Assembly: GCF_949628215.1 (NCBI RefSeq)
Contig: NW_027441204.1
Span: 50,001-114,000, forward strand
Direction: 5' to 3'
DNA from: Phalacrocorax aristotelis
Taxonomy: Eukaryota; Chordata; Aves; Suliformes; Phalacrocoracidae
DNA: 64,000 nt
The notes under the pieces were generated by a model that made no database searches, was not told the origin of the DNA, and was given only the letters and a program-made list of their open reading frames with translations. The position numbers and the translations under genes are program-made. This document shows positions 1 to 64,000 of the stretch, piece by piece. How positions within the stretch are numbered: the first letter of the stretch is position 1; each line of letters opens with the position of its first letter.

Positions 1-199
1 GTGTTTCTAAACGGTCTGCTGGCTGATGGTAAATGCTCGGCACCCCACTCTGCAGACTGGGGAGAGAGACAAATATCTCTCGACTCAGTGTGTTGATTGG
101 ATTTTGCACACCAGGGAAGAACCCTGATGTAGGGACAACATAAGCACTAACAATGTTCTCTGGGGAGGCCACTACCACCCCTCTGGGGGTCTGCTCTGA

Positions 200-280
200 C
201 AAGGGAGAAAATGGCGGCGGACGAAGGCAGCGCGCTTGTGCGGCACCACACGGCATGCTGGGAGCTGTAGTGCCATGCCC
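200..280. promoter_or_regulatory. Promoter relic: YY1-like plus ZNF143/THAP11-like sites (copy A)
   Basis: AAAATGGCGGC at 208-218 matches the YY1 consensus. About 40 bp downstream, 254-275 read on the minus strand gives ACTACAGCTCCCAGCATGCC, which fits the ACTAYRNNNCCCR promoter motif and the SBS element bound by ZNF143/THAP11. This pairing is typical of CpG-island housekeeping promoters. It is the left edge of the minisatellite, whose units repeat the second site. Copy B has the same arrangement at 41484-41564. Confidence 0.6.
211..270 (+). CDS. Micro-ORF starting in the YY1 box (copy A)
   Basis: An ATG in good Kozak context (AAAATGG) opens a 19-codon frame beginning MAADEGSALV and ending in TAG inside the first ZNF143-like box. 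A MAA-D/E start overlapping a YY1 site is common in first exons of housekeeping genes, so this may be a first-exon relic cut short by the minisatellite. It could equally be chance. Identical in copy B (41495-41554). No family recognised. Confidence 0.25.
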   Translation: MAADEGSALVRHHTACWEL

Positions 281-434
281 CACAGCAGGCCAGGGCACCA
301 CCCCAGCGGCTGTGGGTGTGTGTGGGGCCCCAGGCCATGCTGGGAGCTGTAGTGCCATGCCCCACAGCAGGCCAGGGCACCACTTCTAGTGGCTGTGGGT
401 GTGTGTGGGGCCCCAGGCCATGCTGGGAGCTGTA
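252..434. repeat. 82/83-bp minisatellite, 2 spacers and 3 boxes (copy A)
   Basis: Units contain a box CATGCTGGGAGCTGTAGTG, then CCATGCCCCACAGCAGGCCA and a GTGTGTGTGGGGCCCCAGG segment. Spacers come in two forms: CCCCAGC (82 bp) or CTTCTAGT (83 bp). Copy A has one of each, and its third box ends in TATGG instead of TAGTG. This short form is probably close to ancestral. Confidence 0.95.
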
Positions 435-479
435 TGGACCCGTTTGAGTTAACCGGAAGTTAAGCCCAGCCGCCCCCAG

Positions 480-1540
480 CCACCCAGAATTAGCTGAGGT
501 CGCTTGGAAAGCAAGGGGGTTTAACCTCTGCCAAATTATTCAACCCAACAGTGGATTGTGACCGTCTCCTTTTCTCCAGGCTGAAGAAACCAAGTGACTT
601 TAGCTGCTCCTTGTGTGGTTTCTCCTCTAAACCCTTCACCAACTTGTGGCCCTCCTCTGGGCATTCTCTAGTAGCTTTGTATCTGTAATGTACTGTGGCA
701 CCCAAAATTGCCCACAGCACTTAAGGTGAGGCCGCCCCAGCGTGGAGCAGAGCGGGACAATCCCCTCCCTCGACTGGCTGCCATGCAGGGCTCGATGCCC
801 CCCAGGGCACGGCTGGGCCTCTGGGCTGCCAGGGCACGCTGCTGGCTCGTGTTCAACTTGCCGTCGACCAGAACCCCCAGGTCCCTCTGCAGAGCTGCTC
901 CCCAGCCCCTCGTTCCCCAGGCTGTCTGTATATCCCAGGTTGCCATGCCCCAGGGGCAAAATCAGGCACTTGCCCTCATTAAACTTTATGCAGTTGGTGA
1001 TTGCCCAGCTCTCCAGCCTGTCCAGGAGACATGGTAGTGTTAGGAGATATGGTAGTCTTGGTGATCTTAGAGGTCTTTTCCAACCCTAATGATTCTGTGA
1101 TTCTATGGTCTCTCTACAGGGCCTCTCTGCCCTTGAGTGCCAACAGCTCCTCCCAGTTTTGTGTCGTCAGCAAGTTTAGTTAGTATTCCTTCAAGCCCTG
1201 CACCCAAGGCATTTACCAAGAGATTAAAGAGTACCAGAGCCAAGATGGATCCCTGTGCAACCCCACTAGTGACTGGCCGCCAGCCCGATGTAAGCCATTG
1301 ACTATGACCCTTTGAGCCCGACCCATCAGCCCATTGCTCACCCACTGCATGACGTGTTTATCCAGCTCTGTGCTGGACAGTTTGTCCAGGAGAAGACTGT
1401 GAGAGACAGTAGCGAAAGCTTTACTGAAATCCAAAAAGATCACATTGGCCGACTTCCCTTGTTCAGCTAGGTGCGTGACCTCGTCATCGAAGGAACTCAG
1501 ATTTGTCGTCGTTGCCCATTTGTCGCTCCAATTCATCCTC
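480..1540 (-). mobile_element. CR1 LINE fragment, reverse-transcriptase 3' half (copy A)
   Basis: Minus-strand translation gives CR1 ORF2 landmarks in order: VIFLDFSKAFATVSH, the TKLADDTKLGG active-site box (ADD), RDLGVLVDGKLNTSQQ, then LEEKPHKEQLKSLGFF near the 3' end. Frameshifts separate the pieces, so the copy is dead. A plus-strand CR1 tail lies inside it at about 1046-1107. The 5' end is truncated near 1540, as is usual for CR1. Confidence 0.92.
1046..1107 (+). mobile_element. CR1 3' tail nested in an opposite-strand CR1 (copy A)
   Basis: The text GATCTTAGAGGTCTTTTCC followed by AATGATTCTGTGATTCTATG is the CR1 3' UTR end with its ATTCTATG-type terminal repeat. It interrupts the minus-strand CR1 reading. 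Copy B has 18 extra bases at its 5' side (GGTTGACGGTTGGACT region), so copy A carries a small deletion here. Confidence 0.85.
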
Positions 1541-1544
1541 TCCC

Positions 1545-2300
1545 CCCAAATCCATACCCTGGCGGGCCTGCCTCAGGCCCTGGCAGGAGGGCTGGAGCAA
1601 TGGCCTTGGGGGGCGACGGGGTGGTTTCCGTTTCTGCGAGGCCTGGAGGGTGCTGGGCCGTTCCTGCAACACCTTGCTGGCCGAGTTGGACAGCCACGCG
1701 GGCAGGGGCGGAGGCGGCGGGGGCGGAGGCAGGCAGGCCGGGCGGCTGTCCGGGCCAGTGGGGGCTGGTTCCCCCCTGGTGCCCCATGGCTGGCGGGCCG
1801 CTTTCCCAGGCACACGTGATGGCTGCTGGTATCGGGTCCAGCTCTCGGAGGGGCTGGGGGGGTCAGTCCAGCTGTCCGGGCGTGAGGGGCAGCTGCTGGT
1901 GTCGGACCGGGCTCTCGAAGCTGCGGCGAGGCGCCTGCGGAGAGAGGAGGCTGCTGAGGCCCTGCCACGCCTGCGGTGCCCGGAGGGTGTGGGGCAGAGC
2001 TGCACGCCCCACGGGGTCTGGGAACCCGGCTGCATGTGGGAGCTGTGGGCACGGAGAGCTCTGTGCAGAAAATGGGGCGCCCCGCACCCCTCGGGTGGGG
2101 CTCTGCTCCCAGAAGCTGAGAGCTGGGAAGGTTTGTCACCACAGCCTGAGCTGCTGGGACACCTTGGCCAAGGGCAAGCTCTGGGATTTACAGCATCACC
2201 TAGCAGGGTGATTTCTGCCGCTAGGCTCACTGGCGGGGAGATGTCACTATTGCAATTCTCTCTTTCTACGGCAACGTCATGCCTTGTTGTTACTTCCTGA
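1545..2300. other. GC-rich block open in several frames, no gene recognised (copy A)
   Basis: High GC leaves long overlapping frames open on both strands (for example 265 codons from 1503 plus, 248 codons minus), and they stay open in copy B. There are CpGs and a glycine/purine-rich run near 1700-1730. No domain, signal peptide or convincing splice structure was identified. Openness here may only reflect base composition. Confidence 0.4.
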
Positions 2301-2516
2301 CCTTCCTCTGCCTATGTCGGTCACTGGCTCTGCTCTTGTCCAAGCAGGGTCCCTTTTAACCCACATTTGTCTCAGTAAGAAGGGGTTACAGAAAAGAATG
2401 CCCACGAATTGAGAGGCCAGTTAAAACTCAGCTCTCCAGAATACCCTGCCTCTAAATGAGTCTCAGCAAATAGCAGCCATCTCATGCAGAAGTTTGGCAA
2501 AAGACCTCCCAACGAC

Positions 2517-2665
2517 TCACCGTCTTCTCTTCCTCCACAGGTGGATCAGACAACAAAAAAACATCCCAAGCAGTATGGACCCCAAGACCGCCACGGCACC
2601 TTCTATGCAGAACTTCTGGAAATCCTTAGGATCCGTGTCGCTTGAGCTTCTCTTGCCATCCACAC
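2517..2665 (-). CDS. Candidate terminal exon: transmembrane segment and basic tail (copy A)
   Basis: On the minus strand an acceptor (CTGTTCCTCCAG) at 2666 opens an exon in phase 1 that ends at a TGA at 2519-2517. It encodes an acidic/serine stretch, a hydrophobic span of about 22 residues (GAVAVLGSILLGMFFCCLIH) and a short cytoplasmic tail ending WRKRRR. That is the layout of a type I membrane protein's last exon. Identical in copy B (45553-45701). The signal-peptide exon at 6149-6239 has the matching phase (1), so both may belong to one gene, but intermediate exons are not secure. Family not recognised. Confidence 0.45.
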
Positions 2666-2839
2666 CTGGAGGAACAGTTCTGCACGTTACTGTGTCCTGC
2701 GTGCTACTGGTAATCTCACAGGAGGCCTGACGTTGCCAGGAGATGTTTGTCCTCACTTTGTTAGCTTCTCTGAACCAGTGAACATCCTGGGGCTGCAACG
2801 TTTCCTTGGTTTCAGTAGAAACCAAGGAAAGTCCCAAAG

Positions 2840-5146
2840 CCCTTGCAAATCAATGCACTCTGGAGCATCTCTTTCTCCTCTCACCTCTGCCTACACTCCG
2901 GGATGGCCATAACCCAGTTTTCCCCGTGCCATGGGTTTGCTCCCCCTTCTTGGCTACCCTTCCCATTTGCACACAATGTCTTTGGCGCTCGCCCACCCTC
3001 GCTCTCCGAGGCTTGCTGGTGCCGCTGCACGGAGACTCTCTCTGACCCGTTGGGACAAGCTGTCCCACGGAACAGAACTCATGAGGCCAGATGGAGAGCA
3101 CATGGGGGAGCGCAGCTCTTTGACCAACCGCCCCTTTGAGCAGCACGGACAAAACCCATCCCTGCATCGGGGAGCGCCACCCCCAGCTCTCCCTCCCCAG
3201 CCCAGTGCCCACACCCCGAGGGCATGGAGTCAGGCCCTCTCAGGAGACACCTGACCCTTGTTCTCCCCCTTTGCCTTTTCTCCAGCGTGGGCACGCTTGC
3301 ACGCCTCCAGTTCTCAGGAGTTGTCTCCCACCTATGGCCCCTGCAAGACTGCTCAGTACCTGCACTCTTCTGAAAAAATTCATACGTCCTGGTGCGGTGG
3401 GCTTCCCCGGGGTTGGACAGCACTGCCAAGAAGGAGAGAAAGGAAAAGCCTCAGCATGGCTCAGGCCCACAGGATGCAGAAGGATGGTGCAGGATCCCTC
3501 TGCCCCAGCAGCGAATCCCTTTGGACCCCAGTTCACAGGAGGGATCCCCCTCTGTTGTGCCCAGGGCCTCTGGGGACTCACAGCAAGCTCGGGGTACTCA
3601 GGGAGGGACATTTGATTAAGAGTCGTCTTTCCCATCATCTACTGAACGTGGCTCAGGTGGCCTTGCTCCCAAAATGGCAGAGGTCTGAAAATCCTGTGAA
3701 TGGGCTGCGGTGGGAGGTGAGCATTCCACCACATCCGCAGAGGGTTACCAGCATCTCTCTGGCCCGCTGATGGCAATAACCACCGCAGCCCCGAGACGAC
3801 CGTCATCCTCAGAGAGCCGCTCCTGGCTTCTTTGAGAACACTAGCTCTGTACTAAGGGTTTGGCTGCCGACCCAATGTGCAGTAGCGGCACCAGGGGAGG
3901 AGCCTGCAGACGCCCAGCGCTTTTGATATGTGACCCTGGATGACTGGGGGGCAGCAAGTACTTGGCATGCCTGTTGATTGAATTGCTGCTGTTTTTTCAT
4001 CAGAGACTGGCACCGCGTGACCGCCTCTTTCCTGAAGCGCCTCCTTCCCCACAGTCTCACGGTCCATCTCTTTAGAAAGAGGGTCACTTTAATGAGAAGC
4101 AACCGTTCCTCATCAGGAGCGTGGTGTTTTCAGGAGGCAAAATACGTTAATAACACTTAGAAACAAAGCCTGGGCATTTGGGGGTGCACCTCGTCTCTAG
4201 TCCGAACTATGCGTCATTCGCAGAGAAAAATTTAAGCACTAGGCACTTTCCAGTTTACCAGTAGACAGCAAAAGCTGACCTACTGAGAGCCTAGGAGATT
4301 GCATGGCATCTTCTTGTTTGCACTTAGTTCATTTTTGGCAGACTTCAAGATGATGGTAAATGACTTTGTTCAGAGAGGACAGGAAGATGCTGCACCCAGT
4401 TCCGCTGGGGAAAGAGCCCTTTGGAGAAGCACGTCCCATCATGCCAACTCCATCACACGGTAAGGGCAACAGACACAGACGGCGGGCTGAACCCCAAGCT
4501 CTTGCAACCATGTTCTGGGCACTTTCACAAGTGGCAGCAAAGAGCCCACGGTCCCCCAAAGCAAGAGGAAAACCAGAGCCAAGTTTTCTAAAACACAGCT
4601 GGAAACAGACAGCTAAACCACCCAAGACTGAATTCACAGCCCCTCATTTTAGCTGCCTTCAAGTTAGCTGTCGGGCCTCAAGCTGGGTGTGCAGCTCTCA
4701 CCTGCCCCTGACCGTGAGGTGTCACCGAGAGACCTCAGACATCAAGGAGGACAACGGAGCCGGCTGGAGCAGGCTCCCATCCTTGCCAGGCATTCCTGCA
4801 GCCCCGGCAGGGTCTGCCGGTCTCAGTGACCCCAAAGCGCCTGCGCATCCTCATGCACACCATGCATGGAGCTTTCGGGAGAAAGGATTCCTTGGAGCTC
4901 ACACCAGCTCTGAACTCAAGCCCAGAGAGCCCGCGGGCTTTGCAGCAGCCACTGGGAGCAGCAGAGGCTCGGAGGGGCTGTCAAAGACACCTTCGCAAGG
5001 CAGAGTATCCCAGGGCACATCACCGAGCCCGAGCCGTGCCCTCTCTGCTCTTCTGCGTGTCTGAGCATTGGCCAAGAAATTGTTGAGTAAAATTTCACAT
5101 GAACAGCATCTTCAACCCTAAATGCACATTCCTTGAAGTGACATAC
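2840..5146. other. No secure gene: presumed intronic sequence (copy A)
   Basis: Both strands have medium open frames (for example 234 codons from 4360 plus) that persist in copy B, but none has recognisable domains, and copy B differences show no clear codon bias. The minus strand could hold further exons of the membrane-protein candidate. Confidence 0.3.
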
Positions 5147-5218
5147 CTGTGGGATCATCCTGAGGCTCCCAGAGAACATCTGCCTGAGGCGCCTGGAGAC
5201 CATGGCCTGGAGGCACGG
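5147..5218 (-). CDS. Candidate 24-codon internal exon (copy A)
   Basis: It is flanked by TTGATTACAG (acceptor) and GTATGT (donor) and is open in phase 0-0. The translation starts PCLQAMVSRRLRQMF and would form an amphipathic helix. It lies between the signal-peptide and transmembrane candidate exons, but its phase does not join directly to the neighbouring candidate exon at 5360-5459. Conserved in copy B at 48182-48253. Confidence 0.3.
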
Positions 5219-5359
5219 CTGTAATCAAGCACATTTCCATTAGCTGTTGTGATCGACTTCTTTCCCAGTGACCTGCAGTGACTGGAGGGGGGTCAGGTAA
5301 TGACACGGGTGGAGATTTCCAAAGCCGCAGAGGGGCCTGAGTGGCCTGTTGGCTGGCAC

Positions 5360-5459
5360 CTGGAAGCTCTCAAAATACTGTTTCCAGGCCGTGTGCCACA
5401 CGCCTCAAGCACCGGATGGACATACGGCCCCTTGGGGATTTCTTACTGGGAGATCTCTA
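5360..5459 (-). pseudogene. Exon-like segment with a nonsense codon in copy A
   Basis: A strong acceptor (CCTTTTTTGTGCACAG) and a CCAG|GTGCCA donor frame 100 bases. In copy B (48395-48494) the phase-1 frame is fully open and begins EISQYEIPKGPYVHP. In copy A codon TAC has become TAA (plus-strand TTA at 5443-5445, GTA at 48478-48480). If this is a real exon, copy A's gene is broken and copy B's is not. Family unknown. Confidence 0.4.
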
Positions 5460-6148
5460 CTGTGCACAAAAAAGGCCCACGTGGAAGCACTGGAGGGAAA
5501 AAATGGTCATTCACACATCTCGTGGAGAAGGGCCTGCTGGGCAGTGGGAGTGCCCCATCGCTGCCCCATCTGTTCCCCCGGGCTGAGGGCTGGGGCTGTG
5601 TGCCGGGGACCTGGGTTTGCCAAGGAGAGCACTGCAGGGCTAGAGCAGGAATGCTCCCGTCTTCCTGAGCGGACGTCTCCCCAGGACAGACATCCCCGAG
5701 GCTGAAAGCTGGACCCAGCTGGGGAGCGGCAGAGCCACGGCCCCGGGCACAGCTGTCACCAGCCCGGCATAGAAGCGCTCCCGAAGGCTACTGCCTTGCT
5801 CTGCTGTGCAGCGCTGGCGCCGACGTGCAGGCTGCGGGAAGGCTGCAGCGGGACTGGGTGGCACAGGGCCAGCTCTAGGGATGCTTTCTCACCCCACGGC
5901 ACTGCTCCCGGCCCCACCATTCACCTGGAAAATCCCCCTGCAGTGGCCGCGGCCCCCGGCGCCTCCCCGCAGCACAACTGCCTCCCACTTGCCCCTGGAG
6001 CCGGCCATGGCTCCCCTGGCTCAGCCCAGCCCTGCTGCTCTCCCAGCCTTGCCCCACCATGGTCCCGGCCCCGCTACCACCCCAATGTGCGCTGGGCGCT
6101 GCTCCACGCTGCCCAGGGCTGCATGCCAGCCCTCGCCTGCCCACCTAC

Positions 6149-6239
6149 CTAATCCCCATGCTTGCCATGGAGCAGCCTGGATGTCCTGGGCTTGCAGGGC
6201 CACCAATAGGAGGATAATAAGGAGGCACGTGGGGGCCAT
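6149..6239 (-). CDS. Candidate first coding exon: signal peptide (copy A)
   Basis: On the minus strand an ATG in a GGGACCATGG context starts MAPTCLLIILLLVALQA, a textbook signal peptide (h-region of about 13 residues, small residues before a likely cleavage site). After 30 codons it reaches a GTAGGT donor in phase 1. Upstream on this strand are a CAG-repeat leader and a TATA-like GATATATTG near 6354. Copy B (49184-49274) changes two residues next to the cleavage region (QDI to GDT). It is probably the 5' exon of a secreted or type I membrane protein gene. Confidence 0.55.
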
Positions 6240-6261
6240 GGTCCCCCGTGCCTGCACCGTG

Positions 6262-6326
6262 CTGCTGCTGCTGCGGCTGCTGCTGCTGCTGCGGCTGCTG
6301 CTGCTACCGCTGCTGCTGCCGGCACT
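6262..6326. repeat. Imperfect CTG/CAG trinucleotide repeat (copy A)
   Basis: A run of CTG with CGG, CTA and CCG interruptions lies in the presumed 5' leader of the signal-peptide exon (CAG on its coding strand). Copy B (49297-49361) has the same total length but different interruption positions. Confidence 0.85.
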
Positions 6327-6399
6327 GGCCAAGCTGTACCCGCGGCACAGCACAATATATCATGGCACGGCACAGCGGGGTCTGTGACCTCACAGTGCG

Positions 6400-8139
6400 C
6401 CCTCCCCACCCACCCAGCCACGCCCATGGGGTGCCACCCCGCCCCTAAGCACTGCTCCCCTGGAACACCCCACCCCACTTGTCACCTCGGGAGGGGGACT
6501 TTCACAGCCTGGCCAGCGCTGCCCCTCTGTCCACCCCTGTGATCTCTGCTGCAGAGTTTCTTTGCGTTTCCTTCCCCACTCTGTGATGGAGCAGCCAGAT
6601 GCAGCAGACTTGTGAACACAAGGGATTTCTCCTTCCAGGTCCGCTAGAGCCCAATCAGGTGGACTCTCGCACCCAGGAGGCTCGTCCTATCCCAGCCTGA
6701 TGGATGTGGCTGCTGCTGTTGCCGTGTGTGTGTCCGAGAGACTTGCGCTGCTTTCCAAAGGGCCAGACACACCAACACACGCGCAGACTTACACAATTAA
6801 TGTGACCAGCAAAAGAGATGGGCACAGTCGGAGCAATGCCTTTGCCAGCACCCATGTATACGCAACCACTGCTTAGATAAACACGAACACAGCCCGGTCC
6901 TTTTCTGCCTTTCCAGATGAGCAGGGCTGGATGTTTACTGGTGAAACATAAACACACCTTCACTCCCTAGATTCATAAGCGCAGCGTGTTCATAGATTCC
7001 TCCAATAACAGCCTGGAAATCAAGTACCTGCAATATCCGTGGCTGGCTGTCAAGCTCCTCACCCAGTCATGGGTGCAAACCTTGGGCCTTTCTAGGTAGA
7101 ATGTAGGACTTTGAAATATGGCACTCCTTGAAAACGTTGCTCGTTCAGTAGTGGGTTGACTTGTTCCTGGCTGGCAAACTGAAGAGCACCGTGAGGTCAG
7201 GCTGCCAAAAGCCGAGCTGGTGCTCTTGAGGAGAATGCCCATCGACTGTAAATAGGGAAATCTGGCATGCTTTCGAAAACCTGGTGCGCAACACAACACT
7301 GCTGTTTCAAAAGAGCATTAAAAGAGTATATTTAAAAGAGCATTAACAGCATCGTGAATATTTACACACAATCTCCAGGTGCAGACCGCCTTCCCTGGGG
7401 AGAAGGGACATGCTATTCACATAAACAGCCGATGTCTTTCCCTGTTTTCAATATCCCTGGGCAGCTGAGACATTGCCTGCGGACGTAGATGAGAGCCCCC
7501 AGCCCCTGGAGGGGGGGCTGGAGGATGGGCACGTCAAAGGACCCTGATGGGAGCCCTGCAGGGCCTCATCCCTTGGACCAACGGGCACCTTCCCTTGTCA
7601 CACAGAGCATCTCATGGGCTGGAAAAGGGATGCTCTGCAGAGTTGCTGGCAAGTCTCTGGAGAAGAGCTTCCCCCTCCGCCTCTCCCAAGGCCTCTCTCA
7701 GCTCCAGCGCCCTTCCCAAGGACAGCCGCAGCAGGTGGGTGCAGGCAGCACTGCAGGGAAGGACAGGCAGCGGCCACAAGAGTCGGCACTGCGGGAAAGG
7801 CGGCACCCCGGAGAGCCTGCCGGGGTCCCCAGTGTGTGCGAGACAGTGCCCAGGAGGGTGGTTTTAAATCTAGGCTACCCCCTGTCTAACCATCTATGTG
7901 AGAGTACAACCTGACCCGGTGTGACACATAACACCAGCGCTGTGAAGAGATGTGACGTTCAAATGAAAAATGGGACAGTTTGAACAGCTTTTAGTAGCCT
8001 GCAGGAAGCAAAAGGGGAAGCGCTGTATATAGAACAAAAAAATAGACTGAATAAATTTCTGAACCTGCTGTGAGAAGTTATGCCATATCGAAGTGCACGT
8101 CTGCAAGCCCTGCGCTGCACTATGTGAGCCCTGCTCACA
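6400..8139. other. No gene recognised (copy A)
   Basis: Includes a 108-codon minus-strand frame (6973-7299) and GC-rich stretches near 7490-7860 open in several frames. Nothing resembles a known domain. A short AT-rich patch with repeated AAAAGAGCATTA lies at 7310-7345. Confidence 0.3.
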
Positions 8140-8605
8140 TGCAGTGATCTGGCTGATGGGGCAGAGTGTACCCTCGGACAGCTTGCAGGTGGCACAGAAG
8201 TGGGAGGAGAGGCCCATGCGCCGGCGGGTCGTGCTGCCGACCAGAGGGGCCCTGAGAGGCTGGAGAAAGGGGCTGACAGGACCCTCATGCAGCTCACCCC
8301 GGGGAAGGGCAAAGTCCCGCACCTGGGAAGGAACAAGCCCTTGCACCAGTACACGCTGGGGGACACCCAGCTGGAAAGCAGCTGTGCAGACTCCTGGGGA
8401 CATGGTGGACCCCCAGCTGACCAGTTTGGAGCCGGCAAAGTGCTCCTGGGGCACAGGCGGCTAACTGAGTCCTGGGCTGCAGTAGGCAAGGCATCAGCAG
8501 GAGATGGAGGGAGGTGACCCTTCCCCTGTGCTGTGTCCAGCTCTGGGCTCCCCAGTGCAAGACTCACAGAGCCATACTGGAGAGACTCCCCGCCCAGTTT
8601 CCGTT
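8140..8605 (+). mobile_element. CR1 LINE fragment, plus strand (copy A)
   Basis: Plus-strand frames carry CR1 ORF2 landmarks: HLGRNKPLHQYTLGDTQLES at about 8318-8380, preceded by RLEKG, and later the CTGTGTCCAGCTCTGGGCTC segment. Degenerate and frameshifted. Copy B equivalent at 51175-51640. Confidence 0.85.
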
Positions 8606-9560
8606 GGGGTCGGACCGTTGGAGCCAACCGCCACCAGTGCCGGCAGGACGGAGCTGTGCTGGCGTGGAGCAGCGCTGGGAGGAGGCAGAGTCTGGCGTCG
8701 GTCTCGGACTAGCAAGCAGGTGACTTTAGAGCAGAACACATTTTTCTCTGGACTTTGGGTAGGAAAAAACAGCCTTCACTGAGTGGTCTGGGAGGTGGTT
8801 AACAGATTGACTTTCAGCCTGAAGTCCTTCAATCTCTGCTAATTGAATATGGTGCCTGTGCAGATGGGATACACTGTGCAATGTCACTGATTTTTCCTGT
8901 CGTCTCTAACCCAAAACTCAAACGAAGTCCTGTCCCCTCGGCTCCTTATCTGAGCGTAGACAAGAGTCACCTTAACTTAATGGAACGTCAAGATTCACTC
9001 TATTTTTATCACCTTAGAATATGCAACAAATAAATACTTCCTTATTACTCAGCTTTCCAGAACGTGATTTGGTTTGACTTGCTAGAATCCAGGTGGGGAT
9101 TTGCTTGTCTGTAGTGCTGCAGTGGGATTACTGGCAGCGAGCGTTTGTGTGGTGGTGATGCCTAAAGAGACGAGTTGGGTTGGTGCTCCACTGTGTTAGT
9201 TTGCCGATCAACCTGATAAATCTCAGAGTTTGAGGTGGAAAGGCAAGCTGTGTGCTGACGTAAGCGTATAGCCTGTGAGTTACTTATGTTTGTGAAAAAA
9301 TGACATCGTTTTGTAAGTCTTATTTCTTAAATCTAAGTAAGCTGGGAACAGGGAAAGTAAAGGTTCAGAAGGATCACGTCACACCTTGAATCTGTGTCTA
9401 CCAAAGTGATTTGCAATCGAATGTAGTTGTAACTCTCCGTTGCCTCAGGGAGTTTTTCTACACCACAAAGAAGTGGTTCACTTTTGAACGTGAAGAACAT
9501 GAAGAACCTTTGGTGGGGAAATTTGGTTGTTGTGTGGTAAAGGTTATGAAGAGTCCTCGT
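8606..9560. other. AT-richer end of duplicon, no gene seen (copy A)
   Basis: Base composition drops toward AT from about 8750 and resembles the unique DNA that follows copy B (52596 on). This suggests the duplicon's right part was copied from that locus and that copy B is the parental location. Confidence 0.4.
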
Positions 9561-9791
9561 TCCTGTGGTGGCCACGGGAATTCTGTGCTCAGGATGTGCC
9601 AGGGGCAAAGCTGCATATGCAGAGCTCCTGCAGGTGACTGAAGCCCCTGCCATTCTGCAGTTCCCTAAGCGAGCTGCAATCCGCCAGCAAACTCCGGCCC
9701 ATCTCAGTGAGCACACCTGTAGCCGTGCCCACAATTCTGAAGTCTGCCACAAACCGAGAGGGGCCTCAGCGTGAAGCGCAGGGAACCTCCA
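9559..9791. repeat. 233-bp direct repeat, left of the ADCY10-like gene
   Basis: Nearly identical to 26862-27095 in the same orientation, starting GTTCCTGTGGTGGCCACGGG and ending GCAGGGAACCTCCA. It begins exactly where copy A ends. The two copies bracket a block of about 17.3 kb containing the whole ADCY10-like gene, as expected if such blocks were once tandem. Confidence 0.93.
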
Positions 9792-9993
9792 GATGCAAAC
9801 CCTTCTCACGCCAAAGCCATTGGCAGGCAGCCGGAGGGGACAAGCCAAAGGAATTCTGCCACTAGAAGGAGTGCTGCCAGCTGGAAGGGACGGCAGAGGG
9901 GACATATGACCTACCTGCGTGCTATGTCCCCACATTTTTCCCCAGTGCCTAGGAAAGAAAGGCCCGACAGCAAAGGTCATGATAAAAGAGGTA

Positions 9994-9999
9994 TTTAAT
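9994..9999 (-). terminator. ATTAAA poly(A) signal candidate at the ADCY10-like stop
   Basis: Minus-strand ATTAAA, the commonest variant hexamer, overlaps the last base of the stop codon (10001-9999). No AATAAA was noticed between it and 9560. If used, the transcript would have almost no 3' UTR, which fits a gene end truncated by rearrangement. Confidence 0.35.
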
Positions 10000-12900
10000 T
10001 AGATTAGTTCATCTCCACCCCTGCGGTGGGCATCTGCTGCCCGACAGGAGTCCGCTGCCCTGTCCGTGTTGGCCTTCATGCGCGCTGCCAGGCGGGAGAA
10101 CGTCTGCCTGCTGGAAGTGCCCTCCAGGCTGAAGAGCTGCTCCAGTAAGGAAAGGCAGCAGCTCTGCTGCAGCAGCCAGGCTAGCCTCTTCCTCCTGCCA
10201 CACAAGAGAAAGTGATGGGCCCAGAGGCTCTAGCTGTACAGTGCTAAAGCGACCAGGGCGGGGGGCAAGCAGGGCGGTGGACAAGCCGGTTACACCTCCT
10301 CGGAGGAAAGGGGGCTGATGGAAGGAGGGCTGCTGGAGCAGAAGGCAGCAAACAAAGATGTGCCGCCGGGGGAAGCTGACCGCTTGAGAGGGCGTGTTGG
10401 CACTACGGCCTCAGGTTAGGTGTGGCCTCAAGACTGGGCTCAAGCAGCTCTGGGCCTGGATGCTTGGGACCAGGTGGGAAATGGCTCTTCCTCCCCTGGC
10501 TTCTCACTTCTGCTTCTTACCGGGCCTCCTGCGGAAGGGAGGCTGCTCTTCTGGCAACGTAAGCGGCACACTGCAACTTTTCCACCTGAGACTTGACCAA
10601 GGCTCCAACAGTGGTCCGGGGGAACTTCCTTTTGAGCAGGCTCAAAGCCTCCAGGATCATTTTCTTTGCCAGCTCCATGCGTCCCATACGATAGCAGACC
10701 TGCAAGGGAAAAGGGAAACGTCCCGATGGGGACCAGTGGCCCAAGAGACTGCAGGAATCTGCCAGTGGCTGCAGATGCCCCAGGGACATCCCCTGCAACT
10801 GGGGAAGGCGTCCAGCTCTGTCCCCCCGGAGATCCCGCCGGACCTCTCCGTCTCTTTACCTCCCCTTTGAGGCTGAAGAAGGTGGCCTCTTCAAAGCGGG
10901 CTATCACATTCGCTTTCTTGTCTACGGAGTTCCTCAGGACCTCCGCTTCATTCAGCTTCACGAGGGCCTTTGTGCAAGCACACAGAGAGCAGCAGGTGAG
11001 CGTGGGTGCAGAGCCCACAGCCAGCCTTGCCCTTCCCCCTTGCCTCTGGCGTCTGTCTTAAGAGGGCCTGTTCCTCCCCCTCGGTGATGCCCGCTCAAAC
11101 ACAGTCACACTGGCTCAGAGCGCAGGCACCACTGATCCTTCAGACCGCCTCCCTGCTAACGCCCCTTGTCCTAAGGGCACAGTGCCCTGTGCCTCTTGCC
11201 GCAGAAGAGGCAAAGCAGGGGAAGAAGTCAGGGTCTGAGCCCAGCGTTTCCCTTCTGAGGCCCCACAGAGGCATGCCCTGTTGCAACGGGGAAGTTGTCC
11301 TGCCCAGAGCCAGGCGACTGAGAGGACTCCGTGCACAGAGGGTGCTGGCAAGCAGGGCAACTCACCATGTCGCTGTTGGAGACATGCAGGTAGGCAGCCG
11401 CACACTCCAGAAGGTAGTAGAAGGCTCTGGCAGCATCACCCATTGCCATGTAGTGGCGAGCCAAAGGCACCAGCACCGATTCCACGATGGCTTTGCACTC
11501 ACAGGAGCATGCGCCGCTGTCCTTCCCATCGGCCTTGCTGGGCACCTCAGTTGTCTGTTCGCTCTTTGCCACAGGCCGCCCTGCCACACTAGTCAGAGGA
11601 CGGTTCCCAGGGGAAGAAGAGAGCAAAGAATACACAGGCATCACTTAGAGTGGTCTTTCTCCCCACACAGACGACAGAAAAAGCCCTTTGTTCAAAGCAG
11701 AGCGTGAGGCCACGGGCAGGCGTGACTCATGCAGGTGCTCCTCCCCTGCAGATTTTGCCAGCGCTGCTCGGTAGGAACTGGAAAGCAAGGGCTGCTCCGG
11801 TGACGTGTGACCATTGCCCTGAGCCCATGGGCTTCCTCAAGCACTCTCTCATCTCCATGGCCATCTCCTCCCAGCTCCCACCCCACAGACAGCCTCTTCC
11901 CTAAGCTACAGTCACAACCGGCAGCCAGATTCCCGAGTTTCCTTTGCCTCCTGTGGAGACCCTGTGCTCACTGGCTTCAAAAATAACCAAAACCTGGTCT
12001 GCTCACCCAAAATCCTCCCCCATGAAAGCCTGCTGCTGCCGCCGCAGTGCATCTTCAGCATCTGGCGAGAACACAGGGGGTTAGACACCTCCTCGCGTAC
12101 GCCGGGGTAAGAGCTGCTCTCCCTCTCCCAGCGGGGCTTGCAAGGATCCTTGCAAGGGTCCCAACACACTGAGGAAAGCCTGCAGTGGTCATCCTCACCT
12201 CCTGGGCTTGTCCCTAGCAGATCTACTCCCACCCGATCCCCAGCACACACCCCTGGGCTCCTGGAGGGCCCGGGCTGTGGAGCACGGCGCACAGCATACC
12301 CTCAGTGGCGTGGGTCCTATCCCTCTTCAGCTGCTCTCCTGCAAGCACCAAGGTCTCCCAGCTGCGTGAGTCGCCCTGGTCAGCAGAGCCCTGGCACCTC
12401 CCTCCATCCTGGGTGCTGGTGACGGCGAAGCGGTGGAAGGCAACAAACTCTCCTTGGCCGCAGCTCTTGCATTTGTGCGCGTGCCGCTCCAGGAAGGCGG
12501 CACACGTGCGGTGCAAGGCGACCCGCTGTCTCTTGGGCCACAGCTGGTAGGCAGCCTCCTGCAGCAGCACGACACGGAAGGCCAGAGCGCCAGACTGCTG
12601 CACCACGGTCATCCTCAGAGCGGGCGTCTCCACATCTGCAAGGCAAAGGGCCTTTGCATCAGCCCCAGCTGGGGCCAAGGCTCAGGGCCATCCCAGCCGG
12701 GACACCAAAGTCACGCCTTGGGGCGCACCCTCGGCAGCAAACCTGCACTGCTGCACACCGAGCCTTGCAGCACGGGGTGGAAGGGCCCACCTTGCCTTGC
12801 TTGACGCTAGCACGGCCCTGGGGACACAGTGCTCAGCTGCGCTCCAGGCAGCAGCTGGGGATGTTGCTGCCAGCCAAAGCGAGCCCTGGCCCGCGCTTTC

Positions 12901-15900
12901 TCCCTGCTCTTGGCAAGGCAGTCCCCAGCCTCCTGAGCTTCCCGCCCTGCTCCACAGGGGAATCAAAGCTGAGTGAAAGCCTGTCAAAGGGCCCGGGGCT
13001 CTCTGGAGGCCATCTTTGGTCTGGACGCTGCAGGCGGCCCGCAGAGGATGTCAGGGGTTCCACAAGCCCTCCTATGCCTGCGCTATAAGCAGCGCCTGGA
13101 GGCCGCGGAGCAGAGGCACTTGGGACGGCTGGTGGGAACTCCCCTCCACCACAAAGCTCGTGTGCTTTGAGATCGGCTCGTAAGATCTTTGCACAACCCC
13201 TCCTGAACAGCCATGCCTGCCTGAGCTCCACCCAGCCATCACCGGGGGCGGGGGCAGGGGGGGAGCGCACCATGCCCGGGGGAGCCCATCAGGACACAGC
13301 TGGGAGCTCCCTTGTCCACCTCACTGCTACCACTTACCGCTCTCCGCCTGCACAGAGGTGCCTGGCCTCTTGGTAGGATCTTGGACATCTTCTGGCACCT
13401 CTGTGTTTTTCAGCCACTTAAGGATGTTGTCCTTCACCAGCATGGTCAACACACAATTCACCTTGTGCCTCATGTCAGCCGGAAGGACGTGCAAGAGCAG
13501 CTGGGTGGTAAACACGGGCCCGATGACAGCCGCATACTTCAAAACGGTCTGCTTCAGCGGCTTTAGCTGGTCCAGCTGAGACAGCGCAATCTCTGCCAGA
13601 AAGAAGCAACACATCTCTCTCTCGCCTCTTCCCCATGCTCAGGCTGGAGAGTTTCAACACAGGAAACGGGGTAGATGTTGGCCTCCTCTCCTCGGGACTG
13701 CACCTGCTGGGCAATCGCAACCCAGGGCAGGCGTCTTCAAAATGGCTCCGCTCCTGCTGCAGCCACCGGCCACAAGGCCTGGGGAAAAGCGAGACGCTCA
13801 AACGCACGCTCCCCCACCAAGGGTGAGGAGGGCAGGACCCAGCAGGTCCATGCAGCCCATGATGCGCCCTACCAGGTCTGGAGTAGGTTTTTGCCCTACA
13901 GTGCGCACAGAGAACTTTCCCCAGCCCAGAGGTGGACTCGGAGCTCCACACAACGATTGTCTGAACGTGGCCAGACGATACTACTCCTTTCTTTTCCATT
14001 TCTTCCTGTTCTTTTTGGACAAAACCGCTTTACAGCAGGAATGCTTTAGCGTGACATTTCTTCCAGGATCATACAAATGGGGGTGGCTAGAGAGGAGGGA
14101 CACTCATCGACAGTTCCCAAGCTGAGAGGGTGACTCTGCAGCACACAGATGCCTAGCCTCCCTCTAGCTGATGCCCTGCGAAGGGGCCCCAGCACAGCTG
14201 CGAGCCGCCAGAGCGGCGCTCGGACCCTCACCTTTCAAGGTGACGGGCAGCACGGTGTTCTCCAGGTTCACGTCCGGTCTGATGGTGCAGACCCTGCCAT
14301 CACTCCCTGCGCTGGAGCTCGACGTTGCTGCAAGACAGTTTCCGCTGCAAGCGCGTCTTTCGGGACATGGTTTAGGAGGTGTTGGGCTGACAGTTGGACT
14401 TGACGATCTTAGAGGTGTTTTTCAACCTTACTGATTCTATAATGATTCTGTGAATGTAGAGCCCTCCCAAAGATGTTCTGCCTTCACACCAGCTTTCCCA
14501 AACAGTCTCCACAGCCAGGGAAATTGGGAAACTTCTATTACCATCCTTTTCTTCTGTGACCGGCACCCTTGTGGGGATTTTATGGTTTTGGATTCAAGAT
14601 TCCTGGGCCTGTCCCTCACCTCAAGCTGGGATTTGTTCTCAAGGGAGCTGCCCTATGGCCAAGGTAAATGACGGGCCCATTAGAATGCCTAAGAAACACC
14701 AGGATCAAATGTGCTCCGGAACAATTTCCCCCGCGTTTTAGCACCCAACTCCTGCCCCAAGAATTTAGGCCCCTCCAAGCCACCAGAAGTCGCTAGCCCC
14801 TGCTTTGGCTCACAACGGTAAGGCACGCAGGAGCCCACGCCTCTGCCAGGCCAAGTTCTGCACTGCTGCAAGATGTGACTCTGCCCAGATCCACGGGGGA
14901 ATGACGGGGCAAGACCGTGCCGCAGAGAATGCGCCACAGCAACGCGCTAGTCGGCAGCAAAGGTGCTTACCGATCAGGCTCTCCCAGCTGCCCTCTGCTT
15001 TTTCACCCCGCCTCCGGGTGTGGAACAAGAGCATGTCGTTGCGACGAAGGCAGCGCAGCAGCTCCTCGCAGTAATACGGGATCCCCAAGCTTCTTTGGAT
15101 CAGGAACCTGGACAGGGGCAGACCCAGCAATGAGCAGCACAAGGAAAGTAAGGTGGAACACCGTTCAGGGGGGCCGCGACTCCCTCGGGCATAACAGAGT
15201 AGCCAGCATCTCCGTCACAGCCACACCTCACTTTTGAAAGGGGCGCTGGCTTGGCCTTTTGGGCCCCCCTGAACCTCCAGCCTTGGCTGAAGTCCACGCC
15301 AAAAGAGAGGCGGACAATGCCCAAAGCACGGAGCAGCGAGCCCTGCCTTTCCTCTCCTCGGGAGCCTAGATCCTCCCTGGCAGCAGGATGGACCTCTGCC
15401 CCAGGGAATCTCCCCCACAGCCCGGCCACCTAGACCAAGGCCGTTTCGCACCCCAGACACGCTTGGCCTCGGCACTCTTCCTCCCTTCCTCCCTGCGCAA
15501 CAGCGAAGGGATGACACCTCCCACGCTCTGTGTCTGGGGAGTTGCCCGCTCTCAGCTCACACCTGCCAGGGCGAGGCATAACATGCAACCCCCGTGGGCC
15601 CAGTACTCACGGGAGCCAGTGATGCTTCTAGCCGCCCTGCGCTGCCTTTCCTGGGGCGTTGATGCCCTCCCATGCTCTGCATCGGTTCAAGCCCTCAGGA
15701 AGAGCTCCCCTGCCTCCCACTTACCTCGCTAGATCCCTGGAGATGCTGACCACTCCGAGGTCCTGGCAGACTTTCTGCACCACAGCTGAAGATTTCAGCT
15801 TGTCCAGATGACAATAGGTGATGTTCTGGGACATTGCGCTGTCTCCTGCGGCTTTGCAGAAGGCCTCTGTTCTCACATAGCCCGGGGCTAAGCTCATGAC

Positions 15901-18900
15901 CATGAAGCTGGAGACGTTTTGGAGCACGGGTGACACGATACTCCAGGAGGCAGGGTCGATGAAATGGGCATTGTCGATGACAAATATGCCAAATTCTCCT
16001 CCCATGACCTGAAAAAAAGCCAGGTTGTTCTGAGGGGAATCCGGTGCATTTTCAAGTGCCTTCCAGGGGAGGAGATTTACCCTCTGTCTCTTGAGAGGAT
16101 TCTCGGAAGTCTCTCCCCAACCCGTTCCCTGCTCAGATGCTGACTGGCTCGTAATTCCGTTGAGACTTTAAGGTCACGCCTAATGTCGCTTGCTCCGCAG
16201 AAGGAGGGAGCTTGGGCAAGGGAATGCGGAAGACGTCGTTCTTCCTCCAGGGAACATTGCTTTATGGGAGGGCGGGGTTGTTTTCCTTCTCTGACCAGGA
16301 GGACGGAAGGAGAAATGCTCACCTTCTCTAGCACTTTTGCCCACGTCGAGTGCAATTCCATTAGCCTTTGAGGTTCACACATCTTGCGAACCTTGTCCGA
16401 AACGGGAAACTGGCCAGGAAAAGCAGAGTCAGGGAGAAAGGTCACTCCGGGGCTAGGCACACCTCCCCACCAAGCAAGACCGCAGAGCAAACCACCTCTG
16501 CTGGCCTCAGCACCCTCCCTCTCCCCAGCACAGGGCCAAGAAGCCACAGTGGGGCTTCACCTGGAGCCTAAAGCAGAGGCCCTCTGCCCAGGGTCTCTGG
16601 CAGGCCTCTCGCTCTCACCTCGACAAAGAAAATGCCGTTGAGGAGGCAATAGCTGCTCTCTTCGATTATCCCTTCGAGCTTTGCCTGCAACACGCGCTCC
16701 TTGTCACTGCGCAGTTCACAGTCCTGGAGGCCCAGGGCTTTGGCCATCAGCTTACGGAGGGCAGAGAAGGACTGCCTCACGTTGACCTCTAGCAGTTCCA
16801 TCGCAACTACCCTGCCGTGCAAAAGCAAAAGGGACTGAGATCCCCAACAGCCCGAGCCTTCTAAGACCAAAGGGGTGGAGATGCCCTTGCAGGGGGCTCT
16901 TCAGCCACCCATCTCAAAGTGCTTCCCAGAGAAGCCCGCGCTTTTCACTCCTCGTACGAGAAAGGGCACACAGGGGCAGCTGGTGCCAAGCCACTGGCAG
17001 AGCCAGGTCCGGACCCTGTGTCTCGGCAGCGCCAGCCCAGGTCTCGCTACTTCCCCCCTGCACAGGAACTCACAGGGCTCAGAGGCAAGGATGGAGCAAG
17101 TGGTGAGTTTGCCTTTGGGCTCCAGACCTTAGTACTCTGCCTCCCAGAGCACAGGAAGGCTTTTCTGCCCCAGTGCTCCTTCTGGGAAACAGGTAGAGGG
17201 CAAGCAGAGCTTCTGAGCTGGCCACCCTGCTGTCTGTTGCGTCTGGAGCCAGATGCAAAGCACTGAGCCTGGGCTCTTCCCGACTATCCGTGCCTGGCCC
17301 AGAGGTGAAGGAGGAAAGGCTGTGGCTCAAGAAGCCGCCTCCAACTCCCCAAAGAGGCAGAGGTGGGAGCAGGGCACGCAGGAGCTCCTAAGGAGTGTCT
17401 CCAGGAGGCTTTTTCAGGCCTCTGCAGTCCAAGAGCCAAACGCACTGGCAGAGGGGCTGGAGTGTTCCACGGTTGTCAGGGGATGGGCAGGGGCAGTGTC
17501 CCAAAGCTACAGGTCAAAAACCTGTACCTGTGGCCAGCAGCCTGGCCTAAAGAGGCCAGTTCAGCAAGTAAGTGGCTCTTTCCGGAGCCCATCGTGCCCT
17601 CAAATGCCAGGATGTGGCTTTGCCCAAAATCCTTATAGGCTTTCAAGCAGCTGACAAAAAGGTCAATCTCCTTCTCCCGACCTGTGAAGACACACAAGGA
17701 AACGAGCTGCTGGGGGTGCTGAAAAGCAAAGAGACGTCCCTTTTGCTGCCACCCTCCACCGCAGTTTCCCTCCCCACCACCACATATAACATGACAGCCT
17801 GCCTACACCCAGGCCTCCTTCCATCAAGGCACCAAGCGATTAAAGGCATCCCGAGCGTCCTGATGTTTCCGTATCTACACCCAGATGCTGCCAGGAAAGG
17901 AACTCTGAGGAGTACAAGGGCGAGAACCCACAAACACTCTCCGTCAGTCTGGCAGAAGGAAACCTCTCTCCTGAACCCAAAGACAAGGATCAGCTTAGCC
18001 CCCGGGCTTGAGCAGCTCCATAGTAGAAAGGAACCTTCCTACCAGGTCTGGAGCACGGCGGGGAGCACCAGGCACCTCACCCTGCTTTCCACCCCAGAGA
18101 TATCAAACAAATAGGGACGAACCAGGCAGCACTGCCTTAGGGTCGCTGCAGGCAGCACCATCCCTGGCAAAAGCTTCTCCCTACCCAGCGTGGCACTAAG
18201 CGCTACCAAGGGGAAGAAAGTGGCGTTCAGAAGAGCACGGCGTTCTCCACCTACCCAGCAAGGGAGCGTACTCTGACCTCTCCTTGGTGAGACTCATGTC
18301 AAGTATGCTAGAAGCAGGGGAAAAGAAAACACAAGTCAATGAGGTGGGGAGAAGCCAGGGGACATAGAGAAGCAGCCTGGCGTGGAGGGGCAGGACGTGT
18401 TCCTCGGGTACCGGCTTTTCTTTTGAGCAGCGTGTCACCCCCTGCACGCTCCCCCAGCCAAAGTTCAAGCTGCACGCTAGGACAGCTTCAAGCATAAAGA
18501 AGCCCAACGACCGCAGCAGGGTGGGAGAACGTATCGAGAGTTCATCACCATGGGCCAAACCCAGAGAACTCGGAGACACGTGAAAGAAGCCAGGGTGTGC
18601 TGTTGCCTAGCAGACAGCTTTACCACGTTGGCCAAGAAAAACAAGTGTCTTGGAAAGGAGGACTTGTGTCCCTGAACGGGTTGGGATGCCAAGTACCTGG
18701 CACCTTTGCCTCAAGTCTTCCTGTAGTTCAAAGAGATGGCAATGTTAACATTCAAACCGTCACCCAAAGAGAAGGGCAAATCCTGGCCCAGAGGAAGAGC
18801 TGAGATTTCAGCAGGAAGACATGAGGAAGAGTGTCCCAATGGTCCACCTTTCCCCATGGGAACCAGACTGGCCCAAAGCTTCCTGCTCGGAAGCAGCTGG

Positions 18901-21900
18901 GACAAAAAACTCCTTGGGTCAGCATTACCAGGGCACATGGTGGAGCAAGCACAGCACGGAAAGCACAGTCGAAAGCCATTTGGGCAGAGCCTGCAAGGCC
19001 ACCTTGCATCTACCCAGACAGAAGAATCTTCCCAATCCCTGTGGCTTCACTCCCGCTCTCTCAGCAGCAGGAGGCAGCACGGGAGAGGGGCAAAAAGCCT
19101 CCCACGCCAGGGCTTCTGACCATCTCAGCAACTGGGAAGGCAGACCAGCTTGGTCTCTCGCTGCACAACTCCTCTTTCTCGCCGAGGCTGCACCCTTGGT
19201 GCCACCGTCCCTTCATCCAGCCCTCTCAGAGGACACTCACCTCGCCTTGGTGACTCCCACATATTGATAGATAGTGCCAGGACGGATAATGCCTTTCATT
19301 TTTCTCTCTGGCAGCTCCTTGAAGTAGTAAGGGGGCAGCCGAGAGGCGGCATAAGTCGCTGCATCACAGGACACCAGCCCAGGGTAGCACACCATCATCC
19401 GGGATGCCAAATTCACCTTCTGGCCAAGGACTGCCAGGGAGAGAGACAGAGAGAGAGCACGCGTTGATGTACCTGTGCCACCAGCCCCGCGGCGCCCTGC
19501 CACGCCAAGGGCTGCCTCCCCTCTGGCACAGGCCAACGCCACAGCGGGGTCAGCAGAACCCAGGGGAACAATCGGCCATGGAGCCCGTTCTCCCACCCCG
19601 GGCCAGGACCAGCACCGCCTGGGCCGTTCCTGAGTGGCTGCTGGGCAAGCCCTCTCCCAGCCCGCCTTCCTCTTCCAGACTGCTGTGCTTAAGCAGGCCC
19701 AGGCCAACCTTCCGCGCCTCAGGCACACGCCTCCTACCTGTGTATTCATTCCTCAGAGGGTGGCCGGTGATGCCGCAGAACACCATCCCGCTGGTAACGG
19801 CAACGGACACTGCCCTGGCACACAGGGAAACAGCGCAGCTTCAGCAGCGCCCCACGCACAGTCCTGCCCGCCCAGCTTCATCCCCTCCCGCACCTCCCCT
19901 CGGCCCTAGCCTGGGCCACCTGCCATCCTGCCCTGCCAGCACGGGCCTTGGGGGCCTGGAGAGCTCAGGGACGCAATATACGTGCGTTGCAAGGGACAAG
20001 GGACATGGGCAGAGTTTTGGACACTTCCCCTGAGGCCTCTTTCCCTGAGATGCGACCGGCAGAAGGCCACGGCCCTCTCGTGAGCAAAGAGGGAGGGAAG
20101 AAGGCGCCCACAGCGTCACCACCTGCGGTGACAGAAACTTGAGATCAGGTGGTTGGGCCCCAGCCCTGTTCATGGGCCAGTTGCTCGGAAGGGCCTGTCT
20201 CTGGCACTGAAGAGCCTCTCGCCCTCGTGAGGGCTCGTTCCGGTGCGAGGGCTAGCACGGTGTGCTTGGAGGGGCTCTGCCTGGCTGCCATGGGCCTCAG
20301 CCATGGCTCGCCTGCCACCTCTCAGGGCACTGCTTCCTTCCTGCCAGGGACGAGGGAGGGCAAGCTAGAAGGCACGTCTCTTTCGGGTAAGCCCCCTTGC
20401 ACTGTCCTAGGCACCCGGCACACCCACGCCCCCTGCCACATGCTCACTTTTTTCCCCCAAACATCGTCGAGAAGGAGTTGAAGATCTGAACAGCGCTCTG
20501 CAAGGCGTGCAGGCTCTTGTAGGGCAGCTTTTCTCCAATGAGTCCAAACACACAGAGGAACGTGCAGCCCTGCCAAGGACAGAAGCGGCACATCTTGCTA
20601 CAATGCCTCAGAGGGAATCACCCCCTCTTGCTCACCGACCACCCTCTCGGGCTGCGGGGAGGCGATTGCTCACGCACACACTCACTTTATCGCACAGGAG
20701 GACTTTGTTGACTTCGCCCTTGTGAGGAGAGAGGATTTCTAGCAACATCCTGCTGGCACTGTGGAGGAACTCAAAGACTTCTGCTGTGCTGATGATATCT
20801 GCAGACAACTGCAGGTGGACAAAGAGGCTGGTGACTGGCCGTAGCTCAGAGAAGAGGTCCAGCGGCAGTCTGTCGTCAAGCTGGAAGACAAGAGCACACG
20901 GGCTTCACCAGCCTGCTCTCCCACGGGCTTACTGCCCACACCAGATGCCGAGGGAGAGCAGGCGTACCGGCAATAGCCTGCCGGTACTACTGGAGGAAGG
21001 GGGGAAATCCTCCTCTCCGTGCACATGGCGGGCAGGCTTCACCAGCCTGCGGCAGGCAGGTACCGAACCATAACACAAATGACAAAGGAGGACAAGGCAC
21101 ACAAAGGAGGACAAGGCACGCACTGGTGCAGCCCGGGTGCCCCTTGGCTCAGTTTGCCCATGTTCTTGTCTCAGGGTGCATTTTCTTTGGTTTTCTCTTC
21201 TCCTGAGAACTCCATCTGTGCAATGCACCTCTTTTCTGCCCGCCAAAAATGCAGCCCCAGCAGTGGTGGCCTGGACGTACCTTCCTGAGAGCAGCTTCTG
21301 GTATGTACTTCCGAAACATCTCCACCAATTTAGGACGGTTGGACAAGACACGAGTAGGCCTCATGGCACCTGAGGAGAGAAAACGCAGGTGGTCGCTCGA
21401 AGGATGGCACTAGGAGGTGTTGGAAAGCAGGGGCTGGCACTGGAAACGGGGGAGAAAGAGTCTTCTGCCTTTGCTCATGTTGCCACCTGCTGACACTCAG
21501 GGCAGAGCTGTCCCCTGGAAGGAGGAGGCGGCAGCGGCAGCAGTGACTGCCCCAGCTGATGCACAGGAGGGACAAAAGCAGGGGCGCTAACTGAAAGGGG
21601 GAAGAGGGCTGGGGTGGTTCCCCTCTGGCCCCTGAAGCAGCCAGGCCCCACCTTTGCAGGCAATCACAGAACAAGGTGAAGTTGGCACGCACCTTCCCCT
21701 TCCAAGCGGTGGCTCAATGGGTGTCGTACAAGCTTGCGCAACGCTTCTTGGCGTTCTGACCGAGACATCTGATCCATGCCCGTAACCTGAAGACACACAG
21801 AATCAGAGAACTGCCACTGGCCGCCCCAGGACTCCAGGGGACAGAGCCTGCCCTCACCGTCACTGCCCAGAAAAGGGGAGAACAAGCCCACCTGGCTGGA

Positions 21901-24900
21901 TGGGACAGCAGTGCTTCCTCAGAAGCACCGGAGCCGGGCAGGCATCACCCAAGCATCCCCCAGCTGTCAGCAACAGCTCCGTGACCCACACAGGACATTG
22001 CTGGTGGGGCCAAAAGCCTGCCAGTGCCTCCCGACCCCTCAAACCAAGCAAGCCCAGCACACAGTTACCCCTGAGATGGAGGGACAACACCTTCAGCTGC
22101 CTGCCCATGTTCACTGCTACAATTCTCCCCACGCTCGGCGCCTCAGCCTTCTGACACCTCCCTCCTTCATGTCCAGGCCCAGGTCCTCACAATGGCTCGA
22201 GACGCCGTCCCATCCACCTACCTTCACAGCTCTTTTGCCTGCAAGATGCTTGGTCCTGAGCCGGTGCTGCTCACAGAGCTCCCAGGAGGTGGCCGAGAGG
22301 ACAACATCACCCGGGTTTGCAAGCTCATGGGCCTCACAAACTTCATGCAGGGCCTGGCCACAGATACAGAAGTACCGCCAATCCCTGTCTCCAAAAACCA
22401 CAAGGCTCATGGGCGCTGCAGAGATCCCTGGGGAGAGAGAGCGGGAGAAGCAAACTGACACGGAGAACATTTTGAGCTCTGCGCTCCCCAGCATCTCAGC
22501 TGTTCAGAACCTAATCTGAAGCCCAGCGGGGAGGCGGCCATTATGGAGGGGGAGGACATCCTCCGTCCTCCTCGGGGGATACTGACACGGCTCCATGAAA
22601 CAGGTGTCCAGAAATAGACAAACAAATTTGGCATTGGCAAGGCGTTGAGAGTGCCGGGCATCTTACCCAGCTGCCTGCCTGCCCCAGAAGCCCAGCAAAC
22701 CAGCGGGCTTGATCACCACCTGCTGCGTTTACACGCAGGTAGGCTGTAGCTGTCTGCTGGAGAAAACCTAACAGCCTGCAAAAGCCCTTCTCCCAGCCGT
22801 GAGCAAAGCAGTTCCCTTTTGCTCTTTGTGAAAGGCAGGGGAGAATCCAGCAGGGGAAAGGATGCAAAGCTGCCCCCGCCTGAAAAAAGGAAAGGGTAAC
22901 TACCTCCCGCAGACACCCGCGCTAAAGCAGACATGCAAAGACCCTAATACTTGATCTGACACCCGCTCTGCCTTAGGCTTAAGCTTCCTCTGCGTCTGGA
23001 AACGCATGCAAGACCAGCAGTCCTGGTCTCCCGTCCCTGCTCCGACTACCGCTGGCCCCTTGAATGCTCACAGGAGATGCTTTCCTTTGGCACTGGCCCC
23101 AGCAGGGATCCCCGCATTCCCTGCCCGGGAGAAGCACCCTGTGGCGCGTGAGAGTGCCACGCATCTGCGCCTGGCACAGCGCCCGTACCTATCTTCAGTC
23201 GGACCTTCTGACCCACGGGCGTGTCACGACTCCCATACTTCTTCTGGATCTGCCGGCTACATTGCAGCACCAGGCTGATGGTCTTAGCCAGCTCCCGGTG
23301 CGATGTTCTCCACAGCACCAGCACAGCATCCCCTGGGGAAAGCGAGGGAAAGTGAAGGCTCTGCCGAGACCTGCCTCTCCCCACACTCCACTCGGTGGCA
23401 TAAGCGGGCCGACGTGCTGAGGAAGATGGGCTCGTGGCAGGGCGTTGCCCGGGAGGACCACACCCTGGGCACCGGGACACCTCTCCTCTCCCGGGCCAGC
23501 CACAGCAGCAGCCAGACGGCAGCAGCAGCACCCCCTGCCCCGAGCGCTCCTCTGCAGCTGCAGCACGTCAGGGACTCCTCCTCCCCTCGCAGCCCGGCAG
23601 CCCAAGCTCTGCCATCACCAGGGCCTCCCTGCCCCTCACCAGCACCCCGACACACACCTTTGGCTCTGCTTTATAGCTTTATATATGTGCTTTATATGTG
23701 CGTGCTTCCTTGCCCCCGCCCGCAGCACAGGGCCCCGCAAGAGGGGACCGAGTGAGGGGAGCCACAGCCCTTGGCCAAAGCCAAGGCAGCCCCGGGGGGA
23801 AAGAAAGAGGAGCCTGGAGAAAGGGCACTGCGGGGGGCGTGCGTGCATGGCCAGAAAGCTGGCTCAAGGTGCTGCACAGAGCCTCTTGCGAAGGAGAGCA
23901 CGGCAAACGGCCGCCACAACAGCTAAATGCTGCAGACCCGTACACGTGGGCATCGTTGTCCAAAGTACATACCGGCAAACTTCAAGATGTCTCCACCAAA
24001 AGTCAGCACCTCTGTGGACAGAGGGAAGGAAAGGAGGAGTCATGTGGCCACCTTCTTGCAGAAGGCACAGAGCAAGCCCCTCTGCCGGGACAGGAGCACC
24101 TGGGCGCGGGCGCCCCGTGGGGCACAGCTCAGGAAAGCACCACTCCGGCCTGCCTCCCCGCCTCACAGTGGCCACAGCCCTGGTACCCGCGCAGCACGCA
24201 GGGAGGCAGGGCCTCGGGACGCCTCCAAAGCTGGGAAGGCTGGAGGCCAGAAGGAGCCTCTGCGGTCCACCTGGTCCAACCCCGCTGCTCAAGCAGGGCT
24301 GCACAGAGCCAGCTCCCCAGGACAGCGGCTAGATCGCTTCTGAATAGCTCTGAGCAGGGAGACTCCACAGCCTCCCTGGGCAACCTGTGCCAGCGCCCAC
24401 TCACCCTCACAGTCAAAAAGTGTTTCCTGATGTACAGAGGGAAACCTCCTGTGTTTCAGGGCGTGCCCGTGGCGTGCCCTCTGGTCCTGACACTGGGCAC
24501 CACTGGAAAGAGCCTGGCTCTGTCCTCTTTGCACCCTCCCTCAGGTTTTAGACACATTCCCAAGATCCCCCCCGAGCCTTCTCTTCTCTAGGCTAAACAG
24601 TCCCAGCTCTCTCAGCCCTTCCTTGTAGGAGAGATGCTCCAGAGCCTTCAGCATCTTTGACCACACTCTTGCTTTTACTCTACAAGTGCTGCCAAAGGGG
24701 TGGCCGCAATGTGCTCACAGTCAGCTCAGAAGGGTCAAGATGTCCCCTGCGGAAAGGGGCTTGTGAGGGTCTCTCACACACCCCCACACGCTCGTGCGCG
24801 CACACAGACACGCGCACAAACGCGGACGCCAGTGCCAGCATCCTCCAGTCGCTCGCACGCTGGCACTTGCTGGATGCCCTCAGCCTGCTCTGGGCCCTAA

Positions 24901-25726
24901 CACGTCACTGAGCCAGGCGTTCACGCCACAGGCGCAGAGGGGGCTGCTGAGAAAGCAGGTGCCTCCTCGGCCACAGCGGGGAGCACAGAGGACCTGAGCT
25001 GGTCCTGACCCTCCACAAGACCCTGGCTGCTCTCACTGATCCTCTGGGCCACAGACAGCCCGGAGCCTTCCAAGGAGGCAGGACCCGGCTGCCCAGCCTG
25101 CCTGCCTCCACCCTCCGGCAGCGGCCTCATGACCTGATGCCAGGCAGTCCTGCAGCATGGCTCTTACCCTCCAAAATGTCACACAGGTAGCAGTTGAGGG
25201 TTTGCACCAGCTCATCAGTGCCCCTCTCTGTGCCGCTCCTCTGTATGAATTTCTCTGTCAACGTAGTGAAAGCTGCAACAGGAACACCCAGAAATCAGGA
25301 AACGCCCTTGTGGGCCAAAGGACCTGCCAGCCAGTTCCACGCTGCCCGGCCTGAGAGCCTGTAGGTCACACCTTCCCATGCCCCAGCTCAGTGCTGCTGG
25401 CAGCAGTGGTTGACCACCCAAGATAAGGCATCCCGCTCTCTTTGGGCATCTCAGCAGAAGAGTGCAGCAGTGACAAGATGGCCCCTCTGTATGAGGGGCA
25501 GGGGCAGGGCTCCAAAGGGCCTGCTGTGTCCCAAAAGGGCTCGCGGCCATGGTTGCTCCTCCCTGCTCGCCCCACCCGATATATCCGCAAAGAGCAGCAC
25601 TCCGTCGATAGGCTGAGAGTAACAGTTGCTCTGAAGGGAGTCCTCAGCAAGGAGACCGGGGAGGAAAGCTGCTGCTTTCTCCAGGTCTGAGTGGTGGTAT
25701 TTCCTCTCCCAGGCAGAAGCCATCAT
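9999..25726 (-). CDS. ADCY10: Soluble adenylate cyclase (ADCY10-like), C-terminally short, 25 exons
   Basis: Homologue of the bicarbonate/calcium-regulated soluble cyclase that makes cAMP in sperm and other cells. Exons (high to low): 25726-25576, 25272-25168, 24011-23973, 23332-23189, 22427-22222, 21786-21693, 21369-21281, 20880-20686, 20569-20448, 19814-19738, 19430-19241, 18307-18255, 17681-17528, 16811-16619, 16409-16323, 16008-15725, 15107-14971, 14327-14232, 13592-13338, 12635-12300, 12061-12007, 11588-11366, 10967-10860, 10699-10521, 10194-9999. All introns are GT-AG and phases agree: 3768 nt, 1255 codons plus stop. C1 has metal aspartates D48 (FADIS) and D100 (KFAGDA) and the K96 site. 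C2 has NKV, the [15 protein letters not shown] motif and intact catalytic N/R. Walker A GTMGSGKS is at 517-524; the Walker B-like FVIDNAHF is near 641-648. Conserved helical-repeat motifs follow ([16 protein letters not shown]). The mammalian protein is about 1610 aa; here the end is lost after about 1230 aligned residues. The start (MM at 25726) is chosen by homology, and the frame is open further upstream. Confidence 0.93.
14380..14455 (+). mobile_element. CR1 3' tail in an ADCY10 intron
   Basis: TTGGACTTGACGATCTTAG followed by a TGATTCTATAATGATTCTG-type end is the CR1 3' terminus. It lies in the intron between exons 17 (15107-14971) and 18 (14327-14232), opposite in strand to the gene. Probably a fossil insertion with no effect on splicing. 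Confidence 0.8.
24245..24665 (-). mobile_element. CR1 LINE 3' fragment in ADCY10 intron 2
   Basis: The reverse strand reads GATGCTGAAGGCTCTGGAGC, then [16 protein letters not shown]-like coding and the CAGGAAACACTTTTTGACTG and GGTTGCCCAGGGAGGCTGTG segments of the CR1 3' half. It sits between exons 2 (25272-25168) and 3 (24011-23973) in the gene's own orientation. Confidence 0.9.
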
Positions 25727-26861
25727 CAGCACCCTGTGGCACACGGGGTACCTCAGGAGGATGAGGACCTCGCCGCTCAGTGCGAGTTGCACACTGAGCC
25801 TGGAGCCTCTGCGCGGGACGACTGACCCTCTGCACCCACAGCGGTGGTCACAATCGCCTGACAGTGACATCCTCCCTATGTCATCGCCTGCTGAGCCACA
25901 GTGACACACGCTGCCTCCCAGGCAGCCAGCGCCACCCCACTTCTCTGAGGACAGTGCCGAAGGGAGGCGCTTCAGCGACCTGTTGCTGAATTTGCAGCTG
26001 CTTCCCCCCTTCCCCAGGACCAGCTGCCTCCGCACGCACAGCTCGTTGCTAGCACTGGTCCTTTCCCCTGCAGCTACGCAGCCTGTCGCCATCTTCCCAG
26101 TAGGCTGGCTCCTTTCTTGCTCCCTTACTCCCTCCTCAAGCCCCGAGGTGTCCCACCTCGGACACGGGAGCCCGCCAGCTCTCCCTTCCCTCCATCCGCA
26201 CAGCGCCTGCGACGGACAGCGGCCTGCCTCTGGCAGAGCCAGCAGCTCCTGAGCCGCCACGTTCCCTGGGCTGGGTGAGAGCTCCAGCACGTGAAGCCAG
26301 GCCCCTCACCCCTGACGGCAGCCAGGGTTTCCCAGCGGAAAGGGAGGCCGGGGCATACGCGCAGGCGGCCCCACAGCTGCCAGACGGCAGAGGGGAGGCC
26401 ATCAGAGAGACCGTGGCGGAGCAGCAAGCAAGCCTCCCGCAGCTGCACGACCGCATTCTCGGCTGTGCCAAGGCGCTGTGCCCAGGTGCCACCACTCTCC
26501 CCGGATGATGCCAGAGGAGGGGGGCAGGGGCCATTCACAGCGAGTCAGCAGGAGATGCTGTGCCTCCTGGGACACTCGGCACCACCCGCGTGTCCTGCCT
26601 CCTTAGCTCCTGCCACGAGCTAAGCTACATGCGTGTATATACATATACATAGGCAATTGTTTGTGGCACAGCCACAGCCTCCTAGCTGAAGGCACGACTG
26701 GCCGCTGAAGGAGATGCCACACATACTGACGCTCCCAGCTGCCAGCAGGGAGGCCATTACGTACAACCAGAGGGACCCCAGTCCTGCCTAACGCCTGTGC
26801 GAAGAAACAGAAGCTTTTGGACCAAAGGGCGTGGCACGGCTGTGAGCTCAGCATGCCTGAT
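25727..26861. other. 5' flank of the ADCY10-like gene
   Basis: GC-rich, with minus-strand frames open from 26290 (in frame with the cyclase) and 26538 (137 codons, LREACLLLRHGL-like helical stretch). No TATA box or clear CpG promoter was found next to 25726, so upstream non-coding or coding exons may exist. No family match was recognised for the 26125-26538 frame. Confidence 0.4.
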
Positions 26862-27095
26862 GTTCCTGTGGTGGCCACGGGAATTCTGTGCTCAGGATGT
26901 GCCAGGGGCAAAGCTGCATATGCAGAGCTCCTGCAGGTGACTGAAGCCCCTGCCATTCTGCAGTTCCCTAAGCGAGCTGCAATCCGCCAGCAAACTCCGG
27001 CCCATCTCAGTGAGCACACCTGTAGCCGTGCCCACAATTCTGGAGTCTGCCACAAACTGAGAGGGGCCTCAGCGTGAAGCGCAGGGAACCTCCAC
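26862..27095. repeat. 233-bp direct repeat, right of the ADCY10-like gene
   Basis: Partner of 9559-9791, with very few differences (for example AAACTGAG against AAACCGAG near the end). It is the probable native copy, because on its right it continues into ordinary unique sequence. Confidence 0.93.
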
Positions 27096-27550
27096 ACGCC
27101 ACAGACCTACAGAGGAATTCAAATTATTATCACAAGTGGTAATACAGGATCAATCACGCCTAGACCAACTTTTAGCAGCACAGGATACTGTGCACTGTAT
27201 GTACATTATTGAATAACAGCTGCTGGATTTTTATGTTTTATAGGGTTTTTATGTATATCAAGAGCAGAAGAAATTAAACTGCTAGAAACTAGATAAAGAC
27301 TCATTTAAAATTTATTACATTGAAGAAGGCAATGTAATCGGAGTGGCTAACCTCTTGGCTCCCACGCTTAGGCAGAGGACTGTGAACTAAAAGGATCTGG
27401 GCTGTTGGATTCACTCTCGTGTGTTGCTTTTTAAGGACAGATGTGTTTTTACAGTGTTGCAGTACCTTACGAACTCGACTTACGACTTAAATAATGAAAA
27501 GCATTGTGTGACCCTGACAGTCAACTGAAAAGGATGGACTGCTTGGAAAA
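27096..27550. other. AT-rich intergenic DNA, nothing recognised
   Basis: Low GC with poly-T/A patches and no open frame of note. The composition shift against the flanking GC-rich DNA is sharp at 27095, the edge of the direct repeat. Confidence 0.4.
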
Positions 27551-28202
27551 TCTCATGCCCTAACTATTGCAGCAGTTCCTCTGGAGGGCATGAAATTGAG
27601 GCAGACAGAGGTACATCTGGTTGACGCTGCCCAGCGCTGGCAGTGTCCAGTGAGCCTGCCCAGCTCCACACCATCACCCACCAGTCTGGGACAGCCCACC
27701 GTCTGGGAGGGGGTGCCAGGGCCCATCGGGCCAGGCGCAGCTGGTGCAGCTCCACAGTGGGGTGCTGCTTCCCCCTGTGTTGCAGCTCCCTCACGGGGTG
27801 CAGCTCCCCACCATGGCTGCTCCCTGTCCCCCTGCCTATGGATGCGGACAGCAGGCGCTGACAGGGACGCTGGTGCCCCACCACCTGATGGCGCTGCGAT
27901 GAGGGCATAGTCCAGCAGGAGTGCCCATCTCCCACGGGCTCCTATGTGCTGCACATCCCTGCTCCACCCGGCCCCCCGCCACACGGGCAGCAGGCAGGCA
28001 GCAGCAGGCAACAAGTGGGCAGCAGCAAGCGCAGGGCATCTGAGGACACCAATGTGCCCACCTTGGTGCTTGAGTGACGCAGCAGCTCTGGGGATGCTGG
28101 GGGACAAAGTGCCCTGCACCCGCTGCCCTCCTGCCCACTCCGACTGCTGCTGATCAAGAAGGCACAGAGCATGGATCCCCGTGACATGCTACCCCACGAC
28201 AG

Positions 28203-28457
28203 GCTGATGCACCCTCCCGTCGATTCCCTGCTATCCCTCGGGCCCTTGGGGGGCTCATGGCTGCACCCACCCTGCTGGAGGAGCAGGAGCAGCCGGTGCC
28301 CATCACACCCGAGCAGCGGCCCCAGCAGGAGCGCGTGAAGACGCCGGCCCAGGAGCAGCAGGAGTGGGCGGCCCTGCAGGTGTCACTGGGCCACCTGCAG
28401 GTTTTTGTGCAGAGGGAGATCGACATGCAGATGGCCGACGAGCACAGCTACCCATAA
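28203..28457 (+). CDS. Hypothetical 3'-terminal coding exon, helical Q/E-rich C-terminus
   Basis: After a CACGACAG acceptor at 28195-28202 the frame is open to a TAA at 28455-28457. It includes an internal ATG at 28257 that would give 66 residues (MAAPTLLEEQEQPVPI...). The C-terminal part (QEWAALQVSLGHLQVFVQRE) is an amphipathic helix, reminiscent of the C-terminal tails of avian Myb/SANT-like transposase-derived proteins, but I cannot assign it. An ATTAAA signal lies 120 bp downstream. Upstream exons were not identified; 27590-28180 is GC-rich with shadow frames only. Confidence 0.4.
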   Translation, partial: ADAPSRRFPAIPRALGGLMAAPTLLEEQEQPVPITPEQRPQQERVKTPAQEQQEWAALQVSLGHLQVFVQREIDMQMADEHSYP

Positions 28458-28577
28458 CCCACCGGCCCAGCACCGGCCCCCATAGCACCCATGCGCAGAG
28501 GAGATCCGGAGGCAGAAACCTGCACCCACCTGCTACAGCCCCAGCCTTCCCCCAGATCCCCATATCTTGCTGAATTC

Positions 28578-28583
28578 ATTAAA
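28578..28583 (+). terminator. ATTAAA poly(A) signal candidate
   Basis: Lies 120 bp after the TAA of the hypothetical exon and is followed by a GT-rich stretch (GAGTTGGGTGTTGCC), the usual downstream-element context. Confidence 0.45.
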
Positions 28584-28704
28584 AGAGTTGGGTGTTGCCT
28601 TTGCAGCACCTCTCTCTGCCTGCCATCATTTGCTCAGCAGGAGGGAGGGCAGGGCGGTTAATGCAGCCCCTGCCCACCCCACGGGTGCCTGAGCTGGGAT
28701 CGGG

Positions 28705-28890
28705 ATGGCTTACATACATATTTTGTTCTATAAGATAATATTATTTTATCTTGGTAAATACTAGGTTGATTAATTTGGAAATAAATATTTTGATATTTAG
28801 AAAGAGGAAAATATTTTTATATAATTTGTATTACATATATGTCTATGTACAATATAACAGACATACCTATAAATACATACATCTCTATAG
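28705..28890. repeat. Low-complexity A/T-rich patch
   Basis: A stretch of TA-rich sequence with TATTTTATAT- and TACATA-type runs, in sharp contrast with the GC-rich module C1 that starts about 240 bp later. Confidence 0.8.
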
Positions 28891-29133
28891 GTGCCTATGT
28901 ATCCCCCCACAGAATACACAGAGGGAAAGGGGAGGGGGTGTCAGGGAGGGACTGGGATGCGGGGGAGGGGTGACATGACCCCAGGGGCCCAGGACTCACC
29001 GCAGTTCCTGCTCTCTGCACTGCCAGGCACATGGCACAGCTCAGGCACTTCTGTCTCTGTCTGTCGGTCTGTCCCTCCCTCCCTCTGCTGCAGCCCCGCT
29101 CACCCGACTGCCTTCCACCTCAGGGAACCCACG

Positions 29134-29567
29134 GGTGCCTCACAGCTCCCACCCCAGGAGGCCGCCCCGAGGCACAGCTCAGGGAGGCCGGAGCGGGGCC
29201 CAGGCCCAGCTGGCTGCTGCCAGGACAGGCCCGGGGGCGGCCTGGGGCTGCGGGACAGGCCTCGGGCCACGGGCTGGGGCCGGGGCAACATGGCCGCCCG
29301 GCAGCCCCTGCCCCAGGGCTCCAGCTCCCAGCATGCCCCGGGGCGCGCCTTCCCGCCGCCCGACCCTGCGCGGGCACCGCCCCCCCAGCCCGAGCCCGCC
29401 GCCCCCCCGCAGGCCCCACGGCCGCCTCCCCGGGGCTGCCCAGGCCCTGCTCCGGGACACCCGCTGGGCGGGGAGGGGGCAGGGGGGAGACAGCAGCAGG
29501 CAGACACACAGAGGGAGCAGGAGAACAGGGCGCAGCTGGGCAGGGAGTGGAGGAAGGAAAAATCCTG
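29134..29567 (+). promoter_or_regulatory. CpG-island promoter and first-exon-like segment (C1)
   Basis: CpG-dense sequence with a YY1-like CAACATGGCCGCC at 29286-29298 and a ZNF143-like core CTCCCAGCATGCCCC at 29324-29338. It ends at a strong splice donor TCCTG|GTAAGG at 29567/29568. This is the anatomy of a promoter plus exon 1. The same arrangement is intact in C2 (55052-55485). Confidence 0.5.
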
Positions 29568-29571
29568 GTAA
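29290..29571 (+). CDS. Hypothetical proline-rich ORF in module C1
   Basis: ATG in a strong context (GCAACATGG) overlapping the YY1-like box. 93 codons if unspliced; or it would run to the donor at 29567. The product is Pro/Ala/Gln-rich and begins MAARQPLPQGSSSQ, with no known domain. Identical in C2 (55208-55489), but the whole segment is near-identical, so this is not evidence of selection. Confidence 0.25.
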   Translation: MAARQPLPQGSSSQHAPGRAFPPPDPARAPPPQPEPAAPPQAPRPPPRGCPGPAPGHPLGGEGAGGRQQQADTQREQENRAQLGREWRKEKSW

Positions 29572-30465
29572 GGAGCCGGCAGAGGGACAGAGGGACGGAG
29601 CGAGAAACAGATGGAGGGCAAGGGGGCAGCGGGGCTCCGGGCGAGGGAGCGGGACAGGGGGTCAGAGAGACGGTAAAGGCACCAGGAGAGCGCAGGGACA
29701 GAGACGTGGCAGAGGGAGCGGGGCAGGGGGACAGAGGGGAGAGGGGCGGAGGGAAAAGGCAGCGGGGAGAGAGAAAGGGGGAGGCCGGGGCGCAGAGCGG
29801 GACACAGGGCGAGGGGAGGGCGGGAAACGACCCCGAGAGACTGAGGCAGAGAGGGCTGTGGGTCAGGACAAGGAGGCGCAGAAGGGCACAGCAGCCGCGG
29901 CCTCCAGGGTGGAGACGCAGGAAGAAGAAAAGCAGACAGGAGCAGGACGGAGGCCGCGAGAGCAGCAGGGCCAGCTGAGTGGGGAATACAGGCCGGAGAG
30001 AGGGCACAGGCTGCAGGACACAGGGGAAAACAGCAGCCAGGAGGGAGGACACGGCAACAGAGAAAGGAGAAGGCCAGGGAGCGGGAGAGAGGTGTAGGGA
30101 AAGGAAAACAGAGTAACAGGCTACAGGACAGACAGGGCGGAGTTAGACAATACAGGCTGGGAGTCAGAGAGAAAGAAAGAGAAAGAAGGAAGGGAGGAAG
30201 GAAAAGAAAGAAATAACCAGTGATGGGCTAAAGATAGAGAGGGAGGAACTGAAAAATGGGGTCAGGGAGCCAGACAGAGAGCGATGGGGAGAGAGCAAAA
30301 ATAGCAATTCTGGGCAACTGCCCCATTTCTCGATCACTGGCCAGGAACTGCATTACCGGGAGCCTTCAAGAAATGTGCTGCCTGTAAAAGCCCTGCCCTG
30401 GGCCCAATCCTGCGTCCTAATATTGGTGACCAGCATCGCCTTGCAGAGTGGCCAGGACTGGTTTT

Positions 30466-32359
30466 TTTGTTTGTTTCCTTGTTGGTTTTGCTTTTATTTT
30501 TTTTTAAAAAAAGTACTATTTTAGCTCTAAATAGAACCTGCAAGGAAAAAGGAACCAGGCGTACCAGGTCAGACACGTTTAAAGGCTGACCCCATTCAAC
30601 AGCCGCACAAACCATCAATCATTCCTGCTGCAACACTCCACTGCCTGCCTGCAGATACAGGCAGCCGCCCTGTTTCTAGCACAGTCCCTAGGAGCAGCAC
30701 CATGGTGCAGCTCTACAGCCATACTGCCTGCAAAATGTTAAGCACAGCTTAATTCTGGAGAGTTTCCCCTCTTTTTAGGCCTGCTGGTTAAAGACTCCTC
30801 CATCGAGAGGTGGCTCAGGACCACACCAGGGGCCAGCAGCGCTGCTTTCTGCATCCCATGGCAGTGATGGGCAGGGAGAGAGGTTGTCAGATCCCGGGGC
30901 CAGGAACACGTGCAGGGTGTCAGGGTCACCCCTGCCTGGGTTTTCCCAGCAAAGCCCCAGCTGGTGCCGGCCCTGTGCTGCAGTCCCAGGGCCGAGGCTC
31001 AGGGAGCCGGGCATTTCTGGGGGCGCTGCACTCTGCTGGGCCCCACTGCCAGCTGCCGGCTGCCCTGGGCTTCCCTCCCCATTGTCTCCAGCTCTGCTTT
31101 CTGACCACAGAATGCCTTGCCTGCTTCCCACAGCTGTCCTGACCCATGTCTGCAGCTTGTACATGGGGTCCATGTCACACAGCTGACTTGGGGGTGGCGG
31201 GTCTCTCTCGTGGCACCCCGGGATTGGGGACAAAACAAACCAAATTGCTCCTTTCAATCTTTGTCCCCAGGGACACCCAGTGGAGACCTACCGATTGCAG
31301 AGCAGCGCTGAGACCCACCTGACGGCAAAGGCGCCTGGTGACCTGCTCTTCCTGGGCCCACCAAAGCAGCCTTCCTCCAGCCCTGGTTTTGGTGAGATCT
31401 GGAGGAGCACAGAGATGTTTCTCCGGCATCCAGGCCTGAAGAGGTTTTCCCAGCGTGTCTGTGAGAGATCCTGCTCCCAGGAAGCACCTCCCCATAGAGC
31501 AAAGGCCGTACCCAGCCACCCGTGCTCGGTACGGCTGCCCCAAGGGGCCTCGCAGGGAGGACAGATTCATCTGCCCTGTGGCTCTGGCACAGAAATGATG
31601 AGCCGTAGCCCCGTGGTCATGGCTGGCCAGTTCCAAGGCTCCAAGTGCCCTTTCACCGGGAGTGTTGAACCCCAGCACTTTTTCAGGGTGGCCCTGGCCC
31701 TGGAGAAGGAGCAAAGGAGCAGATGGCAGGCTGCCTTGCCCTTCCTGCGCAGTAGTCTGCCAGCCCTGGTGTTACGCTCTTGTCTCCTTCAAGGTTAGTT
31801 CGGGTTGCCACAGAGTACCTGGGAGCTCCACTATTGTAAGCATCCAATCCTAATCTGGGAACAGAGCAGGGCCTGGAATCTGTAAGAGGGTCAGGGGAGT
31901 TGGTGGGGAAAAACAGCAGGTATTGGTTCTTCCCAGTTCCCCCTGAGGACTGCAGCAGTTCAGCGAGCTGGAGAAGGCAGCAGCCTGAGAAGAATTGAGC
32001 CCTTTGAGCGATGGCACATTCTGTTCCCCTCCAAAGGGGAAGATTTCAACCCTTCATTTCAATAGTTCAGCCTTGCAGCAGCTGTGATCTCCTAGAGGAC
32101 ATCCCATGGGGCTGTTCCCATCAGTCCTCGCCGGCTCTTCGCTCTGCAGATTTTCCAAGGGGCAGTCCCTGGGAGCGATGGGAGTTCAAATGTACAGCAG
32201 CAGAGCACCAGGGACTTGTGGGTCTTCCCAAAGGCTTGCAGTTAAAGGGTTTTTAAATTCTGCAGGAATGTAAAGATTTTGTAAATGCTGCTGCCCTCCT
32301 ATTTCAAGTTGGTGGCGGCAGGGGCATTGCGGCGTTCTTTCCCACCTTCTTCCTTTCAG
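30466..32359. other. No secure gene upstream of the MROH fragment
   Basis: A 172-codon plus frame (31280-31798) ends with an LVLRSCLLQG-like helical stretch that could be an MROH-type exon, but no splice-consistent family match could be shown. The 5' exons expected for a complete MROH gene were not found here. Confidence 0.3.
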
Positions 32360-35300
32360 GTGCCAGAAGTCCTGCACATCCTCCACAGCTGCATGCAGAC
32401 CATGCGACAGAGCACCCACAGGCCCCTCCTGCTCCAGGCGGTGCGTCTCCTGGCCCGCTTTCACCATGAGCCCGTGGTGGACAGCCTCCTCCAGAAGCGG
32501 CTGCCCGTGGACAGGTCTGTGCACTCCCACCTCGCCCCACTGTGGTTAAAGACAGACCCCGTGGCTTGCCTGGGTCCTGGGTGAGGGGGAATCCAGTGGA
32601 GAAGAAGGTCGCTTGCCTCCCAAAAGGTCTGAGCACTGCAAGGCCGTGTGCTCCCGTCTCGGGAAGGAACCAGGCATCATAAGCCCCACTGCTGATGAGG
32701 AGAGCGTTTGGCCTCTAGTGAGGGCACCACAGGTACCAGGGATGTGAGCTCAGGGGTGAACGTCTCTTCCCCTGCAGGGACGCGATGGAGCTGTGGAGGA
32801 CCTTGGGGAGAAGCGTTCTGGGGGTTCAGGTCCTGAAGTACTTAACACAGAAATTAGAGGCAGCGGGAGAGAACAACCCTGGGCCCCACTCCTCCGCTCA
32901 CCAACCGGACCACAGCCAGGCTGCTCTGGAGTCCCTCACGGTATGTTCAAAGGCAGAGGCATCCCCGCAGCTTTGCATCCGCTGTCTAACTAGCAAGTGC
33001 CTGGGGGGACTGCACAGGGGCGACGTGCCAGGGCGTCTCAGCGGTGCCGCTGTAGAGGGGCCAGGGTGCTTCGCTGCTGTCCCTGGCATGAGACCTGCAG
33101 GCAGCAAGAGCCCCCAGGGGAGGCAGAGGGACTGCGCTGGTGGGCAAAGCCCTTGTTTAACAGGTGGTTCTTGGCTGGATTTCCCTGTAGCTCCCCCGTG
33201 CCATCTCCGAGGTGGTGTTCGTGCTGCCAACCGAGGAAAGGGTCCGGCGCCTGCTTCCCCGCCTCCTTCCAGGCCTCCTGGGTGAGGTCAGCAAGGTGCT
33301 GGGGGAGGAGATGCTGCTCCCCCCTTTGAGATGCCGGAGGGGACTCTTCCTCAATGTACCGAGAAGTGAGGACAAGCCGTGCAGGTAAGGAGCAGGAGGG
33401 GCAGGGAAGTTGGGGAGCTTTACTTCCCCACCCAGGCGTGTTCGTCTGGGGTGCTGAGGGAGCACTTTGGCCTGCCCTGTTTCCTTGGCGTGGCGGCCGG
33501 TTCAGGGCTGTCTTGGCTTCTCTTCTTTCCTGGAGAACCATCTGTTCCCAGAGAGGAAGGGGTTGTGGGGTTGGCACCACCAACTGCTCTCATCCTGCCT
33601 CCTGTGCAGCCTTGACGGCAGCGTGTCCTTCTTCTCCCTCCGCTGACCGGGCAGAGACCCTGAGTGGGGTTGGCCCAGCCCACAGACGGGGAGACCCCTC
33701 CTGGCCCGGGGGCGGTGGCCCAGCTCCGGCCATGGCCATCTGTGGTCTGGTGTCCTAGAGACTCAGCTCGTCTAATCTGCGGCCTGGCAGGGCATGACCA
33801 GCGGGCTTGGCTGCAGCAGCAGAGATCCTGCCTGTAAAATCTGTCGGTGGGCGGACCCATTGGGCCACCTCCTCACAGCACTGGACTCTGCCCCCGCTCC
33901 TGGTCCTCAAGAGCTGGGGGAAATTGGAGCTATCTGTGACCTGCAAGTCCTGCTGCATAAAATGCTGGCGAGACGAGCCCTCAGGGAGCACCTTGGGCAT
34001 CTGGCATCGAGTGAGCCCAGGGACCCTGCGCTGCCAGTGGCTTGAGGCATGGCAAAGGATGAAAATGTCCATTTTCTGAGAGCTTTATGGACTTGAATGC
34101 TACCAAGCATCATTTCAGGGGTACCTGGCCTCCAGCACGGGGCCGTGTGGGATGAGCGGAGCAACACCTCCCACGGCGGCAGAGCTTTTTAGCTCCACCA
34201 CAGCAAATCTTCCCCAGAAGTGCTGCGATTTGCGATGTCTTTGGGCTTTCTTTTTGCCAACCCTTACCGTGAGGCTCTAGAGCTGGTGCTGAGCAGATGC
34301 ATGGAGAAGAGGTGGCTGCTGCTGCTACGGAGGCAGGGAGCGTGGGCATTTCTCGAAAACCCGCGGGCTCATGCTGATGGTGTGTGCCTCCTGACGAGGT
34401 GAGACCCCGGGGCTGCGCCTCACCGTCCTGTGGGCGGCTGTGCCCAGGGAAATGGCTGCCAGGACCATTCCCGTGTGCCCAGGGAGCTGCCTTGCAGGGC
34501 TGAACAGCGCCCGTGTTGGAGCAGGGGAAGTTTTGGGTCGTGGCCTGTGCTCTTGCCGCATGACTGTGTGTCGCCTTCTTGTGCTCTATGTGCAGCGTCC
34601 TGCTTCGCAACCAGCTCGTCTCAAGGGGAGTGATATGGGCCCTTTCCCAGTGGCTGAACTCCCGCTCGGAAAACCTGCAGCTCACGGCAACGGCTTTCTT
34701 TGCTGAGGTGAGGCAACAGGGCGGGGAGGAAGGCTTCAGAGGGCTTCTCTTAGGAAAGTGCTGCTTGGGATGTCTCTTTCTGAGGGAAGAAGGTGCCAGG
34801 AGAGAGTCACCGTCCAGTGGATCCAATGGATCCTCATTTCTTTGAAGCCCATTCGCGTGCTGTGCCTGGGCTTGGCTGGCACCCTGGCACTCACAGGCAT
34901 GTTGCTTTATTGTAGCTGATGAAGGACCCCCCGATGATGGAGAAGAAGTTCCTGGAGAGTGTCCTAGGCGTCTTGGTGGAGAGATCACAGCACGGAATCA
35001 GCGCTGTGCGGCAGATGGCAGCGAGAGGCCTGGGCAATGCAGTCAGGAGAGCACCCGAGGAGGTGAGACCAGCTTTTCCCTTCTCTGACTGCAGCCACTC
35101 ACTGGCAGGAACCTGGTGGAGAGCTGCACGGGGCTTTGAGAGCTTGGCCAGGCTAGCAAAGGCAAACGGGGCTCTTTCCTAAGGCCACGCTCCTTTCTCT
35201 GATGTCAGCAGGGTGGCAAAGGGGGACCTGGCGCCAAACAAGGCTTCCTGGGCTGAGATCCCCTCTGAGCCGGTTTCTAGCAACTTCAGCCCCTGGCAGA

Positions 35301-37884
35301 TGAAGGGTTCCTGACCAAACACTCTTGCCCGTCAAGGAGTTAGAGCCCCCTAACAGTTCCCCCGAGGGGGCCCAAGCCTGTGCTGCCCTGTGCATCTCCC
35401 TTGGCCTCAGGAGGAGCTTGGCCGGCTCACTGCGACCAAGGAGCCTGCAGGCAGCTCCCCCATGTACCAGGGCTTGAGGCCTTGTAGGACAATCCCGTAA
35501 GAGCTCAAATGGCCAAACCGGCCTAACCCTTCCCACGGGTGGGGTCTGCACAGCACCCTGCGTGGGGATCAGAGGCGCAGGCAGGGCTGCACGAGTCAGG
35601 GCTCCCAGCACCTGAAGGGACTGCCTTTATTAGCCTCTCTTTCTCTGAAGTGCTGGCTCTGACAAAGAGCATGTCAGAAGAGATCTTAGAGAGTCTCGAG
35701 CCCCTTTCCTGAGGGGATCAGAACAGGCCAGCGCCTCCTGGTGCAAAACATAAGCAATGGTAAAGAGGCGCTGTTTGGGCCAGGACTCGTGAGAAGCTTG
35801 TGGGGTCTTTGGCTTTGCAGGTGCGAAGGCACAAGGAGGCCATTCTGGAGGCGCTGCAGAGGGGCCTGAGGGACACCACCTGTCCCGAGGTGGCTGCTGA
35901 GAGCATGCTGGCGCTGGCTGAGGTGGTGAGGAAGCTGAAGGCAGAGGGCTTGGGGTCTGCCTTCAAAGACGTCGCCAGGTCCACCAAGATGTTCTTTGAG
36001 GCTGTGAGTGAACCAACTCTTTCTTCTGCTTGTCTGAGAGGTGGGGGCGGGGAGGGAGGCGGGACGGTGTGTGCCCAGGGCCTCCCCGTGCTGCGTGGAG
36101 GCTCTCTGCTGGCTGAACATCTGCTTGGACCCTTTCCCCCCACTCTTCTGCGGGTAGGGTGGGCTGTGCTGTCAAGTGCCTGTGTCTGCCCCAGGACGGC
36201 AGGGTTTCTCGTGCGCTCCTGTGGTTTCCCAGGCATTACATGGCTCCCCTGCCAGAAAGGCTGCTTAGGTGCCCGGAGGCTCCCTGTGTATTGGGAGTCA
36301 CTCCGGGACTCACGACCTAGGTGGCAGGGAAGGAATCTGGATGAGGTGACCTTCTTTCCAAACCATTGTTTTCCAAAGCACTGTATTCAAGCACACTGAT
36401 TTACCGATCCCTGATTCTTGTTCTGGTTGTTTACGTACTGGTTTCTTGAGGGTGGAAATGAGTGGACGAGAGCTGTTTCTTGGGCTGCTCTTCTCCACGG
36501 GCAGCGCGCGATTGTTGAAGTGGCGTTGGTAGGAGGTGCCCTCATTACCCAGCTGACAGATGGGGTCTGTGAGTTGCAGGAGCCAGAGGTCCTTCGCTCC
36601 TCGGCCTTCAGCCTCTACGCCGCCCTGGCCTCCTCCGCCTCAGGGAAGAGATCATTCTTCGCCAGGGAAGTGGCGGAAACCTGGGTCAGCCTTCTCTTGC
36701 ACCTCCGGGATCCTGACCCTGAAGTCTCCAATGCAAGAGCCCCCACATCTCATTTGCAAAGCCGTAGCAAGCTGTAGAAAGGCATAGAAAGCTGCCTGGC
36801 GAACTGCTGCAGCCAGTGCCCTCCCTGCCCGGAGACTGCGTCTGGGGCAGCCCCCTCTGCTGGGGGGGTGAGCTGAGCAGAGCTCAGCTGGACGAGCTTC
36901 CTGGCAAGGACCCCACCCGCTCCCACAGGGGAGGAACGACGTGGCTCGACTCTCTTTTTCAGGTGTGCAGGACCGCTCTCTATCTCTGCGCTCCGTTTTT
37001 GGGGCCAGAGCGGGTGCAGGAGACCATCATCACCTCCATCGGTCTGAGCGCAGCCGAGCTGCAGTACGAGGTTTGCCATTGCCTGGTGAGTGAGCTGTGC
37101 CCTGGGGAGAGGTTGCGGCCGCAGGGCCCTTCCCCAGAACCGAGAGGGGAGCATGAGGTGACATGCCACGGGTGGGCAGGGTGCGAGCCGGGTAGCTGGT
37201 GCAGAGGCACGGCCACCCCTTCTGGACACCTGCGCTCTCTCTCTCGCTCCCTCTTTTCTCTCCCTTTCCCCTTGTGGCCCACCCAGCCAACCGGCCGTGG
37301 GTCAGCAGAGGGGTCTTTTTGGCCAGAGAAGAAATTGTGCCTCTCTGCTTGCCCCTAGGTCAGAGATGCCCCTGCTGTGCTGGAGAGGCTCCGCAGCATC
37401 GCCAGGAGCCGCCACCTCGAGAACGGGCAGGCGCTGCACTCTGCCACCATTGCAGTCCTAGGTGAGAGTCAGGGCTGGGGCCCGATGCTGTGCTCCTCCC
37501 TGCCAAGATGGCCACGGTGGCCTGCGCTTTCCCCATCTGCCCAGGGAGGCCAGGGCTGGGGCCGGCCTTAGGAGGGCTGCCACAGAGGGGTTTGCCGAGG
37601 GCTCAGTGCGAGCGTAGGAGAAGGGCTGCAGAGCGGGTGCCGGTGGGGAGGCTGGACCCCGCACGAGGCGACGCTCAGCTCTGGCGGCTGCTATGTCGCG
37701 ACTGTAAAGTTCTGATCTTTCTAGCCTTCCCCTCCAGCTCCCCAAGCACGTCCCAGGTGTAGGGGAGGGCCACAAGCCAGGGCTGTGGGGCAGTGCCTTG
37801 ACACTCACCTCTTTGTCCCATGCCTTAGGAGACATCCTGGAAAAAGCAAGAGGCCTTAGCGGCTCTTGCCAGCAGCAGGAGTGA
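32360..37884 (+). CDS. Maestro heat-like repeat (MROH) family protein, 5'-truncated, possibly pseudogene
   Basis: HEAT-repeat scaffold family, strongly amplified in birds; function largely unknown. Exons: 32360-32514, 32778-32940, 33191-33384, about 34236-34398, 34596-34707, 34916-35062, 35821-36003, 36580-36732, 36963-37085, 37359-37461, 37829-37884 (TGA). Recognised by order and content: LLLQAVRLLARFH and VVDSLLQK; ELWRTLGRSVLGVQVL; RRLLPRLLPGLLGEV; ALELVLSRCMEKRW; AVRQMAARGLGNAVRRAPEE; EVAAESMLALAEVV; WVSLLLHLRDPDPEVS; LCAPFLGPERVQ. All phases agree except between 33384 (phase 2) and the exon near 34236, where no AG acceptor in the right phase was found. The intron after 36732 has a GC donor (AAT|GCAAGA). 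The first exon enters in phase 0 from a splice acceptor, so upstream exons are missing from view. I cannot assign the exact MROH member. Confidence 0.85.
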
Positions 37885-38120
37885 GGCTCCTATTCTCAGG
37901 TAGGTTTGAGCAGAGCCGAGCTCTGGCTCTGCTGGTCAGGGAGGAGCTTGGAGGCCTGGCAGCAAAAGGCCTGGCTCGGAGCAGGAGAGGAGCACCCAGC
38001 AAGGGCAGCTCCTCATCGCCCCTCCCGTGTCACTGCAGCTTCCTATTGCCCGCGGCCAGAGGCAGACAAGATCTTCTGCGACTGTGACAGTGACCACTGC
38101 GAGCCGAGGGTACTTATGGC

Positions 38121-38126
38121 AATAAA
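38121..38126 (+). terminator. AATAAA poly(A) signal of the MROH-like gene
   Basis: Canonical hexamer 237 bp after the TGA at 37882-37884. A CR1 insertion starts about 30 bp downstream, so the gene ends just before the repeat. Confidence 0.65.
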
Positions 38127-38154
38127 CCTCCTTTGACCACCACGCCGATGGAGA

Positions 38155-38650
38155 GTGATCTTTCTTTCCTAGAGGCTGGGGGCCGTGCCAGGGCCGTGCC
38201 AAGGCCTGAGGGGATGCACCCACAGGTGCTGAGGGAGCTGGCTGATGTGACCACAAGGCTGCTCTCAGTGACCCTTGAAATGTTGCAGCAACGGGGGAAG
38301 GTTCCTGAGGACTGGGAGAAAGCAAATGTGGCTCCTGTCTTCAGGAAGGGCCAGAAAGAAGATCCAGGGTGGCACAAGCTGGTTGGCCTCACTTCAGTCC
38401 TTTGGGACATGGGGGACCACAGGGGTTTGTTCACTTTGGGTTTAGGTAGTGTTGTGACACCATCTCCCATAACACCCTCACTGAGGAGGTGGCAAAGGTC
38501 GAGTCCGATAAGAGGCTGTGGAGGGAGACTGAAAACGTTCCCGTGGATGCCCAGAGGGCTGCAATTTGTGGCACAAAACCCCGTGAGAGGATCGCTCACT
38601 AGCGGTGTGCCAAGTTTGGGCAGCGGTGCTGATGCAACGTCCACTCCTCA
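38155..38650 (+). mobile_element. CR1 LINE fragment, plus strand
   Basis: Translation gives the CR1 ORF2 segment PEGMHPQVLRELADVTTRLL, then GKVPEDWEKANVAPVFRKG, KEDPGWHKLVGLTSV and, frameshifted, a CDTISHNTLTEE-like block. These are the first reverse-transcriptase motifs. Degenerate. Confidence 0.93.
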
Positions 38651-39724
38651 CAAGTGATGAAGACACCGTGGCAGAGCACGCTCTCAGCTAGTTGGCAGGT
38701 GACAGGGTGCCACAGTGCTAAACCCCCGACTAGGGTCGTTGGGAGACTCCACATGAGGAGGGTTTAAGGTTTTAATATCAAGTTTACTTATTTGAGGATA
38801 TTTGATGTTGTAGGGGATTTTTACTAAGAGAAGCGCTCTCTACTGAATATACCGAAATCACATGATAGTGAAATCCCAACAGAAGCAGAAGAGAGCAATT
38901 GCACTCTACAGCGGAATCAGATGGCAAATAGGATTCCCATTACCTATCTCCATATGCTCACTGTCAGGATGCTGGGTGTCCCCAGTCGCCAGGAAGGAGT
39001 ACATGGGTTTAAGGCAGCTGAAGCCCATTTCTCTCTTCCAAGTATATTTTGCCGGCTTTTTGACTTTTACACTCTATGCTGGCTTGGGCCACCTACCACC
39101 ACATATACACTTCTCCCATGCTGGTCTAGCTGGCTCAGGGCAATAATACTTTCTAATGATTATTTTAGGCAAGACCATTACGTAACTACTTTACCCACTC
39201 AATTGATACGTCCATGAATCGACAACAAAAGGCACCATCCAGTCCCCTTGGTGTTGAGGCAAGTTCTGCTTGCTTTACAACAGCCATAGTCACCTCCTAA
39301 CATTATTTTCTGAGCTGCGTGAGCCCATCATCCTTGCCTAGCTTCTCCAGTGTGGGGTTTGTTTTGGTCAGTCACATAGGAGCCGAAGGAGCAGCCACCA
39401 CAACAGCCAGGCGTAACAGAGCTGGGGAAGCCCTGGCCGTGAACGACTTGTTCTGGCAAAGTAATTGCCTCTTTAGAAGAAAAGGTTTTACACTGTTCGA
39501 ATCAAATACAAACAGTTCTGCATACAGAGGGAGCGAGTCATTTACCTACACCAAAATTAGGGGCAAAGTTTCTTTGGATCTCCCACCTGAGCCTCTTTTG
39601 TATCAAATTCTCCTTCTTGTCTCCCATCCTCGTGTGACGCACAACAGCAAAGAGCCTGGGACCATCGTCTAAAGAACCCCCCATAGGAACGGGTAGGCTG
39701 CCGTGGGGTCCCTCTAGGCGGTGC
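38651..39724. other. No gene recognised
   Basis: AT-richer, with weak ORFs up to 117 codons (39319-39672). It could contain an old LTR-type element (runs such as GTTGTAGGGGATTTTT near 38808), but no matching ends were found. Confidence 0.3.
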
Positions 39725-40510
39725 AATACCCACGCTTTACAAACCCAGCCTGGAGGCAGTCTTCTAGAACTGCACTAGCAAGGATTGCCTCAAAGGGGCT
39801 AAGCCTTTCCCTCGGTCTCCTGGCTCTGCTTCCGTTCACACAGCCCAGGATGGCCTTGGCCACCTTTGACTCCAGGGCGTGCTGGTGGCCCATGTGCCAT
39901 TCACCGTCCACCAGGTCCCCAGGGCTGCTTCCACAGAGCAGCTCCAGAGCCAGGCAGTGCCCAGCCTCTGTGGCTGTGATTTGTTAGGCTGCTGCAGGGG
40001 CAGGGCTTTGCTTTTCTCCCTGCTGAAATTCCTAAGGTTCATGCCAGCCCATGCCTCTCGCCGGTTGAGCTCCCCGGGGCTGGCCGCTTTCCCCCAGAAG
40101 GCTATCATCTGCAAACCTGACAAGCGTGCCTTCCATCACCTCTTCAAGGTCACTGATAAAGAAGTTATACAGGACAGGTCTCCAGATGGACGCATGAAAT
40201 GCTCCTGTCGGTACTGCTTTCTAGTTAGAGTATGAACCACTTAGTCACAAGCCTCTGAGCCCAACCGCCCCTCCGGCATTTGACCCAACTGGTTACCCAG
40301 GCATGGTGACCAGAACTTGCTCACCTGGATGCACGGCTATTGTTGGGGATGCTATTGAAAGGCTTGCTGAAGTCAAAGTCAAAGATGCCTTTTCACTTCC
40401 TCTCCATGACCTTTCAGAGATGATACGGAGCAGCCCCACTATGACTTTGGCCTGCTCTCTTAGCCCCTTTGGCTGCAGCCCCTCTAGCCCCCCAGACTCT
40501 AAGAGCTTCC
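39725..40510 (-). mobile_element. CR1 LINE fragment, minus strand
   Basis: Minus-strand reading gives CR1 blocks including NLRNFSREKSKALPLQ and LGTAW, and upstream the segment whose plus-strand text is GGTCACTGATAAAGAAGTTA, ACAGGACAGGTCTCCAGATG and ATTGAAAGGCTTGCTGAAGT. These are CR1 ORF2 palm-to-thumb landmarks. Several stops and frameshifts. Confidence 0.85.
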
Positions 40511-41039
40511 GTTAAATAAACCACCCCTGAATTGCTCCTTGCCCACTGCTGCTTCTGCTTCTTCTCCTCACACCCTGCCTTGATGCACACAGGCCTGGGA
40601 GACCCTTCTCGTGGAGACTGAGGAAAGGAAGATTTCTGAGGATGCAGCTCTGACCTACCTGCACCTCCTCTTCCTATTTCATCTGCTCGATTCGGCAGCA
40701 GGCCCGCGGTTTCCCTTTTCATCGCCTTACTGTTAATGAAGCAGTAGCAGCTCATCACTCTGCCCATACCCTCACTTGCAAGCGTCTCTCCTAGGGAAGC
40801 CAGGGACGTGACGGACACCCGGCTGCACCCTACGACACTCCGAGGTCTAGAGAGAGACAAAGACCCCAAACCTCAGGAAATAAGACACCGAAAAATCATA
40901 AGTGAGATCGAAGGGTTGAAAGAACCAGGATGGTCAGCCTTGAAACCTTGCCTAGAGAGAACAGAAAGCCCCTAAAGCAGAGAGATGGGAATAGCTGCCC
41001 TGGGGCTCACCATTGCTCAGGCAGAAGCCATGGCAGGAG
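40511..41039. other. No gene recognised
   Basis: Intergenic sequence between the CR1 fragment and the LTR-like segment. A 151-codon minus frame (40414-40869) has no known features. Confidence 0.3.
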
Positions 41040-41424
41040 GTGAAGTAACACCCTAACTCAGTGATAACTGGCAGGATGAAGGGATGACCTCCGGTTACCT
41101 TAGGCAATTATGCTGCTAAAAAGCACACCCCTAGGAGGAGACCTGAGATGGAAATGTGAGCCCACCTTAACATAATGAGCCCAGCTAAAAGGAAGATGTG
41201 TGCGGATGAACTATTGTACAAGTAACCAAGCAGATATTTTAATGGAACATCTCTTGTTATTGTTTTGTATAAAAGACCCCCCCCGTGTTTCTAAACGGTC
41301 TGCTGGCTGATGGTAAATGCTCGGCACCCCACTCTGCAGACTGGGGAGAGAGACAAATATCTCTCGACTCAGTGTGTTGATTGGATTTTGCACACCAGGG
41401 AAGAACCCTGATGTAGGGACAACA
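41040..41424 (+). mobile_element. LTR-like segment (approximate limits)
   Basis: Has the layout of an avian endogenous retroviral LTR: AT-rich upstream part, TATAAAAG at 41268-41275, a C-run, then a U5-like part with CTCGACTCAGTGTGTTGATT and a terminal GGGACAACA. No matching 5' TG end was fixed and no viral gene lies nearby, so it would be a solo LTR. Its downstream part (from 41285) is inside the duplicon and is repeated at 1-140. Confidence 0.4.
41268..41275 (+). promoter_or_regulatory. TATA box of the LTR-like segment
   Basis: TATAAAAG about 30 bp before the C-run and the duplicon edge. A start site near 41300 would transcribe toward the minisatellite. Confidence 0.45.
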
Positions 41425-41483
41425 TAAGCACTAACAATGTTCTCTGGGGAGGCCACTACCACCCCTCTGGGGGTCTGCTCCGA

Positions 41484-41564
41484 CAAGGGAGAAAATGGCG
41501 GCGGACGAAGGCAGCGCGCTTGTGCGGCACCACACGGCATGCTGGGAGCTGTAGTGCCATGCCC
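41484..41564. promoter_or_regulatory. Promoter relic: YY1-like plus ZNF143/THAP11-like sites (copy B)
   Basis: Same YY1-like AAAATGGCGGC and first box GGCATGCTGGGAGCTGTAGT as copy A. This box alone carries the full CATGC end of the SBS consensus; array units read CATGG instead, so this is probably the founder site. Confidence 0.6.
41495..41554 (+). CDS. Micro-ORF starting in the YY1 box (copy B)
   Basis: Identical to 211-270: a 19-codon MAADEGSALV... frame ending in the first array box. Confidence 0.25.
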   Translation: MAADEGSALVRHHTACWEL

Positions 41565-43452
41565 CACAGCAGGCCAGGGCACCACCCCAGCAGCTGTGGG
41601 TGTGTGTGGGGCCCCAGGCCATGCTGGGAGCTGTAGTGCCATGCCCCACAGCAGGCCAGGGCACCACTTCTAGTGGCTGTGGGTGTGTGTGGGGCCCCAG
41701 GCCATGCTGGGAGCTGTAGTGCCATGCCCCACAGCAGGCCAGGGCACCACTTCTAGTGGCTGTGGGTGTGTGTGGGGCCCCAGGCCATGCTGGGAGCTGT
41801 AGTGCCATGCCCCACAGCAGGCCAGGGCACCACCCCAGTGGCTGTGGGTGTGTGTGGGGCCCCAGGCCATGCTGGGAGCTGTAGTGCCATGCCCCACAGC
41901 AGGCCAGGGCACCACTTCTAGTGGCTGTGGGTGTGTGTGGGGCCCCAGGCCGTGCTGGGAGCTGTAGTGCCATGCCCCACAGCAGGCCAGGGCACCACCC
42001 CAGCGGCTGTGGGTGTGTGTGGGGTCCCAGGCCATGCTGGGAGCTGTAGTGCCATGCCCCACAGCAGGCCAGGGCACCACCCCAGCGGCTGTGGGTGTGT
42101 GTGGGGCCCCAGGCCATGCTGGGAGCTGTAGTGCCATGCCCCACAGCAGGCCAAGGCACCACCCCAGCGGCTGTGGGTGTGTGTGGGGCCCCAGGCCATG
42201 CTGGGAGCTGTAGTGCCATGCCCCACAGCAGGCCAGGGCACCACTTCTAGTGGCTGTGGGTGTGTGTGGGGCCCCAGGCCATGCTGGGAGCTGTAGTGCC
42301 ATGCCCCACAGCAGGCCAGGGCACCACCCCAGCGGCTGTGGGTGTGTGTGGGGCCCCAGGCCATGCTGGGAGCTGTAGTGCCATGCCCCACAGCAGGCCA
42401 GGGCACCACTTCTAGTGGCTGTGGGTGTGTGTGGGGCCCCAGGCCATGCTGGGAGCTGTAGTGCCATGCCCCACAGCAGGCCAGGGCACCACTTCTAGTG
42501 GCTGTGGGTGTGTGTGGGGCCCCAGGCCGTGCTGGGAGCTGTAGTGCCATGCCCCACAGCAGGCCAGGGCACCACCCCAGCGGCTGTGGGTGTGTGTGGG
42601 GCCCCAGGCCATGCTGGGAGCTGTAGTGCCATGCCCCACAGCAGGCCAGGGCACCACCCCAGCGGCTGTGGGTGTGTGTGGGGCCCCAGGCCATGCTGGG
42701 AGCTGTACTGCCATGCCCCACAGCAGGCCAGGGCACCACTTCTAGTGGCTGTGGGTGTGTGTGGGGCCCCAGGCCATGCTGGGAGCTGTAGTGCCATGCC
42801 CCACAGCAGGCCAGGGCACCACCCCAGCGGCTGTGGGTGTGTGTGGGGCCCCAGGCCATGCTGGGAGCTGTAGTGCCATGCCCCACAGCAGGCCAGGGCA
42901 CCACTTCTAGTGGCTGTGGGGGTGTGTGGGGCCCCAGGCCATGCTGGGAGCTGTAGTGCCATGCCCCACAGCAGGCCAGGGCACCACTTCTAGTGGCTGT
43001 GGGTGTGTGTGGGGCCCCAGGCCATGCTGGGAGCTGTAGTGCCGTGCCCCACAGCAGGCCAGGGCACCACTTCTAGTGGCTGTGGGTGTGTGTGGGGCCC
43101 CAGGCCATGCTGGGAGCTGTAGTGCCGTGCCCCACAGCAGGCCAGGGCACCACTTCTAGTGGCTGTGGGTGTGTGTGGGGCCCCAGGCCATGCTGGGAGC
43201 TGTAGTGCCATGCCCCACAGCAGGCCAGGGCACCACCCCAGCGGCTGTGGGTGTGTGTGGGGCCCCAGGCCATGCTGGGAGCTGTAGTGCCATGCCCCAC
43301 AGCAGGCCAGGGCACCACTTCTAGTGGCTGTGGGGGTGTGTGGGGCCCCAGGCCATGCTGGGAGCTGTAGTGCCATGCCCCACAGCAGGCCAGGGCACCA
43401 CTTCTAGTGGCTGTGGGTGTGTGTGGGGCCCCAGGCCATGCTGGGAGCTGTA
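41536..43452. repeat. 82/83-bp minisatellite, 23 spacers and 24 boxes (copy B)
   Basis: I read 10 spacers of type CCCCAG(C/T) (82 bp) and 13 of type CTTCTAGT (83 bp). The predicted excess over copy A (21x82+12 = 1734) equals the observed offset change. Boxes read TGGGAGCTGTAGT, except one with TGTACT near 42706 and the last with TATGG. Types are interspersed in irregular order, so expansion was by many small exchanges rather than one block duplication. Minus and plus frames are free of stops across most of it. Confidence 0.96.
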
Positions 43453-43497
43453 TGGACCCGTTTGAGTTAACCAGAAGTTAAGCCCAGCCGCCCCCAG

Positions 43498-44576
43498 CCA
43501 CCCAGAATTAGCTGAGGTCACTTGGAAAGCAAGGGGGTTTAACCTCTGCCAAATTATTCAACCCAACAGTGGATTGTGACCGTCTCCTTTTCTCCAGGTT
43601 GAAGAAACCAAGTGACTTTAGCTGCTCCTTGTGTGGTTTCTCCTCTAAACCCTTCACCAACTTGTGGCCTTCCTCTGGGCATTCTCTAGTAGCTTTGTAT
43701 CTGTAATGTACTGTGGCACCCAAAACTGCCCACAGCACTTAAGGTGAGGCCGCCCCAGCGTGGAGCAGAGCGGGACAATCCCCTCCCTCGACTGGCTGCC
43801 ATGCAGGGCTCGATGCCCCCCAGGGCACGGCTGGGCCTCTGGGCTGCCAGGGCACGCTGCTGGCTCGTGTTCAACTTGCCGTCGACCAGAACCCCCAGGT
43901 CCCTCTGCAGAGCTGCTCCCCAGCCCCTCGTTCCCCAGGCTGTCTGTATATCCCAGGTTGCCATGCCCCAGGGGCAAAATCAGGCACTTGCCCTCATTAA
44001 ACTTTATACAGTCAGTGATTGCCCAGCTCTCCAGCCGGTCCAGGAGACATGGTAGTGTTAGGAGATATGGTAGTCTCGGGTTGACGGTTGGACTTGGTGA
44101 TCTTAGAGGTCTTTTCCAACCCTAATGATTCTGTGATTCTATGGTCTCTCTACAGGGCCTCTCTGCCCTCGAGTGCCAACAGCTCCTCCCAGTTTTGTGT
44201 CGTCAGCAAGTTTAGTTAGTATTCCTTCAAGCCCTGCACCCAAGGCATTTACCAAGAGATTAAAGAGTACCAGAGCCAAGATGGAGCCCTGTGCAACCCC
44301 ACTAGTGACTGGCCGCCAGCCCGATGTAAGCCATTGACTATGACCCTTTGAGCCCGACCCATCAGCCCATTGCTCACCCACTGCATGACGTGTTTATCCA
44401 GCTCTGTGCTGGACAGTTTGTCCAGGAGAAGACTGTGAGAGACAGTAGCGAAAGCTTTACTGAAATCCAAAAAGATCACATTGGCCGACTTCCCTTGTTC
44501 AGCTAGGTGCGTGACCTCATCATCGAAGGAACTCAGATTTGTCGTCGTTGCCCATTTGTCGCTCCAATTCATCCTC
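43498..44576 (-). mobile_element. CR1 LINE fragment, reverse-transcriptase 3' half (copy B)
   Basis: Copy B of the element at 480-1540, with the same landmarks (LDFSKAFATVSH, LADDTKLGG, DLGVLVDGKLN) and the same nested plus-strand CR1 tail. Confidence 0.92.
44074..44143 (+). mobile_element. CR1 3' tail nested in an opposite-strand CR1 (copy B)
   Basis: Longer than in copy A by 18 bp (GGGTTGACGGTTGGACT retained), then the same ATTCTGTGATTCTATG end. It is the more complete version, so the deletion happened in copy A. Confidence 0.87.
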
Positions 44577-44580
44577 TCCC

Positions 44581-45336
44581 CCCAAATCCATACCCTGGCG
44601 GGCCTGCCTCAGGCCCTGGCAGGAGGGCTGGAGCAATGGCCTTGGGGGGCGACGGGGTGGTTTCCGTTTCTGCGAGGCCTGGAGGGTGCTGGGCCGTTCC
44701 TGCAACACCTTGCTGGCCGAGTTGGACAGCCACGCGGGCAGGGGCGGAGGCGGCGGGGGCGGAGGCAGGCAGGCCGGGCGGCTGTCCGGGCCAGTGGGGG
44801 CTGGTTCCCCCCTGGTGCCCCATGGCTGGCGGGCCGCTTTCCCAGGCACACGTGATGGCTGCTGGTATCGGGTCCAGCTCTCGGAGGGGCTGGGGGGGTC
44901 AGTCCAGCTGTCCGGGCGTGAGGGGCAGCTGCTGGTGTCGGGCCGGGCTCTCGAAGCTGCGGCGAGGCGCCTGCGGAGAGAGGAGGCTGCTGAGGCCCTG
45001 CCACGCCTGCGGTGCCCGGAGGGTGTGGGGCAGAGCTGCGCGCCCCACGGGGTCTGGGAACCCGGCTGCATGTGGGAGCTGTGGGCACGGAGAGCTCTGT
45101 GCAGAAAATGGGGCGCCCCGCACCCCTCGGGTGGGGCTCTGCTCCCAGAAGCTGAGAGCTGGGAAGGTTTGTCACCGCAGCCTGAGCTGCTGGGACACCT
45201 TGGCCAAGGGCAAGCTCTGGGATTTACAGCATCACCTAGCAGGGTGATTTCTGCCGCTAGGCTCACTGGCGGGGAGATGTCACTATTGCAATTCTCTCTT
45301 TCTACGGCAACGTCATGCCTTGTTGTTACTTCCTGA
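44581..45336. other. GC-rich block open in several frames (copy B)
   Basis: Equivalent of 1545-2300, still open over 265 codons plus and 248 codons minus, with a few substitutions. No gene recognised. Confidence 0.4.
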
Positions 45337-45552
45337 CCTTCCTCTGCCTATGTCGGTCACTGGCTCTGCTCTTGTCCAAGCAGGGTCCCTTTTAACCCAC
45401 ATTTGTCTCAGTAAGAAGGGGTTACAGAAAAGAATGCCCACGAATTGAGAGGCCAGTTAAAACTCAGCTCTCCAGAATACCCTGCCTCTAAATGAGTCTC
45501 AGCAAATAGCAGCCATCTCATGCAGAAGTTTGGCAAAAGACCTCCCAACGAC

Positions 45553-45701
45553 TCACCGTCTTCTCTTCCTCCACAGGTGGATCAGACAACAAAAAAACAT
45601 CCCAAGCAGTATGGACCCCAAGACCGCCACGGCACCTTCTATGCAGAACTTCTGGAAATCCTTAGGATCCGTGTCGCTTGAGCTTCTCTTGCCATCCACA
45701 C
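45553..45701 (-). CDS. Candidate terminal exon: transmembrane segment and basic tail (copy B)
   Basis: Same coding content as 2517-2665, no disabling change seen. With the open exon-like segment at 48395-48494, copy B is the better candidate for a working gene. Confidence 0.45.
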
Positions 45702-48181
45702 CTGGAGGAACAGTTCTGCACGTTACTGTGTCCTGCGTGCTACTGGTAATCTCACAGGAGGCCTGACGTTGCCAGGAGATGTTTGTCCTCACTTTGTTAG
45801 CTTCTCTGAACCAGTGAACATCCTGGGGCTGCAACGTTTCCTTGGTTTCAGTAGAAACCAAGGAAAGTCCCAAAGCCCTTGCAAATCAATGCACTCTGGA
45901 GCATCTCTTTCTCCTCTCACCTCTGCCTACACTCCGGGATGGCCATAACCCAGTTTTCCCCGTGCCATGGGTTTGCTCCCCCTTCTTGGCTACCCTTCCC
46001 ATTTGCACACAATTTCTTTGGCGCTCGCCCACCCTCGCTCTCCGAGGCTTGCTGGTGCCGCTGCACGGAGACTCTCTCTGACCCGTTGGGACAAGCTGTC
46101 CCACGGAACAGAACTCATGAGGCCAATGGAGAGCACATGGGGGAGCGCAGCTCTTTGACCAACCGCCCCTTTGAGCAGCACGGACAAAACCCATCCCTGC
46201 ATCGGGGAGCGCCACCCCCAGCTCTCCCTCCCCAGCCCAGTGCCCACACCCCGAGGGCATGGAGTCAGGCCCTCTCAGGAGACACCTGACCCTTGTTCTC
46301 CCCCTTTGCCTTTTCTCCAGCGTGGGCACGCTTGCACGCCTCCAGTTCTCAGGAGTTGTCTCCCACCTATGGCCCCTGCAAGACTGCTCAGTACCTGCAC
46401 TCTTCTGAAAAAATTCATACGTCCTGGTGCGGTGGGCTTCCCCGGGGTTGGACAGCACTGCCAAGAAGGAGAGAAAGGTAAAGCCTCAGCATGGCTCAGG
46501 CCCACAGGATGCAGAAGGATGGTGCAGGATCCCTCTGCCCCAGCAGCGAATCCCTTTGGACCCCAGTTCACAGGAGGGATCCCCCTCTGTTGTGCCCAGG
46601 GCCTCTGGGGACTCACAGCAAGCTCGGGGTACTCAGGGAGGGACATTTGATTAAGAGTCGTCTTTCCCATCATCTACTGAACGTGGCTCAGGTGGCCTTG
46701 CTCCCAAAATGGCAGAGGTCTGAAAATCCTGTGAATGGGCTGCGGTGGGAGGTGAGCATTCCACCACATCCGCAGAGGGTTACCAGCATCTCTCTGGCCC
46801 GCTGATGGCAATAACCACCGCAGCCCCGAGACGACCGTCATCCTCAGAGAGCCGCTCCTGGCTTCTTTGAGAACACTAGCTCTGTACTAAGGGTTTGGCT
46901 GCCGACCCAATGTGCAGTAGCGGCACCAGGGGAGGAGCCTGCAGACGCCCAGCGCTTTTGATATGTGACCCTGGATGACTGGGGGGCAGCAAGTACTTGG
47001 CATGCCTGTTGATTGAATTGCTGCTGTTTTTTCACCAGAGACTGGCACCGCGTGACTGCCTCTTTCCTGAAGCGCCTCCTTCCCCACAGTCTCACGGTCC
47101 ATCTCTTTAGAAAGAGGGTCACTTTAATGAGAAGCAGCCGTTCCTCATCAGGAGCGTGGTGTTTTCAGGAGGCAAAATACGTTAATAACACTTAGAAACA
47201 AAGCCTGGGCATTTGGGGGTGCACCTCGTCTCTAGTCTGAACTATGTGTCATTCGCAGAGAAAAATTTAAGCACTAGGCACTTTCCAGTTTACCAGTAGA
47301 CAGCAAAAGCTGACCTACTGAGAGCCTAGGAGATTGCATGGCATCTTCTTGTTTGCACTTAGTTCATTTTCGGCAGACTTCAAGATGATGGTAAATGACT
47401 TTGTTCAGAGAGGGCAGGAAGATGCTGCACCCAGTTCCGCTGGGGAAAGAGCCCTTTGGAGAAGCACGTCCCATCATGCCAACTCCATCACACGGTAAGG
47501 GCAACAGACACAGACGGCGGGCTGAACCCCAAGCTCTTGCAACCATGTTCTGGGCACTTTCACAAGTGGCAGCAAAGAGCCCACAGTCCCCCAAAACAAG
47601 AGGAAAACCAGAGCCAAGTTTTCTAAAACACAGCTGGAAACAGACAGCTAAACCACCCAAGGCTGAAGTCACAGCCCCTCATTTTAGCTGCCTTCAAGTT
47701 AGCTGTCGGGCCTCAAGCTGGGTGTGCAGCTCTCACCTGCCCCTGACCGTGAGGTGTCACCGAGAGACCTCAGACATCAAGGAGGACAACGGAGCTGGCT
47801 GGAGCAGGCTCCCATCCTTGCCAGGCATTCCTGCAGCCCCGGCAGGGTCTGCCGGTCTCAGTGACCCCAAAGTGCCTGCACATCCTCATGCACACCATGC
47901 ATGGAGCTTTCGGGAGAAAGGATTCCTTGTAGCTCACACCAGCTCTGAACTCAAGCCCAGAGAGCCCACGGGCTTTGCAGCAGCCACTGGGAGCAGCAGA
48001 GGCTCGGAGGGGCTGTCAAAGACACCTTCGCAGGGCAGAGTATCCCAGGGCACATCACCGAGCCCGAGCCGTGCCCTCTCTGCTCTTCTGCGTGTCTGAG
48101 CATTGGCCAAGAAATTGTTGAGTAAAATTTCACATGAACAGCATCTTCAACCCTAAATGCACATTCCTTGAAGTGACATAC

Positions 48182-48253
48182 CTGTGGGATCATCCTGAGG
48201 CTCCCAGAGAACATCTGCCTGAGGCGCCTGGAGACCATGGCCTGGAGGCACGG
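48182..48253 (-). CDS. Candidate 24-codon internal exon (copy B)
   Basis: Copy of 5147-5218 with the same acceptor, donor and open phase 0-0 frame. Confidence 0.3.
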
Positions 48254-48394
48254 CTGTAATCAAGCACATTTCCATTAGCTGTTGTGATCGACTTCTTTCC
48301 CAGTGACCTGCAGTGACTGGAGGGGGGTCAGGTAATGACACGGGTGGAGATTTCCAAAGCCGCAGAGGGGCCTGAGTGGCCTGTTGGCTGGCAC

Positions 48395-48494
48395 CTGGAA
48401 GCTCTCAAAATACTGTTTCCAGGCCGTGTGACACACGCCTCAAGCACCGGATGGACATACGGCCCCTTGGGGATTTCGTACTGGGAGATCTCTA
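48395..48494 (-). CDS. Candidate internal exon, open in copy B
   Basis: A 15-base pyrimidine-rich acceptor, then 32 full codons in phase 1 to phase 2, ending at CCAG|GTGCCA. Contains EISQYEIPKGPYVHP and a single cysteine in LEACVTRPG. The aligned copy A segment has a nonsense codon. Family not recognised. Confidence 0.42.
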
Positions 48495-49183
48495 CTGTGC
48501 ACAAAAAAGGCCCACATGGAAGCACTGGAGGGAAAAAATGGTCATTTGCACATCTCGTGGAGAAGGGCCTGCTGGGCAGTGGGAGTGCCCCATCGCTGCC
48601 CCATCTGTTCCCCCGGGCTGAGGGCTGGGGCTGTGTGTCGGGGACCTGGGTTTGCCAAGGAGAGCACTGCAGGGCTAGAGCAGGAATGCTCCCGTCTTCC
48701 TGAGCGGACGTCTCCCCAGGACAGACATCCCCGAGGCTGAAAGCTGGACCCAGCTGGGGAGCGGCAGAGCCACGGCCCCGGGCACAGCTGTCACCAGCCC
48801 GGCATAGAAGCGCTCCCGAAGGCTACTGCCTTGCTCTGCTGTGCAGCGCTGGCGCCGACGTGCAGGCTGCGGGAAGGCTGCAGCGGGACTGGGTGGCACA
48901 GGGCCAGCTCTAGGGATGCTTTCTCACCCCACGGCACTGCTCCCGGCCCCACCATTCACCTGGAAAATCCCCCTGCAGTGGCCGCGGCCCCCGGCGCCTC
49001 CCCGCAGCACAACTGCCTCCCACTTGCCCCTGGAGCCGGCCATGGCTCCCCTGGCTCAGCCCAGCCCTGCTGCTCTCCCAGCCTTGCCCCACCATGGTCC
49101 CGGCCCCGCTACCACCCCAATGTGCGCTGGGCGCTGCTCCACGCTGCCCAGGGCTGCATGCCAGCCCTCGTCTGCCCACCTAC

Positions 49184-49274
49184 CTAATCCCCATGCTTGC
49201 CATGGAGCAGCCTGGGTGTCCCCGGCTTGCAGGGCCACCAATAGGAGGATAATAAGGAGGCACGTGGGGGCCAT
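49184..49274 (-). CDS. Candidate first coding exon: signal peptide (copy B)
   Basis: MAPTCLLIILLLVALQAGDT, donor GTAGGT after 30 codons. Two amino-acid differences from copy A fall at the likely cleavage region (GDT against QDI). Preceded on this strand by a CAG-repeat leader. Confidence 0.55.
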
Positions 49275-49296
49275 GGTCCCCCGTGCCTGCACCGTG

Positions 49297-49361
49297 CTGC
49301 TGCTGCTGCGGCTGCTGCTGCTACCGCTGCTGCTGCTGCTACTGCTGCTGCTGCTGGCACT
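49297..49361. repeat. Imperfect CTG/CAG trinucleotide repeat (copy B)
   Basis: Same length as copy A (offset unchanged on both sides), but the CGG, CTA, CCG and ACT interruptions are rearranged. Confidence 0.85.
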
Positions 49362-51174
49362 GGCCAAGCTGTACCCGCGGCACAGCACAATATATCATGG
49401 CACGGCACAGCGGGGTCTGTGACCTCACAGTGCGCCCTCCCCACCCACCCAGCCACGCCCATGGGGTGCCACCCCGCCCCTAAGCACTGCTCCCCTGGAA
49501 CACCCCACCCCACTTGTCACCTCGGGAGGGGGACTTTCACAGCCTGGCCAGCGCTGCCCCTCTGTCCACCCCTGTGATCTCTGCTGCAGAGTTTCTTTGC
49601 GTTTCCTTCCCCACTCTGTGATGGAGCAGCCAGATGCAGCAGACTTGTGAACACAAGGGATTTCTCCTTCCAGGTCCGCTAGAGCCCAATCAGGTGGACT
49701 ATCGCACCCAGGAGGCTCGTCCTATCCCAGCCTGATGGATGTGGCCGCTGCTGTTGCTGTGTGTGTGTCCGAGAGACTTGCGCTGCTTTCCAAAGGGCCA
49801 GACACACCAACACACGCGCAGACTTACACAATTAATGTGACCGGCAAAAGAGATGGGCACAGTCGGAGCAATGCCTTTGCCAGCACCCATGTATACGCAA
49901 CCACTGCTTAGATAAACACGAACACAGCCCGGTCCTTTTCTGCCTTTCCAGATGAGCAGGGCTGGATGTTTACTGGTGAAACATAAACACACCTTCACTC
50001 CCTAGATTCATAAGCGCAGCGTGTTCATAGATTCCTCCAATAACAGCGTGGAAATCAAGTACCTGCAATATCCGTGGCTGGCTGTCAAGCTCCTCACCCA
50101 GTCATGGGTGCAAACCTTGGGCCTTTCTAGGTAGAATGTAGGACTTTGAAATATGGCACTCCTTGAAAACGTTGCTCGTTCAGTAGCGGGTTGACTTGTT
50201 CCTGGCTGGCAAACTGAAGAGCACCGTGAGGTCAGGCTGCCAAAAGCCGAGCTGGTGCTCTTGAGGAGAATGCCCATCGACTGTAAATAGGGAAATCTGG
50301 CATGCTTTCGAAAACCTGGTGCGCAACACAACACTGCTGTTTCAAAAGAGCATTAAAAGAGTATATTTAAAAGAGCATTAACAGCATCGTGAATATTTAC
50401 ACACAATCTCCAGGTGCAGACCGCCTTCCCTGGGGAGAAGGGACATGCTATTCACATAAACAGCCGATGTCTTTCCCTGTTTTCAATATCCCTGGGCAGC
50501 TGAGACATTGCCTGCGGACGTAGATGAGAGCCCCCAGCCCCTGGAGGGGGGGCTGGAGGATGGGCACGTCAAAGGGGCCTGATGGGAGCCCTGCAGGGCC
50601 TCATCCCTTGGACCAACGGGCACCTTCCCTTGTCACACAGAGCGTCTCATGGGCTGGAAAAGGGACGCTCTGCAGAGTTGCTGGCAAGTCTCTGGAGAAG
50701 AGCTTCCCCCTCCGCCTCTCCCAAGGCCTCTCTCAGCTCCAGCGCCCTTCCCAAGGACAGCCGCAGCAGGTGGGTGCAGGCAGCACTGCAGGGAAGGACA
50801 GGCAGCGGCCACAAGAGTCGGCACTGCGGGAAAGGCGGCACCCCGGAGAGCCTGCCGGGGTCCCCAGTGTGTGCGAGACAGTGCCCAGGAGGGTGGTTTT
50901 AAATCTAGGCTACCCCCTGTCTAACCATCTATGTGAGAGTACAACCTGACCCGGTGTGACACATAACACCAGCGCTGTGAAGAGATGTGACGTTCAAATG
51001 AAAAATGAGACAGTTTGAACAGCTTTTAGTAGCCTGCAGGAAGCAAAAGGGGAAGCGCTGTATATAGAACAAAAAAATAGACTGAATAAATTTCTGAACC
51101 TGCTGTGAGAAGTTATGCCATATCGAAGTGCACGTCTGCAAGCCCTGCGCTGCACTATGTGAGCCCTGCTCACA

Positions 51175-51640
51175 TGCAGTGATCTGGCTGATGGGGCAGA
51201 GTGTACCCTCGGACAGCTTGCAGGTGGCACAGAAGTGGGAGGAGAGGCCCATGCGCCGGCGGGTCGTGCTGCCGACCAGAGGGGCCCTGAGAGGCTGGAG
51301 AAAGGGGCTGACAGGACCCTCATGCAGCTCACCCCGGGGAAGGGCAAAGTCCCGCACCTGGGAAGGAACAAGCCCTTGCACCAGTACACGCTGGGGGACA
51401 CCCAGCTGGAAAGCAGCTGTGCAGACTCCTGGGGACATGGTGGACCCCCAGCTGACCAGTTTGGAGCCGGCAAAGTGCTCCTGGGGCACAGGCGGCTAAC
51501 TGAGTCCTGGGCTGCAGTAGGCAAGGCATCAGCAGGAGATGGAGGGAGGTGACCCTTCCCCTGTGCTGTGTCCAGCTCTGGGCTCCCCAGTGCAAGACTC
51601 ACAGAGCCATACTGGAGAGACTCCCCGCCCAGTTTCCGTT
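51175..51640 (+). mobile_element. CR1 LINE fragment, plus strand (copy B)
   Basis: Copy of 8140-8605 with the same HLGRNKPLHQYTLGDTQLES coding landmark. Confidence 0.85.
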
Positions 51641-52595
51641 GGGGTCGGACCGTTGGAGCCAACCGCCACCAGTGCCGGCAGGACGGAGCTGTGCTGGCGT
51701 GGAGCAGCGCTGGGAGGAGGCAGAGTCTGGCGTCGGTCTCGGACTAGCAAGCCGGTGACTTTAGAGCAGAACACACTTTTCTCTGGACTTTGGGTAGGAA
51801 AAAACAGCCTTCACTGAGTGGTCTGGGAGGTGGTTAACAGATTGACTTTCAGCCTGAAGTCCTTCAATCTCTGCTAATTGAATATGGTGCCTGTGCAGAT
51901 GGGATACACCGTGCAATGTCACTAATTTTGCCTGTCGTCTCTAACCCAAAACTCAAACGAAGTCCTGTCCTGTCGGCTCCTTATCTGAGCGTAGACAAGA
52001 GTCACCTTAACTTAATGGAACGTCAAGATTCACTCTATTTTTATCACCTTAGAATATGCAACAAATAAATACTTCCTTATTACTCAGCTTTCCAGAACGT
52101 GATTTGGTTTGACTTGCTAGAATCCAGGTGGGGATTTGCTTGTCTGTAGTGCTGCAGTGGGATTACTGGCAGCGAGCGTTTGTGTGGTGGTGATGCCTAA
52201 AGAGACGAGTTGGGTTGGTGCTCCACTGTGTTAGTTTGCCGATCAACCTGATAAATCTCAGAGTTTGAGGTGGAAAGGCAAGCTGTGTGCTGACGTAAGC
52301 GTATAGCCTGTGAGTTACTTATGTTTGTGAAAAAATGACATCGTTTTGTAAGTCTTATTTCTTAAATCTAAGTAAGCTGGGAACAGGGAAAGTAAAGGTT
52401 CAGAAGGATCACGTCACACCTTGAATCTGTGTCTACCAAAGTGATTTGCAATCGAATGTAGTTGTAACTCTCCGTTGCCTCAGGGAGTTTTTCTACACCA
52501 CAAAGAAGTGGTTCACTTTTGAACGTGAAGAACATGAAGAACCTTTGGTGGGGAAATTTGGTTGTAGTGTGGTAAAGGTTATGAAGAGTCCTCGT

Positions 52596-55039
52596 AACCT
52601 AAGGAGGGAGGTCCTCATCACCTTCCTCCTAAGAGTCATCGAGACTTGGAGCAGCAAGAATTCGCATAATCAAAAGGCTTTTGGTAGTGCTTTGAGTAGC
52701 AGAGAAGGTTGGAAATGTAATTTGGTTTCCAGGAAACGTGAAAGAAAATACAGTTGTCTAGATTACTGTGGGCGCTGCTAAGATTAGAATTCTTGTAGCC
52801 AAGAGGAAAGGTAAATTCTGCAGCAGCTTGCCAGGCAGCGCAGTCACAGCAAGCCCTCGATCTGGGAGAGGAGGAAGCCTTGGGGCTTAGGGTTTTTTTT
52901 ATTTTCCCGCACCTCTGGGAGAAGAAAAAACAACGTATAAAGGAAAGGATACGTTGTGATGGTCACGTCTCTGTTTTGTTGTCGTGTAACACTTCGCTGT
53001 TGATGTAAAGCTCCCTGTTGTCATCGTGTTGCATTTTGCAAGGAGGCTAAAGGCCAGCCTGCGTCCTGTTCTTGCAGAGCTTAGTGCAGGAGTCTTGGCG
53101 TGCTCGTGTCTCTGCTCTGGCAGTCAGCGCTGTGCTGGGAGGGGCTGCAGGTGCTGAAAGGTCTGTCTTCATCAAGGCCTTGTAACAAAGCTGCTGGCAG
53201 GCGGCTTTGCGTGTTACAGAGCAGCGTGCGCTTCTCCTCGGCAGGAGTCAGCTTTTTGCCGAACAAGCTGCTGTGCTTTTTGCTGTTGTTTCCGGCTGCC
53301 TTTGTCAATTTGTGTTCTCATTCATGAAGGCGCTGGTGTGCATTCAAAACTTTTTTGCTTTCCCTGCTTGCTATTTTGATTCTAAATGAGGGCTGGTGCA
53401 AACTGTACTAAGCTATTATCTCCCTTCCACGCTTTCTAGAAATACTCCTTTCCCGTGGCAATGGTGTGTGTCTCCCCTGCAACTCGGCCGCTGCCTCGTC
53501 TGAGGTAGAGCCATGATTTGCCCTAATACCCGTTTGGCAAAGAAGGCGCGGGCTGTATCCCAGTGCTGACGGGCTGTGAGCAGTGGGAGGGCGAGGCTGA
53601 GATTTGTCTCTCTTACTTAAGGCCCTTAAATAGGATAAAGTTTCTTGTACATAACTGATTTGCTATGTTTGTTAGAGCTAATGTTCTCAGAGTAGGGAAT
53701 GGCAATTGCTAAGCTGTAATAACAGAATGCACCATTGCAGATGAAGTGAACTCAGTTAAAAAACTGTAGAAAATGTAGTAAACGCAAGGCAGTAACGCAT
53801 TTTTGTACAGGGCTTTTTTTATTCCTTGTTTTCTTTTTTCTTGATCTAATTGGAAACAATGCTGGGTGTTTAAGACTTACAGTCCTGTATTTACTTTCTT
53901 GTTTCTGATGGGCTAATTCTGGCTCCACCTTTGAGTGATTTCTATTCAGCTTGTCCTTTTATGTTCTTCCCTTCAGTGAGACAATGCTCTTAAGGCAACT
54001 TCAGCCTAGATCTAAGGAAGGGATAACGAGGACTATCAAGCAGCTTTGTAACCAAATCTCATAATTTATACCTTTTCCAGTGAAGGCGATGCTGTGAGTT
54101 TACATCTGTTGCAGTGAGCATTCGCTGAGAGAAGACACTTGGCATCAGGACAAGTCATGTATGAGGTAAGACGTGCACGTACGTGAAAGGATGGAAACAG
54201 TCGTTTTCTCTGAACGAGTATCGGTGAAGTTGGCAGGGGTGATATTTACCATGAAAATTCAGAGGTGACTTAAACAAACAAAAAGACTCTTTTGCTGGGT
54301 CTTCTTGGGCACGGCCTTTGTCCATTCTTTTTGAAAACAAGTCATACAATTTCATACCGCAGCGTCGTGTGTTCCAGCTAGACTCGTCTGCAAAAAGCCT
54401 GTATAAATTCATTTCCTGAAGAGGAAGCAGCTTTTACAAATAGCATGTTCTTCATTTAAACACCAACTCAATGGCACGTGGGGAGAGAAGACGGGGCTTT
54501 GAATAGCTCTATTTAACCAAACTGCACACTTGCATAAGCTTCTGTCTGCCTCCCTTTCTTAAAAGGCGGTCACAGAGCTTGACTCTGTTCTGATCTTCAG
54601 GTTTATATTCTTGTTTTTCTTTTGAGCTCTGTCAGCAGGACTTCGAATGAAGTGTACCTACAGGGTCTCTTCAGTGTTGATCCTGTAACATAGTAGCTAG
54701 AAAGAGAACTCTTTCTACTTTTTGGCTGCATTATCCACGAAATCTACTCCTGAAGCCAGCAAAATACGTAAATACAGTAAAGTGTGGTATGATTGGTTCA
54801 AAAGAGTATATGTAAATTTTTAGAAGTGTCCCCAAAGCTGTTGCCTTTAAAATGTAGATGAGCTCAATTTTGAAAACGTGCAAAGCTTTGACAGCCAAAC
54901 TTCCCCGTTATGGCCTGATAGTTGTCTTGCCTGCCAGATGTAGTTTCTCTTTGGCATCAGATTAAGTGCCTGGGAGAGATACAGTACAACATGCATGTTA
55001 TATTAGATACACACTTTCCTTCGTGCTTAGGTATAACTC
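52596..55039. other. AT-richer unique DNA after copy B, mostly intron-like
   Basis: Lower GC than the rest of the window, with T-runs and few ORFs. Looks like the interior of a large intron or intergenic DNA, apart from the exon-like piece at 53078-53185. Confidence 0.4.
53078..53185 (+). CDS. Exon-like segment, unrecognised
   Basis: Acceptor GTCCTGTTCTTGCAG followed by an open phase-0 frame of 35 codons to TAA, starting SLVQESWRARVSALAVSAV (helical). It may be a terminal exon or chance. It lies on the same strand as the exon-like piece at 57501-57663. Confidence 0.25.
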   Translation, partial: SLVQESWRARVSALAVSAVLGGAAGAERSVFIKAL

Positions 55040-55051
55040 CGAGAGCCCATT

Positions 55052-55485
55052 GGTGCCTCACAGCTCGCACCCCAGGAGGCCGCCCCGAGGCACAGCTCAG
55101 GGAGGCCGGAGCGGGGCCCAGGCCCAGCTGGCTGCTGCCAGGACAGGCCCGGGGGCGGCCTGGGGCTGCGGGACAGGCCTCGGGCCACGGGCTGGGGCCG
55201 GGGCAACATGGCCGCCCGGCAGCCCCTGCCCCAGGGCTCCAGCTCCCAGCATGCCCCGGGGCGCGCCTTCCCGCCGCCCGACCCTGCGCGGGCACCGCCC
55301 CCCCAGCCCGAGCCCGCCGCCCCCCCGCAGGCCCCACGGCCGCCTCCCCGGGGCTGCCCAGGCCCTGCTCCGGGACACCCGCTGGGCGGGGAGGGGGCAG
55401 GGGGGAGACAGCAGCAGGCAGACACACAGAGGGAGCAGGAGAACAGGGCGCAGCTGGGCAGGGAGTGGAGGAAGGAAAAATCCTG
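55052..55485 (+). promoter_or_regulatory. CpG-island promoter and first-exon-like segment (C2)
   Basis: Same YY1-like CAACATGGCCGCC, ZNF143-like core and GTAAGG donor (55485/55486) as C1. Confidence 0.5.
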
Positions 55486-55489
55486 GTAA
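55208..55489 (+). CDS. Hypothetical proline-rich ORF in module C2
   Basis: Same 93-codon frame as 29290-29571. Its reality depends on whether the CpG module is transcribed. Confidence 0.25.
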   Translation: MAARQPLPQGSSSQHAPGRAFPPPDPARAPPPQPEPAAPPQAPRPPPRGCPGPAPGHPLGGEGAGGRQQQADTQREQENRAQLGREWRKEKSW

Positions 55490-56250
55490 GGAGCCGGCAG
55501 AGGGACAGAGGGACGGAGCGAGAAACAGATGGAGGGCAAGGGGGCAGCGGGGCTCCGGGCGAGGGAGCGGGACAGGGGGTCAGAGAGACGGTAAAGGCAC
55601 CAGGAGAGCGCAGGGACAGAGACGTGGCAGAGGGAGCGGGGCAGGGGGACAGAGGGGAGAGGGGCGGAGGGAAAAGGCAGCGGGGAGAGAGAAAGGGGGA
55701 GGCCGGGGCGCAGAGCGGGACACAGGGCGAGGGGAGGGCGGGAAACGACCCCGAGAGACTGAGGCAGAGAGGGCTGTGGGTCAGGACAAGGAGGCGCAGA
55801 AGGGCACAGCAGCCGCGGCCTCCAGGGTGGAGACGCAGGAAGAAGAAAAGCAGACAGGAGCAGGACGGAGGCCCCGAGAGCAGCAGGGCCAGCTGAGTGG
55901 GGAATACAGGCGGGAGAGAGGGCACAGGCTGCAGCACAGAGGGGAAACGGCCGGCAGGACATGGCGACAGAGAAAGGAGGTGGCCAGGGAGTGGGAGAGA
56001 GGTGTAGGGAAAGGAGAAGGGAAAGGAGACCATAGCAACAGGCTATAGGACAGACAGGGAGGAGTTAGAAAACAGAGGCGGACAGTCAGACAGAAAAAGA
56101 AAGAGAAAGTAAAAAAAAAAAGTGATGGGAACTGGGGAGGGAGCAAAAATAGTCATTCTGGGCAGGTGCCCCAGGCCCTGTCCTGGGCCCAATTCTGCAC
56201 CCTAATACTGGTGATGAGCATCACCTAGCAGGGTGGCCAGACTGGGGTAA

Positions 56251-57500
56251 AAAAGCCCAGCTGGGGGGAAAAATCACCCAGTTGTTTTCTGTTGGTTTTC
56301 GTTTTGGTTTTACTTCAAAAAATCCCTGAGGCTTTTTACCACCGGCAATAGCATTTCACCCAGAAGGAGGTGTTTTGCTGTTGAAATTTTGGTCTCTTAC
56401 CACCTGACTAACACAGATTGCCTTGTGTTCTCCCTAGCCCTTCTTTTCTGAGCAAGGTGCCTCAGCTCTCCCGTAGGAGACAGGTACAAGTCAGAACAAG
56501 TGCCCGCATTTCGGATGTTACCACCCTCTTTGCTCTCCAGCCTGGCAGAACGAGGAGGAGCCACAGCCAGGCAAGCCAAAGAAGGAGGGGGATGAGGCAA
56601 AGCTGGGCTCGCAAACTCTGTAGCAAAACAACCCACAGCTGCAGCCAGTTTCTGAGGCAAAACCAAGGAAGGCGACTGATCTCTTGGAAGCAGTCAAGCT
56701 CGGTGACTTTGCCTCGTTAGATGTCTGATCAAGAGGACAAGCCTGAGAGCAATTTTTGCCTGTGCCTTGTAGAGTTGTAAGTCAAGCAGTTAGCTTAGCC
56801 ATGTTCATGGTGATAGTGCCCCAGACCAATACTTGCAAGGCTCTGAAATACAAACAAGCATCCTCCTACCTTATAACCTAAGCGGTAGCACACGTGCAGC
56901 CTTGATTTCCAAGTAGGCAGTGGGTGATATCCGTAGCTCCCAACCGGCAGTAAGCAGAAAAGGCAAGCTTTTAGTATTTGTTGTTACTCAACCTTATACA
57001 TTTGGTTTTTTCAATCTTACCTTATAGGGATATAACAGGATATCTTCTTTGTTATAACAAGCAGGGTAGAAAATATGAATGCTGGAAACTGCAGAAAATC
57101 CTAGACCCGCTTCCACTTGCCCCAAGGCTAATTGTCGTCTTCCTTTGCAATCCCAATAAAGCCGTGTGTTTGGAGATCGGGGTGTGCTAAGGCAGCAAGA
57201 GAGGCTTAGTCTGGCCAGTCACAAGAGACTTGCTTTTCAGACTCAGCCAAAAGAAAACGGGTATGTTGAGGAAGTTCCCCTCTAGCCCATGTGGGGGGTT
57301 TGCTGCTGCACAGGTTGAATGTGAGCCTGCTTTCCAGCACTTTCTCCTCTGACTGTTTTTTGCAGAAAGAGAGGCTGGAGGGACCAGGCGCTGCCTATAC
57401 TGATGTCGTGGATGGTAGTGTTGTTTGCTGAGTCAGTCTTCCAGATCAGAGGAGCAACAGCTAAAGCCTGAAGGTTTTACAGGCAGCGTTGTCTTGGCAG
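56251..57500. other. No secure gene
   Basis: AT-richer unique sequence. A short exon-like piece follows a strong acceptor at about 57366 (GACTGTTTTTTGCAG, then 16 codons to GTAGTG), but its phase does not join to 57501. An AATAAA at 57155-57160 has no associated coding sequence. Confidence 0.3.
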
Positions 57501-57663
57501 GAACCTTGCGAGCGCCAGCGGACACAACCACTGCGGGCACAGGAGGAGACCTCTGAGAAGAGGGCAGCTTGGGCATCTGCTCAGCAGGTCTTGGCTGAGC
57601 TTGTTGACTCGGTCTTGAACAGCCTTTGTGAGAGCGACTGTTCTTATGACCCCTCTGACAGAG
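57501..57663 (+). CDS. Exon-like segment with helical coding content, unrecognised
   Basis: Acceptor TTGTCTTGGCAG, 54 codons open from phase 0 to a CAGAG|GTTTGG donor-like end. Content includes AQQVLAELVDSVLNSL, an amphipathic helix, then an acidic SDCSYDPSDR end. Without splicing the frame stays open through a CTT repeat to a TAG at 57759-57761, and AATAAA follows at 57837, so it may be a last exon. No family assigned. Confidence 0.35.
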
Positions 57664-57836
57664 GTTTGGGGTTTTTTTTTCTTCTTCTTCTTCTCATACG
57701 TGAATGTACCATAGTAATGTTACCTCAAATGTGTGTCTTCTTCTTGGGTGAAATGGAATAGGGCAGCAGTTAGTAGTGTTATCCTGAAAAGCGGGTTTGT
57801 TTGTTTGCTTCACCCACCTTTGTGCAAAAATAATTA

Positions 57837-57842
57837 AATAAA
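57837..57842 (+). terminator. AATAAA poly(A) signal candidate
   Basis: Within TAATTAAATAAAATACC, 75 bp after the TAG that would end the 57501 frame. Confidence 0.35.
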
Positions 57843-58091
57843 ATACCTCCGCACTATGTGTAGTTTGGCGTTTTGCACACTGGGCGAAGGAGCCTGCCTT
57901 TTTTGGATACCAGTAGTGGTTAAGAAAGGATCACAGTTAGAAGTGGCAACTAACACCTGAGAATTTTAACAAGGTAGTACATAATGCTTAGGCCAGAGAA
58001 GAGGCTATTGTTACCTCACACGTGTATATTTCTGTTTATTATTCTTGGATGATACAGAACAGCGCAGGAGATATTTGTAGTTAAGAAAGAA

Positions 58092-58911
58092 TCATAGTTG
58101 GGAGCAGAAAGCAACACCTGAGAACTCGAACACCTCACTCAGTGAGGGGTCCCAGCCGGCTCCTGCTGCCTTCCAGCAGCACCTCAGGCCTGTGGGGCTC
58201 GCCTGCCTGGAACGTGGGTGCCACCGTCTCATCAAGGGCACCCCAGGCACAGTGCGAGGAGGGGGCTGGAGCCCAGGGCTCATGGCGGGAGGTGCAGGGC
58301 GGTCCCTGCGGCCCAGGGGCAGCCTTTCTCCCGGGCCAGCAACGCGGCAGGTGGGAGCGAGCCCCAGGAAAGGGGCCCTCAGCCCCCACCGCCCTCCTCC
58401 TTCTCCCACATCTGGCCATCTCTGAGGCCACAGCCCCCCCGCCCCCAAACCCCCCATATTTGGCCACACGCGTCGCCCACAGGCACAATCGACACCACAA
58501 TGGCCTCCTGCTATCAAGAGCCACCTCGCTGTTGCTCGGGACCTATAAAAGCAGGGCCCCTGCAGCTGGCCCACACTGCGCCGGGCTCTCAGGCCCTCGC
58601 GTGCCCGGCGTGCCGGGAAGGGAGAGGAGCCGGAGCAGCGAGGCCGAGGGCTGCCCGCCTCTGCGCGCACGCCACGGAGCCCCTCCCCGCACCCGCGCAG
58701 GAGGAAGGCCTGTCCCAGGAGGAGGAAGCAGAGGCAGCGGAGGAGGAGGAACAACACCAGCCCCCGCGGCGTGAGCGCCATCGACCCCGCACCTCCGATC
58801 GACGCCGTGCAGCGCGTGTCTCCGGAGCCCCCAGGGAACGCCGTGGTGCCTGCGCATGCCTGCCTGCCTGCCTGCCAGGGAGCGGCCGCAGCGACGAGGC
58901 GGTAACTGCCC
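58092..58911. other. GC-rich block at the satellite edge
   Basis: CpG-rich, with long overlapping ORFs (243 codons plus from 58218; 229 codons minus from 58781 beginning with a leucine-rich stretch). The plus-frame C-terminal part is Glu- then Arg-rich (RRERHRPRTSDRRR). No family recognised. GCCTGCCT repeats lie at 58856-58877. Confidence 0.35.
58544..58551 (+). promoter_or_regulatory. TATA box candidate facing the satellite
   Basis: TATAAAAG in a GC-rich setting (GGGACC before, GCAGGGCCCC after), the usual context of a TATA promoter. A start near 58575 would read through the Glu/Arg-rich frame and into the satellite about 340 bp downstream. Confidence 0.4.
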
Positions 58912-61900
58912 TGAAAGTGATGCTTTGGGACTTAAACCTAATCCTTTGAATATCAGAAGATGGCCATAGGCCATAAACGTGGGGGTTTGGGACTCCAAAA
59001 ACGACACTTTAATCCTTAATAGAGGGATTTGCACCCTATAAGTGAGGGTTTGGGACCTAAAAAGGAGGCACTGAGCATTAAAAGAGGGGTTTGGACCATC
59101 CAAGTGCAGCTTTGGGTGTTTGAAAATGAGACTTTGAGAGTTAAAAGAGGGCTTTAGGTCCTAAAAATGAGGGTTTGCTGTTAAAAATGAGGCTTTGAGC
59201 GTTAAAACCTGTTTGGACCCTAAAAGTGAGATTTGCAGTCTTACTCTAAAAGGCTTTGAGGTTAAAAGAGGCTTTGGGTGCTTTAAAGTGCGTCTTTGGG
59301 AGGTATAAATGAGGCATTGAGCAGTAAAAGAGGGGTTTGGGCAAAAAAAGTGAGGTTTTGGCTGTTAAAAATGAGGCTTTGAACATAAAACTGGGGTTTG
59401 GACCCTAAAAAGTGAGGTTTGCGGTCCTAACTATAAGGCTTTGAGCATTAAAAGAGGGGTTTGGGTGCTTTAAAGTAAGTCTTTGGGACGTGAAAATGAG
59501 GGTATGTCCCTAAAAAGGAGGGGTTTAGATGCTAAAAGTGAGTCTTTGGGTGCTGACAATGAGGCTTTGAGCCTTAAAAGAGGGCTTTGGGCATTAATAA
59601 TGATGGTTTGGTACCTGAAAGTGAAGGCCTGGATGCTAAAAGCAGGGGTTTTGGACCTAAAAATGAAGCACTGAGCATTAAAAGAGGGGTTTGGACGCTG
59701 AAAGTGAAGGTTTGGAACTTAAAAATGAGACTTTGAAGCTTCAAATAGGGTTTTGGACCCTAAAAGTGAGGTTTGCATTCCTATCTATAAGGGTTTGAGG
59801 TTAAAAGTGAGAGATTGGGTGCTTTAAAGTAAGTCTTTGGGACGTGAAAATGAGGGTATGTCCCTAAAAAGGAGGGTTTTGGATGCTAAAAGTGAGGGTT
59901 TGGGAACTAAAAACGACACTTTAATCCTTATTAGAGGGGTTTGGACCCTGAGAGTGAGGGTTTGGGACCTAAAAATGAGGCTTTGAGCCTTGAAAGAGGG
60001 CTTTGACATTAATAATAATGGTTTGGTACCTGAAAGTGAAGGCCTGAATGCTAAAATCAGGGGTTTCTGAACTAAAAATGAGGCACTGAGCATTAAAAGA
60101 GGGGTTTGGACCCTGAAAGTGCGGCTTTGGGTGTTAAAACAGAGGCTTTGAGTGTTAAAAGAGGGCTTTAGGTCCTAAAAGTGAGGGTTTGGCTGTTAAA
60201 AATGAGGCTTTGAGCTTTAAGAGAGAGGTTTGGACCCTAGCAGTGAGGTTTGTGGTCCTAACTATAAGGCTTTGAGCATTAAAAGAGGGATTTGGGTGCT
60301 TTAAAGTAAGTCTCTGGGACCTGAAAATGAGGGTATGTCCCTAAAAAGGAGGGGTTTGGACCCTAAAAGTGAGAGTTTGGGATCTAAAAGTGAGGCTTTG
60401 CATGTGAAAACAGGGATTTGGACATTTAAATTGAGGTTTTGGTACCTAAAAGTGAGGGTTTGGATGCTGAAAGTGAGGGTTTGGGAAGTAAAAGTGAGGC
60501 TTTGAGCCTTGAAAGAGGGGTTTGGACCCTAAAAGTGAGGTTTGCGGTCCTAACTATAAGTCTTTGATGTTAAAAGAGGGGTTTGGATGTTTTAAAGTGA
60601 GTCTTTGGGTGCTGAAAATGAGGCTTTGAGCCTTAAAAGAGGGCTTTGGGCATTAATAATGATGGTTTGATACCTGAAAGTGAAGGCCTGGATGCTAAAA
60701 GCAGGGGTTTGTGACCTAAAAATGAGGCACTGAGCATTAAAAGAAGGGTTTGGACGCTGAAAGTGAAGGTTTGGAACTTAAAAATGAGGTTTTGAAGCTT
60801 AATAGAGGGGTTTGGACTCTAAAACTCACTATTTGGAACAAAACAATGATGGTTTGACCATAAAAAGTCCAGTTTCGATGCTAAAAGTGAATGTTTGTGA
60901 CCTAAAAATGAGGCACTGAGCATTAAAAGAGGGGTTTGGGCAATAGAGGTAAGGGTTTGGAGTTTAAAAATCAGGTTTTGTCCCTGAAAAGGAGGGATTT
61001 GGACCCTAAAAGTGAGTCTTTGGGTGCTGAAAATGAGGCTTTGAGCCTGAAAAGAGGGATTTGGCAATAAATGTGAGGGTTTGGAATTTAAAAAGGAGGC
61101 TTTTGCGCCTTAAAGGAGGGGTTTGAACTTGAAAGTGAAGGTTTGTAACTTGAAAATGAAGCTTAGAGAGTTAAAAGAGATCTTTGGGTTCTAAAAGTGA
61201 GGGTTTGGCTGCTAAAAATGAGGCTTTGAGCGTAAAGCCCACGTTTGGACCCTAAAAAGTGAGGTTTGCAGTCCTAACTATAAGGCTTTGATGTTAAAAG
61301 AGTGGTTTGGGTGGTAAAAGTGAGTTTTGGGGACCTGAAAATGAGGGTATGTCCCTAAAAAGGAGGGGTTTGGACCCTAAAAGTGAGCAATTGGGACCCA
61401 AAATTGAGGCTTTGAGCCTAAAAGACAGGTTTGGAGCCTAAAAGTGAGGGTTTGGGATCTAGAAATGAGGCTTTGAGCCTTGAAAGAGGGCTTTGGCCAT
61501 TAATAATGACGGTTTGGTACCTGAAAGTGAAGGCCTGGATGCTAAAATCAGGGGTTTCTGAACTAAAAATGAGGCACTGAGCATTAAAAGAGGGGTTTGG
61601 ACCCTGAAAGTGAAGGTTTGGATGATAAAAATGAGGCTTTGAGGCTTAAAAACGAGGGGCTGGACTCTAAAAGTCATGATTTGTACTACAACGAGAGTTT
61701 GACAATTAAAAGTCCAGATTCAGTGCTAAGAGTGAGGGTTTGGGGCCTAAAAATGAGGCACTGAGTGTTAAAAGAGAGGTTTGGACCATCCAAGTGCGGC
61801 TTTGGGTATTAAAACCGAGGCTTTTGGAGTTAAAAGAGGGCTTTAGGTCCTAAAAGTGAGGGTTTGCTGTTAAAAATGAGGCTTTGAGCGTTAAAACCGG

Positions 61901-62624
61901 TTTGGACCCTAAAAGTGAGATTTGCAGTCTTACTCTAAAAGGCTTTGAGGTTAAAAGAGGCTTTGGGTGCTTTAAAGTGCGTCTTTGGGAGGTATAAATG
62001 AGGCATTGAGCAGTAAAAGAGGAGTTTGGGCAAAGAAAGTGAGGTTTTGGCTGTTAAAAATGAGGCTTTGAGCATAAAAGAGGGGTTTGGACCCTAGCAT
62101 TGTGGTTTGCGGTCCTAACTACAAGGCTTTGAGCATTAAAAGAGGGGTTTGGATCCTTAAAGTGAGGGTTTGGCTGTTAAAATTGAGGGTTGAGCTTTAA
62201 ACCAGGGTTGGGATGATGAAAGTTGAGGTTTGCGGTCCTAACTATAAGGCATTGATGTTAAAAGAGGGGTTGGAGTGCTTTTAAGTGAGTTTTGGGCACC
62301 TGAAAATGAGGGTATGTCCCTAAAAAGGAGGGGTTTGGACCCTAAAAGTGAGGGTTTGGGATCTAAAAGTGAGGCTTTGCATGTGAAAACAGGGATTTGG
62401 ACATTAAAGTTGAGGTTTTGGTACCTAAAAGTGAGGGTTTGGATGCTGAAAGTGAGGGTTTGGGAAGTAAAAGTGAGGCTTTGAGCCTTGAAAGAGGGGT
62501 TTGGACCCTAAAAGTGAGGTTTGCGGTCCTAACTATAAGTCTTTGATGTTAAAAGAGGGGTTTGGATGTTTTAAAGTGAGTCTTTGGGTGCTGAAAATGA
62601 GGCTTTGAGCCTTAAAAGAGGGCT
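58912..62624 (+). repeat. 21-bp A/T-tract satellite, first orientation
   Basis: About 175 diverged units of 20-22 bp such as GTGAGGGTTTGGGACCTAAAA and ATGAGGCTTTGAGCCTTAAAA. T-runs (3-4) and A-runs (3-5) alternate, separated by about 6-8 G/C-rich bases. Variants such as GTTTGCGGTCCTAACTATAA recur at 59424, 60540, 62225 and 62518, showing higher-order structure. Stop codons in most frames; not coding. Confidence 0.95.
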
Positions 62625-64000
62625 TTTAGGGTCCAAACCTTTCCTTTAGCCTCATAGCCTCGTTTTTAGGTCCCAAACCCTCGCTTTTAGGGTTCAAACC
62701 CCTCTTTTATCACGCAAAACCTCATTTTTAAGTCCCAAAGTGTCACTTTTACCATCCACTCCCCTCTTTTAAGGCTCAAAGCCTCATTTCTAGGTTCCAG
62801 AGTTTCACTTTTAGCATCCCAACCCTCACTCATAGATACCAAATCCTCATTTTTAAGGTCCAAAGCCCTCTTTTCACTTGCAAAGCCTCATATCTAGGTC
62901 CCAAACCCTCACTTTCAGGGTCCAAACCCCTCTTTTAATGCTCAAAGCCTCATTTTTGGCTCCCAAACCCTCACTTTTAGGGTCCAAACCCCTCTTTTAT
63001 CGCACAAAGCCACATTCTTGTGTTCCAAACCCTTACTTTTAGGGTCTAAATGCCTCTTCTAAGACTCAGAGTCTCAGTTTTAAATCCCAAAGCTCCACTT
63101 TTAAGATACAAATCCCTCTTTTAGTGTTCAAAGCCTCATTTTTAACGACCCAAATCCTCACTTTTATAGTCCAGTTCCCTCCTTTTTGGGGGCAAACCCT
63201 TATTTTCACCAAAGACTCACTTTAAAGCACCCAAGGCCCTCTTTTATCATCAAAGCCTTATAGTTAGGACCGCAAACCTCACTGTTAGGGTCCAAACCCA
63301 TTTTAGAGCTCAAAGCCTCATTTTTATCATCCAAGCCATCACTTTCAGGGTCCAAACCACTGTTTCACAGCTCAAAGCCTCACTTTCAGGGTCCAAACCC
63401 CTCTTTTAACGCTCCGTGCCTAATTTTTAGGTCCCAAAGCCTCTCTTTCAGGGTCCAAACCCCTCATAATGCTCAAAGCCTCACTTTTAGGGTCCAAACC
63501 TTTCCTTTAGCCTCATAGCCTCATTTTTAGGTCCCAAACCTTCGCTTGTAGGGTCTAAACCCCTCTTTTAATGCTCAGTGCCTCATTTTTAGTGCCAAGC
63601 CCTCACTTTCAAGGTCCAAACCCCTCTTTTAATGCTCAAAGCCTCAATTTTAGGTCCCAAACCCAACGTTTTTAGGATCAAAGGTTCATTTGCAGGTCGC
63701 AAAGCCTCATTTTTCTGGTCCAAACCCCTCTCTTAATGTCAAAGCCTCAGTTTTAGATCCCAATGCCTTGTTTTATTGTCCAAAGCCCTCCTTTAAATCT
63801 TGAAGTCTCAGTTTTTGTTCTCAAAGCATCATTTTTCTGAGCCTAACCCCTCTTTTAATGCTCAAACCCTCATTTTGAGGTCACAAACCCTCAGTTTTAC
63901 CATCCAAATGCCTATTTTTTTAAACCCAAGCCTCAATTTTGGGTCCCAAACTCTCACTACTATGGTTCAAACCCATCCTTTGTAGCATCAAACCCTCATT
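62625..64000 (-). repeat. 21-bp A/T-tract satellite, reversed orientation
   Basis: From TTTTAGGGTCCAAACC at 62624 on, units are the reverse complement of the first arm (for example CCTCTTTTAATGCTCAAAGC). It runs off the window end. Confidence 0.95.

Follow-up and report, generated by a model that had tools for sequence, protein, structure and literature searches.

Minisatellites in which each unit carries a factor site have precedents in HRAS1 and INS, both gene-proximal VNTRs with a short GC-rich unit, a factor site per unit and differences in length. The sites of interest here are of the type bound by THAP11 (Ronin), ZNF143 and their partners. M4/Ronin elements are housekeeping gene promoter elements according to PMC10329844, which also reports that Ronin/THAP11 bridges DNA in vitro and forms droplets and nuclear puncta, and which describes the preparation of fluorescent DNA bearing 20 Ronin motifs. 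In the pull-downs described in PMC5006282, THAP11 and HCF-1 need the ACTAYR half of the element, and Ikaros and NFKB1 need the TCCC half. No description of an array of ZNF143/THAP11 sites was found among the matches listed in a search of titles and abstract beginnings of the open-licence literature.

We analyzed a 64-kb stretch of the genome of Phalacrocorax aristotelis (64,000 nucleotides, hereafter the window) that contains such an array. It is of a kind already known, a minisatellite with a factor-type site in each unit, and is an unusual example of it.

Structure and motif content of the array

Tandem Repeats Finder detected a minisatellite at 41538-43452 with a period of 83, 23.2 copies and 96% matches. 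It lies in one of two copies of a duplicon, of which the other carries a much shorter version of the same repeat. The features concerned are the following:

1..9560, plus strand: duplicon copy A, truncated by the left edge of the window
41285..52595, plus strand: duplicon copy B
41537..43454, minus strand: minisatellite composed of 23 units, each of 82 or 83 bp, and a terminal part, with 24 SBS/M4-type elements, 22 of them with an intact M4 core
41537..41555, minus strand: first SBS, ACTACAGCTCCCAGCATGC, the top extended M4 match in the window (20/21), common to copy A
42691..42709, minus strand: element of unit 15, core lost (ACTACA to AGTACA)
43436..43454, minus strand: terminal element, truncated at the right end of the array, core lost (CATACA)
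253..436, minus strand: the array in copy A, made up of one a unit, one b unit and a terminal part, with 3 SBS elements, 2 of them with an intact M4 core

The units lie head to tail, are highly alike and fall in the size range of about 10-100 bp by which minisatellites are defined. All 24 elements of the ACTACAGCTCCCAGCATGG type are on the minus strand, and the distance from one to the next is 82 or 83 bp in all 23 intervals. With up to 3 mismatches allowed, the 19-mer has 29 matches in the window against 0.06 expected from shuffles: the array accounts for 24, copy A for 3 (253, 335, 418) and the rest of the window for 2 (29318, 55236). The array is a real repeat, and its density of elements is far above chance. 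An earlier note, made from the letters of this DNA, had described an element in every unit, a dense array and about 22 intact copies at 82-83 bp, and these counts bear it out on all three points.

The exact 19-mer is present in 19 of the 24 elements, and one has the first-unit form ending in C. Two read CACGG and retain the M4 core, which is absent from two others (42691-42709 and 43436-43454). The exact M4/THAP11 consensus ACTAYRNNNCCCR is thus found in 22/24 array elements and 2/3 of those of copy A, with no match outside these two in the 64 kb (0.43 expected). The array starts and finishes with one 16-bp part of the element, CATGCTGGGAGCTGTA; the element itself thus bounds the repeat, which alternates 24 elements with 23 inserts of 66-67 bp. 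Ten units are of a type a, 82 bp long, and 13 of a type b, 83 bp long; the two types differ at four positions inside 7 bp, a 1-bp gap being one of the four. Three unit-specific variants are each found in a pair of units (6 and 13, 17 and 22, 19 and 20), suggesting that units have been copied within the array. CpG is depleted, with 12 in 1918 bp (observed/expected 0.05).

To score the motifs we used published consensuses as given in PMC5006282 and PMC10329844. Against the extended M4 consensus, intact units score 19/21 and the first unit 20/21, and 19/21 is reached at 2 places of the window outside the two arrays. The best score against the full Ronin consensus CTGGGARWTGTAGTY is 13/15, at 24 places in the two arrays and 2 elsewhere, and the mismatches of intact units fall throughout on the same two positions, the W and the last Y. 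For the full ZNF143 SBS consensus YWCCCRNMATSCMYYRCR the best score in the arrays is 16/18 (25 places), and elsewhere in the window 16/18 is found at 8 places and 17/18 at 2. Scored against the 27-letter SBS2 sequence of PMC7154149, 22 of the elements in both arrays together reach 17/27, as do 5 further places of the window. The description "near-perfect SBS" given in the earlier note consequently holds for the THAP11/M4 half, with its exact core in 22 elements, and is overstated for the ZNF143 half, which at 16/18 is undistinctive by itself since equal or better matches lie at 10 other places of the window. Judged from these matches, the distinctive part of the predicted element is its exact ACTAYRNNNCCCR core. 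The first-unit 19-mer is also identical to a stretch of a primer given for human PSD-95 mRNA (PMC9569565), which indicates that the variant of the element with GC between its halves exists at a real gene.

Several other readings of the repeat were discarded. The array is traversed by open frames as long as 384 aa, which a short repeated unit with few stops readily produces; a coding function is contradicted by a unit length (82/83 bp) that is not a multiple of 3, and no protein relatives of these frames were found in a first search (559 candidates, none at E<=0.001) or a second one (14 candidates, none at E<=10). Tandem Repeats Finder scores longer periods slightly higher, as a higher-order repeat would require, but the order of unit types is without significant periodicity at offsets 1-11 (lowest P 0.14). 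Hairpin or cruciform units were rejected because single-strand folding, computed for two units on both strands (z 0.30 to 1.03), was no better than in shuffled sequence. A possible relative on a viral contig (L001) shares only the 19-mer in a locally AT-rich context and was taken as chance, and a scan for sigma-70 promoters, which relies on a bacterial consensus, was uninformative for the array.

Duplicon copies, age of the array and selection on the motif

The two paralogous copies differ in unit number, with 2 in copy A (one of each type, neither departing from the consensus) and 23 in copy B. The earlier note was right in giving copy A only 2-3 elements (3 counted, 2 intact). To the right of the array, 68 substitutions separate the copies over 9123 aligned bp (0.745%), and to the left a single one over 253 bp; the differences in the flanks are uneven, from 1 to 14 per aligned kb.

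We used these flank rates to date the array, assuming equal rates and taking variants common to two units as one event. Array B carries eight independent mutations, where 4.77 would be predicted to have accumulated since the duplication (P = 0.11). This dates the array with many units to 0.72-3.31 times the age of the duplication (95% interval), so that it is possibly as old as the duplication, or older. On these dating assumptions the many-unit array would not be of recent build, and copy A may have contracted just as well as copy B may have expanded. The expansion from 2 to 23 units that had been proposed for this locus is therefore unsupported in its direction. The simplest ancestor would be a single-element site.

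No sign of selection on the motif was detected. Two of the eight mutation events fall in the 19-bp element, matching its share of the length (p = 1.0), and type-a units have lost 2 of their 10 CpGs, through the transitions that methylated CpG typically undergoes, where the flank rates predict 0.40 (P = 0.06). Neither test favours a site bound and unmethylated in the germ line, and both rest on small counts (8 events, 10 CpGs). An M4 core intact in 22 of the 24 elements is also what selection for binding would give; because units are homogenised, it is uninformative on selection.

Other repeats and frames were noted in and around the duplicon. A 233-bp stretch is 99.1% identical between 9559-9791, at the right break of copy A, and 26862-27094, 17 kb off, so this boundary of the duplicon coincides with another duplication. 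TGC trinucleotide repeats of about 20 copies, with interruptions differently placed, are located at 6260-6319 (A) and 49295-49356 (B). A reading frame on the minus strand that ends LLGMFFCCLIHLWRKRRR lies at 45553-45885 and 2517-2849, duplicated along with the array. Of 16 candidate proteins compared with 45553-45885, 12 match it; 11 of these are unnamed, and the other, from Pseudopipra pipra, has 52% identity across 49% of the query. The frame likely encodes the C-terminus of a small membrane-anchored protein. Elsewhere in the window, an ADCY10-like exon was noted at 19237-19752. When 10 proteins chosen from 215 ORFs were submitted to Pfam, 3 were matched, all below the curated cut-off, as MROH2B-like HEAT (two frames) and reverse transcriptase (one), the latter presumably of the CR1 type. 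No relatives of 15721-16167 were found in the PDB. A large degenerate minisatellite with periods of about 21, 41 and 62 bp (TAAAAGTGAGGGTTTGG...) occupies 59040-63756; it switches strand near 62.62 kb, so that its halves are inverted, and it has a possible likeness to the 41-bp CNM/PO41 repeats known in chicken and quail.

The left edge of the array and its possible activities

The DNA to the left of the array has the following features:

41492..41502, plus strand: perfect YY1-type word, AANATGGCGGC, about 34 bp left of the first SBS
208..218, plus strand: YY1-type word of copy A
41470..41536, no strand: CpG-rich stretch with 8 CpG in 67 bp (observed/expected 1.10), which contains the YY1-type word and adjoins the array
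40903..41424, plus strand: possible solo LTR of 522 bp with TG...CA ends, flanking TAAG on both sides and TATAAA at 41268

We take AANATGGCGGC to be the YY1-type consensus; its perfect form occurs twice in the window, each time beside an array (0.08 expected). By a working definition of our own, a CpG-type core promoter combines YY1-type and SBS/M4 words within 100 bp, and at the left edge of the array both words are found less than 100 bp apart in CpG-rich DNA. No exon was identified downstream of this candidate promoter piece. A second duplicated pair, 29287-29342 and 55205-55260, contains a YY1-like word, AACATGGCCGC (10/11), in very GC-rich DNA, with CTCCCAGCATGCCCCGGG, the best ZNF143-consensus match of the window (17/18), starting 38 bp past AACATGGCCGC; it is likely that this pair is another promoter core copied in the region. 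The assignment of 40903..41424 as a solo LTR is a possible lead, for which the 4-bp repeat is weak evidence, and neither AATAAA nor ATTAAA occurs within it.

The reading that we prefer, with a probability of roughly 0.6, is that the minisatellite began when the element in a likely duplicated YY1 + M4/SBS promoter core was duplicated in tandem, and that its units turn over without being selected for the motif. The starting point would have been a promoter core, likely an orphan, carried in a segmental duplication. Tandem duplication at its element would have set off the minisatellite, and unequal exchange or replication slippage would have driven the later turnover of units. Points against this reading are the first-unit variant standing at a real gene (PMC9569565) and the long open frames through the array. 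In the present array, the edge by the YY1-type word, with the first SBS, would be the part likeliest to be active as a promoter, through presumed binding of THAP11/HCFC1 and possibly of ZNF143. Such activity of the core-promoter piece is putative, and its promoter-side element is the best candidate.

YY1 words near start sites have the orientation seen at the left edge of the array. Taken with the enrichment of YY1 words just downstream of starts reported in PMC11118474, this orientation suggests that transcription would run rightward into the array. The remaining units would be mostly passengers, whose contribution of sites would scale roughly with their number. A toy model in which sites compete with nucleosomes, with weights of our own choosing and without direct cooperativity, gave as an example occupancies of 0.75 for the middle of 24 sites, 0.79 for the middle of 3 and 0.64 for a lone site. 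Cooperative eviction of nucleosomes by array length was discarded, as nothing was gained past 3 sites in this model, and the similar occupancy of 24 and 3 sites argues that length by itself would not act as a switch, barring direct cooperation between proteins.

In a second reading the repeat would be a working cis-regulatory array: THAP11/HCFC1 would occupy many units together, so that a local hub or a strong promoter results, one that might cluster with other THAP11-bound promoters. With 22 intact M4 cores in 1.9 kb, a YY1-type word at the edge, and the bridging and droplets of Ronin in PMC10329844 making direct cooperation conceivable, this reading has arguments of its own; we nevertheless consider it unlikely, given that the motif shows no sign of selection, that CpG decay is not reduced, that the Ronin consensus is matched only at 13/15 and equalled at 2 places outside the arrays, and that the toy model without direct cooperativity yields no benefit of length past 3 sites. 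Its stronger form, in which the 22-site array would seed a THAP11 hub scaled by the number of units and the copies with 2 and 22 intact sites would differ in output or clustering, we hold to be more doubtful still.

The same left edge could serve repression. ZNF143 bound just downstream of starts is reported to repress, and YY1 words to be enriched there (PMC11118474); as the YY1-type word is followed 34 bp to its right by the first SBS, a rightward transcript initiated near this word might be halted by bound ZNF143/THAP11 as by a roadblock. The start site on which this depends is only putative and the ZNF143 half scores 16/18, and we regard such a roadblock as improbable.

The contrast between 3 and 24 elements might also reflect the assembly, if A and B were alleles showing VNTR variation or if the length of the array were mis-assembled. 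Near-identical tandem repeats are hard to assemble, and the range of heterozygosity in outbred birds includes the 0.745% divergence measured here. Against this, A and B are separated by 41-43 kb inside the window, and past 9560 and 52595, where they cease to match, their sequences are unlike, which makes an artefact quite improbable.

Finally, the proposals of the earlier note that the array could act as a factor sponge, strong insulator or loop anchor, in favour of which many sites lie in one place, are very improbable: 22 sites amount to 0.5% of 4682 ZNF143 ChIP peaks (PMC11118474), which makes a sponge unlikely, and looping by ZNF143, presented as a chromatin-looping factor in a 2020 review (PMC7154149), is disputed in PMC11687419 (2025), which reports that ZNF143 is without general looping activity and that SINE B2 ZNF143-CTCF motif pairs are without ChIP signal. 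Nor was a CTCF word found in each unit: against a CTCF consensus, the array reaches 11/14 at one place, below the rest of the window (13/14 at 3 places and 12/14 at 30).

Comparison with known systems

Near-identical duplicons, 0.745% apart to the right of the array and carrying 2 and 22 intact elements, would constitute a natural dose experiment for the proposed clustering of promoters by THAP11, and the same pair would test whether ZNF143/THAP11 motifs borne by repeats are bound. If the array does act as a hub, it would be an in-genome counterpart of the synthetic DNA with 20 Ronin sites; if it is unbound, it would show that a promoter element can be amplified through repeat turnover without function.

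With the HRAS1 and INS minisatellites the array shares its general plan, whereas those involve other factors and comparisons between alleles, and here paralogous copies are compared. The likeness to M4/Ronin (THAP11) sites (PMC5006282, PMC10329844) consists of the exact ACTAYRNNNCCCR in 22/24 elements and a YY1-type word close by; the sites known from these sources are promoter elements at a mean of 81 bp upstream of starts, and here they form a tandem array. Like the ZNF143/STAF SBS (PMC5006282, PMC7154149), the elements have the CTCCCAG core and the ACTACA submotif in place; unlike it, they reach at best 16/18, and the C of ATSC is G in all array elements but the first. The SINE B2 ZNF143-CTCF copies also bear ZNF143-type motifs on a repeat (PMC11687419), but they are dispersed and reported to be without ChIP signal, whereas the array is tandem. 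The DXZ4/Dxz4 macrosatellite is, like the array, a tandem repeat with a site for a regulatory protein in each unit, and in mouse a promoter at the side of the Dxz4 array is reported to drive transcription across the repeat (PMC3491370). The mouse units measure 3.8-5.7 kb and their binding by CTCF has been demonstrated (PMC3491370), whereas the units described here measure 82/83 bp, have CTCF words at background level and carry predicted THAP11-type sites.
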